Below, piece by piece: positions 1 to 64,000 of a DNA stretch of 64,000 nucleotides (position 1 is the first letter of the stretch; the number at the start of each line of letters is the position of its first letter). A model generated the notes under the pieces. That model was not told the DNA's origin and did no database searches. It saw only the letters and a list, made by a program, of their open reading frames with translations. Position numbers and translations under genes: made by a program. Origin of the DNA: Lachnospiraceae bacterium (GTDB taxonomy: Bacteria; Bacillota; Clostridia; Lachnospirales; Lachnospiraceae); contig JAGBBM010000136.1 in NCBI GenBank assembly GCA_017938485.1, positions 37,036-101,035 of the forward strand. The letters are read 5' to 3'.

Positions 1-782
1 AGACTCTTGTAACAGCAGGTCATATTATTATGCCTCTCGCCAAAGAAATGGGAGTTAAGATTTTACCTGTTGATAGTGAACATTCAGCTATATTCCAGTG
101 TATACATGGAGAAACTGATAATAAGATAAGCAGATTACTTATAACTGCTTCAGGTGGACCATTTAGGGGTAAGGATAGAGAGTATCTTACCAGGGTAACA
201 GTGGAGGATGCTTTAAAACATCCAAACTGGGCCATGGGAAGAAAAATAACCATAGATTCTGCTACACTTGTTAATAAGGGATTAGAGGTAATTGAAGCTA
301 AGTGGCTTTTTGATATTGAGCCAGAGGATATAGAGGTTGTTGTACAGCCCCAGAGTATAATTCATTCTATGGTTGAATTTGAAGATGGTTCCATTAAGGC
401 ACAGCTTGGAACACCAGACATGAAGTTGCCTATACAATATGCCCTTTATTATCCTAAGAGAAGATATCTAGCTGGAGATAGATTAGATTTTAAAGCTCTT
501 TCTGGGATAATTATAGATACACCTGACAAAGAGACATTTAAGGGACTTGATTTCGCTTATAATGCAATTAAGACAGGGGGCTCTATGCCAACAGTATTCA
601 ATGCTGCTAATGAGAAGGCAGTGGCATTGTTTTTAGACAAGAAGATAAGCTTTTTACAGATTTATGACATAATAAAAGCCTGTATGGATGCTCATACTCT
701 TATAGAAAATCCAGATTTAGAAGAGATTTTAAGTACAGAAGCATGGGTATATGACTATGTAGATAGGTATATGTTGGGGTAA
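1..782 (+). CDS. dxr: 1-deoxy-D-xylulose 5-phosphate reductoisomerase, C-terminal part (5'-truncated by window edge)
   Basis: Second enzyme of the MEP isoprenoid pathway; converts DXP to MEP with NADPH in the cytosol. The frame is open from the window edge (first full codon at position 3), so about 259 of the usual roughly 380 residues are visible and the NADPH-binding N-terminus is missing. The VDSEH motif carries the metal- and substrate-binding Asp, Ser and Glu known in the family, followed by IDSATLVNKGLE, which holds the second metal-binding Glu. Twelve bases separate it from rseP, and ispG of the same pathway follows; dxr-rseP-ispG-polC is a common Clostridia arrangement. The identification is firm; the start is outside the window. 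Confidence 0.96.
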   Translation, partial: TLVTAGHIIMPLAKEMGVKILPVDSEHSAIFQCIHGETDNKISRLLITASGGPFRGKDREYLTRVTVEDALKHPNWAMGRKITIDSATLVNKGLEVIEAKWLFDIEPEDIEVVVQPQSIIHSMVEFEDGSIKAQLGTPDMKLPIQYALYYPKRRYLAGDRLDFKALSGIIIDTPDKETFKGLDFAYNAIKTGGSMPTVFNAANEKAVALFLDKKISFLQIYDIIKACMDAHTLIENPDLEEILSTEAWVYDYVDRYMLG

Positions 783-794
783 AGGAGTAAGTTT

Positions 795-1847
795 ATGAAT
801 ATTATATTGATTATATTAGTATTCGGTATCATAGTGTTTTTTCATGAATTTGGACACTTTATAGTAGCGAAAGCCAATAAAATAGCAGTAAATGAGTTTT
901 CCATAGGTATGGGTCCGGCTATTTTTTCTTTCAAAAAAAATGAGACCAAGTATTCTCTTAGAATCCTTCCTTTAGGTGGATATTGTCTTATGGAAGGAGA
1001 GGAGGAAGAGTCTGATAATGAAAATGCTTTTAGCAACAAATCTGTATTAGCAAGGATAATGGTAGTAGCCGCTGGTCCCATATTCAATTTCATACTTGCT
1101 TTTGTGTTTGCTATAATTCTTGTGCATTTTACTGGATATGATCCAGCAGCTCTGTCTTATGTTAGAGAGGGAAGTGCTGCTGAGATTGCTGGTATTGAAA
1201 CTGGAGATACCATCATAAGTATGAATGGGGAAAGAATGTACAATTATAGAGAAGTATTGTTGTATATGCAACTCAATGACCCTTCTAAGCCTATTAAGAT
1301 GGTGCTTGAAAATTCAGAGGGAGAAAGATATAGCACTACTGTATATCCTATGCTCGACGAGAGTGGAGCCTATAAAATGGGAGTTATGGGCGGATACAGA
1401 GAGTCTGAGGGTATCGGTACAGATATAAAGTATGCTGCCTTAGAGCTCAGATATTGGGTTAAGGCAACGGTTACAAGCCTTAAACTAATAATAACCGGAG
1501 GGGTATCTGGCGATGAAGTTATGGGTCCTATCGGTGTTGGTGGAACTATGAATCAAATTATCGAAGAGGTTAAAGAGGAAAGTGACAGCAGAAAAGAGGC
1601 TATTATAAATATTCTTCTCAATATGCTTAACTGGTGTATACTTCTTAGTGTCAACTTAGGTGTTATGAATCTTTTGCCAATTCCGGCTCTTGATGGAGGA
1701 AGACTTCTTTTCCTTATAATTGAGGGTGTGAGACGTAAGAAGATTCCACCAGAAAAAGAAGCTTTTGTAAATATGATAGGCTTCGTATTACTTATTATTC
1801 TTATGATAGTGGTATTTTTTAATGATATAAAAAATGTGTTCTTTTAA
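795..1847 (+). CDS. rseP: RIP metalloprotease RseP (site-2 protease family M50)
   Basis: Intramembrane zinc protease that clips transmembrane anti-sigma factors or signal peptides. The HEFGH zinc motif is at residues 17-21 inside the first membrane segment, and the second active-site motif (PIPALDGGRL) lies near residue 295 within the C-terminal membrane segments. A PDZ domain sits between them at about residues 115-190. The length of 350 residues fits Gram-positive RseP/RasP. The start is an ATG behind AAAGGAG at 781-787. It sits between dxr and ispG as in many Firmicutes. Substrates cannot be told from the sequence; in Bacillus the homologue cuts RsiW and FtsL. Confidence 0.95.
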   Translation: MNIILIILVFGIIVFFHEFGHFIVAKANKIAVNEFSIGMGPAIFSFKKNETKYSLRILPLGGYCLMEGEEEESDNENAFSNKSVLARIMVVAAGPIFNFILAFVFAIILVHFTGYDPAALSYVREGSAAEIAGIETGDTIISMNGERMYNYREVLLYMQLNDPSKPIKMVLENSEGERYSTTVYPMLDESGAYKMGVMGGYRESEGIGTDIKYAALELRYWVKATVTSLKLIITGGVSGDEVMGPIGVGGTMNQIIEEVKEESDSRKEAIINILLNMLNWCILLSVNLGVMNLLPIPALDGGRLLFLIIEGVRRKKIPPEKEAFVNMIGFVLLIILMIVVFFNDIKNVFF

Positions 1848-1882
1848 GGTGATATAACATCTTTGTCTGGAGGTAAATATAT

Positions 1883-2947
1883 ATGCTTACACATAGAGAG
1901 CAAACTAAGGTTATCCATATTGGCAATGCAAAGATTGGAGGAGGTAATCCAATTCTTATTCAGTCTATGACAAATACTGATACAGCAGATATTAGGGCTA
2001 CGGTAGAACAGATAAAAAGATTAGAGGAGGCAGGCTGTCAGATTATTAGGTCTACTGCCAACAACGAGGCTTCTGCCCGTGCTTTCGATGAGATAAAAAA
2101 GCATATAAACATTCCTATAGTTGCAGACATACATTTTGACTACAAGATGGCTATACTTGCTATGGAATGTGGAGCTGATAAGATAAGAATCAATCCAGGC
2201 AACATAGGCGGCGAAGATAATCTTAAAAAGGTTGTTGCCGTTGCCAAATCAAAGAATATCCCAATAAGAGTTGGTGTCAATTCTGGTTCTTTGGAAAAAG
2301 CACTTGTGGAAAAATATGGTGGTGTAACAGCCGAGGGTATAGTTGAGAGCGCCTTGGATAAAGTTTCTATGATTGAGCGCTGCGATTATGACAATATGGT
2401 CATAAGCATTAAGTCATCAGATGTTATGATGTGTGTAAAGGCTCATGAGATAATTGCAGAAAAGACTAAGTATCCACTTCATGTTGGAATTACGGAGTCA
2501 GGAACTGTTTATAGGGGTAATATTAAGTCTGCAGTAGGTCTTGGTCTTATACTGGTACAAGGCATAGGTGATACTATAAGAGTATCTCTTACCAGTGATC
2601 CTGTGGAGGAGATAGTTTCAGCCAAAACTATACTTAGAACTCTTAATTTAAGACGTGAAGGCATTGAACTTGTTTCCTGTCCGACCTGTGGAAGAACCAA
2701 GATTGACCTTATTGGGCTTGCAGGAAAGGTGGAAACGCTTATACAGGAGTATGACCACCTAAACATCAAGGTTGCAGTTATGGGATGCGCTGTAAATGGT
2801 CCTGGTGAAGCAAAAGAAGCAGATCTTGGCGTAGCCGGCGGTGACGGTGAAGGATTATTATTTAAAAAGGGAGTTATTGTTAAGAAACTCCCACAGGAAG
2901 AGTTACTTGGAGCACTTAAGTGGGAATTAGATAACTGGGAGGATTAA
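1883..2947 (+). CDS. ispG: 4-hydroxy-3-methylbut-2-enyl diphosphate synthase (GcpE/IspG)
   Basis: Penultimate step of the MEP pathway: reductive ring opening of MEcPP to HMBPP using a [4Fe-4S] cluster. The 354 residues match the short bacterial form (TIM barrel plus C-terminal cluster domain). The cluster ligands are visible as SCPTCG near residue 265 and GCAVNGPGE near residue 306, the last Glu being the unusual fourth ligand known in the family. The ATG at 1883 is preceded by TGGAGG at 1868-1873. The stop is four bases before the polC start, and the polC ribosome-binding site lies inside the last ispG codons, which suggests coupled translation. Confidence 0.96.
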   Translation: MLTHREQTKVIHIGNAKIGGGNPILIQSMTNTDTADIRATVEQIKRLEEAGCQIIRSTANNEASARAFDEIKKHINIPIVADIHFDYKMAILAMECGADKIRINPGNIGGEDNLKKVVAVAKSKNIPIRVGVNSGSLEKALVEKYGGVTAEGIVESALDKVSMIERCDYDNMVISIKSSDVMMCVKAHEIIAEKTKYPLHVGITESGTVYRGNIKSAVGLGLILVQGIGDTIRVSLTSDPVEEIVSAKTILRTLNLRREGIELVSCPTCGRTKIDLIGLAGKVETLIQEYDHLNIKVAVMGCAVNGPGEAKEADLGVAGGDGEGLLFKKGVIVKKLPQEELLGALKWELDNWED

Positions 2948-2950
2948 AGT

Positions 2951-5900
2951 TTGGAGAAGAAACTATTTAGAGAAGTTTTTCCAGGCTTGAAATTAGATAG
3001 AGACTTAGATGACCTTTTAGGACAAACTGAGGTGGAGAATATAACCATGTTCAAATCAGAAAAGAAGATGGTTATTTCTATTTCAAGCCACAATTTAATA
3101 GCGAAGAAGCTGATAAAAAAAGCTGAAGAAAAGATAAAAGAGTTTGTGTTTGGACCTCGCTCGGGAGAGACTTGTGTTATAAAGGAACGTTTTATTCTCT
3201 CAAAACAATATAAACTCAAGCATCTGACGGATATATATAAGGATAGCTTTCTTGAGGAGATAAAAGATATAAGCTATGTGGATTTCAGACTTCTTGACAG
3301 AGCAGAGTGGTATTATAACGACAATATTTTAACTCTTGCTCTAGAGGATACTCATCTTGCAAGGAGTCATTCTGACAAGATTAAAGCTTATCTTGAGACC
3401 ACATATAAAGAACGCTTTGGAATGGAAGTTCAGATTGGTTTTAATTATACCGAGGAACAAAAGACTAAGCTTAGAGAGGCAAATGAAAAAAGGCTCAAGA
3501 TTGAGCTTGCAGCTATTGAAGCAAATCAGCAACAACTTAATAAAGATGTTCAGGAAGAATCTACTTCTACTGATGTAGAATCAAAGAAAAATGAAGAAAA
3601 TGTTGCTAAAAAACAAGAGGAAGCAAGTGCTGCATCAAAGAGTGTTGAAGAAAAAACACCGGAAAAGAAGGAACAGACTAAAGCAGATTATGGTAAGAAA
3701 AAAGCTTCTTCTCAAGATCCGGATGTATTCTATGGACGTAATTGTGAGGGAGATATTGTTCCGATTAGTGATTTGTATGACGGTATTGGCCCGGTATGTA
3801 TACATGGACAGGTTATTTTTCTTGAGGATAGAGAGCTTAAGAGTGGTAAATTTATCATAAGTGGTAATATAACTGATTTTACAGACACTATTGGATTTAA
3901 GGTCTTTGTTGGTCCAGATGATAGGGAGCCTATGCTTGATGAGCTTAAGAAGGGTAAGTTCTACATAATTAAGGGTGTTCCTATGTATGATTCCTATGCA
4001 AGAGAGGTTTCTGTTTCCTCTATAACAGGTATTAAACCAGCTAATGATTTCAGAGTTAAACGTGTGGATACATCCATAGAGAAACGAGTTGAACTACATC
4101 TTCACACTGTTATGAGTGAGATGGATAGTGTTGTGGATATAGGCAAGGTAATTGCCAGAGCCAAAGAGTGGGGACACAAGGCAATTGCTATTACTGATCA
4201 TGGTTGTGTTCAGGCATTCCCAGTGGCAAATCACTGTGTTAAGCCGGATGAAGACTTTAAGATTATCTATGGAGTGGAAGGCTATTTCGTAGATGACTTA
4301 AAAGATTTGGTTGTAAATGATAAGGGACAGAGCATAGATTCAGAATATGTGGTTTTTGATATTGAAACCACTGGATTAAGTCCTAGATTTAACAAGATTA
4401 TAGAGATTGGCGCAGTTAGAATTAAGGACGGAAAGATTCAGGATAAATTCTCACAGTTTGTAAATCCTGAAGTACCTATACCATATTCTATTACTAAGCT
4501 CACATCCATAAATGACAATATGGTATTAGAAGCGCCAACTATAGAAGAGGTTCTGCCACGATTCTTTGAATTTGTGGGAGATGCTATTTTAGTCGCCCAT
4601 AATGCCAGCTTTGATACAGGCTTTATTAAGGAATTTGCAAAAAGACAAGGACTTCCTTTTGATTATACCATAGTTGATACTATGACTCTTGCCCATATTC
4701 TTATACCAGAGCTTGGAAAGTATACATTAGATAGGCTTTGTAAGCAGTTTAATGTGTCCTTGGAAAATCATCACAGAGCCTGTGATGATGCGGCTGCCAC
4801 TGCAGAGATATTTGTTAAGATGCTTAATATGATTCATAAAAAGGATGTCCACACTATAAAGGAACTTAATGTAATGGGTTCTGCGTCTCCTGAATCAATT
4901 AAGAAGGCAAAGACATATCACGGAATTATTTTAGTTAAAAATGATGTGGGTAGAGTTAATTTGTACAGATTGATTTCTGAGTCACACATAAACTATTTTA
5001 ACAGAAGACCTAGAATTCCAAAGAGTCTCATTAATAAGTATAGAGAAGGTCTTATTATAGGTTCTGCCTGTGAGGCGGGAGAGCTTTATCAGGCTATGCT
5101 TTACAATAACAGCGAGGATGAAATTACAAGGCTTGCCAACTTCTATGATTATTACGAGATTCAGCCTAATGGCAACAATATGTTTATGCTTGAAAAAGAG
5201 AGTGCTCCTGTAGAAACTGTTGAAGATTTAGAGGAGATTAACAAACGTATTGTGGATTTGGGAAAACAGTTTAATAAACCGGTTGTGGCAACCTGCGATG
5301 TTCATTTCCTAGACCCGGAAGATGAGATATATAGAAGAATTATAATGGCTGGAAAGGGTTTTGATGATGCGGATAATCAACCACCACTATATTATAGAAC
5401 TACTGAGGAAATGCTGGAAGAATTTGCATATCTTGGAGGTGACCTGGCGAAGGAAGTTGTTATAACCAATACCAATAAGATAGCAGATATGGTGGAGAAG
5501 ATATCTCCTGTAAGACCAGATAAACAACCTCCTATCATTGAGAATTCTGATGAGACCTTAACTAATATATGTTACGATAAGGCACACGAGATATATGGAC
5601 CAGACTTACCTGATATAGTTGTAAAGCGTCTGGAAAAGGAGCTTAATTCTATTATAACTAATGGATTTGCGGTTATGTACATAATTGCTCAAAAGCTGGT
5701 TTGGCGTTCTAATGACGATGGATATTTGGTTGGCTCGAGAGGTTCTGTAGGTTCTTCTTTTGTTGCCACTATGGCAGGTATTACAGAGGTTAACCCACTT
5801 CCTGCTCATTATATATGTCCACATTGTTATTATACAGATTTTGATTCTGAGGCAGTAAAGCCATATCAGATGCAGGGTCAGTCTGGCTGTGATATGCCGG

Positions 5901-7432
5901 ATATGGACTGCCCAAAGTGTGGCACTAAGATGATAAAAGAAGGCCATGATATACCATTTGAGACTTTCCTTGGTTTCAAGGGAGATAAGGAACCGGATAT
6001 AGACCTTAACTTTTCCGGAGAGTATCAGCCTAAGGCTCATGCTTACACAGAGGAACTTTTTGGTAAGGGTAAGGCCTTTAGAGCGGGAACCATAGGTACT
6101 ATGGCGGAGAAGACTGCATTTGGATTTGTATACAATTATTACAAGGATAAAGGTGAAGAAAAAAGACGCTGCGAGATGGAGAGACTTGCCCTTGGTTGTA
6201 CAGGTGTAAAGAGAACAACAGGACAGCACCCGGGTGGTATGATAGTACTTCCTTCCCATGAGGAGATATACTCATTTACACCTATTCAGAAACCGGCAAA
6301 TGATATGTCTACAGACATAATTACCACCCATTTCGAATATCACTCAATTGACCATAACTTGCTCAAACTTGATATTCTGGGACACGATGATCCTACCATG
6401 ATTAGAAGACTGGAGGATTTGACAGGCCTTGATGCAAAGACTATTCCTCTTGATGATAAGACAGTTATGTCCTTATTCCACAGTACAGAGGCCCTTGGTA
6501 TTAGCCCAGAAGATATAGGTGGAACTAAGCTTGGCTCTCTTGGCGTGCCGGAGTTTGGTACAGAGTTTGCCATGCAGATGCTTATTGATGCCAATCCACA
6601 GAATTTCTCGGATTTGGTTAGAATAGCAGGTCTTTCTCATGGTACAGACGTGTGGCTTGGAAATGCCCAGACTCTTATACAAGAGGGAAAATGCGTTCTT
6701 GGAACAGCCATATGTACCAGAGATGATATTATGATATATCTTATTAATATGGGCTTGGAATCAGGACTTGCTTTTACCATTATGGAGAGTGTTCGTAAGG
6801 GAAAAGGTCTAAAACCTGAGTGGGAGGAAGAAATGACTGCCCATGGTGTGCCTGATTGGTATATTTGGTCCTGTAAGAAGATTAAGTATATGTTCCCTAA
6901 GGCTCATGCTGCTGCCTATGTTATGATGGGTTGGAGAGTGGCGTACTATAAGGTGAACTATCCTTTGGCGTATTATACAGCTTTCTTTAGTATTAGAGCA
7001 TCAGCCTTTGACTATAAGCTTATGTGTCAGGGTAAGGAAGCTTTGGAGGCAAATCTTAAAGAACTTCAAAAAACTGATAAGAATAATCAGACCGCTACAG
7101 TTAAGGATACTATAAGGGATATGAAAATTGTTCAGGAAATGTATGCCCGTGGTATTGAGTTTATGCCTATTGACTTATATAGAGCTGACGCAGAAAGATT
7201 CCAGATAATTGATGGTAAGATAATGCCAAGTTTTGGTTCCTTGCCAGGAATGGGTGCTAAAGCGGCTAAACAGCTACAGGAAGCAGCGGCTGAGGGTCCA
7301 TTTATATCTAAGGAGGATATTAGGATCAGAGGAAAAGTTTCTAAGACTATATTAGATGATATGGAAGCATTGGGACTGCTGGGAGATTTGCCAGATACTA
7401 ACCAGTATGATTTCTTTAGTATGCTTCAATAA
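2951..7432 (+). CDS. polC: DNA polymerase III alpha subunit, PolC type
   Basis: Main replicative polymerase of low-GC Gram-positives. 1493 residues, slightly longer than the usual 1430-1450, mostly from a Lys/Glu/Ser-rich linker at about 195-255. Domains in order: N-terminal tau-binding region; OB fold about 268-345; PHP part with HLHT near 380; inserted DEDD proofreading exonuclease starting at FDIETTGLS near 468 and ending at HRACDDAAA near 606; four-cysteine zinc module at 955-992; polymerase catalytic motif PDIDLNFSGEYQ near 1015; helix-hairpin-helix and C-terminal region. The start is TTG, chosen because GGGAGG at 2937-2942 is well spaced from it. No clear terminator follows; a new promoter begins at 7437. 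Confidence 0.97.
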   Translation: MEKKLFREVFPGLKLDRDLDDLLGQTEVENITMFKSEKKMVISISSHNLIAKKLIKKAEEKIKEFVFGPRSGETCVIKERFILSKQYKLKHLTDIYKDSFLEEIKDISYVDFRLLDRAEWYYNDNILTLALEDTHLARSHSDKIKAYLETTYKERFGMEVQIGFNYTEEQKTKLREANEKRLKIELAAIEANQQQLNKDVQEESTSTDVESKKNEENVAKKQEEASAASKSVEEKTPEKKEQTKADYGKKKASSQDPDVFYGRNCEGDIVPISDLYDGIGPVCIHGQVIFLEDRELKSGKFIISGNITDFTDTIGFKVFVGPDDREPMLDELKKGKFYIIKGVPMYDSYAREVSVSSITGIKPANDFRVKRVDTSIEKRVELHLHTVMSEMDSVVDIGKVIARAKEWGHKAIAITDHGCVQAFPVANHCVKPDEDFKIIYGVEGYFVDDLKDLVVNDKGQSIDSEYVVFDIETTGLSPRFNKIIEIGAVRIKDGKIQDKFSQFVNPEVPIPYSITKLTSINDNMVLEAPTIEEVLPRFFEFVGDAILVAHNASFDTGFIKEFAKRQGLPFDYTIVDTMTLAHILIPELGKYTLDRLCKQFNVSLENHHRACDDAAATAEIFVKMLNMIHKKDVHTIKELNVMGSASPESIKKAKTYHGIILVKNDVGRVNLYRLISESHINYFNRRPRIPKSLINKYREGLIIGSACEAGELYQAMLYNNSEDEITRLANFYDYYEIQPNGNNMFMLEKESAPVETVEDLEEINKRIVDLGKQFNKPVVATCDVHFLDPEDEIYRRIIMAGKGFDDADNQPPLYYRTTEEMLEEFAYLGGDLAKEVVITNTNKIADMVEKISPVRPDKQPPIIENSDETLTNICYDKAHEIYGPDLPDIVVKRLEKELNSIITNGFAVMYIIAQKLVWRSNDDGYLVGSRGSVGSSFVATMAGITEVNPLPAHYICPHCYYTDFDSEAVKPYQMQGQSGCDMPDMDCPKCGTKMIKEGHDIPFETFLGFKGDKEPDIDLNFSGEYQPKAHAYTEELFGKGKAFRAGTIGTMAEKTAFGFVYNYYKDKGEEKRRCEMERLALGCTGVKRTTGQHPGGMIVLPSHEEIYSFTPIQKPANDMSTDIITTHFEYHSIDHNLLKLDILGHDDPTMIRRLEDLTGLDAKTIPLDDKTVMSLFHSTEALGISPEDIGGTKLGSLGVPEFGTEFAMQMLIDANPQNFSDLVRIAGLSHGTDVWLGNAQTLIQEGKCVLGTAICTRDDIMIYLINMGLESGLAFTIMESVRKGKGLKPEWEEEMTAHGVPDWYIWSCKKIKYMFPKAHAAAYVMMGWRVAYYKVNYPLAYYTAFFSIRASAFDYKLMCQGKEALEANLKELQKTDKNNQTATVKDTIRDMKIVQEMYARGIEFMPIDLYRADAERFQIIDGKIMPSFGSLPGMGAKAAKQLQEAAAEGPFISKEDIRIRGKVSKTILDDMEALGLLGDLPDTNQYDFFSMLQ

Positions 7433-7436
7433 AGAG

Positions 7437-7465
7437 TTGCTATTTTCATACAAATATATTAAAAT
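7437..7465 (+). promoter_or_regulatory. Predicted SigA promoter for the ireB-ruvX-rnjA run
   Basis: TTGCTA at 7437-7442, a 17-base spacer and TAAAAT at 7460-7465, immediately after the polC stop codon and 29 bases before the ireB start. No internal terminator is seen downstream until 14262, so this could drive the whole ireB to U32 run. Confidence 0.55.
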
Positions 7466-7494
7466 AACACTATATGTTTAAAGGACGTGAGGAT

Positions 7495-7752
7495 ATGAGT
7501 AATCAAAACACCCAAGATATAGGTATAATTAGAGAGACTATGATAGAAGTTCCGGATATACTTGCCCAGGTATATGAGGCTTTATCAGAAAAAGGTTATA
7601 ATCCAGTCAGTCAGATAGTTGGATATGTTATGAGTGGTGACCCTACATACATCACCAGCTATAAGAATGCAAGAAGCCTTATTATGAAGGCGGAGCGTGA
7701 CGAGATTATAGAAGTTCTTCTTGAAAACTATATTGACACAAGATTAAAGTAA
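7495..7752 (+). CDS. ireB: IreB family regulatory phosphoprotein (UPF0297/DUF965, YrzL)
   Basis: Small cytosolic protein of 85 residues; the Enterococcus homologue IreB is phosphorylated by the PASTA kinase IreK and negatively affects cephalosporin resistance. The hallmark stretch [19 protein letters not shown] and the following SYKNARSLI segment are clear. I chose the ATG at 7495 because it gives the usual family length and has AAGGA nine bases upstream; an ATG at 7474 would add seven untypical residues. It heads the conserved ireB-ruvX-DUF1292 trio (yrzL-yrrK-yrzB in Bacillus). The usual N-terminal phospho-threonine region is divergent here. Confidence 0.9.
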
Positions 7753-7770
7753 ACATACTTAACTAACTAT

Positions 7771-7813
7771 GGATATAGTCATACCAATAGGGTCCTATCG
7801 GCTGATTATATCC
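7771..7813 (+). other. Long imperfect hairpin between ireB and ruvX
   Basis: The arms 7771-7790 and 7794-7813 are nearly complementary: GGATATA pairs with TATATCC at the base, TCA with TGA in the middle and ATAG with CTAT at the tip, with one G-U pair and two small interruptions. No T-run follows, so it is not a standard terminator. It ends 21 bases before the ruvX start codon. Confidence 0.6.
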
Positions 7814-7834
7814 TTAATTAGTGTGAGGGATAAT

Positions 7835-8269
7835 ATGAGAATAATAGGATTAGACTACGGGACAAAAACAGTGGGAGTTGCCCTTTCTGACGAGAATCAG
7901 ATTATAGCCTCTCCTCATATAACTATTGAGAGAAAACACGCTACTAAACTTAGACAAACCTACGCTCAGATAGAAGAGATAATAAGAGAGTATGAGGTTG
8001 GGCTTATTGTGCTTGGTTTTCCAAAGAATATGAATAACACAGAGGGAGAGCGAGCAGAGGCAACCAAAGATTTCGCAGAGAATTTGGAAAGACGTACAGG
8101 TATAGAAGTTCGCTTAGTTGATGAAAGACTTACAACTATGCAGGCGGATCGTATATTAGATGCAACAGGTGTTGCTCAAAGTGCCAGAAAAGAACACATA
8201 GATAAGATGGCGGCAGCCATTATTTTACAGAGTTTTTTGGATATGAAGAAGAACGAAGAAGATATATAG
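7835..8269 (+). CDS. ruvX: Putative Holliday junction resolvase / pre-16S rRNA nuclease (YqgF/RuvX)
   Basis: RNase H-fold nuclease of 144 residues; homologues process the 5' end of 16S rRNA and have been proposed to resolve Holliday junctions. The first catalytic Asp is in GLDYGTKTVGVA at the N-terminus, the second acidic site follows the strand ending LVLGFPKNM, and VDERLTT carries further conserved acidic and Thr residues. The ATG at 7835 with GTGAGGG upstream gives the standard N-terminus; the frame extends upstream through the intergenic hairpin to an ATG at 7769, which I reject. It is the second gene of the conserved ireB-ruvX-DUF1292 set. Confidence 0.93.
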   Translation: MRIIGLDYGTKTVGVALSDENQIIASPHITIERKHATKLRQTYAQIEEIIREYEVGLIVLGFPKNMNNTEGERAEATKDFAENLERRTGIEVRLVDERLTTMQADRILDATGVAQSARKEHIDKMAAAIILQSFLDMKKNEEDI

Positions 8270-8292
8270 GTTAGATTTTGTGAGGTAGGAAC

Positions 8293-8562
8293 ATGGAAGA
8301 TATGAATTACGATAAGATAGTATTTGAGTCAGAGGATGGAGATGAAGAATTTTACATTCTTGAGCAGACTATGCTTGCAGGAGTTAATTATTTGTTAGTT
8401 ACTGATGATATAGACAGTGAGGAAGGAAGCTTTCTTATATTGAAAGAGGAAAAGGGAGACGAGGAGTTCGTTTCCTATGATATCGTTGAAGACGAAAAGG
8501 AACTTAAGGCAGTAATTTCTATATTTGATGAATTACTGGAAGACTTTGATTTGGAGGTATAG
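8293..8562 (+). CDS. DUF1292 family protein (YrzB-like)
   Basis: Acidic 89-residue protein of the DUF1292 family, recognised by the alternating acidic and hydrophobic pattern (FESEDGDEEFYILEQ, then a middle SFLILKEEKG strand) and by its position directly after ruvX, as yrzB follows yrrK in Bacillus. The function of the family is not known; the proteins are soluble and have no catalytic motif. The start ATG is preceded by TGAGGTAGG. Its stop is two bases before the rnjA start, and the rnjA ribosome-binding site is within its last codons, so the two are probably translationally coupled. Confidence 0.88.
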   Translation: MEDMNYDKIVFESEDGDEEFYILEQTMLAGVNYLLVTDDIDSEEGSFLILKEEKGDEEFVSYDIVEDEKELKAVISIFDELLEDFDLEV

Positions 8563-8564
8563 AT

Positions 8565-10229
8565 TTGAAAGGAACAAATAAAAGTTCGGTAAAGATCATT
8601 CCATTAGGAGGACTTGAACAGATAGGAATGAACATTACCGCTATAGAGTATGAGGACAGTATCATAGTAATAGACTGTGGACTGGCCTTCCCTGAGGATG
8701 AGATGTTAGGTATAGATTTAGTTATACCTGATGTGACTTATCTTAAGGAAAATGCTGAAAAGGTAAAAGGACTTGTTGTGACTCATGGACACGAGGATCA
8801 CATCGGTGCAATTCCTTATGTTGAAAATGAAATAAATATGCCAATATATGCTACAAAGCTTACTATGGGTCTTATTGAGAATAAACTCAAAGAACATAAC
8901 AATCTTAATCTTGTAAAAAGAAAGGTTGTTAAGCATGGACAGATTATTAATCTTGGCTGCTTCAGAATAGAATTTATAAGAACTAATCATTCTATAGTTG
9001 ATTCTGCAGCCCTTGCTATATATACACCAGAAGGTATTATTATTCACACTGGTGATTTCAAGGTGGATTTTACACCGGTATTTGGTGAAGCCATAGACTT
9101 GCCTAGACTTGGCGAACTTGGAAAGAAGGGGGTACTTGCCCTTATGGCCGATTCTACCAATGCAGAAAGACCAGGTTACACACAGTCAGAGAAAACTGTA
9201 GGAAAGACCTTCGATAATCTTTTTGCGGATAATAGAGACCACAGAATAATAATTGCCACCTTTGCATCCAATGTGGATAGAGTTCAGCAGATTATTAACT
9301 CTGCTTATAAGTATGGCAGAAAAGTAGTAGTAGAAGGAAGAAGTATGGTTAATATCATACAGACTGCTACAGAACTTGGATATATCAATATCCCTGATAA
9401 CACTTTAATTGAGATTGAGCGTATTAAGGATTATCCGGATGAACAGATAGTTCTTATAACAACAGGTAGTCAGGGAGAGAATATGGCGGCATTATCTCGT
9501 ATAGCGGCCAACATTCACAATAAGATAAGCATTAAGCCGGGAGATGTAGTTATATTTTCATCTAACCCTATCCCTGGCAATGAGAAGGCAGTGTTTAAGG
9601 TTATCAATGAGCTGGAGATGAAGGGCGCTCATGTTGTATTTCAGGATACTCACGTTTCAGGACATGCTTGTCAGGAAGAATTGAAACTTATGTATGCCCT
9701 TACAAAACCTAAGTACGCTATTCCAGTCCATGGAGAGTACAGACATATGAAGAGACATGGTGAACTTGCCGTGGAGATGGGTGTACCTAAGGAGAATGTT
9801 AAATTACTTTCGACAGGAGATGTGCTTGAAATCTCAGAAGATAGGTTTGAGGTAACTGGAAAAGTTCAAGCCCAGGGAATTCTTGTAGATGGACTTGGTG
9901 TAGGTGATGTAGGTAACATAGTTCTTAGGGATAGACAACATTTGTCCCAAAATGGATTACTTATTGTAGTAGTCACATTGGAAAGAGAAAGCAATCAGCT
10001 TTTGGCGGGACCAGACATTATATCCAGAGGATTTGTATACGTGAGAGAGTCTGAAAATCTTATGGATGAGTGCAGGGAAGTTGTTCAGGATGCTTTAGAT
10101 TTTTGCTTGACCAAGGGAATAACAGATTGGGGCAAGATAAAGAATACTATAAAGGATTCTCTGGGAGAGTTCTTGTGGAAAAAGACAAAGAGAAGTCCTA
10201 TGATACTTCCTATAATTACAGAGGTGTAA
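8565..10229 (+). CDS. rnjA: Ribonuclease J (metallo-beta-lactamase/beta-CASP)
   Basis: 5'-3' exo- and endoribonuclease that matures and degrades RNA in the cytosol. 554 residues, the normal length. The zinc motif HGHEDHIGA near residue 74 is the RNase J variant of HxHxDH; DSTNAERPG marks the beta-CASP junction, and GSQGENMAAL and PVHGEYRHM are typical RNase J segments, followed by a C-terminal domain. The start is a TTG at 8565 with GGAGG eight bases upstream. A single J-type gene is seen here; whether a second paralogue exists elsewhere cannot be judged. Confidence 0.95.
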   Translation: MKGTNKSSVKIIPLGGLEQIGMNITAIEYEDSIIVIDCGLAFPEDEMLGIDLVIPDVTYLKENAEKVKGLVVTHGHEDHIGAIPYVENEINMPIYATKLTMGLIENKLKEHNNLNLVKRKVVKHGQIINLGCFRIEFIRTNHSIVDSAALAIYTPEGIIIHTGDFKVDFTPVFGEAIDLPRLGELGKKGVLALMADSTNAERPGYTQSEKTVGKTFDNLFADNRDHRIIIATFASNVDRVQQIINSAYKYGRKVVVEGRSMVNIIQTATELGYINIPDNTLIEIERIKDYPDEQIVLITTGSQGENMAALSRIAANIHNKISIKPGDVVIFSSNPIPGNEKAVFKVINELEMKGAHVVFQDTHVSGHACQEELKLMYALTKPKYAIPVHGEYRHMKRHGELAVEMGVPKENVKLLSTGDVLEISEDRFEVTGKVQAQGILVDGLGVGDVGNIVLRDRQHLSQNGLLIVVVTLERESNQLLAGPDIISRGFVYVRESENLMDECREVVQDALDFCLTKGITDWGKIKNTIKDSLGEFLWKKTKRSPMILPIITEV

Positions 10230-10232
10230 CAT

Positions 10233-10571
10233 ATGAAGAAGGTTATTACTGAAAGTAAAATATTGAATGAACATATAAAGAATTCGGAAGAATATAAAAA
10301 GTATATTTCTACAAAAAGAAGATTGTGCGAAAACATAGAATTATGTAATAAGCTAAAGGAATTCAGAAGAAAAAATTATGAGCTGCAGAATCGTCAAGGG
10401 GTCAACCCTTATGATGAAGTGCTGAATTTAGTGTTAGAGTATGATGAATTGCTTCACAACTCTATTGTAAACGAGTTCCTTATAGCTGAACAGCATATAT
10501 GTAGAATGATGCAGACAGTATATAATTCTATTGCAGAAGGATTGGAGTTTGATTATTTAGATGAGCAGTAA
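10233..10571 (+). CDS. YlbF/YmcA (DUF964) family protein
   Basis: 112-residue helical protein with the YlbF/YmcA pattern: an N-terminal helix with ILNEHIKNSEEYKKY, then KLKEFRRKNYELQ and a C-terminal helix ending in an acidic tail. In Bacillus YlbF, YmcA and YaaT form a complex that helps RNase Y and biofilm/sporulation control, so co-location with RNase J is suggestive. Which paralogue this corresponds to cannot be decided. The ATG is three bases after the rnjA stop, and the last 11 bases overlap the next gene. Confidence 0.8.
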   Translation: MKKVITESKILNEHIKNSEEYKKYISTKRRLCENIELCNKLKEFRRKNYELQNRQGVNPYDEVLNLVLEYDELLHNSIVNEFLIAEQHICRMMQTVYNSIAEGLEFDYLDEQ

Positions 10572-10974
10572 GAAGAAAAAACAAAAAAAAGGTGCAGATG
10601 AGGTTGTGAAGATTGGACTTAAAAAATCCATGGGATTTACAGGCGGTCTTCTCATAAATGTCTTAATTGTATATTTGGTAGTTAAGGTATTTTCATTTTC
10701 TTTTGATTTTGCCTACAGTGTGTTTGGTGACTCTAGTAAGGAGCCTGCATCTAGAGAGTATATAATTATAGAGATACCAGCGGATTCTTCCGCCCTTGAT
10801 ATAGGTAAGGCATTGGAAGATGGTGGAGTTATAGAGAATAAGTATGCCTTCGTATTAAAGGTTAAGCTTAAAGGCTATGGCCCTATGATTATACCTGGTA
10901 AGTATGGTTTATCTCCATCTATGTCTTTGCAGGAAATACTTAATATCATATGTAGATTGGAAGAGGAGGAGTAA
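10561..10974 (+). CDS. MltG/YceG-like membrane protein lacking the catalytic domain
   Basis: 137 residues: a Lys-rich cytosolic start, one membrane segment at about 27-50, then a short extracellular module (IIIEIPADSSALDIGKALEDGGVIENKY, shown here as a pattern of a LysM-like fold) resembling the first subdomain of the endolytic murein transglycosylase MltG. The large catalytic domain with the essential Glu is absent; the protein stops after the MSLQEILNII segment. Small MltG-like proteins of this kind are common in Lachnospiraceae, so this is probably a stable variant and not a fresh truncation. It may bind glycan or a partner; no enzymatic activity is expected. It overlaps the ylbF-like gene by 11 bases. 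Confidence 0.65.
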   Translation: MSSKKKKQKKGADEVVKIGLKKSMGFTGGLLINVLIVYLVVKVFSFSFDFAYSVFGDSSKEPASREYIIIEIPADSSALDIGKALEDGGVIENKYAFVLKVKLKGYGPMIIPGKYGLSPSMSLQEILNIICRLEEEE

Positions 10975-10977
10975 TCC

Positions 10978-11622
10978 TTGCTTAGTTTAGATAGAATATC
11001 CTCTTTTGTAAGGTCCTTTATTAAGGATGATGAGGGAAAAATTGGGGATATATATAACGATGCAATTAAAAGAGGAGTTCCTGTTATAAAACCAGAAACG
11101 AGAGAATTTTTAAAGACTCAGCTGCTGATTCATAAACCTATGAGAATATTGGAGGTGGGAACAGCAGTTGGTTATTCCTCTCTTTTTATGAGTCAGTTCT
11201 TAAGCGATGATGCTACTATAGATACCATAGAACTTAGCGAAGAAAGAGTCATAGAAGCTAGAGGTAACATAGAGGCATTGGGAAAAGAAGACACTATTAC
11301 CGTTCATCAAGGAGATGCGGCTTTAGTGTTAAAGGAGCTTAAAACAGATGCTTATGATTTTGCCTTTGTAGATGCGGCAAAAGGACAATATATATATTAT
11401 TATCCGGAGATTATGCGTCTTGTTAAGAGTGGTGGAGTCATTATATCTGACAACGTATTACAGGAAGGTGAGGTTTTAGAGTCTCATTTTCTCGTTGAAA
11501 AAAGAAATAGAACTATACATGACCGTATGCGAGAGTATTTGTATACTATCACCCACGATGAGAGGGTAGATACAGCGGTGCTTTCGATAGGAGATGGCGT
11601 GGCGGTTAGTGTGAAGAGATAA
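10978..11622 (+). CDS. SAM-dependent O-methyltransferase (YrrM/COG4122 family)
   Basis: 214-residue class I methyltransferase of the catechol-O-methyltransferase-like family. SAM-binding motif I is ILEVGTAVGYSSLFM near residue 59; the acidic residue that binds the ribose is in IDTIELSEERV, and FVDAAKGQYIYYY is the metal-binding FVDAxK site typical of the family. The TTG start at 10978 has GGAGGAG just upstream. In Bacillus yrrM lies next to the U32 peptidase genes yrrN/yrrO involved in tRNA hydroxyuridine (ho5U/mo5U) formation; TrmR (YrrM) makes the mo5U methylation. The nearby U32 gene makes the same role plausible here. Confidence 0.85.
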   Translation: MLSLDRISSFVRSFIKDDEGKIGDIYNDAIKRGVPVIKPETREFLKTQLLIHKPMRILEVGTAVGYSSLFMSQFLSDDATIDTIELSEERVIEARGNIEALGKEDTITVHQGDAALVLKELKTDAYDFAFVDAAKGQYIYYYPEIMRLVKSGGVIISDNVLQEGEVLESHFLVEKRNRTIHDRMREYLYTITHDERVDTAVLSIGDGVAVSVKR

Positions 11623-11643
11623 TGAAGAGAGAGGTTGGGGAAA

Positions 11644-13008
11644 ATGGCAAATATTAAAGGTTTGTTTAGTAAAGAAATTGATTTGAAGTTTTGGAAACGC
11701 GATGAGGAAAATGTTTATACTGGGTTGTTGTGCTTTTTTTTGGTGTCTATTCCTGTTGTTGAGTTGATTAGCGAGATTTTGGGAAGAACATATTATTACC
11801 AAGAATCGTTGGTTAGATTTATAGGAATAGCACTTCTTTTGGTATCTATGATTTTCTTATTTACAAAGAAAACACATATTTTTGTTATCTCAGATTTATT
11901 TCTTGCGTTGTCAGTGTTGTTCTCTATTATTTCAATAATATTTTCGCAGGATCTAGAGGCTTCTCTTACCGGTGCGTATTTACATAATGCTGAAGATCCT
12001 TTGCAAGTATTGGCATATTTTATGATTTTTTTTATGGCTACCCAAGTATCAAGGATAGAAAATGTGAAAAAGATTTTTGTAGCAATATTGATTGTAATGT
12101 CCCTACAAGTAATACCGGGATTTCTGCAACATTTTGATGCGTGGCCTTATGAAGATTTCTTGGGTAGAGAGGTTCCGGGATCATATGGTTTAACACAGCA
12201 TTATAATTATTTTGCGTCACTGATGGTTATGTTTTCGGCATTAAGTACTATGGTATTTATACTGAAAAAAAATAAATATAAATGTTTATGGTTCGGGATA
12301 GCGACGTTTTGCTTTTTAGTAACAATGTATTCGTGGTGTAGATTGGCATGGGTAGGCCTCATAACATATTTGCTGTTTATTGTTTTATTTGAGATTATCC
12401 AAAAGAAGAATAATAAAGAGTCTGTAATATCAAAAAAACGATTTATTATTATAATATGTACCTTTGCTTTGATTTGTGTATACTTGATTATTTTTGATGA
12501 TGTTATAGTGTCTCAAGTTGTCGAGACTACAAAAGAAATTTCCGGAGAAGAAGGAAAAGTTATTGCTAATGGAAGAGCATATATTTGGAGAGTTGGTTTG
12601 GCTGCACTAGATGGTCATTGGTTTACGGGTATTGGCTTTGATAATTATGTGGATGCGTTTTACATAAGAGAAGACTTGTGTGTTGGATGGGTTGGATATA
12701 AAGGTCATAATGAATATATACACATGTTGGTTACACAGGGTATATTTTCTGCGTTAAATTACATTGCCTTTTGTATGTATATATTTTTTCATGGATGTAA
12801 AAAAGTTATGAATAATGAAGAAAGTACACATAGAAAAATCACTATATATATATTGTTGGCTATGATAATTGCTTATTTTGCCCAAGCATGCTTTAATCAT
12901 AGCGTAACTAATATCGCCCCATATAAATGGCTTGTTATGGGACTGCTGGTATCAAGAGGTGGTCAAAAAGTTTTATTTAGAAGTAAAGAGGGGAAGATGG
13001 AGAATTGA
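11644..13008 (+). CDS. O-antigen ligase/polymerase-like integral membrane protein (Wzy_C family)
   Basis: 454 residues, about ten to eleven membrane segments separated by one larger outer loop (about 270-350) containing NGRAYIWRVGLAAL and GFDNYVDAF, a pattern of WaaL/Wzy-type ligases (the short RxxxW-type motif followed by GxGxxxY/F). Such proteins join or polymerise lipid-linked glycans at the outer face of the membrane. The ATG at 11644 follows GAGAGG; a TTG at 11635 is the alternative. The gene stands alone among housekeeping genes and its T- and A-rich, less biased codon use differs from its neighbours, which suggests later insertion. Substrate unknown. Confidence 0.75.
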   Translation: MANIKGLFSKEIDLKFWKRDEENVYTGLLCFFLVSIPVVELISEILGRTYYYQESLVRFIGIALLLVSMIFLFTKKTHIFVISDLFLALSVLFSIISIIFSQDLEASLTGAYLHNAEDPLQVLAYFMIFFMATQVSRIENVKKIFVAILIVMSLQVIPGFLQHFDAWPYEDFLGREVPGSYGLTQHYNYFASLMVMFSALSTMVFILKKNKYKCLWFGIATFCFLVTMYSWCRLAWVGLITYLLFIVLFEIIQKKNNKESVISKKRFIIIICTFALICVYLIIFDDVIVSQVVETTKEISGEEGKVIANGRAYIWRVGLAALDGHWFTGIGFDNYVDAFYIREDLCVGWVGYKGHNEYIHMLVTQGIFSALNYIAFCMYIFFHGCKKVMNNEESTHRKITIYILLAMIIAYFAQACFNHSVTNIAPYKWLVMGLLVSRGGQKVLFRSKEGKMEN

Positions 13009-13012
13009 GAGT

Positions 13013-14278
13013 ATGAATAACTATGCTAGTAAAAAACCTGAACTTTTAATACCAGCAGGCAGCTTGGATGTATTAAAGGTTGCAATTGATTATGGTGCTG
13101 ATGCAGTGTATATAGGTGGCCAAAAGTTTGGCTTACGTGCGAAGGCAGGTAATTTTACAATTGAAGAGATGATTGCTGGAGCGGATTATGTGCATGCAGC
13201 AGGAAAGAAACTCTATGTAACTGTAAATATTTTTGCCCATAATGATGATATAGAAGGGGTAAGGAAATATTTTAATGATATTAAAGATGCCGGTCTTGAA
13301 GAAAAGATAGATGCATTTATTATATCAGACCCAGGTATATTTACTCTTGCAAAAGAGATATTACCGGGGATAGAGATTCACATAAGTACTCAGTCTAATA
13401 ATACCAATTATCTTACCTATAATTTTTGGTACAAGATGGGGGCGACGAGAGTTGTTGCTGCAAGAGAACTTTCTCTTAAGGAGATAAGAACTATTAGAGA
13501 TAACATACCTGCTGACATGGAGATAGAGGCGTTTATGCATGGAGCTATGTGCATTTCCTATTCTGGAAGATGTTTACTGAGTAGTTACTTTACTGGCAGA
13601 GATGCGAATAAGGGAGCATGTACCCATCCATGCAGATGGAAGTATTCTATTGTGGAGGAGAAACGTCCGGGAGAATATTTACCTGTTGAAGAAGACGATA
13701 GAGGAACATATATATTCAATTCAAAAGATTTATGTATGATTGATTATATTCCGGAGATGATTGATGCGGGTATTAATTCCTTTAAGATAGAGGGACGTAT
13801 GAAAACGGCTCTATATGTGGCAGTAGTTACTAGAACTTATAGACAGGCTATAGATGATTATTTTACATCAGAGGAATTATATAGAAGCAGAAAATCCTAT
13901 TATGACGAAGAGATATCTGCATGTACTTTCAGACAGTTTACTACAGGATTTTATTTTGGTAAGACCGATGAGAATTCTCAGATATACGACAATAATACGT
14001 ATATCAAGAATTATACCTATCTGGGAACAGTAGAAGATATAACTGAAGATGGGTTAGTGGTTATTCATCAAAAAAACAAGTTCTTGGTAGGCGATGAAGT
14101 AAGCTTTATGTTGTTTGATGGAACAAATGCAGAAGCTAGGGTGGAAGCTATCTATGACGAACGAATGAGCTCCATGGAATCTGCCCCACACCCAAAACAA
14201 CTGCTCTATATCAGATTTAACAATAGCTCAATGATAGAAAAAGGAATGATTATACGTTCAAAGCACTGCGAAGCTTAA
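13013..14278 (+). CDS. Peptidase U32 family protein (tRNA hydroxylation / TrhP type likely)
   Basis: 421 residues. The N-terminus PELLIPAGSLDVLKVAIDYGADAVYIGG and the signature segment around SYSGRCLLSSYFTGRDANKG (positions 13556-13615) are diagnostic of U32. The conserved Cys residues near 180-205 fit Fe-S or structural sites proposed for the family. In Bacillus and E. coli U32 proteins TrhP1/P2 and TrhP form 5-hydroxyuridine in tRNA; the nearby yrrM-like methyltransferase supports that role over proteolysis. The ATG at 13013 is four bases after the ligase stop; an upstream in-frame ATG would overlap the ligase and is rejected. The 3' end overlaps sigK by 29 bases, tail to tail. Confidence 0.88.
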   Translation: MNNYASKKPELLIPAGSLDVLKVAIDYGADAVYIGGQKFGLRAKAGNFTIEEMIAGADYVHAAGKKLYVTVNIFAHNDDIEGVRKYFNDIKDAGLEEKIDAFIISDPGIFTLAKEILPGIEIHISTQSNNTNYLTYNFWYKMGATRVVAARELSLKEIRTIRDNIPADMEIEAFMHGAMCISYSGRCLLSSYFTGRDANKGACTHPCRWKYSIVEEKRPGEYLPVEEDDRGTYIFNSKDLCMIDYIPEMIDAGINSFKIEGRMKTALYVAVVTRTYRQAIDDYFTSEELYRSRKSYYDEEISACTFRQFTTGFYFGKTDENSQIYDNNTYIKNYTYLGTVEDITEDGLVVIHQKNKFLVGDEVSFMLFDGTNAEARVEAIYDERMSSMESAPHPKQLLYIRFNNSSMIEKGMIIRSKHCEA

Positions 14279-14873
14279 GCAGTGCTTTTTTTTCTATTCT
14301 AGAAACGTAGGAACGAGAAATGCCAAGAAGGTTGGCTATATCTTTTTGCGTCATTTCATCGTGAGAAAACAAACCGTATCGAAGAATGAGAACTTTTTGT
14401 TCCCGTTGGTCTAAAATGGAAAAAAACATATGGGATATCTGGTTGATACTATCTGAGGTTATAATATTGTGAAGGATGTTTTCGTCATCCGTACTAATAA
14501 TATCCATAAGACTTATTTCGTTGCCTTCCTTGTCTGTTCCTATAGGCTCATACAAAGAGACTTCTCTAGCTTCTTTACGTTCCTGCCTGAGACGCATAAG
14601 AAGTTCGTTTTCTATGCATCTGGAGGCGTAGGTTACTAACTTACTTCCTTTTGATGTGTCGTAAGTATTGATTGCTTTGATGAGACCTATTGTGCCAATA
14701 GATATCATATCCTCGGTGCTTCGGTTCCCGGTTTGATATTTTTTTACGATATGTGCAACCAATCTGAGATTGTATTCTACCAATATATTTCTTGCTTCCA
14801 AATTACCACCTTTGGCTAATTCGAGATAATAGGATTCTTCTTCTTGTGATAAAGGGCGTTTAAATGTTTGCAA
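14250..14873 (-). CDS. sigK: RNA polymerase sporulation sigma factor SigK, without pro-sequence
   Basis: Late mother-cell sigma factor. 207 residues with region 2 (RNLRLVAHIV-like ENLRLVAHIVKKY; SIGTIGLIKAINTY; YASRCIENELLM), the SigK/SigE-type linker PIGTDKEGNEISLMDII, and region 4 ending GISRSYVSRIEKKALLKLR. The start is TTG at 14873, directly preceded in frame by a stop codon, so the frame cannot extend upstream. The mature N-terminus (FKRPLSQEEE) therefore begins at once and the roughly 20-residue inhibitory pro-sequence of Bacillus SigK is absent. The gene is intact, not split by a skin element. A GTGAGG ribosome-binding site lies nine bases upstream. Confidence 0.92.
   Translation of the reverse strand: MQTFKRPLSQEEESYYLELAKGGNLEARNILVEYNLRLVAHIVKKYQTGNRSTEDMISIGTIGLIKAINTYDTSKGSKLVTYASRCIENELLMRLRQERKEAREVSLYEPIGTDKEGNEISLMDIISTDDENILHNIITSDSINQISHMFFSILDQREQKVLILRYGLFSHDEMTQKDIANLLGISRSYVSRIEKKALLKLRSALNV
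14262..14293 (+). terminator. Rho-independent terminator after the U32 gene
   Basis: 8-bp stem AGCACTGC (14262-14269) with GCAGTGCT (14279-14286), a nine-base loop and a run of eight T. The hairpin includes the last U32 codons and lies wholly inside the sigK coding region on the other strand. On the minus strand it has no T-run, so it should act only for the plus-strand transcript. Confidence 0.9.
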
Positions 14874-14995
14874 TTATAAAGGCCTCACACAATCCCTCTT
14901 TCTAATATGATATGAAAAAAATGTAAAAAAGTGCTTTTCCAATAAAAAATGATAATATCATAATTACTAGATTTGTTGGCAGATAAATGTGTGCG

Positions 14996-15024
14996 TTGTG
15001 TGATTTGAATATATGTGGTAAAAT
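14996..15024 (+). promoter_or_regulatory. Predicted SigA promoter for the CPBP gene
   Basis: TTGTGT at 14996-15001, a 17-base spacer and TAAAAT at 15019-15024, 55 bases before the ATG. The rest of the 206-base sigK/CPBP intergenic region is A+T-rich; I could not find a convincing SigE or SigK promoter for the minus-strand sigK in it. Confidence 0.45.
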
Positions 15025-15079
15025 ACGTTAAAGAAGATGTGTGAGTATGTAATGTTTTAATATCAAAAGGGGGATAAAT

Positions 15080-15718
15080 ATGAAATTATCCGAAATGAGA
15101 ATAGAACTGAAAAATGAGAAACAGTTTAAGGTATTGCTTGTTGTTATAATTTTTCAGTATTGGCTGATGTATTTATATGATATACTTTGTTACGTGCCGG
15201 GATGGTTGCTTAATAATATAGTATGTGCTTTGATATGCGTACTTATAACCTTACCGTCTTTTTTTGCATACAATAAAATAGGAATATATAAAGAAAAAAT
15301 AGATTTTAAAAATAAAAAACAGTATATGTGGGTATTGCCATGTACTTTGATTTTTTTTGTAGGTTGTTGGCTTGTGATGGGCATTGAAATAAGTGATGGA
15401 TATATGCTACCAAGACAATATATATGGTGTATAATATACTTCTTTTTTATTGTAGCTCCAACAGAGGAGTTTATATATAGAGTATATATGTTGGGTGAGT
15501 TGTCTGTTTTACTAGGGGAATTAAAGTGGATGGCGCCTATTATATCAGGTATGGTATTTGGTTTGATACATATTGTCAATATGGGTTATCAAAATGCATC
15601 TATGAATATAGTTATAGGAATTGCTCTTGGATATATGAAATTATACTGCAAGAATTGTACATTTTTAACCTGCGTTTTGGCGCATGGACTGTATGATTTT
15701 CTTATAACAATAATCTAA
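15080..15718 (+). CDS. CPBP family intramembrane metalloprotease (Rce1/Abi type)
   Basis: 212-residue membrane protein with about six membrane segments. The family motif EEFIYR is at about residues 129-134, followed by FGLIHIVN and HGLYDF, which supply the paired His ligands of the Rce1-like active site. Members include type II CAAX-like proteases and bacteriocin self-immunity proteins. No bacteriocin precursor is adjacent, so the role is open. ATG at 15080 behind AAAGGGGGA. It has its own promoter and is followed by the pilus promoter. Confidence 0.85.
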   Translation: MKLSEMRIELKNEKQFKVLLVVIIFQYWLMYLYDILCYVPGWLLNNIVCALICVLITLPSFFAYNKIGIYKEKIDFKNKKQYMWVLPCTLIFFVGCWLVMGIEISDGYMLPRQYIWCIIYFFFIVAPTEEFIYRVYMLGELSVLLGELKWMAPIISGMVFGLIHIVNMGYQNASMNIVIGIALGYMKLYCKNCTFLTCVLAHGLYDFLITII

Positions 15719-15775
15719 ATAAAAAATAAGTTTAAGTAAAATAGAAAATAATATGAAAACCATTAGTTTTTTTCT

Positions 15776-15803
15776 TTGCAACGAAAGAAAAATATGGTAT
15801 AAT
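15776..15803 (+). promoter_or_regulatory. Predicted SigA promoter of the pilus locus
   Basis: TTGCAA at 15776-15781, a 16-base spacer and a perfect TATAAT at 15798-15803, 43 bases upstream of the pilB start. Confidence 0.6.
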
Positions 15804-15845
15804 ACATCTATATGTATACTATTTTGAAACGAGAGGTATTGGACT

Positions 15846-17567
15846 ATGCGAATAAGTAGCGGAAGAAAGAAAATTCGTGTAGGTGATTTGCTGGTTGAAG
15901 CCGGGGCCATAACAGAAGAGGAGCTTCAAGAGGCACTTGCCTACCAAAAAGAGAACGGTGGTCGAATTGGTAATGTAATTCTTGAGATGGGTTTTATTAG
16001 TCAAGAGCTTCTTATTACAGTTCTTACCACACAGATGGGTATAGATTATATCGAAGTAAAAGCTTGTAAGCTTGACGAGGATATCATTAAACTTGTACCT
16101 GAAAATCTTGTAAACAAGTACAAGGCTGTACCTATAGGATACGACGAGATGAATCCTAACGTACTTAGGGTTGCTATGGTAGATCCGATGGATATCAATG
16201 CCATAGATGATATCGGTATAGCTACTAATACTCAGGTTGAACCACTCCTTGCCATGGAAGATGACATTATGGAGACCATAGGTAAGTATTGGGGTAATGC
16301 ACAGGCTATGGAGGCGGCGGAGCAGTATCGTAAGGAAATGGAGTCAGAGGGACTTACTACTGCTGAGGAAGAAGCCTTAAATGAAGATATTGAGAATTCG
16401 CCGGTAGTTCTTCTTGTTAAACAGATTATTGAAGGTGGAGTTAGACAGAGAGCTTCAGATATACACATCGAACCTCTTGAGAGCAGTGTTCGAGTTAGAT
16501 ATCGTATTGATGGCGCCTTGAAGCATGTTATGACATATGACTACAGTTTGCTTTCTGGTATCAGTGCCCGTATAAAGATTATCGGTGGTATGGATATTGC
16601 AGAAAAGAGAAAACCTCAGGATGGTCGTATCACCATTATGGTAGATAGAAGAGAGTATGATGTCCGTGTTTCTATGCTTCCTACTGTATATGGCGAAAAA
16701 ACAGTTATGAGACTTACTTCCAAGGATGGTCTTACAAAACCTAAGAGTGCCCTTGGATTTGATGCAGAAACACTTAAGGTATTTGACGGAATCTTGAGTA
16801 ATCCACATGGAATTATTCTTGTTACAGGGCCTACAGGTTCTGGTAAGTCAACAACACTTTACACCTCTTTAAGTGAGCTTAATACAGAAGATGTTAATAT
16901 CATCACAGTTGAGGACCCTGTCGAGGCAAATATCGATGGTATCAATCAGGTTCAGGTTAATGTTAAGGCGGATATGACATTTGCAGCGGCACTTCGTTCT
17001 ATCCTTCGTCAGGACCCTGATATCATCATGATAGGAGAGATTCGAGATGGTGAAACTGCTCAGATTGCGGTACAGGCCGCTATCACAGGTCACCTTGTTG
17101 TATCTACACTCCATACTAACTCAGCAGCGTCAACAGTTACCCGTATTATTGATATGGGTATTGAACCTTATGTTGCAGGTGATGCCTTGGTTGGTGTTAT
17201 TGCACAAAGACTTGTTAGACGTCTTTGTAACTCTTGTAAACAGGCGAGACTTGCTGAACCAGATGAAAAGGTTATTCTGGGTGTTGAGGATGAAGAAGAT
17301 GATGTTATCGTATATGAGCCGGTGGGATGTGCTCTTTGTGGTGAGACAGGTTATGCAGGACGTATTGGCGTGTACGAGATGATGCCTGTATCAAAAGGAC
17401 TTCAGGCGATTATTGCAAAGGGTTCTACAGCAGACGTTATTGAGAAACAAGCTTTATCAGAAGGTATGCTCACTCTTAAGATGGGAGCAGCAAAACATGT
17501 TTTAAATGGAATCACTTCACTTCAAGAGATGAAGAAGATTACATATGAAACAGGAGATGAATATTAG
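15846..17567 (+). CDS. pilB: Type IV pilus assembly ATPase PilB (GspE family) with MshEN domain
   Basis: Hexameric ATPase at the inner face of the membrane that powers pilus extension. 573 residues: an N-terminal MshEN-like module (residues about 8-60) with the paired motifs RVGDLLVEAGAI and RIGNVILEMGFI, spaced as in c-di-GMP-binding MshEN domains; a linker; the ATPase core with Walker A GPTGSGKST near 328, Asp-box and Walker B DPDIIMIGEIRD near 389; and a zinc site from CNSC near 461 and CALC near 495. First gene of the pilus locus. The Walker A DNA shares 36 identical bases with pilT. The start at 15846 has GAGAGG ten bases upstream. Confidence 0.95.
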   Translation: MRISSGRKKIRVGDLLVEAGAITEEELQEALAYQKENGGRIGNVILEMGFISQELLITVLTTQMGIDYIEVKACKLDEDIIKLVPENLVNKYKAVPIGYDEMNPNVLRVAMVDPMDINAIDDIGIATNTQVEPLLAMEDDIMETIGKYWGNAQAMEAAEQYRKEMESEGLTTAEEEALNEDIENSPVVLLVKQIIEGGVRQRASDIHIEPLESSVRVRYRIDGALKHVMTYDYSLLSGISARIKIIGGMDIAEKRKPQDGRITIMVDRREYDVRVSMLPTVYGEKTVMRLTSKDGLTKPKSALGFDAETLKVFDGILSNPHGIILVTGPTGSGKSTTLYTSLSELNTEDVNIITVEDPVEANIDGINQVQVNVKADMTFAAALRSILRQDPDIIMIGEIRDGETAQIAVQAAITGHLVVSTLHTNSAASTVTRIIDMGIEPYVAGDALVGVIAQRLVRRLCNSCKQARLAEPDEKVILGVEDEEDDVIVYEPVGCALCGETGYAGRIGVYEMMPVSKGLQAIIAKGSTADVIEKQALSEGMLTLKMGAAKHVLNGITSLQEMKKITYETGDEY

Positions 17568-17594
17568 AATATAATGTAAAAGGAGATACATATA

Positions 17595-18647
17595 ATGTTA
17601 GATATGAAGGAACTTTTGGCATTTGCCGTTGAGCAGAATGCTTCTGACGTTCATATAGCTTGTGGTATTCCACCAAAGCTTAGAATTCACGGTAGACTTA
17701 CAGAAGTAGAGATACCACCACTTGCACCAGCGGATGTTGCTGAAGCGATTGGTTCTACAATGCACGAAAGACACAAGGCTATACTTAAGGAAAGAGGAGA
17801 GGTCGACTTTTCTTACGCATCAGCAGAGACTGGACGATTCCGTGTTAACGTATTCATGGATCGAGGCAATATGGCTGCTGCATATAGAAAGGTAGATACA
17901 CAGATACCAAGACCAGATATGCTTGGTATACCTGAATCAGTAGTACAATTATATAAGAAGAAAAGAGGTTTGGTACTTGTAACAGGGCCTACAGGTTCTG
18001 GTAAGTCAACAACACTTGCTTCTATTATTAATAAGGCTAATGAGAATTTAACTGACCATATTATCACACTTGAGGATCCTATCGAGTATGTGCATAAGCA
18101 TAAAAAGTCAGTTGTTAACCAGAGAGAGATTGGTATGGATACACTCTCTTACGCTAATGCACTTAGAGCTGCACTCCGTGAGGATCCAGATATAATCCTT
18201 GTAGGAGAGATGAGAGACCTTGAGACTATCTCAACTGCTATAACTGCAGCAGAGACTGGTCACTTGGTATTCTCCACACTTCATACAATTGGTGCTGCGT
18301 CAACTATCGACCGTATCGTAGACGTATTCCCACCACACCAGCAGCAACAGACACGTATTCAGCTTTCTATGGTTCTTGAGGGTGTTATATCTCAGTCCCT
18401 TATACCTACAGCTGATGGTGCTGGACGAGTTGCAGCCTTTGAGGTTATGCTTGCTAGCTCAGCTATACGAAGCTTGATAAGAGATGCAAAGACTCACCAG
18501 ATACAGTCTCATATACAGACAAGTAGAGCACAGGGAATGGTTACCATGGATGATTTCATCTTAGAGTTATACAGAGGTGGCAGAATTACAAGAGATAATG
18601 CACTTATATATGCTCAGGATCAGGCTGCTATGAAGAAGCAGATGTAA
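17595..18647 (+). CDS. pilT: Type IV pilus retraction ATPase PilT
   Basis: 350-residue hexameric ATPase that depolymerises the pilus for twitching. It has the PilT-type N-terminal PAS-like domain with the early motif ASDVHI, Walker A GPTGSGKST near residue 130, Walker B DPDIILVGEMRD near 197, the His-box TGHLVFSTLHT, and the PilT family signature AIRSLIRDAKTHQI (PilT AIRNLIRE-like) that distinguishes it from PilB. It lacks the C-terminal zinc site. The ATG is preceded by AAAGGAGA. Presence of pilT says the system is a retractile type IVa pilus and not a type II secretion or Com pseudopilus. Confidence 0.94.
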   Translation: MLDMKELLAFAVEQNASDVHIACGIPPKLRIHGRLTEVEIPPLAPADVAEAIGSTMHERHKAILKERGEVDFSYASAETGRFRVNVFMDRGNMAAAYRKVDTQIPRPDMLGIPESVVQLYKKKRGLVLVTGPTGSGKSTTLASIINKANENLTDHIITLEDPIEYVHKHKKSVVNQREIGMDTLSYANALRAALREDPDIILVGEMRDLETISTAITAAETGHLVFSTLHTIGAASTIDRIVDVFPPHQQQQTRIQLSMVLEGVISQSLIPTADGAGRVAAFEVMLASSAIRSLIRDAKTHQIQSHIQTSRAQGMVTMDDFILELYRGGRITRDNALIYAQDQAAMKKQM

Positions 18648-18693
18648 CTTTTTGTACATATTTAACAAAAATATATTAATTTATTGAACTTTA

Positions 18694-18722
18694 TTGCAAA
18701 TATTAATGATTTGTTGTATTAT
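18694..18722 (+). promoter_or_regulatory. Predicted internal promoter before pilC
   Basis: TTGCAA at 18694-18699, a 17-base spacer and TATTAT at 18717-18722, in the 134-base gap between pilT and pilC. It would allow the platform and pilin genes to be expressed apart from the two ATPase genes. Confidence 0.5.
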
Positions 18723-18781
18723 TACTCTAGATACAATTTGTTAATAATTTGTTCATAAAATTTTGGGTCGGAGGAATTAAA

Positions 18782-19987
18782 ATGGCACAATACAATTATA
18801 GGGCTATGGACAAAAACGGTAAGGCAAAAAAAGGTACCGTTGAAGCCGTAAATGAAGAAAAAGCTAAAGAAAAGCTTAAGTCCGAGGGTTACGTAATTCA
18901 AGAGATTAAAGAACAGGGTGCAGGAGGTCGTAAACTCGGTGGCAAGAAGGTTAAGGATAAGGATCTTGCTGTTTTCTGTAAACAGTTCGTATCAGTACTT
19001 AATGCTGGTGTTACTATTATAGCGGCACTTGAGATGATGTCAGAACAGATGGATAACAAGACATTGCAGAGAGGCCTTAGAGAAGCTCAGGCTTTTGTAC
19101 AAAAGGGTGGTACTTTGGCGGATGCATTTAAACTTAATCCTAAGATATTCCCACCTATACTTATTAACATGGTTGCAGCAGGTGAGATGTCAGGTAACTT
19201 AGAGACATCTTTTGAAAGACTTACCGAGCACTTCGAAAATGCCAACAAGTTAAAGTCAAAGGTTAAGGGAGCTATGACATACCCTATAGTTATTCTTGTT
19301 GTAGTTATTGCAGTAGTGGTTGTTCTTCTTATGACAGTTATTCCACAGTTTGCTGATATGTTCAAGGATATGGGTGCTGAACTTCCTATGGCTACACAGA
19401 TGCTTGTAAACTTTAGTGAGTTCTTACAGGCTAAGTGGTATGTAGTTGTTATAATTGTTGCAGCAATTATCTTTGGTCTTAGATGGTTTGGTAAGACTGA
19501 ACCGGGTTCCCTTCTTTATGCAAAGATGGCGCTCAAGGCTCCTCTTTTTGGAACTCTTGTTATAAAGAATGCGGCAGCTACTTTCTCAAGAACACTTTCA
19601 ACTCTTATGGCATCAGGTATTCCTCTCATGGATGCTATAGAGCAGGTTGCGAGAATGATTAATAACCGTATCATAAGAGAAGGCTTGCTTGATGCGAAGG
19701 TTCAGGTTGCAAAGGGTGTACCTCTTTCAAAACCAATTAGAGATATGGAGATATTCCCACCTATGCTTGCACAGATGACAAAGATTGGTGAGGAAACAGG
19801 TAACATCGAAGAGATGATGGATAAGGTTGCTGACTACTACGAGATGGAAGTTAACAACACAACAGATGCTCTTACAGCTATGATGGAGCCTATGATTATC
19901 GTACTTATGGCAGTAGTAGTTGGTGGTATCGTTATCGCAATTTACTCACCTATGCTTGGTATGTACGATGCTATCGATAGTTACTAA
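18782..19987 (+). CDS. pilC: Type IV pilus inner-membrane platform protein PilC (GspF family)
   Basis: 401 residues in the standard PilC plan: two homologous cytoplasmic helical domains (about 65-190 and 265-390), each ending in membrane segments, three in all. N-terminal YNYRAMDKNGKAKKGTVEA and the repeated FPPILINMVAAGEMSGNLE / FPPMLAQMTKIGEETGNIE motifs are diagnostic. It forms the rotor on which PilB and PilT act. I chose the ATG at 18782 because of the strong GGAGG seven bases upstream; an upstream ATG at 18749 overlaps that site. Codon use is notably biased, as for well-expressed genes. Confidence 0.95.
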   Translation: MAQYNYRAMDKNGKAKKGTVEAVNEEKAKEKLKSEGYVIQEIKEQGAGGRKLGGKKVKDKDLAVFCKQFVSVLNAGVTIIAALEMMSEQMDNKTLQRGLREAQAFVQKGGTLADAFKLNPKIFPPILINMVAAGEMSGNLETSFERLTEHFENANKLKSKVKGAMTYPIVILVVVIAVVVVLLMTVIPQFADMFKDMGAELPMATQMLVNFSEFLQAKWYVVVIIVAAIIFGLRWFGKTEPGSLLYAKMALKAPLFGTLVIKNAAATFSRTLSTLMASGIPLMDAIEQVARMINNRIIREGLLDAKVQVAKGVPLSKPIRDMEIFPPMLAQMTKIGEETGNIEEMMDKVADYYEMEVNNTTDALTAMMEPMIIVLMAVVVGGIVIAIYSPMLGMYDAIDSY

Positions 19988-19996
19988 AAGGGATAT

Positions 19997-20022
19997 AAGT
20001 CGTTGGGCGAGGACGGCGACTT
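19997..20022 (+). other. Short inverted repeat in the major pilin leader
   Basis: AAGTCG (19997-20002) can pair with CGACTT (20017-20022) around a G-rich 14-base loop, 38 bases before the pilin ATG and 10 bases after the pilC stop. No T-run follows. It may be a 5' stabilising or processing stem; a weak call. Confidence 0.3.
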
Positions 20023-20059
20023 TATCATATATATTTTATAAAAGAAAAGGAGAGATATT

Positions 20060-20668
20060 ATGAAGAAAAACAACAAAGGTTTCTCACTCGTTGAGCTTAT
20101 TATCGTTATAGCTATCATGGCTATTCTTGCAGGTGCTATTGCACCAGCTCTTATCAAGTACATTGATAAGTCAAGAAGATCTAACGATGTAACATCTGCT
20201 AAGGCTATCAAGACAGCTGTTGAGACAGCTCTTGGTACAGAGTCTTACTATGAGCTTCTTACTACTGGTACTGCTGATGCAGTTATCACAGTTACTCCAG
20301 GCAAGTCTACATCATCAGGTAGCGGCGGTTCAGATGCTGTATCTATCTCAGTTACAAGTCCACAGACTGATACAGACGGAACTATCAACGGTAAGACTGT
20401 TGAGGCACTTACAACTGCATGTGAGAAGTCAATCGCAACTACTATCGGTGAGAAGACACCAAAGCTTAAGTACAGAAAGAATGCTACAGATCCTAAGGGT
20501 AAGACTGGTGCAAACGACGTTCCTACAAAGTTCGTTGCAACTGTAACTAAGGGTGGTACAGTAACTGTATATATCGCATCTAACTCAGCAAACTTCACTA
20601 GTGCAGATGCTGATAACACAGGAAAAGCTTGGGAAATTTCACCAAATATGTGTGAAGAGTATCAATAA
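20060..20668 (+). CDS. pilA: Major type IV pilin (prepilin)
   Basis: 202 residues. The seven-residue leader MKKNNKG is followed by FSLVELIIVIAIMAILAG, a class III signal with the processed Phe1 and the essential Glu5, cleaved by the prepilin peptidase encoded next. After the N-terminal helix comes a Ser/Thr/Gly-rich globular domain (TSSGSGGSDAVSIS) with two Cys residues at about positions 116 and 198 that could form the D-region disulfide. The gene is placed just after pilC and before pilD, has an AAAGGAGA ribosome-binding site and strongly biased codons, and is followed by a hairpin, all consistent with the abundant subunit. The major role is inferred from position and codon use. Confidence 0.88.
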   Translation: MKKNNKGFSLVELIIVIAIMAILAGAIAPALIKYIDKSRRSNDVTSAKAIKTAVETALGTESYYELLTTGTADAVITVTPGKSTSSGSGGSDAVSISVTSPQTDTDGTINGKTVEALTTACEKSIATTIGEKTPKLKYRKNATDPKGKTGANDVPTKFVATVTKGGTVTVYIASNSANFTSADADNTGKAWEISPNMCEEYQ

Positions 20669-20695
20669 GATATAATTTTAATCTAGTATAGCTTT

Positions 20696-20721
20696 ATTCC
20701 ACCTGATTCGCCAGGTGGAAT
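20696..20721 (+). terminator. Strong hairpin after the major pilin gene (attenuator or mRNA stabiliser)
   Basis: A perfect 10-bp stem, ATTCCACCTG (20696-20705) with CAGGTGGAAT (20712-20721), and a six-base loop. Only a weak TTTA follows rather than a T-run, so partial termination or 3'-end protection of an abundant pilin message is more likely than full termination. Confidence 0.6.
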
Positions 20722-20765
20722 TTAGCTGTATTATTATACAGTGAGGCAGAAAGGTTTTATTCGAG

Positions 20766-21524
20766 ATGTTAGAGGTTTTTATAAGTATAATATTTGGATT
20801 ATATGGAGTGGTTATAGGAAGTTTTTTAAATGTCCTTACTCTTAGAATACCCCTTAAGGAGAGTGTAACCTTAAAACGTTCCCATTGTATGACTTGCGGT
20901 CATACCCTTAGTTGGTATGAGCTTTTTCCGTTATTTAGTTATATATTTTTAGGTGGTAAGTGCAGGCATTGCAAGTCTAAGATATCAATTCAGTATCCTC
21001 TTGTGGAAGGATTGAATGGTATATTGTATGTCATAGTATTCCTCGTTCATGGCGTAAGTGTAGAAACTATACTGTATTGCCTGTGTGCATCCGCCTTAAT
21101 TGCGCTTAGTGTTATAGATTGGCGCACCCAGGAAATCCCTATGGGATTTAACATATTTATATTACTTTTAGGACTGGTTAGACTGATTACCGACTTAGGT
21201 AATTGGAGTCAGTATGTAATCGGTTTGTTTGCAGTCAGCGGTTTTTTATACTTACTGTTTTTGATAACTAAGGGCAGAGGCATAGGAGGCGGCGACATAA
21301 AACTTATGGCAGCAACCGGCTTACTGTTAGGCTGGCAGCTTAATATTATAGCATTTTTGTTAGGCTGTGTTCTCGGTTCGATTATACATCTAACACTGAT
21401 GGCTGTTAAAAAAGCTAACAGAGTGTTAGCTTTTGGCCCATACCTTTCAATGGGCGTTTATATAGCAATGATATGGGGTGAGCAGCTTGTGAGCTGGTAC
21501 CTGAGTATGTGGGCTACCTATTAG
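20766..21524 (+). CDS. pilD: Prepilin peptidase / N-methyltransferase (A24 family)
   Basis: 252-residue polytopic enzyme that cuts prepilin leaders and methylates the new N-terminus. The N-terminal cytoplasmic loop has the paired cysteines C41xxC44 and C66xxC69 of the bifunctional form. The two catalytic aspartates are in the segments VIDWRTQEIP and GGGDIKLMAA. About eight membrane segments. ATG at 20766; no strong ribosome-binding site is seen (GAGGCAGAAAGG lies 12 to 20 bases upstream). It should act on all five prepilins in the locus. Confidence 0.93.
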   Translation: MLEVFISIIFGLYGVVIGSFLNVLTLRIPLKESVTLKRSHCMTCGHTLSWYELFPLFSYIFLGGKCRHCKSKISIQYPLVEGLNGILYVIVFLVHGVSVETILYCLCASALIALSVIDWRTQEIPMGFNIFILLLGLVRLITDLGNWSQYVIGLFAVSGFLYLLFLITKGRGIGGGDIKLMAATGLLLGWQLNIIAFLLGCVLGSIIHLTLMAVKKANRVLAFGPYLSMGVYIAMIWGEQLVSWYLSMWATY

Positions 21525-21574
21525 TCCTTATAATATTTTTTAAAATCACTGATTAGCGAGGGAGGCTATAAAGA

Positions 21575-23167
21575 ATGGCAAAAAAGATTAATAAGGTGTT
21601 ATCAATTGATATCACAAATGAGAGTATTACAATAATCGAATTAACTGCTTCAGCTAAGAAGCAAACTAACATTCACAATGTAATTATTTTTGAAACTCCA
21701 GAGGATTCTTACGAAGATGGAATCATCAAGGAGCCTGAGAAGATAGCAAATGCTATCAGAGAGCAATTAGTAGCGAGAGGAATCAACAATAAGAATGCAG
21801 TGTTTGTTCTTTCGTCTACTAAGATTGTTAACAGAGAGGTTGTAGTGCCTTTCGTAAAAGAGAATAAAATCAGAGGAATCATCAATGCAAACTCATCAGA
21901 GTATTTCCCTGTAAATATAGAGGATTACGTGGTTTCTCACTCAGTACTTGAAACAGTTATTGACGAGGAAAACAACAAACAGCTTCGTGTTCTTGCGGTA
22001 GCAGCACCACAGCAGATGGTTAGATCATACTATGATCTTGGTGCTATGGCAGGTCTTAATGTAGTGGCACTTGACTACATTGGTAATGCTATGTTACAGC
22101 TTATCAAGACTCAGACAGCTGCAAATACAACAACTATGGTAATCCAGTTAGGAAGCGAGTCAACAGTACTTAATATCGTACAGGGTGACAACCTTCTTCT
22201 TCAGAGAACAGTGCCATATGGTACTAACTCAGTAGTAAACGTAGTAATGGACGAGAAAGGTGTAGATGCAACTACAGCTATGACATTACTTCAGAACGAC
22301 AGACTTATCACAGTTGACTTCGATGACAACGAGGCAACTGGTGCATTTAGATATCTTATTAACAATATTGGTCGTGTTATGGACTATTATGCTACAAAGA
22401 ATCCTGATAAGCCTATCGAGGATGTGTTCCTTACAGGCGATGGTGCCCTTATTAGAGGTATAGACGGACTCTTTAAGATTCAGCTTAATGTAAGCACTCG
22501 TATCATGGATAGTTTGTATAACATTAAGTTCGACCCAAGTATTGACCTTAAGGTTTATAACCCAGTATATCTTGTAACTCCTATCGGTGCAGCTTTTGAT
22601 CCTATGGGATTTGAATTAGTGGATACAGCATCTAAGTCTAGTGGTGGGCTTAATATAGGTATTGCTCCGTTTGTTGCACTCTTTGTTATTGCAGCAGGTG
22701 TTTCTGCATTCTTAGCCTTTACTTCTATTAAGGATAAGCAAGAAGCAGAGGATAGAAAAGCCGAGCTTGAGGCTGATATAGCAGAGATTAAGGATATTGA
22801 AGATCTCATTGTACAGTGGGAGGCTGCTCAGTCAACAGCTATTAATGCTGAGGCTATGTATGCTTCAACTTACCACTTGAATGAGAATGTCAAGACATTT
22901 ATAGATGAACTTGAGTCAAAGATTCCATCAGATATGTATATAACAGGATTTACATCATCAGATTCAGGTGTTTCTATTCCTTGTGTAACTACTAATTATG
23001 ACTCCATTGCTGAGTTCATTATGCAACTTAAGACTATTGACTGTATAGCTAATGCTTATGTACCAAGTCTTACAAAGACTGTTGATAAAAATACTGGTGA
23101 TGTTACTTTCACTTTCTCAGTATCAGCAGTGTATGTGCAGCCTGTAGTTGAAGAAGTTACAGAGTAG
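21575..23167 (+). CDS. pilM: PilM-PilN fusion protein
   Basis: 530 residues. Residues 1-345 are an actin-like PilM domain (VLSIDITNESITIIEL at the N-terminus as the phosphate-1 loop; VIQLGSESTVLNIV as phosphate-2; GDGALIRGID as the adenosine motif). Then one membrane segment at about 360-383, a coiled coil to about 425 and a PilN-like extracytoplasmic domain. Separate in Pseudomonas and Neisseria, the two proteins are joined here, so the PilN N-terminal peptide that PilM normally binds is replaced by a covalent link. GGAGG lies before the ATG. It forms the alignment complex with the downstream PilO-like protein. Confidence 0.85.
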   Translation: MAKKINKVLSIDITNESITIIELTASAKKQTNIHNVIIFETPEDSYEDGIIKEPEKIANAIREQLVARGINNKNAVFVLSSTKIVNREVVVPFVKENKIRGIINANSSEYFPVNIEDYVVSHSVLETVIDEENNKQLRVLAVAAPQQMVRSYYDLGAMAGLNVVALDYIGNAMLQLIKTQTAANTTTMVIQLGSESTVLNIVQGDNLLLQRTVPYGTNSVVNVVMDEKGVDATTAMTLLQNDRLITVDFDDNEATGAFRYLINNIGRVMDYYATKNPDKPIEDVFLTGDGALIRGIDGLFKIQLNVSTRIMDSLYNIKFDPSIDLKVYNPVYLVTPIGAAFDPMGFELVDTASKSSGGLNIGIAPFVALFVIAAGVSAFLAFTSIKDKQEAEDRKAELEADIAEIKDIEDLIVQWEAAQSTAINAEAMYASTYHLNENVKTFIDELESKIPSDMYITGFTSSDSGVSIPCVTTNYDSIAEFIMQLKTIDCIANAYVPSLTKTVDKNTGDVTFTFSVSAVYVQPVVEEVTE

Positions 23168-23186
23168 TGATAAGGAGGGTTAAGAT

Positions 23187-24281
23187 ATGACACAGAGCAA
23201 TTTAAAACTTATATTATTTTTACTTAGTGTAGTTATGATTGGTGGCGTGTATATGTACGTATATAAGCCAAATTCAGAGGAAACAGCAACCATAGAGAGT
23301 GATTGTGCTGCTCTCGAGACAAGACTTGCAGACCTTAAAGCAAAAGAAGCAAACAGAGCTCAGTATGAGGCAGATATTGTTGCTTACAATGAGAAGGTTG
23401 AAGAAATCGTTTCTTATTTTCCAGCAACTTTAGACCAGGAGCTTTCTGTTATGTTTATAAAGGGCGTTGAGGATGCTCATGATGGCGAGTTCTTAGTTGG
23501 TTCAGTAGGTCTTGGTGCACCAACACAGTTTTATACTCTTGGTGGCAATGTAGACCCTGAAACTGGTGTTGCAAATGGATATACTTGCTATGTATCTAAT
23601 ATGCCGATTTCTTATCAAGGTACTTATGATGGTATTCAGGAATTTATCGAGTATATTATGAATTATAAGTACAGAATGAATATTTCTTCTGTATCAATAA
23701 CATATGATGTGGAAAATGACATTGCTATGGGTTCAGTTAATCTCCATGCATACTGTGTATCAGGTGAGGGAAGAGAAGCTGATGAAGTTAACGTAGACGT
23801 ACCAAATGGTGTTGACAACCTTTTCATTGGTGGTGAGGGTGCAGCAGAGCAGACTTCATATCCATACGATGCTGATAATGGTGCTTCAATTGCAACAGAT
23901 AATAACGTTAAGATTCTTTTAAATAATGCAGCAAATGACACAGCTGATGGTATCATTGTTTCAGCTGGTGGTGAAGATACATATGTAACAAGTAGTGAGA
24001 ACAAGGTTGTTGCAGTAAACCTTGCTATTGAAGAGCAGGATGATAAGATTATGATGACTTACTCAATCGGTGATAAGTCATACTCAACAGAGGTTACTAC
24101 AGAGGATGTTACAATCTACGTAAAGTCATCAGACAGAGTAGATTCAGATGATAAGAATGGCGTTAAGCTTAATGTTGAGAATACAACAGATTTAAATGTA
24201 TTTATTAAGGTATCTGGTGATGACGCTACTTCACCAAGATTCTCAGTTGGTAGAAAGTTAGGTACTGTAGTAGTTTATTAA
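23187..24281 (+). CDS. pilO: PilO-like alignment protein with long C-terminal extension
   Basis: 364 residues: a membrane segment at about 7-27, a coiled coil at about 33-75, a ferredoxin-like PilO domain to about 195, then roughly 165 residues rich in Asn, Asp, Thr and Val with no match I recognise. Standard PilO is about 200 residues, so the tail is extra; it is predicted to face the cell wall. It starts 20 bases after pilMN behind AAGGAGGG. The PilO call rests on topology and position more than on sequence motifs. Confidence 0.72.
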   Translation: MTQSNLKLILFLLSVVMIGGVYMYVYKPNSEETATIESDCAALETRLADLKAKEANRAQYEADIVAYNEKVEEIVSYFPATLDQELSVMFIKGVEDAHDGEFLVGSVGLGAPTQFYTLGGNVDPETGVANGYTCYVSNMPISYQGTYDGIQEFIEYIMNYKYRMNISSVSITYDVENDIAMGSVNLHAYCVSGEGREADEVNVDVPNGVDNLFIGGEGAAEQTSYPYDADNGASIATDNNVKILLNNAANDTADGIIVSAGGEDTYVTSSENKVVAVNLAIEEQDDKIMMTYSIGDKSYSTEVTTEDVTIYVKSSDRVDSDDKNGVKLNVENTTDLNVFIKVSGDDATSPRFSVGRKLGTVVVY

Positions 24282-24298
24282 GAGAGAGGATGGAATTT

Positions 24299-25975
24299 AT
24301 GGCAAAAAACAATAATAAAGGTTTCAGTTTACTTGAAATCGTCGTAGCCATAACCATATTGACACTGCTTTTAACACCTATATTGCAGCAGTTGGCACAG
24401 ACAATGTCTACAAATCGTAGAACTAAGGAACAGCAGTATGCCAACGAAAACGCAGAGTATGTTTTGCAGTATATGCAGGCAACTCCACAGGAGGATATAG
24501 CAACAAGTGCTAGTGCGTCACCAGACCTTTACTATACGAATGCGGATTCTACAGTTGAGGCAACACGTCAGTGTAAGTTATGTTATGTTGATGCTAGTGG
24601 TGCTGTACAAAATGTATATGTGGATGCGATTAACACTGCAGTTGTGGATTATAAGACATATACCTATGCAATTAACGATATTGAGTTAGGACCTAGACAG
24701 ACCGTTTATAATAGAACAGTAGTAATGGATGATTTATCAGTGAAGGTTAATTCCTTCACTGATAAGGATGGTAAAGCATATAGAATTTCCTATAATAATT
24801 CTGTAGCACCAGAGGGGTACGAACTTACAGATGAGGGTTGTATAGTAAAGTATGAGACCTTAACTGATGTAGACGTGGATGGTGATGGTGAAGATGATAG
24901 ATATATATCAGAAATTATTTGCGAGGAATATTCAGGCGCTGCATCAACCAATCCAAATGAGCTCAATATAGGTAATATGCATGATTTAGATGCCAGCCGA
25001 ATGGCTCTCATCAATGGTTATGCTACAGAGTATGATGATCAGGCTAGAGATGATTTTTATTTGGAAATCATGGAACTATACAAGAATAGTACTGTTAAGG
25101 ATGATAGAGATAAGTGGACTCAGGAAGTAAATGGACAGAATGCTATTGCTAGTACCAATTATGCTTCAAATATTAGAAAGCTTACTATTCTTAATATTAT
25201 TAAGGATGATACAAATAACTGTTATACAATTAGTGTCGATGTTGTATATGAAGGCGATCTCAGTACAACTGGAGGTGTAACAAAGTTTGTACAGAAGCAG
25301 TATACAGCTTGGACACAGGAATTTCCTTATGATGTTGTAGATAATACTTGTCCAGAAATATATCTTGAATATCAGCCATTTTCAACTGAAACAGAGAAAG
25401 TGGCAGGTGTAGGTGGTTCTGTCGACATAGTAACATTCTATGCTAGCAAGGATTACTTACTTATAAATAATCAAGTTAAGGATGCAAAGATATATCTTTA
25501 TAAGCCTTTGTGGGATCAGGCAACAGCAACATACTATGATGTATCTCAGGCAAGTATTGTAGAAAGTCTGGATAATAATGATAATTATTATGTGACAAAT
25601 GACTATGCTGCAGATGCAGGTCATACTGCCAATATTACTAAGGTAAATGTAAATGTAGCTTCTGCAAATGCCATTACAGATGATAACAAGTTTACAATTT
25701 ACACTAGCTTAAATCTTCAGGATGACAGAGTTGCAACACCTATAAATCCTCAGTTTACTTATGATGTATCAATATTCACAACATCATTTAAGGATCGTAC
25801 AGATGAGGCCAATGTAAAACCTAGAATAGCATCGGCTATAGATTCTACTTATATTAAGGCTATTGATGAGGAAGAGTCAAAGGATGATAGATTGTTTACT
25901 GTAACAGTTACTCTTACACCTGAGGATGAGAATTGTAACTCAGTAACATTTACTGGAGCAAAGGGGGCGAATTAG
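24299..25975 (+). CDS. Minor pilin, PilV/GspI-like
   Basis: 558 residues. Leader MAKNNNKG, then FSLLEIVVAITILTLLL with Glu5, a class III signal with the Thr-rich helix typical of GspI/PilV-type minor pilins. The rest is an unusually long extracytoplasmic domain, Asp/Asn-rich, with an acidic DVDVDGDGEDD stretch near residue 195 that looks like a calcium-binding loop. Typical PilV is under 200 residues. An upstream ATG at 24290 is rejected in favour of 24299 for ribosome-binding-site spacing. A 13-bp perfect hairpin lies in the coding region at 24734-24765. Confidence 0.78.
   Translation: MAKNNNKGFSLLEIVVAITILTLLLTPILQQLAQTMSTNRRTKEQQYANENAEYVLQYMQATPQEDIATSASASPDLYYTNADSTVEATRQCKLCYVDASGAVQNVYVDAINTAVVDYKTYTYAINDIELGPRQTVYNRTVVMDDLSVKVNSFTDKDGKAYRISYNNSVAPEGYELTDEGCIVKYETLTDVDVDGDGEDDRYISEIICEEYSGAASTNPNELNIGNMHDLDASRMALINGYATEYDDQARDDFYLEIMELYKNSTVKDDRDKWTQEVNGQNAIASTNYASNIRKLTILNIIKDDTNNCYTISVDVVYEGDLSTTGGVTKFVQKQYTAWTQEFPYDVVDNTCPEIYLEYQPFSTETEKVAGVGGSVDIVTFYASKDYLLINNQVKDAKIYLYKPLWDQATATYYDVSQASIVESLDNNDNYYVTNDYAADAGHTANITKVNVNVASANAITDDNKFTIYTSLNLQDDRVATPINPQFTYDVSIFTTSFKDRTDEANVKPRIASAIDSTYIKAIDEEESKDDRLFTVTVTLTPEDENCNSVTFTGAKGAN
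24734..24765 (+). repeat. Perfect 13-bp inverted repeat inside a minor pilin gene
   Basis: TTATCAGTGAAGG (24734-24746) and CCTTCACTGATAA (24753-24765), six-base loop TTAATT. It encodes SVKVNSFTDK in frame and has no T-run after it. Confidence 0.9.
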
Positions 25976-28897
25976 TTGAAGAAAATATTTAAATTTAATA
26001 AAAAACTAGATAATCGCGGTTCCAGTATTATTATGGTAGTGGTTTCACTTGCTTTCATAGGAATTATTATCGGAGCATTACTTTCTGCAGCTTCTTATGC
26101 CTACAAGCTTAAACTCCAGAATTTAAATGCAAAGGATAATTTCTATTATGTAGAGCAGGCTATGCAGGAAATATATGCCGGTGTAGGTGCCAATACTATA
26201 GAAGAAATGAAAGATGCGTATGTCTATACCGTAGAAAATATGGTTAGATACGATTTGGAAAAAGGTATATATGTAACTATAAGTGATGAAGAAGCAAATA
26301 AGATGTTCAAAGAGAAATTCATGCAGAACATTATGGCTAATCCATATTTTAGTCAGGGTGCAGATACCCTTGCTACAACTCTTCAGAGTTACATAACTAA
26401 TGAAACTGTCGACCTTGATAATGATAAGATAAGTTTGGAAACTGTATATGATGGAAGTCAGCTTAAACAGATTATTATCAAGAATGTAACACTCACTAGA
26501 ATTCAGGATTATTCTAAGTCTGCTGGTAGTGGTACATATGTACAGACAATTTCTACGGATATTGTAATCAGTGAACCAGATTTTAAGGTTAGTTTTAACA
26601 ATATGGCGTCTGATTATTCTAAGATATTTGATTATGCCTTAGTTGGAGATATGGGTATAGAGATTATCTCTATGAACCTTACTCCTGGTGGTGATGCAGT
26701 TGCTAACACTAATAATATTTCAGCATTGACTAATTCATTGCAATTAAATATCAGTGGAAACTTATATGCTGGTGCAGATTATTATAACAAGGGTTACAAC
26801 GACAAGGAAGCTGTTGAGATGTCACAGGGTGACTATAAATATATGGTAGGACCTGTATCATCAAAGGTTCCTACAGTCACTGCTGAAGGGACAACAAGTG
26901 TTGTAACTACTTCATCAGGTTATGTTAATATTTATGCTTTGGATGCTGACGGGAAATATACAACTTTTAATGGTGAGAATGAGAAGAGTATGAATTCTGG
27001 TCTTTACATAAGTGGTAGAGATGTTTCCCTTATGGCGGAAACAGTTATTGTTCCGGGAACAATTGCTGTTATGGATACAGCTGAACTTACCATATTTGGT
27101 TCTCAAGGTGTTTCTCCTGAGGTATGGACAGATAACGTTGTGTTAGGTGGTAAGAGCGACATAGATACGACAGGGGCGTATAATGGTTCACAGTTATATG
27201 TGAGTGGTAACTTATATGTTCGAGATGATACCGAGATTAATGCTAGAGGTTCAAAGTTCACTCTTATGGGTTCATACTTTGGATATGGTAATAGTACATC
27301 AAAGGACAGTAGAGTATTTGTTCCAACTGTTGACTTAATTAATTTTGCTGTTACAACAACTACCTATGAAGGTACTACTGCTGTGACTACAACTGAGAAT
27401 AGAGGTCATTATAACAGTAGTTCAATTGTAATAAATGGTGAATCATCAACCCTTGATTTGAGTAAAGCTAGTTCACTTTATCTTGCAGGTAGAGCGTATA
27501 TTGAGCTTTCAAAGAAGGTTGATAGTAGTGCGTCAACAGAAACTGTGTACACAGAGACTTATTCTTTCGAGCCAGTATATACAACAACTGATAATAAGAC
27601 AAATTACATAAGAGATTATAAGACAGGTGAGAGTATCTCTGTTAAGAGTAATCAGCTTATGTATAATGTGTCAGGTCTTGGTGCAGAGGCAACAGTAGAG
27701 GTTGGTGGAAAGACATATACAGCTGTACATGTTAACACCAAATATACTGAACCAGCTGAGATTGCATTGGGCAACAAAGGTTTTTTTGCGAGATTTTTCC
27801 CTGTAGAAATCTTTGGTAACAATGTTCTTGCAATAAAGGAGAAAGTTGGAAACAAGACAGTATATTATATAGATCTCGCAACAGGTTATCAGGTATTAAA
27901 AGAAGTAATTGCTAATGAGTCTAATTTATATTCAACTGCCCAAGTTGAGGCAGCAAAGAGAACATTACCTGAAACTATTGATTCTGAGTCGGATTTTGTT
28001 CAGACATATGTAGCTCTCTATGAAAATGCTATAGAAACTAATCCAAAAACCGAATTACTTGATATTATCAATTATGAGGATTTTGATCAGGGATTATTAG
28101 CTATAAATGATTCAATTACTGCAAATATATATTCAGCTGGTGCCATTACAACTAGAAAGTATTCAACTGGAGCTTTGACAACACCAGAAAATCTTGAGTT
28201 TACTCTTGTAACCAGTGGAGTGGAGGACATTCCAAGTAAGTTACTTAATGATGCAGCATATAGTTCAAATGCCAATGCGTTTGATATGTCTGCAGATTTA
28301 GAGAAAGAGTATAACTACATTAAGTGGAATTTGGATCATTATGATGTGTCAAGTACAGAGAAGACATTTGTTGATACAATGCTTGGAACAGAGGGTGAGA
28401 GTATTACACCTATAAACAAGTACATTGTTATGTCAAATATTGATAATGATAGAGACTTAACAGGTAAAGAGACTTTATCAGGATATAAGATATGGATATC
28501 TGACGAAGATGTAATCATTACTGGTGATTCTGTAATAAATGGTATAGTTATCTGTAAGGGTAATGTAACTTTTGGTTCAGATGTTGAGGAATTTAATGGT
28601 ATGGTTGTATCTGGTAGTAAGATTTATATAGGTGATAAACTTACTAAGTTGTCTGCAAGTCCATCTGTTTGTAGAGGTGTAATTAGAGATTGCATCTCAG
28701 CAACTGATGATCCAGATTCAGAATATATCTTAAAGTTGTTTAAAGAATATGAGAACTATGACCCAGCGATTAATGGCGTAGGTGGTTCTGGTGGAGTTGA
28801 TCCTACAACAGTTAATATCGATGCTATAACATATACAGATGTTGTTAGTATGACTAACTGGATGAAGAATGTAGGAGGTGACTATGATGGAAAGTAA
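25976..28897 (+). CDS. Very large PilX/GspK-like minor pilin without Glu5
   Basis: 973 residues. After the basic start and NRG comes SSIIMVVVSLAFIGIIIGALLSA: a pilin-like helix with a Gly before the likely cleavage point but with Met where other pilins have Glu5, as in the tip-capping GspK. The long exterior has repeating short strands with N-G and S-G turns (NISGNLYAG, LYVSGNLYVRDD, SIVINGESS, GIVICKGNVTFG, MVVSGSKIYIG), suggesting a beta-solenoid. The TTG start is preceded by AAGGGGG. The ribosome-binding site of the next gene is inside its last codons and the genes overlap by 11 bases. Function as a tip component is an inference. Confidence 0.7.
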   Translation: MKKIFKFNKKLDNRGSSIIMVVVSLAFIGIIIGALLSAASYAYKLKLQNLNAKDNFYYVEQAMQEIYAGVGANTIEEMKDAYVYTVENMVRYDLEKGIYVTISDEEANKMFKEKFMQNIMANPYFSQGADTLATTLQSYITNETVDLDNDKISLETVYDGSQLKQIIIKNVTLTRIQDYSKSAGSGTYVQTISTDIVISEPDFKVSFNNMASDYSKIFDYALVGDMGIEIISMNLTPGGDAVANTNNISALTNSLQLNISGNLYAGADYYNKGYNDKEAVEMSQGDYKYMVGPVSSKVPTVTAEGTTSVVTTSSGYVNIYALDADGKYTTFNGENEKSMNSGLYISGRDVSLMAETVIVPGTIAVMDTAELTIFGSQGVSPEVWTDNVVLGGKSDIDTTGAYNGSQLYVSGNLYVRDDTEINARGSKFTLMGSYFGYGNSTSKDSRVFVPTVDLINFAVTTTTYEGTTAVTTTENRGHYNSSSIVINGESSTLDLSKASSLYLAGRAYIELSKKVDSSASTETVYTETYSFEPVYTTTDNKTNYIRDYKTGESISVKSNQLMYNVSGLGAEATVEVGGKTYTAVHVNTKYTEPAEIALGNKGFFARFFPVEIFGNNVLAIKEKVGNKTVYYIDLATGYQVLKEVIANESNLYSTAQVEAAKRTLPETIDSESDFVQTYVALYENAIETNPKTELLDIINYEDFDQGLLAINDSITANIYSAGAITTRKYSTGALTTPENLEFTLVTSGVEDIPSKLLNDAAYSSNANAFDMSADLEKEYNYIKWNLDHYDVSSTEKTFVDTMLGTEGESITPINKYIVMSNIDNDRDLTGKETLSGYKIWISDEDVIITGDSVINGIVICKGNVTFGSDVEEFNGMVVSGSKIYIGDKLTKLSASPSVCRGVIRDCISATDDPDSEYILKLFKEYENYDPAINGVGGSGGVDPTTVNIDAITYTDVVSMTNWMKNVGGDYDGK

Positions 28898-29498
28898 ACC
28901 TAAGAGTAGACACCTTCTTAATAATAAAGGTTATTCTTTGGTAGAAATGATTATAGTTATTGCTATAATTGCTGTTATGACAGGTGTTGCTACAGTAACA
29001 GTAACACTAATTAACTCAGCAAGAGCCAAAGAAGCTGCCGTTACGTTTACATCGGAATTGTCTGATGTAAGTTCAAAGGCAAAGAATCAGATGGTAGTTA
29101 TGGAAGATGCATCTGGAAATAAGGTTAAATATCCTTCATATAGTTATTGTTTAAAGATATATAAAGAAGGTGGCAAGAATTACATAAAAAAGGGTTATTA
29201 TAATCCGGATGGTACTTCAGATGCTACAAAGTACATATTTATTGATTCAGAAAACAATAATGGTGGTAGAGGTATAAGCCTTTCGTCTAGAATAGAGATT
29301 AAGTATACAGATTCTACTGGAGTTGAAAAAACAATTTCAAACACAGCAGGTTCTAGTTCAGTAAAGGAAGTATATATAGTATTCGATAGAACTGGAAGAT
29401 GTATACTCGGTGATGGAGATTACAACTTCTATAAGACAAATAGTAGTCTTGTTGCTACTGTTAGACTTAAGAAGAATGGTAGTTATCAAACAGATTAA
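28887..29498 (+). CDS. Minor pilin / pseudopilin, GspH/FimU-like
   Basis: 203 residues. A 15-residue basic leader ends in NNKG and is followed by YSLVEMIIVIAIIAVMTG, a class III signal with Glu5 and the type GspH/FimT pattern; Tyr at position 1 replaces Phe. The globular part has a Gly-rich turn (NNNGGRGISL) and a Cys near residue 171 that, with a Cys near residue 76, might form a disulfide. I chose the second of two adjacent ATG codons (28887) because AGGAGGT ends seven bases before it. Confidence 0.78.
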   Translation: MESKPKSRHLLNNKGYSLVEMIIVIAIIAVMTGVATVTVTLINSARAKEAAVTFTSELSDVSSKAKNQMVVMEDASGNKVKYPSYSYCLKIYKEGGKNYIKKGYYNPDGTSDATKYIFIDSENNNGGRGISLSSRIEIKYTDSTGVEKTISNTAGSSSVKEVYIVFDRTGRCILGDGDYNFYKTNSSLVATVRLKKNGSYQTD

Positions 29499-29513
29499 AA
29501 GGAGTGGTGGACT

Positions 29514-30464
29514 ATGAAGAAAAATAGTAAAAGTAATAGTGGTTTCACTCTTATTGAGTTGATAATTGCCATGGCTATGCTTGCGTTTGTAATGACTGCA
29601 GTTAGTTCTTTTATGGGTTCAGGAGTTTTAGGTTATAAAAAAGCTAAGGCTGATATAACCGTTCATAATTCAGCTCAGGAAACCTATAACAATCTTGTAG
29701 ACACAGCGATGCAGGCTAACGATATTATAATCTATGGTTATACCACTAAAGATGCTGATGATGAGATTGTGTTTGGTCTCGAAGGTGAGGATGTTAACGT
29801 TGAATTAAATTCTACTAAAGCCTATTACGTAAGAGATGATGCTCAGGCGGAGTACATTAAAAGTTCTGCAGAATATGATGGAACAGACAATTTTGTATTG
29901 TATAGTTCTTTACCTGCAGGTACAAAGATATATGCAGAAAAGATTATAGTAGAATCTGCGGTACCTTTTGACCCAGCTTATGCAACAGAGGCTGAGGCAG
30001 ACAAGTATAAAAATGCATTTTTGTCTGAGGCAGCAGGAGCAGATGTCACTATAGAGATTAAGCAGGAAGTACGAGTAAATAGTGACGGGTCAACAAGTGA
30101 TGTTACCTCAAGTATAGGCGAGAATGTTTATACTGAGAATGACACAATGAGGACTGTATTTACATTTGATGCTGAAAAATTATACTATGAGACAAAATAT
30201 GCTTATATGACAGCACTTAATGATTATTATACAGGCACTGGAGATTCTTTAGAGGATTATCTATATAGTGAATCCTTTAATTATAGCACAATAAAAGATG
30301 AAACCGGTGCAGAAACTGGTACTGTTACAGGTTGTATAGTAACTGTAAACCCAGCAGATGGTACATTTAGTTTCGACTTAAAGTTCTCTGATAAGAATAT
30401 GACATATAATTCTCAGGGTATGGTATTGTTTAGAAACTCATATGTATTAAGAGCAAAACAGTAG
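29514..30464 (+). CDS. Minor pilin, PilW/GspJ-like
   Basis: 316 residues. Leader MKKNSKSNSG, then FTLIELIIAMAMLAFVM with Glu5 and the Met/Ala-rich helix of GspJ/PilW proteins. The exterior is acidic with no Cys apart from one near residue 282. It is 15 bases after the previous gene with AAAGGAGTGG in between. With its three neighbours it completes a set equivalent to the GspH-I-J-K (FimU-PilV-PilW-PilX) priming complex. Confidence 0.78.
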   Translation: MKKNSKSNSGFTLIELIIAMAMLAFVMTAVSSFMGSGVLGYKKAKADITVHNSAQETYNNLVDTAMQANDIIIYGYTTKDADDEIVFGLEGEDVNVELNSTKAYYVRDDAQAEYIKSSAEYDGTDNFVLYSSLPAGTKIYAEKIIVESAVPFDPAYATEAEADKYKNAFLSEAAGADVTIEIKQEVRVNSDGSTSDVTSSIGENVYTENDTMRTVFTFDAEKLYYETKYAYMTALNDYYTGTGDSLEDYLYSESFNYSTIKDETGAETGTVTGCIVTVNPADGTFSFDLKFSDKNMTYNSQGMVLFRNSYVLRAKQ

Positions 30465-30483
30465 AAAGGGAGGTAATAGTATA

Positions 30484-33400
30484 ATGAAAAGAAATAAAAA
30501 GCTTACGATATTAGCTTTATCTATGATGCTTGTTATGACTCTTGCTGTTACAGTTATCTCTTTCACTTTTGCGGATAATGATAATAATGGTGCAGGAACA
30601 AGCACAGAGACAACAGATGTTGCCACAGGTGCAGCTCTTACCAATATAGATTATATTGTTAAGAACTCTCTTGATAAGGATGCGGAGATATACAAGATTG
30701 TAGAGATTGGTTCAAAGGCCGTTGCTATTGAAGATGGTGAGAGTGAGCCATATACTACCTTTGGTGAATTCGCAGAAAAGGGTGGATTCAAGGAGTATGT
30801 CATAAATGGCAACAAGACAATTGATGATGTTATGCCAGATGATAAGATAAATTATGTATACTATTATGCTGGTGCGGTGACATCTGATAATACTGCGGCT
30901 TTGGCAGATATCGCAAGCGCAGATTTTATTTATATCAGTAATGATTCTTCAAATCCATACACTAAGACAAATGATTTTGGTGAGGATTTATATAATCTCC
31001 TTCATGTGTATGCAGTAGGTGATTATAAGCCAATCATTATTGAGAGCCCTGCTGATAGTGGTTCGACTGATATCGGTGGAGGTGGTTCTTCAGGAACAGG
31101 AATTCTTTTTGATAACCTTGCTGTAGATTATTTCAAGGCAGAGGGTTATTTGCATAACACTTATGCTTGGAGAACGAGTGTATCAGCAACACAGTTCTAT
31201 GCAGGTAATAATTCACTTTTCATTAGCATAAGTGGTAGAGCTAAGATGGGCGGTTGGAAAAATGTAAAAGAGGATCCAGCAGCAGATACATTTGAGCAGA
31301 TGACAGAAATCCTTGTTGTAAGTAATGGTGGTGGAGCAATTAAGGCAGGTACAGCTACAAGATTTGAGCTTGCTTTAGATGGTGCTACTTCAGTTACTAC
31401 TTTAAGTGAGATTGATGCAACAAATGTGGCTAAAGAGATTGAGCTTAAGGCTAACCAGTCTCTTTATAATATTAAGAATACAGCACTCTATACAACAGGT
31501 TATAGTGCTAAGTATTCTGCATATAAGCCAGAGTATGCTTTAGTATCAGAAATATCTTTCGCTGATTTACAGAAAGATACTACTTTTGATTACAGCAAAT
31601 ATGACTTAGTTATTTTTGAGGATGATCTTAAGGGTAAGGATCTTTCAGATACAGAATTTTATAAGAGATTAGTTGGTGCGATGTACAGTAAGGTTCATAT
31701 CATTTTTGGTGATATATATACTGTAAGCAACAATGTTAATAATGGCTCAGGTAATTTAAATGTAGGTGATTCTACTAAGACAAATTATCATGAACTCTTC
31801 TATATGGTTGCAACTGAGGACGGTGTGGAGAGATATCCGAACGTTATGGTTACAACTAAGGCAGAGATGGAAATTATTATGTCAAGTAATAATGCAGGTA
31901 CTTGCAAGGTTATTGCGGACATAATCAATGGTGGTTCATACAGAGGAATCGGTGGACCAGGATCAACATCTACTATGTTTACAGTACTTGAGATTCAGCC
32001 ATGTTACCCAATTGATACTACTATTGCAGCTGCGAAGAAGGGATACTATTCCACACCATCAGAAATGATTAATGGAAAAACAAGAGAACAACTTGGTCTT
32101 AAGCTTGATGCTAATGGTAATACAGTTGTAGTTAATGCTGATGGTACTACTAGTGCAGTTGATGCAGATACAATTGAGTATTATGCTTGGGAGTTATCAG
32201 AGGCTAAGATTGCTGATGCTCTTAATATGGACGTAAGACAGATTAAGGTTGTTCATATGTCATCTGAGGAGTTTGCAACAAACAAGGATGAAGTTCTTGG
32301 AAACTATGATATGGTTTATATCGGTGGTAATACATCTGCTTTAAAACCATTAAATGAATGGCGTAGTATAGGTGCATTTGCAGATTTTGGATTTAAGATG
32401 GAAACTGCAAATAATAAGGAAATTTTACCTGTATACACTATGTACACCAATGTAGGTGATATGATGCGTAATGTTCTTGATGTTGAGGAAGGTCCTGTAT
32501 CAAGTGGTACAACTTTTAATGCAGCTCCAGGACATACATCAAGTGAAACATTTGTAACATTAAATGGTAATGATATTACTTACAATGGTTTAGAAGAATT
32601 AAAGGCTTTTGTTGCTGCTGGTATGCCTGTTATTATAAGTGATGATGTAAAGGCAGCTTATGATCCTATAAAGGCAAATATTGCAGCAAAGAAGAGCCCA
32701 TATTTACAGAATCAGATATCACCAGATTCCAATATGTATGATTTCCTTTTGTATTGTGACAATTATGATGATGATACAACAAAGGTAAACGTTATTTGGG
32801 GATTTGATAAGGATAGTATTGATTATGTTGATAATGATGGCGGTGCTTTAGGTGATACTTTAACTGGAGAGGTAGAAGTATTTGCTGGTGATGTGAATGA
32901 TGATGTTCATACCGATGCAAAGTCTGTATTGTATGATTTATATAATAATGCAAAAACAAGCAAGAGACCTAAACTTGCAGTTACAAGTATGCCAGCGGTA
33001 TACAATGTATATGATCCATCAACTAAGACAAAGACATTATCTCTTGCATATAAGTTCGATGTAGTAGGTACAAATAATTATGAAGTAAAACTTTATGCTG
33101 ACTACAGTAAGAACAGTATGTTTGAGGAGAGCGAGATAATTGCAAGCGGTGATAGTGTTAAGGAAATTACTGCAAATCTTGCGACTATAGAAAAATATGG
33201 TTCTGGATATTCTGGACCAGTATATTGGAAACTTGAAATTGTTGATAAGGCTTCTGGTGCTTCAGTAAGTACAGCTAAGCTTGCTTATGTGGAGACAAGT
33301 GATTCAACAAAGAAGACTGTCAGAGTTCTTCAGATTTTACCAGACAAAACTAGTGAAAAAGCTTATTCATACAAAGAGGGTGGAAACACATGGGTTAACC

Positions 33401-35955
33401 TTATTTTCTGTACAGAGTGTCAGAGAGCAATCGAGATATTAGACAGAAATCCATGGTATGGCGAGCAGTTCCTTAATAATGATAAGACTAACTTATATGA
33501 TGGTAAGATTAGTGATGATAGACTTGATGCTAATGGTTGTGCAATAGGTATATATACTGGTAAGCATGAACATAATTTTGGTATTGTAAGATACGATAGT
33601 GCAACTGGTATGGATGACTGGTATTATAACTATGCTGATGATGTATCTGATATGTTCGATTTCAATATCGATATTATGGACTCAAGAGAGTTTGAGGAGG
33701 CGTCACAGGCAGTTATTGATGAATTCAATGCATATGTAGCAACAAATCATCCAGAGTTGGATGTAGCTAATCTTACTGATGAGCAAATTGAACTTCTTAA
33801 GTCTGAGCTTCGTGATGTGGCAAATGTTGCTAAGGATGCTTATGATGCTCAGGTTAAGTTTGAGGATTTCTTCGAGGAGAATTATCCAGGCAGACAGTTT
33901 GTAAATTTATCAACTGAAGAGCTTGCATCTATTGAGACAGCATTAACTGGTTATGATCTTGCATTAGCAGAGTTTAACTTGAAGAAGTTTGTACTCAGTA
34001 TTAAAGATTCAACTGGTAATGATTACGCAAACAAGGCATTTAATAATATCTACAAGTCAGGTCAGTATGAAGATTATGTATTATACATAAGAGAGCTTAA
34101 TAATATGCCTGCTTATTGGCATTATGATGAGTATAAGGCATTATATGAGACATATGCACATGCTCTTGATGTTAGAATCGACCTTGAAAAAGAGTATGAG
34201 GAAGCTAATAGAGTTGCGAACTTTGACAATTGGTTATTCGGATGCTATGAGACAGTTGTTATCGGACCTGCAGAGTCATTCTGTGGTGATGATATTGAGA
34301 CAGAGGTGGCATTAAAGGCTCTTACTGATTATATCGATGCTGGTGGTAGTATGCTTATGTTCCATGATACATTGACTAAGTATTCAGACAATGGTGCTCA
34401 TAAGTTGACAGCAGCCTTGATTGATAAGTATGGTATGGATAAGAACCATATGGAGCTTGATGCTTCTCTTGCTGGTACATCCCAGAAGGTAACTGTTGAG
34501 ACAAAAGACTATATCATTGGAAATGACAAAGAGAATGGCAGTATTAAGGTTAACAATAAGGACTTTAATCTGCAGTTATCATCAAAGTATGATACTATTT
34601 CATTTGCTGTAAATTTAACAGGAGATATGAATATTAATAATGTTACATTTGGCGGAAATAGAATTGCTGCGGGTGAGAATATTGAGTACAGTATAACTGT
34701 ATATTCATCTAATGGAAATTTATTAAAGAATGGCAATGTAACTGCTGTAATCCATGGAAATACTTATACTGGAACAACAGATGAAAATGGAATAGTTAAG
34801 TTTGATGTACCAAACTATACAGTTAGAACTGAAGAAAAGACTTACACTGCCAACGATATATGGTTCTTACCATATAAGCTTAAGGATGGTTATAGTTCTA
34901 CAGAGTATAACTTAATTAACCTTTCACATAAGCCAACAACAGATACAAGCAGATTCTTTACATGGAAAGATGATATGGGTACAGTTCATGCTAGTGCTTC
35001 ATCACAGGCTAAGTACAAGTATTACTCACCAATCTATGCATTTACAGATGCAATGAATCTTGGTCACAACGATAACAGACCATATTCACCATATAAGTAT
35101 GCTTCTGTAAATATTAAGGCACTTACTGCAAATGGTTATACAGCTTTACCTGCGAACTTAGGTTCAAATAAGGCTAGTAAGACAAATAAGGGTATTATGA
35201 CTATGTTCCCATTCAACCTTAGTGATGAGCTTAACATAGCACCTACCCATCCACAGGCTTATGCACTTGACCTTCAGAATGATAACTTATCTGTATGGTA
35301 TACAATTGCTGGTGGTAGCAACAATAAGGCTGGTTCTGAGCTTCAAGCAGCTACACCACATGATGGTACAGATAACTACTTTATCTACTCAATAGGTAAT
35401 TTGAACTACTGTAGTGCTGGTCATACAAGAGTAACTGGTCAGTTAAAGGAAAACAACGATGAGAGAATGCTCTATATCAATGTTATCTGTAACTCAGTTA
35501 CAAATGTTCCAGTAACAGAAATAACTGCATTTGACTATTCATCAACAGATGATAATAGAACAAACAATGTAGTTAAGAAGTACGGTTCAGAGTATGTTAT
35601 GAAGCTTGATGAGTCAGTTACAAGACCATTCTTCTCCTTTGACTTTACTCTCGGCAACGGAGTTACACTTAAGGACATTAAGGTTTACTATGAGCTTGAT
35701 AATGTACTTGGATGTGGTGAGAATGATAAGTTGATTAAGAAGTATGGATCAAATGAAGTTACATCAGGTAAGCTTACATTTGTTCCTAAGGATTCTACAA
35801 CAGGTGAAGATTACGATAATCTCTTGATTGATCCATCATACCTTACTAACGGTAAGTATGTATATATTGTTATTCAGTTAACTGATTCAAACGGCAATAA
35901 GACATACAAGAAGATTAAAGTAGAGTATAAGGACAAATTATACAACTTAACTTAA
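30484..35955 (+). CDS. Giant secreted protein at the end of the pilus operon (possible tip adhesin)
   Basis: 1823 residues, the last gene of the locus. A signal peptide (basic MKRNKK, hydrophobic core, likely cut after SFTFA near residue 31) and no second membrane segment or LPXTG anchor. Recognisable pieces: a CTEC pair near residue 975; a segment near 1252-1315 with the strand-turn pattern VVIGPAES...YIDAGGSMLMFHD that resembles a ThuA/glutamine-amidotransferase-like fold; an Ig-like stretch at about 1385-1445 with TTDENGIVKF. Large proteins of this kind in Lachnospiraceae may carry DUF5057; I could not test this. A role like that of PilY1 is inferred from place and size only. GGGAGG precedes the ATG, and a strong terminator follows. 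Confidence 0.6.
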   Translation: MKRNKKLTILALSMMLVMTLAVTVISFTFADNDNNGAGTSTETTDVATGAALTNIDYIVKNSLDKDAEIYKIVEIGSKAVAIEDGESEPYTTFGEFAEKGGFKEYVINGNKTIDDVMPDDKINYVYYYAGAVTSDNTAALADIASADFIYISNDSSNPYTKTNDFGEDLYNLLHVYAVGDYKPIIIESPADSGSTDIGGGGSSGTGILFDNLAVDYFKAEGYLHNTYAWRTSVSATQFYAGNNSLFISISGRAKMGGWKNVKEDPAADTFEQMTEILVVSNGGGAIKAGTATRFELALDGATSVTTLSEIDATNVAKEIELKANQSLYNIKNTALYTTGYSAKYSAYKPEYALVSEISFADLQKDTTFDYSKYDLVIFEDDLKGKDLSDTEFYKRLVGAMYSKVHIIFGDIYTVSNNVNNGSGNLNVGDSTKTNYHELFYMVATEDGVERYPNVMVTTKAEMEIIMSSNNAGTCKVIADIINGGSYRGIGGPGSTSTMFTVLEIQPCYPIDTTIAAAKKGYYSTPSEMINGKTREQLGLKLDANGNTVVVNADGTTSAVDADTIEYYAWELSEAKIADALNMDVRQIKVVHMSSEEFATNKDEVLGNYDMVYIGGNTSALKPLNEWRSIGAFADFGFKMETANNKEILPVYTMYTNVGDMMRNVLDVEEGPVSSGTTFNAAPGHTSSETFVTLNGNDITYNGLEELKAFVAAGMPVIISDDVKAAYDPIKANIAAKKSPYLQNQISPDSNMYDFLLYCDNYDDDTTKVNVIWGFDKDSIDYVDNDGGALGDTLTGEVEVFAGDVNDDVHTDAKSVLYDLYNNAKTSKRPKLAVTSMPAVYNVYDPSTKTKTLSLAYKFDVVGTNNYEVKLYADYSKNSMFEESEIIASGDSVKEITANLATIEKYGSGYSGPVYWKLEIVDKASGASVSTAKLAYVETSDSTKKTVRVLQILPDKTSEKAYSYKEGGNTWVNLIFCTECQRAIEILDRNPWYGEQFLNNDKTNLYDGKISDDRLDANGCAIGIYTGKHEHNFGIVRYDSATGMDDWYYNYADDVSDMFDFNIDIMDSREFEEASQAVIDEFNAYVATNHPELDVANLTDEQIELLKSELRDVANVAKDAYDAQVKFEDFFEENYPGRQFVNLSTEELASIETALTGYDLALAEFNLKKFVLSIKDSTGNDYANKAFNNIYKSGQYEDYVLYIRELNNMPAYWHYDEYKALYETYAHALDVRIDLEKEYEEANRVANFDNWLFGCYETVVIGPAESFCGDDIETEVALKALTDYIDAGGSMLMFHDTLTKYSDNGAHKLTAALIDKYGMDKNHMELDASLAGTSQKVTVETKDYIIGNDKENGSIKVNNKDFNLQLSSKYDTISFAVNLTGDMNINNVTFGGNRIAAGENIEYSITVYSSNGNLLKNGNVTAVIHGNTYTGTTDENGIVKFDVPNYTVRTEEKTYTANDIWFLPYKLKDGYSSTEYNLINLSHKPTTDTSRFFTWKDDMGTVHASASSQAKYKYYSPIYAFTDAMNLGHNDNRPYSPYKYASVNIKALTANGYTALPANLGSNKASKTNKGIMTMFPFNLSDELNIAPTHPQAYALDLQNDNLSVWYTIAGGSNNKAGSELQAATPHDGTDNYFIYSIGNLNYCSAGHTRVTGQLKENNDERMLYINVICNSVTNVPVTEITAFDYSSTDDNRTNNVVKKYGSEYVMKLDESVTRPFFSFDFTLGNGVTLKDIKVYYELDNVLGCGENDKLIKKYGSNEVTSGKLTFVPKDSTTGEDYDNLLIDPSYLTNGKYVYIVIQLTDSNGNKTYKKIKVEYKDKLYNLT

Positions 35956-35972
35956 AATAGCTTAATGCTTTT

Positions 35973-36003
35973 AGAGGCGAAGATAAATCTTCGCCTCTTT
36001 TTA
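35973..36003 (+). terminator. Terminator of the pilus operon
   Basis: A perfect 11-bp stem AGAGGCGAAGA / TCTTCGCCTCT (35973-35983 with 35988-35998), a TAAA loop and a T-run. It marks the end of the locus begun at 15776. Confidence 0.93.
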
Positions 36004-36132
36004 TTTTATGTGTATAATATGTTAGTAAATTGTTACTAACCTTTCTATTATCAAAATATATTGTTTAAAAGTTATGGATAAAATGTTAATATGTATAAAA
36101 CAGTATAAAACCATTATTACGGAGATTGAAAT

Positions 36133-37239
36133 ATGAACAGACTTATCAACATAATAAAAGAAAATAATTTAGATGCTGCGATTATAACAGATGGGTATAA
36201 TATACATTACCTAACAGGATATACTGGCCATACGGGGTGTATGTTAGTTTCAGAGGATAAAATATATATATTAACGGATTCTCGATATACAGAGCAGGTA
36301 AGCATAGAGGCTCCTGATTGTGAGTGTATTGATGTTGGGTTAGAGGGCTATTCTAAAACCATAAGTCGACTATTATCGACTCATTTCGAGGATACACAGG
36401 CGAGTGTGGATAAAACTATAAACATCGGCTTTGAAAATGTGCATATTTCATACAAACAGTACAAGGCCTTTGCAGATGAATTTTTCAAGGCTTTTGGAGA
36501 TAAAATTACATTAGTAGAGTTAGAAGAAAAGATAAATGCTCTAAGAATGATAAAATCTGAAAAAGAGATAGAGTATATTGCCAAAGCAGAAGCTATAGGT
36601 GATGAAGCTTTTTCTCATATACTGACATACATTAAGCCAGGCATGACAGAAAAAGAGGTAGCATTAGAGCTAGAGTATACTATGAAGAAATTAGGAGCAG
36701 AGGGTTTAAGTTTCGACACCATAGCAGCCTCAGGAGCTAATTCATCACTTCCTCATGCAGTTCCTACAGACAGAGTTATAGAAGAGGGAGATTTCCTTAC
36801 TATGGATTTTGGTTGTATATATAAGGGATATTGCTCAGATATGACGAGAACCATCTTTATTGGCTCAAATCCGGTCAAGGAACAGCAGGAGGTATATGAA
36901 ATCGTACTTAAGGCTCAACTTGAAGCTATGAAGTATATCAAGCCAGGGATGAAGTGCTCCGATATAGATGCAGTTGCAAGGGATATTATAACAGCTGCTG
37001 GATATGGAGAATATTTTGGACATGGACTTGGCCATAGTGTAGGACTATATATTCATGAGGAACCACGCTTTTCCAGAAAATGTGATACTATATTAGAAGA
37101 GGGAATGGTGCTTACAGTAGAACCGGGCATATATCTTCCGGGAAAGTTCGGTGTTCGTATAGAAGACCTTATATTAGTAACTAAGGAAGGCTACAAGAAC
37201 CTTACCACATCCCCTAAAGAATTAATATGCATAAAATAA
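36133..37239 (+). CDS. pepP: Xaa-Pro aminopeptidase/dipeptidase (M24B family)
   Basis: 368-residue cytosolic metallopeptidase that removes residues before proline. N-terminal creatinase-like domain to about 125, then the pita-bread domain. The five metal ligands are visible: Asp in MDFGCIYKGYCSD (two), His in GHGLGHSVGLYIHE, and two Glu in VEPGIYLPGKFGVRIED. In many Firmicutes this gene sits next to efp, as here, although in this genome the two converge. ATG behind CGGAGA. The family also contains Xaa-Pro dipeptidases, so the exact substrate length is open. Confidence 0.92.
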   Translation: MNRLINIIKENNLDAAIITDGYNIHYLTGYTGHTGCMLVSEDKIYILTDSRYTEQVSIEAPDCECIDVGLEGYSKTISRLLSTHFEDTQASVDKTINIGFENVHISYKQYKAFADEFFKAFGDKITLVELEEKINALRMIKSEKEIEYIAKAEAIGDEAFSHILTYIKPGMTEKEVALELEYTMKKLGAEGLSFDTIAASGANSSLPHAVPTDRVIEEGDFLTMDFGCIYKGYCSDMTRTIFIGSNPVKEQQEVYEIVLKAQLEAMKYIKPGMKCSDIDAVARDIITAAGYGEYFGHGLGHSVGLYIHEEPRFSRKCDTILEEGMVLTVEPGIYLPGKFGVRIEDLILVTKEGYKNLTTSPKELICIK

Positions 37240-37246
37240 TATGCAT

Positions 37247-37300
37247 AAAAAATAAGCATATATATCATAAAACATTTATGAATATATATGCTTATTTTTT
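37247..37300. terminator. Bidirectional terminator between pepP and efp
   Basis: A stem of about 25 bp with one bulged base: an A-run, TAAGCATATATA and TCATAAA on the left, the matching sequence and a T-run on the right, and a three-base loop. It has A-tract and T-tract on its two sides, so it can serve both convergent genes. Confidence 0.85.
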
Positions 37301-37329
37301 ATTCTTTGTACAAATTATATATAATAATA

Positions 37330-37887
37330 TTATACTCTTGAGAGATACTCACCAGTTCTTGTATCAATCTTAATTGTATCACCCTGATTAACGAATAATG
37401 GAACGTTAAGAGTAGCACCAGTCTCAACTGTACATGGCTTAGTAGCACCAGTAGCAGTATCACCCTTAACACCTGGCTCACACTCAGTAATGAGGAGCTC
37501 TACGAATAAAGGTGCCTCAACTGCAAATACTACACCATTGTGAGAGTTAATCTTACATACCTCGTTCTCCTTAACAAACTTAAGAGAATCGCCGATAACG
37601 TCTGCATTAATAGCTATCTGATCGTAAGTTTCCATATCCATAAAGTTATATAAGTCGCCATCTGCATATAAGTACTGCATATCCTTTCTGTCGATATGAG
37701 CCTTAGGACACTTTTCTGTTGGACGGAAAGTCTTCTCGATAACACCGCCACTCTTTATATTCTTAAGCTTTGTTCTAACGAAAGCAGCACCCTTACCTGG
37801 CTTAACATGCTGGAATTCAATAATCTGGTAAATGTTACCCTCTAATTCTATAGTAACACCATTTCTAAAATCGCCTGCTGAAATCAT
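37330..37887 (-). CDS. efp: Translation elongation factor P
   Basis: 185 residues in three beta-barrel domains; relieves ribosome stalling at polyproline. The tip of domain I reads [10 protein letters not shown] with Lys32, the same position as the modified lysine in Bacillus EF-P. The C-terminal signature ([19 protein letters not shown]) is standard. Start ATG at 37887 with AAGGAGGAT upstream. Its promoter on the minus strand lies back to back with the SigE-like promoter of spoIIIA. The modification enzyme cannot be identified from this window. Confidence 0.96.
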
Positions 37888-37917
37888 AATAATCCTCCTT
37901 AAAATCGCATATACCTA

Positions 37918-37946
37918 ATTCTAATATAAATGACATATTTTTTCAA
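37918..37946 (-). promoter_or_regulatory. Predicted SigA promoter of efp
   Basis: On the minus strand TTGAAA (37946-37941), a 17-base spacer and TAGAAT (37923-37918), 30 bases before the start codon. Confidence 0.5.
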
Positions 37947-37958
37947 CTATTTTTTAGG

Positions 37959-37986
37959 TCATATTTTCATTATGTAAGCATATATA
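37959..37986 (+). promoter_or_regulatory. Predicted SigE promoter of the spoIIIA operon
   Basis: TCATATT at 37959-37965, a 13-base spacer and CATATATA at 37979-37986. The -35 matches the SigE consensus and the -10 keeps CATA-A. The spoIIIA operon is SigE-dependent in Bacillus and Clostridium. Confidence 0.6.
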
Positions 37987-38006
37987 TATCTTAAGGGGTG
38001 AAAACT

Positions 38007-38969
38007 TTGAAAAATGAAATTCTAAGATTTCTGTCACCGCCTATAAGATGTATGTTTTCTAAAATATGTATAGATTATGACAGCTTATTAGAATTAAGGA
38101 TACGGGTGGAACGTCCACTTGTCCTTTCCTTTGCGGGGAAGGATTGGTTTATAAATGAAAGCCAGGGATTAACAGACAATGAAGATTTGGCTTATATAGT
38201 ATCTGCTATGGACGTAAAGAATATTTTAGATTATGCCTCAGATTATTCATTGTACGCGTACGAAGAAGAGCTGAAACAAGGATTTATAACAGTAAGAGGC
38301 GGGCATCGTATTGGTTTGGCAGGTCAGGTAGTTATGGATAATAGGAGAATAAAAAACGTGAAAAACATATCATTTATTAATATAAGAATGGCTCATCAAA
38401 TTAAGGGATGTGCTATGGAATTGTTGCCATACATAATAAGTGACGGTAGGATACTTCATACTCTTATCATATCTCCACCGTCTTGCGGAAAAACTACTTT
38501 GCTCAGAGATGTTATACGGTGTATATCCAACGGAAACAACTATGCAAAAGGAATGAATGTAGGGGTAGTAGATGAGCGTTCTGAAATTGCTGCCTGTTAT
38601 ATGGGCATACCTCAAAACGATGTAGGAATTAGAACGGACGTATTGGATTGTTGTCCTAAGGCAGAGGGGATGCTTATGCTGCTTAGGTCTATGAATCCAA
38701 GAGTTATAGCGGTAGATGAGATTGGAAGTAGAGAGGATATAGATGCTATAGCTTACGTGATTAATTGTGGATGTGGAATTATTGCTACTGTCCATGGAGA
38801 TTCCATAGATGATATAAGAACTAAGCCTATTCTTAGAAAGCTTGTGGAAGAAAAAGTTTTTGACAGATATGTGGTTTTAGGAAGAAGCAGAGGGATTGGA
38901 ACCATAGAAAATGTATTTGATGAGAGGGGAAATGAGCTATATATTCATTCCTATTCGCTTGCAAATTAG
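38007..38969 (+). CDS. spoIIIAA: Stage III sporulation protein AA (secretion-type ATPase)
   Basis: 320-residue mother-cell ATPase related to the VirB11/PilB group that powers the SpoIIIA-SpoIIQ channel. Walker A is PSCGKTT near residue 158 and the Walker B region is RVIAVDEIGSRED near 234. First gene of an eight-gene operon in the usual order AA to AH. I prefer the TTG at 38007 because AAGGGGTG ends six bases upstream; a GTG at 37998 lies inside that site. Confidence 0.95.
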   Translation: MKNEILRFLSPPIRCMFSKICIDYDSLLELRIRVERPLVLSFAGKDWFINESQGLTDNEDLAYIVSAMDVKNILDYASDYSLYAYEEELKQGFITVRGGHRIGLAGQVVMDNRRIKNVKNISFINIRMAHQIKGCAMELLPYIISDGRILHTLIISPPSCGKTTLLRDVIRCISNGNNYAKGMNVGVVDERSEIAACYMGIPQNDVGIRTDVLDCCPKAEGMLMLLRSMNPRVIAVDEIGSREDIDAIAYVINCGCGIIATVHGDSIDDIRTKPILRKLVEEKVFDRYVVLGRSRGIGTIENVFDERGNELYIHSYSLAN

Positions 38970-38980
38970 CAGGTATCATT

Positions 38981-39475
38981 ATGGTTGTTGTTGGATGCGT
39001 ATCTTTGGGGTTTATGTTTGCCATTTCTATGAAAAAAAGGGTGGATGAGCTAAGGCAGATAGAAAGAATCATAAACCATATAGAAGGAGAAATTCGCTAC
39101 AATAATGCTCTTATAAAAGAAGCCCTAAGAGGGGCTAGGACAAGGTGTGCTGAGCCCTTTGATGAATGGCTTAATTATGTAGCTGATGAATTGGAGGAGG
39201 ACTATAATGATTCATTTTCTCATATTTGGGACAGGTCTTTAGATATATTACAGAGAAAAACCCATCTTAAAAAAAGTGATATAAAAGAGCTTGTTTTGAT
39301 TGGACAAGCCCTAGGGTATCTAGATATGAAAGCTATAAAGATGGGTCTGGAATTACAAAAGGAAAATCTACATAGTGTTATTTTAAATTTAGATGAGGTA
39401 TTAGCTAACAATATGAAAGTGTCAGTGATATTAGGGACCTTAGGAGGCATTTTTTTGGTAGTTATCTTGCTTTAA
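38981..39475 (+). CDS. spoIIIAB: Stage III sporulation protein AB
   Basis: 164 residues with a membrane segment at each end (about 2-20 and 145-163) and a helical GspF-like middle, as known for SpoIIIAB. RQIERIINHIEGEIRYNNALIKEAL is in the expected conserved region (38? to 60), and LGTLGGIFLVVILL ends the protein. Follows spoIIIAA by 11 bases; no strong ribosome-binding site is seen apart from AGCAGG. Platform component of the feeding-tube channel. Confidence 0.93.
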   Translation: MVVVGCVSLGFMFAISMKKRVDELRQIERIINHIEGEIRYNNALIKEALRGARTRCAEPFDEWLNYVADELEEDYNDSFSHIWDRSLDILQRKTHLKKSDIKELVLIGQALGYLDMKAIKMGLELQKENLHSVILNLDEVLANNMKVSVILGTLGGIFLVVILL

Positions 39476-39496
39476 TTTTTTATTAGGGGTGTTTTT

Positions 39497-39700
39497 ATGA
39501 CCATACAGATTATATTTAAAATAGGGGCAGTTGGTATTATAGTATCCCTTTTAAATCAAGTACTTAAGCATTCAGGAAGAGATGATCAAGCATATCTGGT
39601 AAGTTTAGCAGGCTTAATTATTGTATTATCTTGGATTGTTCCTTACATATATGAGCTATTTCAAAATATAAATTTATTATTTGATTTCGGGGGTATGTAA
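39497..39700 (+). CDS. spoIIIAC: Stage III sporulation protein AC
   Basis: 67 residues, two membrane helices (about 5-20 and 30-55), matching the small SpoIIIAC. The segment IVSLLNQVLKHSGRDDQAYLVSLAG, read across residues 15-40, is the conserved core. ATG behind TTAGGGG. Membrane component of the SpoIIIA channel; its stop is one base before the spoIIIAD start. Confidence 0.93.
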   Translation: MTIQIIFKIGAVGIIVSLLNQVLKHSGRDDQAYLVSLAGLIIVLSWIVPYIYELFQNINLLFDFGGM

Positions 39701-39701
39701 A

Positions 39702-40085
39702 ATGAGCATAGGAGCCATAATGTCAGTGGTGATTATAGGAGTTATTATGGCCCTCAGTTTAAAAAGCAGAAATCCAGAGATAAGTAGTCTTATAAGTCTA
39801 GCCATATGTATGTCTATAATTGGTTTATGTGTATCTAGAATGAGAATAATTATAGATTCCTTAAAGGATATAACTAACCACATACAGATTGACAGCTCTT
39901 ATCTTTTTATCTTAATAAAATTAATCGGTATTGCATACATATGTGAATTTGCATCTTCTATAAGCAAAGATGCTGGATATAGCGCTGTAGCAGCTCAAAT
40001 TGATTTAACAGGGAAAATTACTATGCTTATGATTTCTATGCCTGTTTTATTGCAGGTTATTGAGACTATACTTGAAATGATGTGA
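39702..40085 (+). CDS. spoIIIAD: Stage III sporulation protein AD
   Basis: 127 residues with four membrane segments and the conserved SpoIIIAD stretch IAYICEFASSISKDAGYSAVA near residues 74-94. I take the ATG at 39702 with GGGGG eight bases upstream; a TTG at 39681 overlapping spoIIIAC is the alternative. Integral component of the SpoIIIA complex. Confidence 0.92.
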   Translation: MSIGAIMSVVIIGVIMALSLKSRNPEISSLISLAICMSIIGLCVSRMRIIIDSLKDITNHIQIDSSYLFILIKLIGIAYICEFASSISKDAGYSAVAAQIDLTGKITMLMISMPVLLQVIETILEMM

Positions 40086-40105
40086 AAATGTTAGGCAGGT
40101 AATAT

Positions 40106-41311
40106 ATGAAGCATATGTTTAGAAAAATTATGTTAGTGCTTATCTTTTTTTGTTTGGTGTTTAAGATAGACGTATGTGCAGAAGAAGGCTCACAAGAATA
40201 TGAAGCCACAACAGAAATAGAAGAACCTTATGAGGTGGAATATAGTTCTGATTACGAAAGAACCTACCAGGAGCTATATGATATGCTTCAGATAAAGGAT
40301 ATAGAAAGACAAATAGATGCAGCAGGAATTGGGAATCATATTAGTTTATCTAATATTATTGACGGACTCATAAAGGGGGACAGTGAATATGTATCCAAAT
40401 ACATTATCTCTGCTATAAAAAATCTTCTATTAGGAGAAGTGTTGGTTAATAGGTCTTTAATGCTGCAGCTTATAATAATTGTTTTAATGGGCTCAGTGTT
40501 TGTCAACCTATCAGGTTCCTTTGGCAATGCTTTTGTAAGTGAAAATGGTTTTTATGTAACATATCTTATTATAACTTCAATTATGCTCACTTCCTTTTCT
40601 GTATCCTTGGAGTTAGTGAGCGGTTCAATAGAAAAAGTTCTTGTTCTTATAAGAATTATAGTACCACTTTATGCTTTGGCAATGAATTTTCTCGGACACA
40701 TCACCACATCGGCGGGCATGTATGAGGTGATTCTCCTGGGAGTATGGTTGGTACAAGTAGTTATTCTCAGATTCATTATTCCTATGATTAAATTTTATGT
40801 AATAGTTTCTCTTGTAAATAATTTGAATAAAGAAGATAGCTTTTCTAAGCTTTGTAAACTGATTAAGAATATGGTTAGCTGGCTGTTGAAAACCATAGTG
40901 GTTTTTATTGCGGGTCTGAATATAATTAAAAGTTTGATTGAGCCACAGATAGACGCCTTAAATAAAAATACTATGAGTAAGATTATATCGTCGCTGCCGG
41001 GAGGTGGAATTACATCTGTATTGGCGGGAACCTTACTTGGAGCCGGGGCAGTGGTGAAAAATAGTATAGGAATAGCTGGAATAATCATAATTTTGATTAT
41101 AGTGCTTATTCCTGTAATAAAAACATTTTTTTTGATGTTTGCTGTAAGACTTACAGGAGTTTTGATACAGCCTGTGGGAGAAAAACGCTATGTTAATGGT
41201 GTGGAGGCATTGGCGTCTGGTATGTCTTTGCTTTTGCAGACCATATTTTCCTCAGTGGTTCTTTTTGTGCTAACTATAGCTATTATGGCTTATGCCAGCA
41301 GTGGAGGGTAA
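40106..41311 (+). CDS. spoIIIAE: Stage III sporulation protein AE
   Basis: 401 residues: a cleavable signal peptide (hydrophobic to about 24, then CAEEG), an acidic extracytoplasmic region to about 105, then six to eight membrane segments with GGGITSVLAGTLLGAGAVVKN near residue 293 as the most conserved part. Polytopic channel component. ATG at 40106 with AGGCAGG upstream; the spoIIIAF ribosome-binding site overlaps its stop. Confidence 0.94.
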   Translation: MKHMFRKIMLVLIFFCLVFKIDVCAEEGSQEYEATTEIEEPYEVEYSSDYERTYQELYDMLQIKDIERQIDAAGIGNHISLSNIIDGLIKGDSEYVSKYIISAIKNLLLGEVLVNRSLMLQLIIIVLMGSVFVNLSGSFGNAFVSENGFYVTYLIITSIMLTSFSVSLELVSGSIEKVLVLIRIIVPLYALAMNFLGHITTSAGMYEVILLGVWLVQVVILRFIIPMIKFYVIVSLVNNLNKEDSFSKLCKLIKNMVSWLLKTIVVFIAGLNIIKSLIEPQIDALNKNTMSKIISSLPGGGITSVLAGTLLGAGAVVKNSIGIAGIIIILIIVLIPVIKTFFLMFAVRLTGVLIQPVGEKRYVNGVEALASGMSLLLQTIFSSVVLFVLTIAIMAYASSGG

Positions 41312-41312
41312 T

Positions 41313-41801
41313 ATGTTATATGGATGGATGAAAAGCATAATTATATATCTAATTCTTTCTGGCATATTAGTTAATCTTTCACCTGGAAGCAATTATAAAA
41401 AGTACATACATTTTTTTACGGGCTTGTTACTTCTTGTCATCATGGTAGAACCTATAACACAGCTATTTAACATTGGGTTTGTTGATTTGGACAAAATAAT
41501 GTCAGATATGAGTAGTGGTATATATTCTTACAAGGGTGATGAAAAAGAAGGTATAAGTGATTACTATGAGCTTAGCGTAGGGGATTCAATAAGTAGGTAT
41601 CTAAAGGAGGAAGGATTTATAGTTCTTAAGGTGGAGGTTATAACGAACGAAGAATATGAAATATTAAAATGTACAATTAACTACGATAGGACAGCGGGAG
41701 ATAATGCTGGTTTTGACTCTGAGGATATGGAATATTTAAAAAATAAAATTTCAGATGTCTATAATGTGGAAACAGATAATATATATATAGTAAATCGGTG
41801 A
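41313..41801 (+). CDS. spoIIIAF: Stage III sporulation protein AF
   Basis: 162 residues: two N-terminal membrane helices (about 6-21 and 31-50) and a soluble domain with the ring-building-motif fold known for SpoIIIAF. LYGWMKSIIIYLILSGI is the family N-terminus. ATG at 41313 with GGAGGG four bases before; upstream frames inside spoIIIAE are rejected. Confidence 0.92.
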   Translation: MLYGWMKSIIIYLILSGILVNLSPGSNYKKYIHFFTGLLLLVIMVEPITQLFNIGFVDLDKIMSDMSSGIYSYKGDEKEGISDYYELSVGDSISRYLKEEGFIVLKVEVITNEEYEILKCTINYDRTAGDNAGFDSEDMEYLKNKISDVYNVETDNIYIVNR

Positions 41802-41805
41802 TGTT

Positions 41806-42228
41806 ATGGAGTTTAATTTAAAAAAAAATGAAAAATTATCAAAGATAATAACTATTATTTTGGCAGGAGTGCTTATACTAATCATCATAATGCCTGTAAA
41901 AGAGGAAGTGGATAAATCTTCTGCCATAGATGATAGTGAGACATCCTATGAGGAGGATTACAAGTACTACGAGGAATATTATGAAAATAAACTAAAGAGT
42001 ATATTGGAAAAGTCTTATGGAGAAGGAACTATACAGGTTATGGTAAGAGTGTCCTCTGATGAAAAAAGTGACTATTATTATAACGGTGGAGAAGAACAAT
42101 TTATAGTGGAAGGAGTTATAGTAGTAGCAGATGTGAAGGATAGTCAGGCTTTATCTGATATAGCTTTTGCAGTTTGTGCTCTTTTTGATTTGCCGGCCCA
42201 TAAAGTGGCGGTGATGACTAAAAACTAG
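41806..42228 (+). CDS. spoIIIAG: Stage III sporulation protein AG (short form)
   Basis: 140 residues: one membrane segment at about 13-28, an acidic linker (DDSETSYEEDY), then the ring-building motif domain with the conserved YGEGTIQVMVRVSSDE segment and a C-terminal VIVVADVKDS strand. Bacillus SpoIIIAG is about 230 residues, so the linker and beta-ring insertion are shortened. SpoIIIAG forms the large ring of the channel in the intermembrane space. Confidence 0.9.
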   Translation: MEFNLKKNEKLSKIITIILAGVLILIIIMPVKEEVDKSSAIDDSETSYEEDYKYYEEYYENKLKSILEKSYGEGTIQVMVRVSSDEKSDYYYNGGEEQFIVEGVIVVADVKDSQALSDIAFAVCALFDLPAHKVAVMTKN

Positions 42229-42240
42229 GAGGTTTTTTCT

Positions 42241-42867
42241 ATGAAAAAGTATGTAAAGAAAAATCAGGTAATAATCGCTGCACTTACAGTTCTTTTAGGT
42301 GTGGCGGGTTATATTAATTTTTCGGGAAATACTGTAGATTTATCCGATGGAGAAAAGACAACGGAGGAGGTTACAGAATCTGCATTTGCCCAGACCGAGA
42401 TGGAGGCAAATGCAGGGGAGATAACCATTGATGAGATGGAGGATGGGGAGAACATAGAACTTAATTCAGATGAGGAAGATATAGGGGAAGCAGTACTTAC
42501 ATCAACAAACCCAACCACAACTAATTTAGTTACAATTAAGCTTAACAGAGAGCAGGTTCGCTCTAAAAGTAAAGAATATTATCTTGAGATTATAAATAAT
42601 GACGGTATGGATCAGGCTTCGGTAGAGGCGGCAACAGAGGCATATATTAAGCTTACAGAGGACATGGAAAAAGAGGCTGAGGCTGAAACCATTCTTTCTG
42701 CAAAGGGCTTTGGCAATGCCATTGTGTCCATAGGTGAGGGCTCTGTAGATGTCATAGTTGACAAGGAAGAGCTTACTGATGTGGAGAGAGCACAGATTGA
42801 AGATATAATTGTGAGAAAGACTAATTGTACTATTGATCAGATTGTAATTACATCCGTTGTAGAATAA
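42241..42867 (+). CDS. spoIIIAH: Stage III sporulation protein AH
   Basis: 208 residues: one membrane helix at about 11-26, a long acidic linker (residues 35-85) and a C-terminal YscJ/FliF-like ring-building domain starting at REQVRSKSKEYYLEIINN near 104. It binds SpoIIQ across the intermembrane space in Bacillus; no spoIIQ is in this window. ATG with AGGAGG upstream. Last gene of the operon; the asp23 promoter follows at once and no hairpin terminator is evident. Confidence 0.94.
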   Translation: MKKYVKKNQVIIAALTVLLGVAGYINFSGNTVDLSDGEKTTEEVTESAFAQTEMEANAGEITIDEMEDGENIELNSDEEDIGEAVLTSTNPTTTNLVTIKLNREQVRSKSKEYYLEIINNDGMDQASVEAATEAYIKLTEDMEKEAEAETILSAKGFGNAIVSIGEGSVDVIVDKEELTDVERAQIEDIIVRKTNCTIDQIVITSVVE

Positions 42868-42877
42868 TACTAATTTG

Positions 42878-42906
42878 TTGCATTATCACAAATAATTGGG
42901 TATAAT
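42878..42906 (+). promoter_or_regulatory. Predicted SigA promoter of asp23-nusB run
   Basis: TTGCAT at 42878-42883, a 17-base spacer and a perfect TATAAT at 42901-42906, 39 bases before the ATG. Confidence 0.65.
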
Positions 42907-42931
42907 TATATAGACTATATTTTTGTGATAA
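42883..42931. promoter_or_regulatory. 10-bp inverted repeat flanking the asp23 -10 box (operator candidate)
   Basis: TTATCACAAA (42883-42892) and TTTGTGATAA (42922-42931) are perfectly complementary, 29 bases apart. The left arm is in the promoter spacer upstream of the start point and the right arm touches the AAGGAGG site, so a DNA-binding site fits better than an RNA hairpin. Confidence 0.6.
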
Positions 42932-42944
42932 GGAGGCTTTTTTA

Positions 42945-43307
42945 ATGGGCGAATATAATAAAGACGGTAACAATATTGGTAAAATCAGAATTGCAGATGA
43001 TGTGGTGGCATCAATTGCAGGTATTGCAGCTATTGAGGTTAAGGGTGTTTCTAAGTTAACAGGTAATATTTCAAAGGAATTAGTTGGAAAACTTGGAAAA
43101 AGGAACCTTGCTAATGGTGTTAAAATTATGATTGCAGAGGGCGGAGTTAACGTTGATATCTCTTTAGAGCTTGAATACGGCAACAATATCAAAAAGGTAT
43201 CTGAGGAAGTTCAGTCAAAAGTTAAGCAGTCTATAGAAAATATGACAGGACTTACTGTTAATGTTGTAAACGTAGTTGTATCAGGTATCAAATTAGAGAA
43301 GAATTAG
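42945..43307 (+). CDS. Asp23/Gls24 family envelope stress protein (YqhY type)
   Basis: 120 residues of the Asp23/Gls24 fold: GKIRIADDVVASIAGIAAIEVKGV at the N-terminus (residues 11-34) and KVKQSIENMTGLTVNVVNVVV at the end. In Bacillus yqhY lies beside accBC and nusB and affects acetyl-CoA carboxylase activity; in Clostridia it often precedes nusB as here. No membrane segment. ATG behind AAGGAGG. Confidence 0.92.
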   Translation: MGEYNKDGNNIGKIRIADDVVASIAGIAAIEVKGVSKLTGNISKELVGKLGKRNLANGVKIMIAEGGVNVDISLELEYGNNIKKVSEEVQSKVKQSIENMTGLTVNVVNVVVSGIKLEKN

Positions 43308-43326
43308 TTAAAAGGCAGGTTTAGTT

Positions 43327-43725
43327 ATGACTAGAAGAGCTCTTAGAGAGAGTATATTTCGTATTTTATTTAGAGTAGAATTTAATACAATAGAAGAGAT
43401 GAAAGAGCAGATTGATTTTTCTATTTCTGATATGGAAGATATAGAAGATAAGGATAAGACATATATTATCGATAAGACTAATAATATTATTGGTCTTATC
43501 GATGAGATAGATGCCCTTATAGTAGATATTTCAGATGGTTGGAGAATTGAAAGACTTGGTAAGGCTGAGCTTGCTATACTTCGTTTGGCTGTTTATGAGA
43601 TGAAGTATGATGAGGATGTTCCGTTTAAGGTAGCTATAAATGAAGCAGTTGAGCTTTCCAAGATATATTGTAATGAGGAAGCAAGAAGCTTTATCAATGG
43701 ATTATTGGCAAAAGTAGAAGAATAG
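43327..43725 (+). CDS. nusB: Transcription antitermination factor NusB
   Basis: 132-residue all-helical RNA-binding protein that joins NusE/S10 at boxA in rRNA leaders. RRALRESIFRILFRVEF is the N-terminal Arg-rich helix; ERLGKAELAILRLAVYEM and FKVAINEAVELSKIYCNEEARSFINGLL (in parts) are the conserved C-terminal segments. The stop is two bases before xseA. ATG behind AAAGGCAGG. Confidence 0.95.
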   Translation: MTRRALRESIFRILFRVEFNTIEEMKEQIDFSISDMEDIEDKDKTYIIDKTNNIIGLIDEIDALIVDISDGWRIERLGKAELAILRLAVYEMKYDEDVPFKVAINEAVELSKIYCNEEARSFINGLLAKVEE

Positions 43726-43727
43726 CT

Positions 43728-44924
43728 ATGAAGATTTTTTCTGTTGGACAGGTAAATAACTACATAAAAAATATTATAACCCAGGATTATATGCTTAAGA
43801 GTATCACCATAAAAGGTGAGGTATCAAACTGTAAGTATCATAGCCTGGGACACATTTATTTTTCCCTAAAAGATGAAACAGGCTCCTTGCCGGCAGTTAT
43901 GTTTAAGGGTAATGCAGTTACAGGTCTTGATTTTCCTATGAAGGATGGTCAATCTGTAATTGTGTCTGGAAGCATAGGTGTGTATGAAAGAGATGGTAGG
44001 TATCAACTTTATGCATCAAAGATTAGACTTGATGGTGCAGGAAGATTGCATGAGGAATTTGAAAGACTTAAAGCTATGCTCAATGAGGAGGGCTTGTTTG
44101 ATTTTGATAAGAAAAAGCCCATACCTAAGTTTCCAAAAAAGGTTGGTATAGTAACTGCTAAAACGGGAGCGGCAATACAAGATATTATCAATATTGCCAG
44201 AAGACGTAACCCTTATGTACAGTTAGTTTTATATCCGGCAAAGGTGCAAGGTGAGGGTGCAGCAGATACTATTGTTGCAGGTATAAGAACCTTAGATTCC
44301 ATGGATATGGATACCATTATCGTTGGTAGAGGTGGTGGTTCCATGGAGGATTTATGGGCATTTAATGAAGAAAAGGTTGTGCGAGCCATATATGAGGCAA
44401 AAACGCCTATTATATCTGGTACAGGACATGAGATAGATATAACTCTTTCTGATTATGCAGCGGACCTTAGAGCTCCAACACCGTCTGCGGCATGTGAGTT
44501 GGCAATACCTGATATAATGACAAGTATTGAACAGCTGAGTAATCTGGAGAGAACACTCAGAATGCATATGGATAATAAGCTTTCTGTGGCAAGACTTAAG
44601 TTAGATAGCTATGCGAGCAAGCTGTTACTTCTTAATCCAGTTAGTAAATTAGAACAGCAAAATCAGTATCTTTCTGATTTATACGAAAAAATGAAGCTTG
44701 CTATGAAGGCAAAATATGATTCTAAGCTACATAGCTTAGAAATTTTAACCGCAAAACTCAATGGTCTTTCCCCAACAGCTAAGCTTGTAAATGGATTTGG
44801 ATATATTTCTTCTGATGATATGCCTCTTACTTCTACAAAAGAAGTAAATGGGGGAGATTTGATAAAAATCACTCTTCATGACGGAGATATACAAGCAGAA
44901 GTTATGACAGTAGATAGGAGATAA
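43728..44924 (+). CDS. xseA: Exodeoxyribonuclease VII large subunit
   Basis: 398 residues: N-terminal OB fold (IKGEVSNCKYHSLGHIYF; ITIKGEVSN start near residue 26), then the catalytic domain with GIVTAKTGAAIQDI near 140 and IIVGRGGGSMEDLWAFN near 195, and a C-terminal helical region that binds XseB, ending in LVNGFGYI. Degrades single-stranded DNA. No separate ribosome-binding site beyond GAAGAA; probably coupled to nusB. Confidence 0.95.
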   Translation: MKIFSVGQVNNYIKNIITQDYMLKSITIKGEVSNCKYHSLGHIYFSLKDETGSLPAVMFKGNAVTGLDFPMKDGQSVIVSGSIGVYERDGRYQLYASKIRLDGAGRLHEEFERLKAMLNEEGLFDFDKKKPIPKFPKKVGIVTAKTGAAIQDIINIARRRNPYVQLVLYPAKVQGEGAADTIVAGIRTLDSMDMDTIIVGRGGGSMEDLWAFNEEKVVRAIYEAKTPIISGTGHEIDITLSDYAADLRAPTPSAACELAIPDIMTSIEQLSNLERTLRMHMDNKLSVARLKLDSYASKLLLLNPVSKLEQQNQYLSDLYEKMKLAMKAKYDSKLHSLEILTAKLNGLSPTAKLVNGFGYISSDDMPLTSTKEVNGGDLIKITLHDGDIQAEVMTVDRR

Positions 44925-44925
44925 T

Positions 44926-45126
44926 ATGGATAATAATTTAGATAAAGATATTGTTATAGAGGAAGCGTTTGAGAGATTAGCAAAGATTAATGAGCAGTTA
45001 GAAAGCCCAGAGGTTAGTCTTAAGGATTCTCTTGCCCTTTATGCTGAAGGAGTAAAGTTAGTATCTGCTTGTAAGGCTAATTTAGAGGGTGTAGAAAAGG
45101 AGATACAGATTCTAAATGAAGTATAG
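44926..45126 (+). CDS. xseB: Exodeoxyribonuclease VII small subunit
   Basis: 66-residue helical hairpin; EAFERLAKINEQLESPEVSLKDSL at 14-37 and LYAEGVKLVSACKANL at 43-58 are the XseB pattern. One base separates it from xseA and it overlaps ispA by 11 bases. Several XseB copies bind each XseA. Confidence 0.94.
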   Translation: MDNNLDKDIVIEEAFERLAKINEQLESPEVSLKDSLALYAEGVKLVSACKANLEGVEKEIQILNEV

Positions 45127-46003
45127 TACTGAAGATATTGAAAAGATTATATATAGATATTTGCCAGAGGAGTCTGGATATCCAATAAAGGTTATTCAGG
45201 CAATGAACTATGCATTTATGGCAGGTGGAAAAAGGCTTCGTCCTATGATGATGAAGCTTTGTTTTGATATGTTTAAAAAAGAGGATAATGAAGAGCTTAT
45301 TGGTCCATTTATGGCAGCTATTGAGATGATTCACACATATTCTCTTATTCATGACGATTTGCCTGCACTTGACAATGATGAATTAAGACGTGGTAAGCCT
45401 ACGGTACATGTTAAGTTTGGCGAAGATATTGCTATATTAGCAGGTGATGGCTTGCTGAATTATGCATTTTCGGTAGCTGCACAAGCTTTTAGTGTTAAGC
45501 CGGGAGATGTTAATGTAGAGAAGGCATTTTCTGTTCTTGCTTCAAAACCAGGCATATATGGTATGATAGGCGGTCAGACTTTAGATGTTATTAAGTCAGG
45601 TAGTCCTCTTACAGATGAAGAAATAGAATATATATATATCAATAAAACTTCTGCCCTTATTGAATGTGCTATGACTATTGGTGCCTTGCTTGGCGGTGCT
45701 TCAGGGGATGAAGTAGATAAAATTGGACAAGTGGCACGTGCTGTTGGTATGGCTTTTCAGGTACAGGATGATATATTGGATATTGTCGGAGATGAAAAAG
45801 CATTGGGCAAGCCAGTTTTAAGTGATGAAAAAAATGAAAAATATACATATGTAACTATGCATGGCATGGAAAAGTCTCGCCAGTATGTTAATAATATGTC
45901 AGATAAAGCTAATAATATTCTTAGTGAATTAAATGTAACAGACAATAATGCGAAGGAATCATTAATTAATCTTATTACTCAGTTGATTGATAGGGACAGA
46001 TAG
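45116..46003 (+). CDS. ispA: Polyprenyl (farnesyl/geranyl) diphosphate synthase
   Basis: 295-residue all-helical prenyltransferase that condenses IPP with allylic diphosphates. First Asp-rich motif HDDLPALDND near residue 80 (the DDxxxxD form of bacterial FPP synthases) and second QDDILD near 217; GGKRLRPM near 38 binds IPP. The ATG is inside the end of xseB. Adjacent to dxs, so isoprenoid genes cluster here as well as at the left end of the window. Confidence 0.94.
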   Translation: MKYSTEDIEKIIYRYLPEESGYPIKVIQAMNYAFMAGGKRLRPMMMKLCFDMFKKEDNEELIGPFMAAIEMIHTYSLIHDDLPALDNDELRRGKPTVHVKFGEDIAILAGDGLLNYAFSVAAQAFSVKPGDVNVEKAFSVLASKPGIYGMIGGQTLDVIKSGSPLTDEEIEYIYINKTSALIECAMTIGALLGGASGDEVDKIGQVARAVGMAFQVQDDILDIVGDEKALGKPVLSDEKNEKYTYVTMHGMEKSRQYVNNMSDKANNILSELNVTDNNAKESLINLITQLIDRDR

Positions 46004-46004
46004 T

Positions 46005-47873
46005 ATGAATGTATTAGACAAAATACAAAAAGAAAATGACATAAAGAAGATAAATCCCAAAGAATATGATGAATTAGCCAAGGATATAAGACATTTTCTT
46101 ATAGAGAAGGTTAGTAAAAAAGGTGGTCACTTGGCTTCCAATTTGGGTTCTGTTGAGCTTACTATGGCATTGCATCTTTGTATGAATTTTCCAGAGGATA
46201 AACTTATTTTCGATGTGGGACATCAAGCTTATACCCATAAGATATTAACTGGAAGAAAAGATGGTTTTGAAACTCTTAGAGAGTACGGCGGTATGAGTGG
46301 TTTTCCTAAGAGAGGTGAAAGCTCTTGTGATGCCTTTAATACAGGCCATAGTTCTACTAGCATCTCTGCCGCTATGGGTTATGCGGTAGCAAGAGATATG
46401 CGAGGAAAAAAAGAACGTGTGGCAGCAGTTATAGGTGATGGTTCTATGACTGGCGGTATGGCATATGAGGCTATCAATAGTTTGGCGCAGACAAGGACAG
46501 GTTGCGTAATTATTTTAAATGACAACGAGATGTCTATAGATAAAAATGTTGGTGGTTTATCTAAGTATTTAAATAATATCAGAGTTGGTTCTGCCTATAA
46601 TGATTTTAAGTCAGGGGTTGAGAATAGTCTTCTTGGCTCAGCGGTGGGAAAAAAGGTAGCTAAAACTCTTAAGCATTCAAAGGATACAATAAAGCAGTTT
46701 TTGGTTCCTGGTATGTTCTTTGAAGAGCTTGGTATAACTTATGTTGGACCTATTGATGGACACGATGTGGAGTCTATGGTTTCAACATTTAATAAGGCAT
46801 TTAAATTAAATAAGCCAATTATTATACATGTGAAAACAAAAAAAGGAAAAGGATATTCCTTGGCAGAGAAGTATCCTTCTTATTTTCATGGCATTTCGCC
46901 TTTTGATGATAAGACAGGCAAGCTGATTACTAAGCCTAGTGGACTTACCTACACTGATGTATTTGGCAAGCATCTTGTAAAATTAGGCGAAAGTAATAAG
47001 GAATTGGTATCTGTTACTGCGGCTATGACCAAGGGTACAGGTCTTACGGATTTTACAAAAAATTATCCGGATAGAGCCTTTGATGTAGGTATAGCTGAGC
47101 AGCATGCGGTAACCTTTGCTGCAGGTATGGCAGCAGCGGGACTTATTCCAGTTGTAGCTATCTATTCATCTTTCTTGCAACGTGCCTATGATCAGTTGCT
47201 TCATGATGTGTGCTTACAAAATCTTCATGTGATATTTGCTATAGATAGGTCTGGACTTGTAGGACAGGATGGAGAAACCCATCAAGGAATATATGATATA
47301 TCCTACCTTTCTCATCTTCCAGGGATGACAGTGGTTGCCCCAAAGAATAGTTATGAGTTGAAGGCCATGATGGACTTTGCGGTGTCTTATGACGGCCCAA
47401 TCGCCATAAAGTATGGAAGAGGATATGCCTATAATGGTTTAAAGGAATTTTGTGAGCCTATAGAATATGGCAAGAGCGAATGGATATACAAGGGTAAAGA
47501 GGTTGCCATAATTGCTGTGGGAGCTATGGTTGAGGAGGCCGAGAAGCTTCGCAACATGTTATTAGATGATAATATATCAGCATCCCTTATAAATGCCAGA
47601 TTTATATCTTGGGTAGACGAGGATATGTTATCTGAGGTGGCAAATAATCACAGATTAGTTGTCACTATGGAGGAAAATGTTGAGAGCGGTGGTTACGGAG
47701 AAAAGGTAGCTGCAAAGTTTACAGAAAAAGGATATATGGATAAGCAAACCTTAACGCATATAAATGCCGCTATCAAAGAAAAGAAAGTAGAACATGGTAA
47801 GATTGAGGTATTGCGAGAAAAACTTGGTATTGATGCCAAGAGAATATATGAAAAGATAAAATCATATATGTAG
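46005..47873 (+). CDS. dxs: 1-deoxy-D-xylulose-5-phosphate synthase
   Basis: 622-residue thiamine-diphosphate enzyme, first step of the MEP pathway (pyruvate + glyceraldehyde 3-phosphate to DXP). N-terminal SNLGSVELTMALH, TPP motif GDGSMTGGMAYEA near 145, pyrimidine-binding domain with IAEQHAVTFAAGMA near 365 and DRSGLVGQDGETHQG near 420, C-terminal domain with TMEENVESGGYG. I start at the ATG 46005, one base after the ispA stop; a TTG 18 bases upstream is possible. With dxr and ispG it shows the MEP route is used. Confidence 0.96.
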   Translation: MNVLDKIQKENDIKKINPKEYDELAKDIRHFLIEKVSKKGGHLASNLGSVELTMALHLCMNFPEDKLIFDVGHQAYTHKILTGRKDGFETLREYGGMSGFPKRGESSCDAFNTGHSSTSISAAMGYAVARDMRGKKERVAAVIGDGSMTGGMAYEAINSLAQTRTGCVIILNDNEMSIDKNVGGLSKYLNNIRVGSAYNDFKSGVENSLLGSAVGKKVAKTLKHSKDTIKQFLVPGMFFEELGITYVGPIDGHDVESMVSTFNKAFKLNKPIIIHVKTKKGKGYSLAEKYPSYFHGISPFDDKTGKLITKPSGLTYTDVFGKHLVKLGESNKELVSVTAAMTKGTGLTDFTKNYPDRAFDVGIAEQHAVTFAAGMAAAGLIPVVAIYSSFLQRAYDQLLHDVCLQNLHVIFAIDRSGLVGQDGETHQGIYDISYLSHLPGMTVVAPKNSYELKAMMDFAVSYDGPIAIKYGRGYAYNGLKEFCEPIEYGKSEWIYKGKEVAIIAVGAMVEEAEKLRNMLLDDNISASLINARFISWVDEDMLSEVANNHRLVVTMEENVESGGYGEKVAAKFTEKGYMDKQTLTHINAAIKEKKVEHGKIEVLREKLGIDAKRIYEKIKSYM

Positions 47874-47891
47874 TGATTTTTAGGAGACAAA

Positions 47892-48728
47892 ATGGCAGAA
47901 AAGGTTAAAAAAGAACGATTAGATGTGCTTTTAGTGGCAAGAGGTCTTGCCTCGTCAAGAGAAAAGGCAAAAGCTATCATAATGTCTGGTATAGTATATG
48001 TTGATGGCAATAAAGAAGATAAGGCTGGAACCACATTTCCAGATACAGTGGACATTCAGGTGAAAGGCAATACCCTAAGATATGTTAGTAGGGGTGGGCT
48101 TAAGCTTGAAAAAGCGATGAATGAATTTGGTCTTAAGCTTAACGACTATGTTTGTATGGATGTAGGTTCATCTACAGGTGGATTTACAGACTGTATGCTT
48201 CAGAATGGTGCTACAAAGGTGTACGCAGTAGATGTGGGACATGGACAGCTTGATTGGAAGCTTCGCAATGATGAGAGAGTTGTTTGCATGGAGAAGACCA
48301 ATATACGATATGTCACACCTGAAGATATAGATGATGTATTGGATTTTGCGTCTATTGACGTATCCTTTATATCTCTTACAAAGGTTTTACTCCCTGTTAA
48401 AGAACTTTTAAAGGAAGATGGACATATAGTATGTCTTATAAAACCACAGTTTGAAGCAGGAAGAGAAAAGGTTGGAAAAAAAGGTGTAGTGAGAGATAAA
48501 AAAGTCCATGAAGAAGTTATAGATATGGTAAAAGGCTATGCCGAGTCAATTGAACTTTTTCCACTGAAGCTGGATTTTTCCCCAGTTAAGGGACCAGAAG
48601 GTAACATAGAATATTTGCTTTACTTGACAAAGAGCAAAAATGAATACGAAGCATTGGGTGATAATTCATCTATAAATATACATGATGTGGTGGAAGCATC
48701 TCATCAGACTCTTGATAAGGAAGTGTAA
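47892..48728 (+). CDS. tlyA: TlyA family rRNA 2'-O-methyltransferase / S4-domain protein
   Basis: 278 residues: S4 RNA-binding domain at about 7-65 (RLDVLLVARGLASSREKAKA), then a FtsJ-like SAM domain with CMDVGSSTGGFTDCML near 95 and the catalytic Lys-Asp-Lys-Glu type residues (SFISLTKVL; IKPQFE; PEGNIEYLLYL). Mycobacterial TlyA methylates 16S and 23S rRNA; Firmicute homologues are YqxC. In the dxs-tlyA-nadK-argR-recN order of spore-formers. AGGAGACAAA precedes the ATG. Confidence 0.92.
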   Translation: MAEKVKKERLDVLLVARGLASSREKAKAIIMSGIVYVDGNKEDKAGTTFPDTVDIQVKGNTLRYVSRGGLKLEKAMNEFGLKLNDYVCMDVGSSTGGFTDCMLQNGATKVYAVDVGHGQLDWKLRNDERVVCMEKTNIRYVTPEDIDDVLDFASIDVSFISLTKVLLPVKELLKEDGHIVCLIKPQFEAGREKVGKKGVVRDKKVHEEVIDMVKGYAESIELFPLKLDFSPVKGPEGNIEYLLYLTKSKNEYEALGDNSSINIHDVVEASHQTLDKEV

Positions 48729-48729
48729 A

Positions 48730-49566
48730 ATGGATAAATTTCTTATACTTGCCAATAATGATAAGGATATCGATCTGGCACTAAGCAAGAAGATAACTAA
48801 ATATTTGTCAGAGCGAAAGGCTGAAGCTGTAATTGCCAGTGACATAAGCAAGGATTATGATGGTCTTCATATCAAAGAGGAACTTATAAGAGGCGTGGAG
48901 GCAGTTATTGTACTAGGTGGAGATGGAACTATGCTTAGAGCTGCCCATGCAGTAGGGACTCACAATATACCTATACTTGGAATAAACCTTGGGACTATGG
49001 GGTTTCTTACTGAGGTGGAGGAGTCTAATGTGTACATAGCCTTGGACAGATTACTAAATAATGACTTCACCATTGAAAAACGTATGATGGTGGAAGGAAG
49101 GGTAAAGGACAAGGTATATCACTCTTTGAATGACGTGGTTATAACCAGAGCAGGTTTTTCACGTATAATCGGACTTAGTATATATGTTAATGAACAACTT
49201 TTAGATACCTACGAGGCTGATGGGGTTATTGTTGCAACACCTACAGGTTCTACAGGATACAACCTATCCGCAGGTGGACCTATTGTAAGTCCAAAATCAA
49301 AGGCTATAGTTGTTACACCTATATCACCTCATTCGCTTACATCAAAGAGTGTAGTATTTGATTCTTCTGATAAAATACGAATTGAGATTGTAAAAAAACG
49401 TAGAACACAAGAGACGGAAGCTATAGTATCCTTTGACGGTGACAATAATATGGAGCTTTCAGCAGGAGATTATGTGAGCGTTTCTTTATCAGAAAGAGAG
49501 ATAAGCCTTATAAAGATGTACGACGTAAACTTTTATAGTGTACTCAGGGACAAGATAGGGGGCTAA
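48730..49566 (+). CDS. nadK: NAD kinase
   Basis: 278 residues; phosphorylates NAD to NADP. GGDGTML near residue 63 holds the catalytic Asp, NLGTMGFLTEVE follows, and the NAD-binding TPTGSTGYNLSAGGPIV segment lies near 174-190. The ATG at 48730 overlaps nothing and is one base after the tlyA stop; upstream ATGs inside tlyA are rejected. GATAAGGAAG supplies the ribosome-binding site. Confidence 0.95.
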   Translation: MDKFLILANNDKDIDLALSKKITKYLSERKAEAVIASDISKDYDGLHIKEELIRGVEAVIVLGGDGTMLRAAHAVGTHNIPILGINLGTMGFLTEVEESNVYIALDRLLNNDFTIEKRMMVEGRVKDKVYHSLNDVVITRAGFSRIIGLSIYVNEQLLDTYEADGVIVATPTGSTGYNLSAGGPIVSPKSKAIVVTPISPHSLTSKSVVFDSSDKIRIEIVKKRRTQETEAIVSFDGDNNMELSAGDYVSVSLSEREISLIKMYDVNFYSVLRDKIGG

Positions 49567-49570
49567 CAAT

Positions 49571-50029
49571 TTGAAGCAAAAAAGAAAAGATGCCATTATA
49601 CAGATTATTACAGAGAATAATATAGAAACTCAGGAAGAATTGCTGGGTAAGCTTTTGGCGCAGGGCTACAATACAACCCAGGCAACTATTTCTCGAGATA
49701 TCAGGGAATTAAATATTACAAAGATAACCTATAACGGCAACAAACACAAATATGTAGTTGGTTCAGGCATAGAAAAAAGTAATATGGATTCCTACAAGCA
49801 GGTTATGGGTAAATGGATTTTATCTATAGATGCAGCTGAAAATATTATTGTAATTAAGACTGTTTCCGGAATGGCTATGGCGGTGGGCGCAGCCATTGAC
49901 AACCATCATATAGAAGGGGTTATGGGATGTATAGCAGGAGATGACACCCTTTTTCTAGCTATAAAAGATAGTAGTCTTTCGGAAACTATAATTGGAGAGA
50001 TAAAAAATGTTGCTAAATATGCATATTAA
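49571..50029 (+). CDS. argR: Arginine repressor ArgR/AhrC
   Basis: 152 residues: winged-helix DNA-binding domain (TQATISRDIRELNITKI near residues 37-53) and a C-terminal oligomerisation and arginine-binding domain with GAAIDNHHIEGVMGCIAGDDT. TTG start with AGGGGGG eight bases upstream. No arginine biosynthesis genes are here; the position before recN is the conserved one. The end overlaps recN by 23 bases. Confidence 0.94.
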   Translation: MKQKRKDAIIQIITENNIETQEELLGKLLAQGYNTTQATISRDIRELNITKITYNGNKHKYVVGSGIEKSNMDSYKQVMGKWILSIDAAENIIVIKTVSGMAMAVGAAIDNHHIEGVMGCIAGDDTLFLAIKDSSLSETIIGEIKNVAKYAY

Positions 50030-51695
50030 AAACATTGCTTTAATAGACGAGATAGATATCAGTTTTGAGGATAAGCTTAACATACTTACAGGAGAAACAG
50101 GAGCGGGAAAGTCAATCATAATTGGCTCTCTTGGAATATGTCTCGGAGGCAAATTTCAAAAGGAATTACTGAGAGATGAAGAAAAAGATGGCTTGGTAGA
50201 GCTTCTTTTTACTGTAGATAGCGAAGAGATAAATAATCAGCTTCTGGATATTGATGTGGATTCTGGTGATGAAAGAGAAATTCTTATTTCCAGAAGACTT
50301 AGTCCTAACGGAAGAACAATTAATAGAATAAATGACAACACAGTTACTACATCAAAGCTTAAAGAAGTTGCTGCAATTCTCATTGATTTACATGCCCAAC
50401 ACGAACAGCAGACACTACTTAAGGCATCCAAACACATGGATATTCTAGATAAGTTTGGTGGAGATACAATTCTAGAAAAAAGAAACAGTGTTGCAAAGCT
50501 CTATAAAGAGTATGTTGATATAGCTAGTAAGATTCGCGATAACTCTATGGATGAAGCTGAAAGGGTAAAGCAGGTAGATTACTTAAAGTATCGTATAGAT
50601 GAAATTAAGAATGCATCCTTAAAGGAAGGTGAGGATGAGGAATTAGAAAGCTTCTATAAGAAAGCTGTTAATTCAAAAGAAATTCTTGCCACCGCTGATA
50701 ATATATACAAGCTTACAGGCTACAACAGTCAGGATTCTGCAGCGGACTTCATTGGAAGAGCAGTGACTTTAATGGGTAGACTTACCGATTTGGATGGTGA
50801 TTTAGCCGGTACATATACCATACTTCAGGATGTGGATGGTATGTTAAATGATTTTAACAGAGAGTTAAACCAGTATATGAAGGATATGGAGTTTGATCCT
50901 CAAGAGTTTAACAGAGTAGAGGAACGTCTTAATCAGATTAATTCTTTAAAATCAAAATATGGCAGAACTATACCAGATATAAAGAATAATCTTTTGTCTT
51001 TTGAAACAGAGTATTCTAAGCTTCTTGACTATGAAGATTATATGAATGAGCTTCTTGATTCATTTAAAGAGGCGGAAGGTCGACTTAAAGAAGAGTGCGA
51101 CCAGTTAACAGCTTTGAGAAAAGATTTTGCAAAAGAGCTTTGCCAGTTGATAAAAAATTCTCTTGAAGAGCTTAATTTTATGAGTGTTGAGTTTGATATG
51201 GAGTTTAATAAGCTGGAAAAGTATTCACCATCTGGAAATGACGATGCATTTTTTGTTATATCAACTAACGTTGGTGAAAAGATGAGACCACTATATGAGG
51301 TTGCATCTGGAGGAGAATTGTCAAGAGTTATGCTTGCAATAAAGTCTTGTCTTGCCTACGCGGATGATACTCCGACCCTTATATTTGACGAAATTGATGT
51401 GGGTATAAGTGGTAGAACTGCTCAAAAGGTAGCGGAGAAAATGTCGGTTATAGCAAGAAAGCATCAGGTTATATGTATAACCCATCTTCCACAGATTGCG
51501 GCTATGGCGGATACCCATTATGTAATTGAAAAAAATGTGGAAAATAATAAAACTATAACCAATATAAGAAAGCTTACTAAAGCTGAAGAAATCCACGAAA
51601 TTGCTAGACTTTTAGGTGGTGCTAAGATAACTGAAGCCACAATTTTTTCTGCAAAAGAAATGAAAGGATTGGCAGATAGAGAAAAATTATACTGA
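50007..51695 (+). CDS. recN: DNA repair protein RecN (SMC-like ATPase)
   Basis: 562 residues: N-terminal ATPase half with MHIKNIALIDEIDI and Walker A TGETGAGKS near 29, a coiled-coil arm pair about 150-380, and the C-terminal half with signature ASGGELSRVMLAIK near 432 and Walker B PTLIFDEIDVGISG near 455. LIDLHAQHEQQTLL near 127 is a RecN hallmark. Acts early in double-strand break repair. GGAGAG seven bases before the ATG. Followed by a clear terminator. Confidence 0.96.
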   Translation: MLLNMHIKNIALIDEIDISFEDKLNILTGETGAGKSIIIGSLGICLGGKFQKELLRDEEKDGLVELLFTVDSEEINNQLLDIDVDSGDEREILISRRLSPNGRTINRINDNTVTTSKLKEVAAILIDLHAQHEQQTLLKASKHMDILDKFGGDTILEKRNSVAKLYKEYVDIASKIRDNSMDEAERVKQVDYLKYRIDEIKNASLKEGEDEELESFYKKAVNSKEILATADNIYKLTGYNSQDSAADFIGRAVTLMGRLTDLDGDLAGTYTILQDVDGMLNDFNRELNQYMKDMEFDPQEFNRVEERLNQINSLKSKYGRTIPDIKNNLLSFETEYSKLLDYEDYMNELLDSFKEAEGRLKEECDQLTALRKDFAKELCQLIKNSLEELNFMSVEFDMEFNKLEKYSPSGNDDAFFVISTNVGEKMRPLYEVASGGELSRVMLAIKSCLAYADDTPTLIFDEIDVGISGRTAQKVAEKMSVIARKHQVICITHLPQIAAMADTHYVIEKNVENNKTITNIRKLTKAEEIHEIARLLGGAKITEATIFSAKEMKGLADREKLY

Positions 51696-51722
51696 TTATT
51701 TATAAGTGATATTAAAGATACT

Positions 51723-51752
51723 AAGAGTACATTTTAAAAGTGTACTCTTTTT
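51723..51752 (+). terminator. Terminator after recN
   Basis: A 9-bp stem AAGAGTACA (51723-51731) with TGTACTCTT (51741-51749), then a T-run. It closes the asp23-to-recN run and isolates spoIVB. Confidence 0.9.
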
Positions 51753-51779
51753 ATTTTACCTTTTTGGAGGTGCAATATC

Positions 51780-52922
51780 ATGAAAAAAATATACAGATTT
51801 TTTTTGATTATAATCCTATTTTTTATAAGCTTTATCATATACCGAGAAATAGAGGAGGAATATGAATCAAGTAAAGGAATAAATCAAAGCGTTTTATCTG
51901 ATAATGGACTTTTTAACGGAAAAGAATACGCTTCTAGTGGAGGCATGAAGGATACCCAGTTGAACAATCCGGAAAGTTCAAATACTAATACCCAGGACAA
52001 GGTTAAGCTGGTTATTCCTTCTGGTGAACCCATAGGAATTTATGTTAAGACCGAAGGGGTTATGGTGATTGGTGTAACGGAAATAAAAAATCAAAGTGGT
52101 GTCAAAGAGTCACCTTGTCAGGGATTATTTATGCCAGGAGATTATATAGTTGGAGTTAACGGGGAAAAAATAAAAGATAAAAATGAACTGACCTCAATTA
52201 TAGAAGGTTCCCATGGTAAAGCTCTTTACATGGATGTTATACGAAATAATGAGAACATTACAGTTACAGTTACTCCTGTAAAAAGTCAAGGGAAGTATAT
52301 GCTGGGATTATGGGTAAAGGACGATATATCTGGAATAGGCACTATGACCTATATAGATGAGGATGGATTTGCTGCCCTAGGTCACAGTATAAATGATAAT
52401 GACACTGGAACAGTTATGTCTATTGCTGATGGGGCTATATATGAAACCACATTGATTAATATAGTGAAGTCAAATGGAGAAGTCCCAGGTAGACTGGAAG
52501 GTATTATTGATTATTCTAAGGAAAATATAATGGGAAGGGTGGTGGAAAATCATCAATATGGAATACGAGGATATATGACAGAAAATGGTGTTGACACTCT
52601 TGCCTATGGTGAGTGGATTCCTGTGGCAAAAAAGGAGGAAGCCTCAATTGGTGAAGGTTATATTTTGTCCTGTGTATCTGGGAAACCAGTGTTTTATAAG
52701 ATAGAAATCACAAGTGTAGATATAAGTTCATCCGCAGGGAATAAAGGTTTAGAGATAAAGATAGTGGATGAGAGACTTCTTGATATGACCAATGGTATAG
52801 TGCAGGGTATGAGTGGTACACCAATAATACAAAATGGCAAATTATTAGGTGCCATTACCCATGTGTTTGTCAAAGACTCCACAAGAGGTTATGGCACCTT
52901 TGTAGAAAATATGATGGAATAG
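51780..52922 (+). CDS. spoIVB: SpoIVB serine peptidase (S55 family)
   Basis: 380 residues: N-terminal signal/membrane segment (about 5-22), PDZ domain about 110-175 (LFMPGDYIVGVNGEKI), then the S55 protease with the His in FAALGHSINDND near 204 and the nucleophile in QGMSGTPIIQNG near 345, where Bacillus has GMSGSPI. In Bacillus it is made in the forespore and cuts SpoIVFA to start pro-SigK processing; that role is open here because SigK has no pro-sequence. TTGGAGGTG precedes the ATG. Confidence 0.94.
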   Translation: MKKIYRFFLIIILFFISFIIYREIEEEYESSKGINQSVLSDNGLFNGKEYASSGGMKDTQLNNPESSNTNTQDKVKLVIPSGEPIGIYVKTEGVMVIGVTEIKNQSGVKESPCQGLFMPGDYIVGVNGEKIKDKNELTSIIEGSHGKALYMDVIRNNENITVTVTPVKSQGKYMLGLWVKDDISGIGTMTYIDEDGFAALGHSINDNDTGTVMSIADGAIYETTLINIVKSNGEVPGRLEGIIDYSKENIMGRVVENHQYGIRGYMTENGVDTLAYGEWIPVAKKEEASIGEGYILSCVSGKPVFYKIEITSVDISSSAGNKGLEIKIVDERLLDMTNGIVQGMSGTPIIQNGKLLGAITHVFVKDSTRGYGTFVENMME

Positions 52923-52937
52923 TAGATGATAGTCGGA

Positions 52938-53873
52938 TTAAAGGGAGAAGAAATCTCTCACTTGTCCGGCTATTATATTCATAAGGTTAGTTCTAGCTTC
53001 GATACTTGCCCATCCGATATGAGGGGTAATTAGTAAACGTTCCTTGTCTTTTACCTCCAGCAATGGGTTATTAGGAGACATAGGCTCTATACAAAGCACA
53101 TCAAGCCCTGCTGCTGCAATCAGCTCTTCGTTAAGGGCTTTTGCTAAGTCTTTTTCGTTTATAATTGATCCTCTACCTAAATTCAGAAGAATGGCATTTT
53201 TCTTCATCTTTGAAAAGGCGGCATAATCCATAAGATTTTCTGTGTAATCATTTAATGGTGCATGGATTGAAAGTATATCTGACTGGCTTAAAATTGTATC
53301 AAAGTCAACCTGTGTATAACCTTCCTGTGGAGTGGCACCGGAAGCAGAGTAGTAAATTACTTTTGCACCAAAAAGTGTTGATATGTTGGCAACTCGTCTG
53401 CCGATGGCTCCAAGACCAATGATTCCAACAGTCTTACCCTGTAACTGATTGAATTTTTTGTCGAAATGTGTGAATAAGGTATCGTTAATATAGTTCCCAG
53501 CTTTCACATAATTATCATAATAGCTTAGATGCTCCATGAGATAAAAGAGCATTGCAAAGGTATGTTGAGCTACAGATTCAGTTGAGTACCCAGCTACATT
53601 TCGCCAAGCAATATGTCTTTTTTCAAGGTAATCTTTATCTAGATTATTTGTTCCTGTGGCTGTAACACAAACAAGCTTCAAATTTTTTGCCGTCCCAATA
53701 GTTTCTTCATTTATAGGGACCTTATTGATAATCAAGACATCTGCATCTTCAACTCGAGATGGAGCCTCTTCTTTTGTTGTAAATCCATATTCGGTTACAT
53801 CGCCTAGTTTATAAAACTCGGATAAATCTATATCGTTTCCTATGGTTTGTCTGTCTAAAAAGACAATTTTCAT
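52938..53873 (-). CDS. D-isomer-specific 2-hydroxyacid dehydrogenase
   Basis: 311 residues of the NAD-dependent D-2-hydroxyacid dehydrogenase family (glycerate dehydrogenase/hydroxypyruvate reductase-like). Rossmann motif VGIIGLGAIGRRVA near 146, catalytic Arg in LLNLGRGSIINE near 233, Glu in LDVLCIEPM and the His in ITPHIGWAS near 286. The ATG at 53873 has GAGGT seven bases upstream; a GTG at 53882 overlaps that site. It interrupts the usual spoIVB-spo0A adjacency on the opposite strand. Substrate not assignable. Confidence 0.88.
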   Translation of the reverse strand: MKIVFLDRQTIGNDIDLSEFYKLGDVTEYGFTTKEEAPSRVEDADVLIINKVPINEETIGTAKNLKLVCVTATGTNNLDKDYLEKRHIAWRNVAGYSTESVAQHTFAMLFYLMEHLSYYDNYVKAGNYINDTLFTHFDKKFNQLQGKTVGIIGLGAIGRRVANISTLFGAKVIYYSASGATPQEGYTQVDFDTILSQSDILSIHAPLNDYTENLMDYAAFSKMKKNAILLNLGRGSIINEKDLAKALNEELIAAAGLDVLCIEPMSPNNPLLEVKDKERLLITPHIGWASIEARTNLMNIIAGQVRDFFSL

Positions 53874-53904
53874 ATTATGCACCTCACTTATTATAAAAAA
53901 GTAT

Positions 53905-53942
53905 CACTATAACATTATATATCATAGTGTTTTACTACACAA
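53905..53942 (-). promoter_or_regulatory. Promoter of the dehydrogenase gene with an overlapping inverted repeat
   Basis: On the minus strand TTGTGT (53942-53937), a 17-base spacer and TATAAT (53919-53914). CACTAT (53905-53910) and ATAGTG (53924-53929) flank the -10 box as an inverted repeat, a possible operator. Confidence 0.5.
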
Positions 53943-53976
53943 TCCAGCTTTTAAATTATATCTATAAAATGCCCTC

Positions 53977-54046
53977 TTCGACATAAAAAAACATTTTACT
54001 ATCCATAGAAAAATGTTGAAAAATGCTGTCATATTTTACTGTCAAA
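53977..54046. promoter_or_regulatory. 0A-box-like sites upstream of the first spo0A
   Basis: TTCGACA at 53977-53983 is the complement of a perfect TGTCGAA 0A box; TGTCAAA at 54040-54046 differs by one base. They lie 83 and 20 bases upstream of the -35 element, suggesting Spo0A autoregulation. Confidence 0.45.
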
Positions 54047-54065
54047 ACTTGCGTACTGTTTGATA

Positions 54066-54094
54066 TTGCTCTGGAAAAAACAGGAATATATAAT
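54066..54094 (+). promoter_or_regulatory. Predicted SigA promoter of the first spo0A
   Basis: TTGCTC at 54066-54071, a 17-base spacer and TATAAT at 54089-54094, 54 bases before the ATG. No convincing SigH promoter was found here. Confidence 0.5.
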
Positions 54095-54148
54095 GACATA
54101 AAACACTTGATTAAAACAAAAAACAAAGTGTTAAAGAAGGAGGATAGT

Positions 54149-54943
54149 ATGAAGAAAAAGGTACTTATCGTAAAGCACGACATAAAATCTGCAAAAGATA
54201 TAAAAAGAGAATTAAACAACAAAACAGGAGTAGAGATATGCGATATTCAAAATGATGGTGAAATGGCTATTGGGTCTATAAAAAGATATAATCCCGACCT
54301 AATTATGTTGGATTTACTTTTACCCAATAAAGATGGAATTCAAGTATTAGAAGAAGTAAATTTATGGGGAGATAAAGGATATAGATTTATAGTGAGAGCT
54401 AATCATAGCCAGATAAAATTCTTAGACAAGGTCCTTAGAGGAAAACTAAATAATATTTTAGTTTATGTGGTAGAAGAGAGTAAAGAAGATGTAAGCTTGT
54501 GGGAATGTATGCAGGAAGTATTCAAAGATAAAAGTAAGGATTTATACATATATAAAAGCGATGAGAATGGTGTAGAAAGCAGAAGCAAGCTGGAAGTTAT
54601 GGTTACTAGTATAATTCATGAAATGGGAGTGCCTGCCCATATCAAAGGTTATCAATATTTGAGAACTTCCATTATTATGGCGGTTGAAGATATGGACATA
54701 CTCAATTCAATTACTAAGCAACTGTATCCATCAATAGCTAAGGAGTATGAAACTACACCTTCTAGAGTGGAAAGAGCTATAAGACATGCCATAGAGGTTG
54801 CCTGGGGTAGAGGTAAGGCAGATACTATATATGAACTTTTTGGGTATAGTATTAATTCTGGCAAAACAAAACCTACAAATTCCGAATTTATAGCACTTAT
54901 TGCAGATAAAATACGATTAGACGCAAAAAATAAAAGTGCATAA
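54149..54943 (+). CDS. Spo0A paralogue with degenerate receiver domain
   Basis: 264 residues. Residues 159-258 are a full Spo0A effector domain ([53 protein letters not shown]). The receiver (1-120) keeps the phosphorylatable Asp ([11 protein letters not shown], Asp55) but has Lys9 and His10 where Spo0A has the Mg-binding Asp pair, Arg83 at the conserved Thr position and no Lys at the switch position. It may therefore not be phosphorylated normally. The ATG at 54149 with AAGGAGG is clear; upstream extension to 54023 is rejected. A second Spo0A follows 88 bases later with its own promoter. Confidence 0.87.
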
Positions 54944-54947
54944 ATGC

Positions 54948-54976
54948 TTGACAATGGTATGAGTAGAATATATTAT
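54948..54976 (+). promoter_or_regulatory. Consensus SigA promoter of the second spo0A
   Basis: Perfect TTGACA at 54948-54953, a 17-base spacer and TATTAT at 54971-54976, beginning four bases after the stop of the first spo0A. Confidence 0.75.
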
Positions 54977-55009
54977 ATTCCGTATTATGGTTTAAGATTG
55001 ATACGGAAT
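54977..55009. promoter_or_regulatory. 9-bp inverted repeat at the start point of the second spo0A
   Basis: ATTCCGTAT (54977-54985) and ATACGGAAT (55001-55009), perfectly complementary, 15 bases apart. The left arm directly follows the -10 box, so it covers the transcription start; an operator is more likely than an RNA stem. Confidence 0.65.
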
Positions 55010-55031
55010 TGTAGCAAAAGGAGATAGAATT

Positions 55032-55817
55032 ATGATGGAACAAACAGTTCAGATTGTAATTGGCGATTCAGGCTACGAGCTGCTATCAAAACAATTACAA
55101 ACTTATTATGGACAAGGACTTAATGTTGTAGCTGGCACAGAAGATGGTAAAAGGTTATATGAATTGGTTGAGCAATATAAACCTCAAGTTCTTTTGATTG
55201 ATGTTTTCCTAACCAATATTGATGGGTTAGAGGTTGTGGAAATGATTAGAGAAAATGAGGATTTATCAGCAACTAGAATCATTTTTTATACATCTGTAAG
55301 TTCAAAGCGAATAAGTAATATGGCGTTTGCATTAGGGGCAGATTACTATATTATGAAGCCTTGTGGGTCAGAAATACTTGCAAAGAGGATTATTCAGATT
55401 TCAGGAGATTTTGATTCTGGCAAGCCGGTTCAAGAGGAAGCTCTAGCAAAAGCGCCTATTATGTCCATAGAAAACGATGTGACTGAGATTATAAGGGAGA
55501 TAGGTATTCCAGCTCACATTAAAGGATATCAGTATATTCGTGAAGGTATAATTATGGCGATAAATGACATAAATATGCTTAATTATATCACAAAATTATT
55601 ATATCCTAGTATTGCGAAAAAGTATAAAACAACTTCTAGCAGTGTTGAACGTGCCATACGACACGCCATAGAAGTGGCATGGGGAAGAGGGAAAATAGAA
55701 GTAATTGAGGATATGTTTGGTTACACTGTAAGTGCAGGTAAGGGGAAACCTACTAATTCGGAGTTTATAGCTCTTATTGCTGATAAGCTTAGAATTCAGT
55801 ACAAAATGCACGCATAA
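55032..55817 (+). CDS. spo0A: Stage 0 sporulation protein A (near-canonical receiver)
   Basis: 261 residues. Receiver with one of the acidic pair (Asp12; the second is Ser13), the phospho-acceptor Asp57 in [12 protein letters not shown], the conserved Thr in FYTSVSS and the Lys in YYIMKPCG, so phosphorylation is plausible. Effector domain [15 protein letters not shown] to [10 protein letters not shown]. In the recognition helix it reads [18 protein letters not shown]: the first Arg of the usual SRVERAIRH is Ser. Master regulator of sporulation entry by family. GGAGA eight bases before the ATG. Confidence 0.92.
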
Positions 55818-55852
55818 TTAACATTTTAAGCATATTTTATTAAAATAATGGT

Positions 55853-55885
55853 TGACGAATAAGAATTCCTAAAATAAAATATAAT
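55853..55885 (+). promoter_or_regulatory. 0A-box match and -10-like box upstream of the basic repeat protein
   Basis: TGACGAA at 55853-55859 fits the TGNCGAA 0A-box consensus; TATAAT is at 55880-55885. The TTGACG before it is 22 bases from the -10, too far for a normal SigA promoter, so an activator-assisted promoter is possible. Confidence 0.35.
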
Positions 55886-55925
55886 GGTTAAGATAATTTT
55901 CTTATATTTAGGAGGAGACAAAGTC

Positions 55926-56435
55926 GTGGTAACCCAAGGCACATATGAGAGCGGTTCCAATAAGAACAAAGCAAGATCTGCTAATGAGTCCAGAAATAAT
56001 GGTTCTGGTCGTAAGTTTTCAAAGCCTAATGGCAATCATTCAGGAGGGGGAGCTAAACCTAATCGTTTTGAAGGTGGTAGACCTAATAGACCAGATAGAC
56101 CAGATAGACCGGATAGGCCAGAGCGTTCCGATAGATCAAGGGGCTATAACAGCGCACCTAGATTTTCTGGTAAGGATGAAGATGATGAGGATAATTCAAG
56201 AAGAAGTAGACCTTCTAAGCCAAAAGAGAGCAAGCCTTCTGTAGCTATTCCTGATAAGAATAAAACTATGCTTCGTTTGGAGAAAGAGCAAAAGAGCATC
56301 AAGAAGAAGCAACAGACTAAGAAGAAGGAAAGCAATAGACCTCAGCCAAAAGTAAAACGTGCAAATAATGTTAATTACACTCGTAATTATGCAAATGGCG
56401 ATTATGATGATTACGATGAATATTATGATTTCTAA
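55926..56435 (+). CDS. Low-complexity basic protein with RPD repeats and acidic tail, unknown function
   Basis: 169 residues, not recognised. Predicted disordered: Asn/Ser/Gly-rich start, an Arg-Pro-Asp repeat (NRPDRPDRPDRPERSDRS, residues about 54-71) encoded by tandem 9-base units, a KEDEDDE patch, a Lys-rich helix (LRLEKEQKSIKKKQQTKKKE) and a Tyr/Asp tail (YDDYDEYYDF). The composition suggests nucleic-acid binding or a partner-binding tether. The GTG at 55926 is favoured because AGGAGG ends seven bases before it; the ATG at 55884 would put that site inside the gene. No signal peptide. Confidence 0.6.
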   Translation: MVTQGTYESGSNKNKARSANESRNNGSGRKFSKPNGNHSGGGAKPNRFEGGRPNRPDRPDRPDRPERSDRSRGYNSAPRFSGKDEDDEDNSRRSRPSKPKESKPSVAIPDKNKTMLRLEKEQKSIKKKQQTKKKESNRPQPKVKRANNVNYTRNYANGDYDDYDEYYDF

Positions 56436-56438
56436 ATA

Positions 56439-56471
56439 AAAAAAATGGAGCGTTATACACTCCATTTTTTT
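56439..56471. terminator. Bidirectional terminator
   Basis: Seven A, TGGAG, nine-base loop, CTCCA, seven T: symmetrical, between the convergent basic-protein gene and the DUF6465-like gene. Confidence 0.9.
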
Positions 56472-56477
56472 ATTTTA

Positions 56478-56678
56478 TTAATCAATTGAAAAGCTACCAG
56501 TTTCGTCATCATTAAATACGTAGTAAGCCATATTTTCTTCTGGCTTAACATATAAGTTTAATGACTTTAAGTCAGCTGCCTTATGTCCAGCTTTAGTCCA
56601 GATTGCCTTTGCTTCCTTAACTAAAGTAGCTTCATCAATCTGCTTGCCATAGTATTCTATGTAGAATGTTGACTTCAT
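56478..56678 (-). CDS. Small DUF6465-like protein
   Basis: 66 residues: FYIEYYGKQIDEATLVKEA, then LNLYVKPEENMAYYVFND and GSFSID. The YxKPEExxAYYVxN pattern is that of small Lachnospiraceae proteins annotated DUF6465; function unknown. Usually this domain has a Lys/Ala-rich N-terminal extension, absent here. Soluble, single alpha-beta domain. Start ATG at 56678 with AGGAGGTG upstream on the minus strand. Confidence 0.7.
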   Translation of the reverse strand: MKSTFYIEYYGKQIDEATLVKEAKAIWTKAGHKAADLKSLNLYVKPEENMAYYVFNDDETGSFSID

Positions 56679-56772
56679 TGTATCACCTCCTCATAAAAAC
56701 AAAAACCTCATAAGCATATTAATCATATAACAGAAATAAGAAAAATGCAAGTAAGAAGCTTTTCTAAAATTC

Positions 56773-56801
56773 TTGTTTCTTCAATTAATATATGTTATTA
56801 T
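56773..56801 (+). promoter_or_regulatory. Predicted promoter for the acidic membrane protein gene
   Basis: TTGTTT at 56773-56778, a 17-base spacer and TATTAT at 56796-56801, 63 bases before the ATG. Confidence 0.4.
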
Positions 56802-56864
56802 TATAACAATTATGTTTACGTATTATATTTAGTTTCTAGAAGATAAGTTTTATTGGAGGTAGCC

Positions 56865-58364
56865 ATGGATGAAAATTATCTTGATAGCCTGTTAAGTGGC
56901 GTATCAACAGATAAAAAACCAAATAAAAGTTTTGACAATGAAGTTAATATGGATGCCGGTATAGATATTGATTTGACTGATTTAGATGACATATCCTTGG
57001 ACGAGCTAGATGAATTAGACAGCTTAGAGTTAGGGGATTTGGATATAGATGATATAGATTTTGATGATGTTGATGTAACAAATATTAATCCAGACAATAA
57101 TATTGCATCTAAAAATGAGCCTGTTGAGGATGATGATTTCAGCCTTGAGGATTTGCTTCAGGAAGAGGAAGCTATTCCTGTTACTGAAGAGAGTGAGACA
57201 GAGGAATTTGATTTAGATTCATTGTTTTCTGAGGATAATAATATTCCAAAGGAAGAAGAAGTAGCAAAAGAGTTGGATTTTGATTCTATGTTTTCTGAAT
57301 TGTCGGCGGAGGCAGACGATGTAGGTAAGGGATTTGATTTTGGTGCCTTAGACGAGGGCGGTTCATCAAATATAGACATAGATGACCTTTTCTCTGCCCT
57401 TGGTATTGAAGATGAGGATTCTGACAAGGATAGTGAAAGCAGTGAAGATGATTTTGCTGGAAATAATGACTTTGATGCACTATTTAACAGTACCCCAGAA
57501 CCAAATATCGAGGATGAACTTGCTGATATTTTAGATATAGATGATGTTGGTTCCGGTGCTAAGGCAAAGAAAAAGGCTACAGCAAACAAGAAGAAGTCTT
57601 TTTCGGAGATTATTTTTGGCGAGCCGGATGAAGATGACTTAGAAGAAGAAATTCTCTATCAACAAAAGAAAGCAGCAAAAAAGGAAAAAAAGGCGCAAAA
57701 GAAATCTGAGCGAGAAGAAAAACTTGCAGCCAAGAAAGAGGCTGATGACCAAAAAAAACAGGCAAGTAGAGCAAAGGAACAGCTTAAGCTTAAGAAGAAA
57801 AAAGACAAAGAGGCTGCCCTTCTTGCGGAACTTGAAGCTGAAAAGAACGAGAAGAAGGTTTCTAATTTGACTGTCGTTATAGTTTTTGTTATATTTGCCG
57901 CTTTGGCAGTAGTTGTGATATTAGGAACCCAAGAATTTGACTATAGACAGGTTATAAAAAAGGCGACTGATTATTTTGAAAGAGATAGATATAGTCTTGC
58001 ATATGATGAGGTTGCAGGTGTAGATGTAAAAGAGGAAGATGAAGAGTTGCGAGATAGAATATATACAGTTATGTATGTAGAAAGACTCTACGAATCCTAT
58101 GAGAATAACATGTCTATGGGTAGACCGGATAAGGCATTAGATGCCCTTTTGCGTGGCCTTGAAAAATATGACGTTCATTATGCAGAGGCAGTTGAGTTAG
58201 ATATCGTTGAAGATATTGATTTGTGTAAGGAAAAAATCGTTTTAGCCTTATCTGCGGAGTTTGGTTTAACAGAGGCGGAAGCCTACGCTATTATGGAATT
58301 GGAAGGTCAGGCATATACACAGGCATTAATTGAATACAGTGGAGATGTGGAAGCAGGAGAGTAG
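56865..58364 (+). CDS. Acidic coiled-coil membrane protein of unknown function
   Basis: 499 residues. Residues 1-235 are very acidic with repeated LD/ID/DL units (DLDDISLDELDELDS; FDLDSLFSED; FDFDSMFSEL; FDALFNS). Then a Lys/Ala/Glu coiled coil about 260-325, one membrane helix about 335-355 and an outer helical domain of about 145 residues with a TPR-like look (RPDKALDALLRGLEKYDVHY). The repeated F-D-x-L/M-F motif may be short docking peptides. GGAGG precedes the ATG at 56865. It overlaps nothing and is one base before hisH. No family recognised. Confidence 0.7.
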   Translation: MDENYLDSLLSGVSTDKKPNKSFDNEVNMDAGIDIDLTDLDDISLDELDELDSLELGDLDIDDIDFDDVDVTNINPDNNIASKNEPVEDDDFSLEDLLQEEEAIPVTEESETEEFDLDSLFSEDNNIPKEEEVAKELDFDSMFSELSAEADDVGKGFDFGALDEGGSSNIDIDDLFSALGIEDEDSDKDSESSEDDFAGNNDFDALFNSTPEPNIEDELADILDIDDVGSGAKAKKKATANKKKSFSEIIFGEPDEDDLEEEILYQQKKAAKKEKKAQKKSEREEKLAAKKEADDQKKQASRAKEQLKLKKKKDKEAALLAELEAEKNEKKVSNLTVVIVFVIFAALAVVVILGTQEFDYRQVIKKATDYFERDRYSLAYDEVAGVDVKEEDEELRDRIYTVMYVERLYESYENNMSMGRPDKALDALLRGLEKYDVHYAEAVELDIVEDIDLCKEKIVLALSAEFGLTEAEAYAIMELEGQAYTQALIEYSGDVEAGE

Positions 58365-58365
58365 T

Positions 58366-58971
58366 ATGATTTCAATATTAGATTATGATGCAGGCAATAT
58401 AAAAAGTGTTGAAAAGGCATTGGAATATCTTGGAGAAAAGGCGCTTATAACTAGAGATAAGGATGTTATATTGTCCAGTGATAAAGTTATCTTACCTGGT
58501 GTTGGTGCATTTGGGGATGCCATGGGCAAGATAAGAGAATACGGATTAGACAAGGTAATATATGACTTTGTTGATTCAGGAAAACCGTTTTTAGGTATAT
58601 GTTTGGGATTACAGCTTTTATATAAGACTAGTGAGGAATCACCAGAAGCTACAGGTCTTGGTATACTTGATGGAGAGATACTTAGGATTCCTGATGCACC
58701 AGGTCTTAAAATCCCACAGATTGGATGGAATTCTCTTTCCATTACACCGGGATCTAAGCTTTTTAAAGATGTGCCAGAAAATTCATATGTTTATTTTGTA
58801 CATTCTTACTATTTGAAGTCAAGAGATATAAAAGACGTGGCAGCAACCACAGATTATTCAGTTAACATTCATGCCTCTGTAGAGAGGGATAATGTGTTTG
58901 CCTGTCAGTTTCATCCAGAGAAGAGTTCTTCTGTGGGATTACAGATTCTTAAGAATTTTATTGAACTTTAG
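58366..58971 (+). CDS. hisH: Imidazole glycerol phosphate synthase glutaminase subunit
   Basis: 201-residue class I glutamine amidotransferase. Nucleophile Cys in FLGICLGLQLL near residue 80, His and Glu in CQFHPEKSS near 183-188, oxyanion region LPGVGAFGDAMG near 46-57. It passes ammonia to HisF. I start at ATG 58366, one base after the previous stop. hisF follows 10 bases later; the other his genes are not in the window. Confidence 0.94.
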   Translation: MISILDYDAGNIKSVEKALEYLGEKALITRDKDVILSSDKVILPGVGAFGDAMGKIREYGLDKVIYDFVDSGKPFLGICLGLQLLYKTSEESPEATGLGILDGEILRIPDAPGLKIPQIGWNSLSITPGSKLFKDVPENSYVYFVHSYYLKSRDIKDVAATTDYSVNIHASVERDNVFACQFHPEKSSSVGLQILKNFIEL

Positions 58972-58981
58972 GAGTTAGATT

Positions 58982-59746
58982 ATGCATACAAAGAGAATTA
59001 TTCCATGCTTGGATGTAAAGAATGGAAGAGTTGTAAAGGGAATAAATTTTGTGGATTTAAAGGATGCTGGAGATCCGGTTGCTGTTGGTGCGGCCTATGA
59101 TAAGGCTGGTGCGGATGAGTTGGTATTCCTTGATATCACAGCTTCATCAGATTCAAGAAATATTGTTATAGATATGGTTCGTAAGGTGGCTGAGACTATA
59201 TTTATACCATTTACTGTGGGTGGTGGTATAAGAACAGTAGATGATTTTAAAGCCATTCTTAGAGAGGGTGCAGATAAAATATCTGTAAACTCAGCGGCTA
59301 TAGATAATCCACACCTTATAAGTGAAGCTGCAGATAAGTTTGGAAGCCAGTGCGTTGTGGTTGCCATAGATGCGAGACGAAGAGAAGATGGCTCAGGCTG
59401 GAACATATTTAAAAACGGTGGACGTATTGATATGGGTATAGACGCAGTTGAGTGGGCTATGAAGGTTGACAAGCTTGGTGCAGGAGAGATTCTTCTTACA
59501 AGTATGGACTGTGATGGAACAAAAGCGGGTTATGATATAGAGCTTACAAGAATTATATCTGAAAATGTATCTGTTCCAGTTATAGCATCAGGAGGTGCGG
59601 GAACCAAGGATCATTTTTACGATGCCTTAACTGTAGGTAAGGCAGATGCAGCCCTAGCAGCATCATTATTTCACTATAAAGAATTAGAGATTATGGATTT
59701 GAAGCAACATCTTAGAGATAGAGGATTATCTATGAGAATGTGTTAA
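58982..59746 (+). CDS. hisF: Imidazole glycerol phosphate synthase cyclase subunit
   Basis: 254-residue TIM barrel that makes imidazole glycerol phosphate and AICAR. Catalytic Asp residues in [14 protein letters not shown] (Asp11) and [12 protein letters not shown] (Asp130 region), phosphate sites VGGGIRT and [10 protein letters not shown]. Length and motifs are those of canonical HisF. GGAG precedes the ATG. Partner hisH directly upstream. Confidence 0.95.
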
Positions 59747-59767
59747 AATCATAATAAGGTTAGATAT

Positions 59768-60187
59768 ATGATTAAACTAGTTGAAAATCAGATTACAATT
59801 GAAGAATATATGTATCTTAGGGATAAGGTGAATTGGAAGAAACTTAGCATAAATCAATCAGAAAGTGCTTTAAAACATAGCCTATTTGTTGTAAAGGCAG
59901 TGGATTCAAATGGAGATGTTATAGGCATGGGAAGAATCGTTGGTGACGGTGCAGTTATATGTTATATTCAGGATCTTATAGTTATTCCTGAGGCTCAAGG
60001 AAAAAGAGTAGGCTCTATGCTTATTGACAGACTTATAGAGTATGTAAAAAGCATAAAAGAAGAAGGAACTACAATGATGCTTTGTCTGATGTGTGCAAAG
60101 GGCAGAGAACCATTTTATGAAAAACATAATTTTATTTCTCGACCAACGGATAGCCTTGGACCAGGGATGATACAGTACATATGTTAA
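59768..60187 (+). CDS. GNAT family N-acetyltransferase
   Basis: 139 residues. The acetyl-CoA loop is IPEAQGKRVGSMLIDRL near residues 75-91 (variant of QxxGxG/A) and the beta-bulge strand YIQDLIVIP precedes it; the end FYEKHNFISRPTDSLGPGMI is typical of small GNATs with a C-terminal GPGM. Substrate unknown. Follows hisF by 21 bases, so it may be co-transcribed; a terminator follows. Confidence 0.85.
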   Translation: MIKLVENQITIEEYMYLRDKVNWKKLSINQSESALKHSLFVVKAVDSNGDVIGMGRIVGDGAVICYIQDLIVIPEAQGKRVGSMLIDRLIEYVKSIKEEGTTMMLCLMCAKGREPFYEKHNFISRPTDSLGPGMIQYIC

Positions 60188-60188
60188 C

Positions 60189-60223
60189 AAAAAAGCCTGT
60201 ACAAAAATTGTACAGGCTTTTTT
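60189..60223. terminator. Bidirectional terminator
   Basis: Six A, GCCTGTACAA, loop AAA, TTGTACAGGC, six T (60189-60223), between the convergent GNAT and HPr-like genes. Confidence 0.93.
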
Positions 60224-60233
60224 GTTGCAATAA

Positions 60234-60467
60234 TTACTCTGCTAAGTATGGCTTGATTGCAGCCATAATGTCTTCTACTTCAGTTTCTGTGTGGATATTT
60301 AAGTCGATTGGCTTAGAAATATCTAAACTAAATATACCCATAATAGACTTTGCATCAATTACGTATCTACCAGATACTAAGTCGAATTCAGCATTAAATC
60401 CGCTTATATCATTAACAAAACTTTTAACCTTATCAATTGAATTGAGTGAAATCTTAACTTCTAACAT
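60234..60467 (-). CDS. HPr-like protein without the catalytic histidine
   Basis: 77 residues with the HPr fold pattern: FDLVSGRYVIDAKSIMGIFSLDISKPIDL holds the KSIMGxxSL segment in which HPr has Ser46. The normal His15 loop (GLHARP) is replaced by DKVKSFVNDISG, with no His. It should therefore not accept phosphate from enzyme I, but Ser could be a target of HPr kinase, as in Crh. Start ATG at 60467 with AGGAGG seven bases upstream; the longer frame to 60494 overlaps that site. Monocistronic, opposite strand to its neighbours. Confidence 0.82.
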   Translation of the reverse strand: MLEVKISLNSIDKVKSFVNDISGFNAEFDLVSGRYVIDAKSIMGIFSLDISKPIDLNIHTETEVEDIMAAIKPYLAE

Positions 60468-60565
60468 TTCGTAACCTCCTTGTTTGCATTTCATATTTAT
60501 GTATGATACTATAATATAAGTTTAGGTTATAAAAGTCAATATTATGACGGGAGATTTTTCGTAAA

Positions 60566-61867
60566 ATGTTTGTGAATTTAGAGAATAAAAGAGTCGCATT
60601 TTATACCTTGGGATGTAAAGTGAATCAGTACGAAACTGACAGTATGATGGACATTCTTAAAGGCTATGGATGCGTCGTTGTACCCTTTAAGGATAAGGCT
60701 GATATATATATAATAAATACCTGTTCTGTTACTAATATGGCAGATAGAAAATCCAGACAAATTATTCATAGAGCAAAAAAAAGTTCAAAAGATTCTGTTG
60801 TTGTGGCGGTTGGTTGTTACGTCCAGGCAGCAGGGGAAGAACTTTTAAAGGATTTGGATATCGATATTGATATTGTTGTGGGCAATAATCGCAAGAAGGA
60901 TATAGCACGTATTCTTAATGATTATTATGAAGAACATTTTGTTGAAGATACAATTATTGATATTAATCAATCCTCAGAATATGAAGAAATGACATTGATT
61001 AAGCCAAGTGAACATACTCGCGCTTATGTAAAGGTTCAGGACGGATGCAATAATTTTTGTTCATATTGTATTATTCCATATACTAGAGGACGAATAAGAA
61101 GTAGAGAACTTTTTGATGTTATTAAAGAGATTGATGGTTTGGCGCAAAGAGGTATAAAGGAGGTAGTCCTTACAGGTATTAATTTATCATCTTATAATGA
61201 CAGTAAAGGGAATAATTTGCTTGCGCTTCTTGTGGCTGTTAGCCAGATTGAAGGTATCGCAAGAATTCGTATGGGTTCCTTAGAACCACGTATTATAGAA
61301 GAGGAGTTTCTTGAAACAATTAGCAAGATTACTAAGATATGTCCTCATTTCCATTTGTCCTTGCAAAGTGCTTGTAATGAAACTTTAAAAAGAATGAATC
61401 GCAAGTATACTATCGAGGAATATAAGGAAAAATGTGATATGATTCGTAGCTATTACGATAGACCTGCCATAACAACAGATGTAATAGTTGGTTTCCCTGG
61501 TGAAACAGAGGAAGAATTCAATAAAACGGTTGAGAATCTTAAAGAACTTAATTTATACGAGATGCACATATTTAAATATTCCAGAAGAAATGGTACTGTA
61601 GCGGCAAGTATGCCTAATCAGATTCCTGAGCAGATAAAGGACAAGCGAAGCGAAACATTACTTAATTTGGCATCTATTAATAAAAAAGCATATGAGGAGA
61701 GCTTTTTTGGAGAAGAGTTATCTGTTTTAGTGGAGGAAGTAGAAGAGGAGGAATCTGTTTACTACGCAAAAGGACATACTGATAGGTATATTTTAATAAA
61801 AGAGCCTATAGATGTTGCTGAAAAAGATACCATAATTAATGAGTTTATAACAGTAAAAAAGGCATAA
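60566..61867 (+). CDS. mtaB: tRNA (t6A37) methylthiotransferase MtaB
   Basis: 433-residue radical-SAM enzyme forming ms2t6A in tRNA(Lys). N-terminal UPF0004 domain with three cluster cysteines (TLGCKVNQYE, NTCSVTN, VGCYVQ), radical-SAM CNNFCSYC near residue 157, and a C-terminal TRAM domain. The GCKVNQYE variant marks the MtaB branch (YqeV) apart from MiaB. GGGAGA upstream of the ATG. Ends 79 bases before the tRNA gene; neighbours do not indicate co-regulation. Confidence 0.93.
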   Translation: MFVNLENKRVAFYTLGCKVNQYETDSMMDILKGYGCVVVPFKDKADIYIINTCSVTNMADRKSRQIIHRAKKSSKDSVVVAVGCYVQAAGEELLKDLDIDIDIVVGNNRKKDIARILNDYYEEHFVEDTIIDINQSSEYEEMTLIKPSEHTRAYVKVQDGCNNFCSYCIIPYTRGRIRSRELFDVIKEIDGLAQRGIKEVVLTGINLSSYNDSKGNNLLALLVAVSQIEGIARIRMGSLEPRIIEEEFLETISKITKICPHFHLSLQSACNETLKRMNRKYTIEEYKEKCDMIRSYYDRPAITTDVIVGFPGETEEEFNKTVENLKELNLYEMHIFKYSRRNGTVAASMPNQIPEQIKDKRSETLLNLASINKKAYEESFFGEELSVLVEEVEEEESVYYAKGHTDRYILIKEPIDVAEKDTIINEFITVKKA

Positions 61868-61900
61868 AATAAAAAAAATTAAAAAAATTGAAAAAAAGTG

Positions 61901-61929
61901 TTGCATTTATCTTTTCCTTTTGTTATACT
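61901..61929 (+). promoter_or_regulatory. Promoter of the tRNA gene
   Basis: TTGCAT at 61901-61906, a 17-base spacer and TATACT at 61924-61929, 17 bases before the first tRNA base. Confidence 0.7.
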
Positions 61930-61946
61930 AACAGAGGTTTAAAGAT

Positions 61947-62018
61947 GGTTCGTTGGTCAAGCGGCTAAGACGTCGCCCTCTCACGGCGAAAACAGGGGTT
62001 CGATTCCCCTACGGACTG
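61947..62018 (+). tRNA. tRNA-Glu (anticodon CUC)
   Basis: 72 bases fold as a cloverleaf: acceptor GGTTCGT with ACGGACT, anticodon stem TCGCC/GGCGA with loop CTCTCAC (anticodon CTC at positions 34-36), T arm AGGGG-TTCGATT-CCCCT, discriminator G. CCA is not encoded. The acceptor begins with a G-T (G-U) pair. The CUC isoacceptor reads GAG. Confidence 0.93.
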
Positions 62019-62026
62019 CTTTATAT

Positions 62027-62063
62027 AAAACCTCGAAATCGATTATGATTTCGAGGTTTTTTT
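62027..62063 (+). terminator. Terminator after tRNA-Glu
   Basis: 14-bp stem AAAACCTCGAAATC (62027-62040) with GATTTCGAGGTTTT (62047-62060), loop of six and a T-run. The remaining stretch to 62204 holds no gene I can support; an in-frame ATG at 62145 is an upstream extension of the next gene. Confidence 0.93.
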
Positions 62064-62204
62064 ATGTTCATTTATATGACATGATACAACATATTGTGTC
62101 TGTATAAAAAGAATTATACCATTTTTTGTAAAAATACTTGAATTATGTGTTGTACTAAGATATACTATAGGCAACTATTTTTAATAATGGGGAGGAATTT
62201 TTCT

Positions 62205-62600
62205 ATGGTAGATGTAGTTTGGAAGGATCGTAAGCGTATAATATTTGGATTACCATGGACATTCACGAAGTATGGTTTGTCTGAAGATAGAATTTTTGTG
62301 GAAACAGGTTTTTTTAATCTTCAGGAAAACGAAGTAAGATTATATAGAATTATGGATGTCTCATTAGAGAGAAAGCTGTGGCAGAGAATGTTTGGACTTG
62401 GAACAATTACATGCTATTCATCAGATAAATCTATGGGAGTATTCAAGATTCAGAATATAAAAAAACCAAGTGAAGTTAAGGAGCTTATTTCTTCTTATGT
62501 TGAAGAAGAAAGATCTAGAAAGAGAGTTACAAGCAAAGAATTCATTAATGATGACGTTTTTGACGATGATTCAGATGATATGGATTCAGATGAGATGTAG
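62205..62600 (+). CDS. PH-domain (bPH2/YdbS-like) protein with acidic tail
   Basis: 131 residues. The pattern TKYGLSEDRIFVETGFFNLQENEV, RLYRIMDVSLERKLWQRMFGLGTI and YSSDKS matches bacterial PH-like domains (PF03703-type), though without membrane helices. The C-terminal tail is Asp-rich (DDDSDDMDSDEM). Start chosen at 62205, where GGGGAGG is well placed. It is 25 bases before the zinc-ribbon gene and probably co-transcribed. Role unknown. Confidence 0.75.
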   Translation: MVDVVWKDRKRIIFGLPWTFTKYGLSEDRIFVETGFFNLQENEVRLYRIMDVSLERKLWQRMFGLGTITCYSSDKSMGVFKIQNIKKPSEVKELISSYVEEERSRKRVTSKEFINDDVFDDDSDDMDSDEM

Positions 62601-62625
62601 TTTATAATGAGGAGGTAGTGGATTT

Positions 62626-63432
62626 ATGAAAACTTGTCGTGTGTGTGGGGCACTTGTAGACGACAGAGAGTGGAATTGCCCGGAGTGTGGTGCCACAATG
62701 ATTACTAGTGGGGGAAGTCTTTCACTTAAGACTGAGGAACCAGTTAAGAAGAAGTCTGGAAATCGTATGGGAACTACAGTAAGTACAGGTTCAGGTCTTA
62801 CAGATATTCTTAGAAGAGAAGATGACGAATACGATGATGTTGATGATAGTCCAGTTATTATGGGTTCCTTGCCTGGTAATATGTCCAGAGGAATAGAGGA
62901 AGATGAGAAAGCGAGAAAAAAAGCTAAGAATGATATTAGAATTATGACTAATATATTCAAGGTTATATTTGCTGCAGCAGTTATTTTTATAGTGTATCTT
63001 TTCGTTACAAAGTTCATTATGAAAGATAAGGGTGCAGATAGCTATGAGGCGTTGGTAGACATATATGTTGAGGCTGTTAATGAAGGTGACGTTGCTCTTA
63101 TGAAGACTATTATGCCGGAGTTTATAAGCGACAGGGCAGATGAGGCTCAGACTTTGGTAGATGATATGGATGGAGTTGAGTTCACATCATATACAATAAA
63201 GAATAAAGAAGCATTGACTGAAGCTCATATTGATATATTTACTGACGAGATTAAACTTAGCACTGGCAAAAATCCTAACCTTAACGAGGGATACTATCTT
63301 GAAGTGGAGTTTGTTGGTAAGAACAAGGACGGCTTGGAGATAAAGGCGGTTGCAGTTATGGAAGTATATAGAGTTAAACATCTTTGGTATTTATATCCAG
63401 ATACATACGAAAATAGAGCATTTAGTGATTAA
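62626..63432 (+). CDS. Zinc-ribbon single-pass membrane protein
   Basis: 268 residues. N-terminal zinc ribbon CRVCGALVDDREWNCPECG (C4, C7, C18, C21), a disordered acidic linker to about 100, one membrane helix at about 107-128 and an outer domain of about 140 residues resembling SnoaL/NTF2-like extracytoplasmic domains (YEALVDIYVEAVNEGD at its start). Such proteins are frequent in Firmicutes with unknown role. AGGAGG seven bases before the ATG. Confidence 0.72.
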   Translation: MKTCRVCGALVDDREWNCPECGATMITSGGSLSLKTEEPVKKKSGNRMGTTVSTGSGLTDILRREDDEYDDVDDSPVIMGSLPGNMSRGIEEDEKARKKAKNDIRIMTNIFKVIFAAAVIFIVYLFVTKFIMKDKGADSYEALVDIYVEAVNEGDVALMKTIMPEFISDRADEAQTLVDDMDGVEFTSYTIKNKEALTEAHIDIFTDEIKLSTGKNPNLNEGYYLEVEFVGKNKDGLEIKAVAVMEVYRVKHLWYLYPDTYENRAFSD

Positions 63433-63442
63433 GATATTAAGA

Positions 63443-63474
63443 GGGTGTTGCAGATTTGCAACACCCTTATTTTT
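63443..63474. terminator. Terminator between the zinc-ribbon gene and the convergent minus-strand gene
   Basis: 10-bp stem GGGTGTTGCA (63443-63452) with TGCAACACCC (63457-63466), loop GATT, then TTATTTTT. Confidence 0.88.
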
Positions 63475-64000
63475 ATACATTTTCTGCGATTTTGCTGACT
63501 CCTACATATATTTGAGATATTTTGTACCAGGTAGGATAGTCTACTATGCCGGATACAGGCATATCGAAAATTCTTTGGAATTCCCTGACCGCATTTGCGG
63601 TACCTTGACCGTAGATTCCATCTACGCTTATCTTAGGAATTGCTGGAAAGTTGTCTGCAATTCGATTTAGCTGTTCTTGGATTTGAAGTACAGCGTCACC
63701 GCTTGAACCTATATTTAAATCATATCCTGGATATGATGCAGGAATGCCGGATATGATTTCTGCGGTGTTAACATACATATCACTGCCATAGTAATATCTT
63801 ATAATGTCTGTAGAGGAAAGACCATCATCCCCCAAGGCTTTAGAACCCCATTGACTCATCCAGTTTGGACAGGTAACACGTTTTCCATCGCAGTATTGAG
63901 TTAATATGGGTTGTTTTATATTTGGTCTGGCTAGATAACTGGCGTATAGGTAATCTACGATTTGTGATACATTTTCATATATGGTTTTACCCTTTATCCA
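63473..64000 (-). CDS. Peptidoglycan-binding protein, C-terminal part (cut by window edge)
   Basis: The frame is open to the window end, so 175 residues of a longer protein are visible. The outer part reads QYCDGKRVTCPNWMSQWGS and STDIIRYYYGSD, which looks like the end of a SpoIID/LytB-type domain; the last 75 residues are a peptidoglycan_binding_1 module (GSSGDAVLQIQEQLNRIA; VDGIYGQGTANAVREFQR). Possibly a cell-wall or cortex hydrolase with a C-terminal anchor. The start lies beyond 64000; the Met at 63859 is internal. Family call for the N-terminal part is moderate. Confidence 0.72.
   Translation of the reverse strand, partial: WIKGKTIYENVSQIVDYLYASYLARPNIKQPILTQYCDGKRVTCPNWMSQWGSKALGDDGLSSTDIIRYYYGSDMYVNTAEIISGIPASYPGYDLNIGSSGDAVLQIQEQLNRIADNFPAIPKISVDGIYGQGTANAVREFQRIFDMPVSGIVDYPTWYKISQIYVGVSKIAENV

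What the first reader, a model, noticed from the sequence alone, without database searches (positions are those of the whole stretch)
30484..35955. 1823-residue secreted protein as a candidate non-homologous pilus tip adhesin
It has a signal peptide, no wall or membrane anchor, and is the last gene of the pilus operon just after the minor pilins, the place where PilY1-type tip proteins are often encoded. I see no PilY1 beta-propeller or von Willebrand motif. Internal pieces resemble a ThuA/amidotransferase-like fold (about residue 1252-1315) and an Ig-like domain (about 1385-1445). If it sits at the tip, it would be a new class of tip protein. It may belong to DUF5057, which would still leave function open.
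Basis: inference. Interest (0 to 1): 0.75.

Follow-up and report, generated by a model that had tools for sequence, protein, structure and literature searches.

The report
Pilus-tip protein candidate of gut bacteria
A very large secreted protein is encoded beside the genes for grappling-hook-like hairs (type IV pili) in many gut bacteria; it most likely caps the tip of the hair and carries its sticky parts, and its family has no described function.

Summary
The 1823-residue protein is real: signal-peptide-like N-terminus, no anchor, last gene of a type IV pilus (T4P) operon that ends at a terminator. It belongs to DUF5057 (3e-18), not PilY1. Relatives are tied to T4P: of 121 distinct relatives, 101 of the 104 with enough upstream sequence follow pilus genes, and in three genomes of another class the gene lies inside the T4P locus on the opposite strand. 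New here: (1) the extreme C-terminus carries a conserved tail, roughly L-F-x-L-D/N/T-COOH (113 of 121), unordered in the predicted monomer; (2) operons with the protein have a large PilX/GspK-like minor pilin lacking Glu5 (94 of 94 at least 669 aa; 3 of 10 without it); (3) some relatives carry ricin-B or F5/8C modules, and one a weaker starch-binding match; (4) neighbouring units of the chain are related. Best reading: a monoderm, PilY1-unrelated, modular non-pilin tip protein docked on the PilX-like pilin through its tail. Tip location, docking and adhesion are inferred. The ThuA-like fold has only weak support. No paper in the held library names DUF5057.

The parts
30484..35955 (+). 1823-aa secreted DUF5057 protein (the finding), last gene of the T4P operon
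   Evidence: ORF; PF16480 E=3e-18
30465..30473 (+). ribosome-binding site AAAGGGAGG
   Evidence: read from sequence
30484..30573 (+). putative Sec signal peptide, residues 1-30
   Evidence: only hydrophobic segment of the chain; cleavage site by eye
30655..31983 (+). unit 1 (about residues 58-500), opens with a VEI strand motif
   Evidence: alignment; profile match to unit 2, E 1.1e-5
31972..32823 (+). unit 2 (about residues 497-780), opens with VLEIQP
   Evidence: alignment; profile match to unit 3, E 1.1e-10 over 35 columns
32569..33702 (+). DUF5057 Pfam match, residues 696-1073
32959..33318 (+). beta-rich domain, about residues 826-945, with a degenerate calcium-type loop near residue 869
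   Evidence: model; weak profile match to the C-terminal domain; loop alignment
33313..35523 (+). unit 3 (about residues 944-1680), opens with VLQILP; holds H1294, H1589, D1627, H1647
   Evidence: conservation over 56 sequences; model
33682..34218 (+). helical insertion in unit 3, about residues 1067-1245, variable within the genus
   Evidence: model; many genus alignments break near 1143/1219
35173..35523 (+). most conserved core, residues 1564-1680
   Evidence: alignment A2; profile finds 66 of 299 family genomes
35518..35928 (+). C-terminal beta-rich domain, about residues 1679-1815
   Evidence: model
35938..35952 (+). conserved C-terminal tail LYNLT (residues 1819-1823), proposed docking peptide
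   Evidence: 113 of 121 relatives fit the pattern; last four residues pLDDT under 50
35973..35998 (+). intrinsic terminator, 11-bp stem and T-tract
25976..28897 (+). 973-aa PilX/GspK-like minor pilin without Glu5; proposed partner
   Evidence: N-terminus
24290..25975 (+). 561-aa minor pilin
   Evidence: N_methyl
28878..29498 (+). 206-aa minor pilin (GspH-like N-terminus, under the curated cut-off)
29514..30464 (+). 316-aa minor pilin
   Evidence: N_methyl
15846..24281 (+). pilB, pilT, pilC, major pilin, pilD, pilM-pilN fusion and a 364-aa gene in the PilO position
   Evidence: Pfam; the 364-aa gene has no Pfam hit and is labelled by place only

Best explanation
It is the non-pilin tip protein of a monoderm type IVa pilus: a functional counterpart of PilC/PilY1 that is not its homologue. 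Exported by Sec, it binds outside the membrane to the PilX/GspK-like minor pilin, the subunit expected at the top of the minor-pilin complex (working model for PilX and PilY1 in Myxococcus, PMC7541494). Its conserved free C-terminal peptide (about L-F-x-L-D/N/T-COOH) is the docking element and the enlarged globular part of the PilX-like pilin is the seat. It is then pushed out on the growing pilus and presents a scaffold of related units and beta-rich domains into which species insert binding modules (lectin, carbohydrate-binding, helical arm). Shown here: secretion-type N-terminus, family, operon place, linkage to T4P in two classes, conserved tail, association with large PilX-like pilins, lectin-type modules in some relatives. 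Inferred: tip location, tail docking, adhesion.
For: Operon place and terminator; 101 of 104 assessable distinct relatives follow pilus genes; 63 of 66 core-positive family genomes also have PilM-PilN, which occurs in 105 of 299; gene inside the T4P locus on the opposite strand in 3 of 3 matching genomes of another class; 18 of 18 good-quality congeners have it; C-terminal tail in 113 of 121, the sharpest ending among eight operon families, unordered in the model; PilX-like pilin without Glu5 and at least 669 aa in 94 of 94 operons with the protein against 3 of 10 without; ricin-B and F5/8C modules over the Pfam cut-off in relatives, CBM26 in one.
Against: No experiment, co-fold or localisation. 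The window's own copy has no recognisable binding module. The three genomes of another class lack the LFxLD tail. Twelve of 19 further T4P loci showed no such protein, so the pilus can be built without it. Conserved endings also occur in the PilX-like pilin (3.2 bits at -4) and, weaker, in the 206-aa pilin. The size association is not corrected for shared ancestry. L055 has the gene beside comM and dprA without pilus genes in the fetched stretch, and L086 is a DUF5057-fragment protein without recognised pilus genes nearby.
Confidence: 0.6

Rival explanations
1. It is a released cargo: a soluble effector that rides the pilus tip and is secreted by it, as TcpF or CofJ is by type IVb pili (recalled), or as T2SS substrates are presented to GspK. 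A terminal peptide docks it transiently on the tip pilin.
For: Soluble secreted protein encoded with minor pilins; a terminal peptide with the look of a docking signal; the review in PMC10191384 lists PulA and TcpF with PilC as non-pilin tip-located effectors (passages).
Against: Very large multi-unit scaffold with inserted carbohydrate-binding modules suits display better than release; a monoderm needs no pilus to release a Sec substrate (inference).
Confidence: 0.15
2. It is a cell-surface or wall-embedded protein that helps the pilus cross the peptidoglycan or forms a collar, never leaving the cell with the pilus.
For: Monoderms lack the secretin and outer-membrane parts, and how their pili cross the wall is named as open in PMC6916266 (passages); it is encoded in the assembly operon.
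Against: No recognised wall-binding domain in Pfam and no LPxTG; missing in 12 of 19 further T4P loci; inserted lectin modules have no clear place in such a role.
Confidence: 0.12
3. It is part of a DNA-uptake pilus: the tip protein captures DNA for natural transformation.
For: 33 of 121 loci lie next to comM, dprA, topA, codY or flgB, and in 15 comM is among the next two genes; L055 has the gene between comM and dprA.
Against: The window's own locus is followed by an M24 peptidase, EF-P and spoIIIA genes; 88 of 121 loci show none of these neighbours in the stretch held, which is often short; lectin-type modules suggest glycans.
Confidence: 0.08
4. Unit 3 is an enzyme or small-ligand site of ThuA/amidotransferase type, and the protein is a pilus-borne enzyme.
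For: H1294 and H1589 invariant and D1295, D1627, H1647 nearly so over 56 aligned sequences; local profile match to two ThuA sequences at the expected strand, score 24.3 against at most 17.7 in 60 column shuffles.
Against: Probability only 2.8% in that match; no amidotransferase-like hit among the 50 Foldseek rows shown for either half and nothing at E<=0.001; no credible PDB relative by sequence.
Confidence: 0.05

Closest known systems
PilC/PilY1, tip adhesin of diderm T4aP (PF05567)
   Same: Large secreted non-pilin; encoded with the minor pilins; a PilX-like pilin without Glu5 in the same operon; modular, with variable binding parts (PilY1 facts from passages of PMC7541494 and PMC10191384).
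   Different: No PF05567 or vWA match in the window protein or in the 29 and 23 relatives scanned; different units; conserved free C-terminal tail; found in monoderm-type operons.
DUF5057 (PF16480)
   Same: Member, E=3e-18; 28 of 29 scanned relatives match at E<=0.01.
   Different: The family is only a domain of unknown function; link to T4P, tail and modules are described here. No paper in the held library names it.
Modular pilins PilB/PilC of Streptococcus sanguinis
   Same: Monoderm T4P with grafted adhesive modules (passages of PMC10191384 and PMC6916266).
   Different: Those are pilins with a class III signal; this is a Sec-type secreted non-pilin.
TcpF / CofJ, soluble proteins handled by type IVb pili (recalled; TcpF listed in PMC10191384)
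   Same: Soluble protein encoded with a pilus; a terminal peptide may dock on the tip pilin.
   Different: Here the conserved peptide is C-terminal and the protein is several times larger (recalled comparison); no sequence link was tested.

Membership tests
DUF5057 (PF16480) | profile score over the curated cut-off | tested here: met
   66.8 bits against 27.9
PilC/PilY1 (PF05567) | C-terminal PilY1 beta-propeller domain | tested here: not met
   No PF05567 match at E<=1 in the window protein, nor at E<=0.01 in 29 and 23 relatives; genome search 0 of 299, but no control rang
PilC/PilY1 (PF05567) | encoded with minor pilins, including a PilX-like pilin without Glu5 | tested here: met
PilC/PilY1 (PF05567) | located at the pilus tip | not testable with these tools
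   needs sheared pili and immuno-gold
Modular pilins (S. sanguinis PilB/PilC) | class III prepilin signal with methylation motif | tested here: not met
   No N_methyl match in the window protein
TcpF/CofJ-type pilus cargo | release to the medium that depends on the pilus | not testable with these tools
   needs a piliation mutant and proteomics of the supernatant
ThuA / class I amidotransferase-like fold | profile or fold match | tested here: inconclusive
   Local profile score above 60 of 60 shuffles but probability 2.8%; no Foldseek hit at E<=0.001; no ThuA match in Pfam

The most novel reading that the evidence does not exclude
DUF5057 proteins are the missing non-pilin tip module of monoderm type IVa pili in at least two classes of the phylum: an independent answer to PilY1, held in the Lachnospiraceae on an enlarged PilX-like tip pilin by a free C-terminal L-F-x-L-D peptide, and serving as an interchangeable platform for lectin and carbohydrate-binding modules with which common gut commensals grip plant fibre or mucus.
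Probability: 0.5. Interest if true: 0.85.

Novelty: new variant of a known kind. Interest (0 to 1): 0.68.

Why it matters
In the passages read, PilC/PilY1 is named as the tip effector of diderm T4aP, while in the monoderm model S. sanguinis adhesion is ascribed to modular pilins (PMC10191384, PMC6916266). A separate, widespread tip protein in Lachnospiraceae would mean that PilY1's role arose more than once, would give a function to a domain of unknown function, and would name a molecule by which many gut commensals may attach. The conserved tail and the large PilX-like pilin make a direct binding test possible in named relatives such as Roseburia faecis, Butyribacter intestini, Lachnospira multipara and Blautia schinkii (loci L123, L124, L151, L155).

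Tried and rejected
PilY1 membership: rejected (PF05567 absent). The genome-wide PF05567 search gave 0 of 299, but no control genome rang, so it does not prove absence.

Known fold: nothing at E<=0.001 for either half by Foldseek; PDB profile hits were nanobody and BceA fragments at E 0.007-0.45, judged chance. Models are moderate (mean pLDDT 69.7 and 74.2).

Three equal repeats: units 1-2 and 2-3 match by profile, but 1-3 does not (probability 1.9%), so 'three related units' rests on unit 2 as the link; E-values from single hhalign pairs are nominal.

Ending of the PilX-like pilin as a partner motif special to this protein: NWxK-type ending in 81 of 98 operons with the protein, but also in 4 of 10 without; not special. 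Nine giant versions of the last minor pilin showed the N_methyl motif, and one also Ig domains; no lectin found there.

First genome-contig scan with the single protein found nothing. Paper searches: DUF5057, 0 papers; T4P with PilY1, Lachnospiraceae, Firmicutes, Roseburia, Lachnospira, modular pilins: listings and abstract openings only, no such protein seen there. Passages, not whole texts, were read of PMC10191384, PMC9210963, PMC7541494 and PMC6916266.

Rows dropped or capped: one search confirmed 114 relatives among capped candidates and kept the best 80. L086 was left out (no BLAST match to P0001). Of 137 loci, 16 were dropped as duplicates and 17 of the 121 left had too little upstream sequence. 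The alignment holds the window plus 72 of 80 relatives (at least 1150 aa and not cut); A3 used 55 of 72 and A4 46 of 59 relatives. The 23 sequences of A5 were chosen mostly for length, and some are also among the 29 of A1. The Fisher test adds an eleventh 'absent' pilin (L225, 300 aa) assigned by eye; in L228, one of the ten, the contig ends before the place in question; L222 was dropped (no minor pilin recognised). Of 42 family genomes with PilM-PilN and without the core profile, 19 were looked at.

Full report
What is there. The window (strand +) carries a type IVa-like pilus operon: PilB, PilT, PilC, a pilin, PilD and a PilM-PilN fusion by Pfam, a 364-aa gene in the PilO position without a Pfam hit, four minor pilins of 561, 973, 206 and 316 aa, and last the 1823-aa protein at 30484-35955, here called BIG. 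It has a clear ribosome site, one hydrophobic N-terminal segment that reads as a Sec signal, no other membrane segment and no LPxTG. A perfect 11-bp terminator hairpin begins 18 bases after the stop. Pfam gives DUF5057 at 3e-18 and nothing else over a cut-off. The genome is most likely a Lachnospiraceae: a contig of its congener G180 has the same length as a record titled uncultured Lachnospiraceae RUG12564.

Minor pilins. The 973-aa protein lacks Glu5 of the mature pilin (Met instead), while the major pilin and the other three minor pilins have it. That is the mark of PilX and GspK; in the working model for Myxococcus, PilX sits on top of the minor-pilin complex and binds PilY1 (PMC7541494, passages). 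BIG thus stands among the genes where PilY1 stands in diderms.

Linkage to pili. BIG as a single query found 53 of 299 genomes of the family; a profile of its C-terminal core found 66 of 299. PilM-PilN is found in 105 of the same 299, and 63 of the 66 are among them (not G025, G045, G255). In the genus, 29 of 37 genomes and 18 of 18 good-quality ones have BIG. I fetched 58 neighbourhoods and 80 more from named records, mostly titled Lachnospiraceae or other Clostridia, three titled Bacteroidales or Bacteroides. Of 137 loci with BIG, 121 are distinct, 104 have enough upstream sequence, and 101 of these have at least two pilus-gene homologues among the six genes before it, usually in the window's order (maps). 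The exceptions are L096 (directly after PilB, PilT and PilC), L055 (between comM and dprA) and L159. Across the phylum 5 of 299 genomes match DUF5057: the window's own, its congener and three of one distant family in another class. In those three the gene lies between the pilB operon and the minor pilins, on the opposite strand to both. Linkage that survives a change of orientation is not just operon inheritance. One order-level hit, L086, is an Ig-rich protein with a short DUF5057 match and no recognised pilus gene nearby.

Loci that seemed to lack it. I looked at 20 further T4P loci: 19 without the core profile and G278, which has it. Seven of the 19 still have a secreted-looking protein of 726-1778 aa at the same place: five recognised by BLAST and two (L215, L223) by place and by an FMLD or FTLH ending only. 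The other twelve show none; in one of these (L228) the contig ends and in one (L222) no minor pilin was recognised.

The tail. The ending is conserved flush with the C-terminus: Leu at -2 in 115 of 121, Phe at -4 in 95, Leu at -5 in 97; 113 of 121 fit one pattern. Information is 2.9, 3.6 and 3.6 bits at -5, -4 and -2, against a median of 1.3 and a 90th percentile of 3.1 over 923 well-filled columns. Among eight operon families it is the sharpest ending; the PilX-like pilin comes next (3.2 bits at -4, from a Y-x-N-W-x-K ending), the 206-aa pilin has a weaker one, and the others little. The pilin's ending also occurs without BIG. In the model of residues 940-1823 the last four residues are unordered. 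Conserved but unfolded in the monomer is what a docking peptide would look like. The three distant genomes lack this ending and stop in DRY or NRY.

Size of the PilX-like pilin. It is at least 669 aa in 94 of 94 operons with BIG (86, plus 8) and in 3 of 10 without (189-885 aa; Mann-Whitney 2.7e-5; Fisher with an eleventh by eye 6e-10). In the three distant genomes, without the tail, it is 599-632 aa, one of them recognised by eye. I read this as the enlarged outer part being the seat of BIG; the counts are not corrected for shared ancestry.

Anatomy. Three units open with similar strand motifs (VEI, VLEIQP, VLQILP). Profile comparison links unit 1 to 2 (E 1.1e-5) and 2 to 3 (1.1e-10 over 35 columns) but not 1 to 3, and two beta-rich domains weakly to one another (1.9e-4, probability 47%). 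Unit 3 holds the strongest conservation: H1294 and H1589 are invariant and D1295, D1627 and H1647 nearly so over 56 sequences, which suggests a binding or catalytic pocket. It resembles ThuA locally (score 24.3 against at most 17.7 in 60 shuffles, probability 2.8%), but Foldseek and PDB searches found no significant relative. The window's clade has a helical insertion at about 1067-1245, near which many alignments within the genus break. A D-x-N-x-DG-x-F loop of calcium type is present in many relatives (pattern anywhere in 49 of 80 chains) and degenerate in the window's protein; calcium binding is a guess.

Grafted modules. In relatives Pfam finds RicinB lectin in 2 of 23 (L145 residues 814-886, E 4.1e-15, over the cut-off; L129 under it), F5/8 type C in 1 of 23 (Blautia schinkii L155, 3.2e-11, over the cut-off) and Listeria-Bacteroides repeats in 3 of 23, and CBM26 in 1 of 29 (1.7e-4). 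Binding modules inserted into a shared pilus-linked scaffold are the strongest hint of an adhesive function, though most relatives scanned show none, and the window's own protein has none.

Verdict. It is not a PilY1 family member. Tip location, docking and adhesion remain to be shown.

Noticed in passing
window 25976-28897 and relatives: The PilX/GspK-like minor pilin ends in a conserved Y-x-N-W-x-K motif in 81 of 98 operons with the protein, and in 4 of 10 without it.
   Followed up: partly
L155:224-4366, L097:6096-9533, L168:3200-6088, L171:2034-4916: In many relatives the minor pilin just before the protein is a giant of 600-1380 aa; nine scanned show only the N_methyl motif, one also Ig domains.
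   Followed up: partly
L055:7181-13911 and 33 of 121 loci: The T4P locus often lies just before comM, dprA, topA, codY or the flgB operon; in L055 the DUF5057 gene sits alone between comM and dprA.
   Followed up: partly
L067:5170-15300: Two DUF5057 genes (1633 and 1661 aa) in tandem at the end of one T4P operon.
   Followed up: no
L224:1143-6851: A T4P operon without DUF5057 ends in a 1699-aa protein with an LPETG-type anchor, preceded by a 188-aa gene that looks like a signal peptidase (by eye).
   Followed up: no
L225, 2475-aa ORF; L230, 1396-aa ORF: Two T4P operons without DUF5057 have enormous ORFs with a prepilin-like start or pilin match in the minor-pilin region.
   Followed up: no
window 37330-39475: An EF-P gene on the opposite strand and the start of a spoIIIA sporulation operon lie just downstream of the pilus locus.
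   Followed up: no
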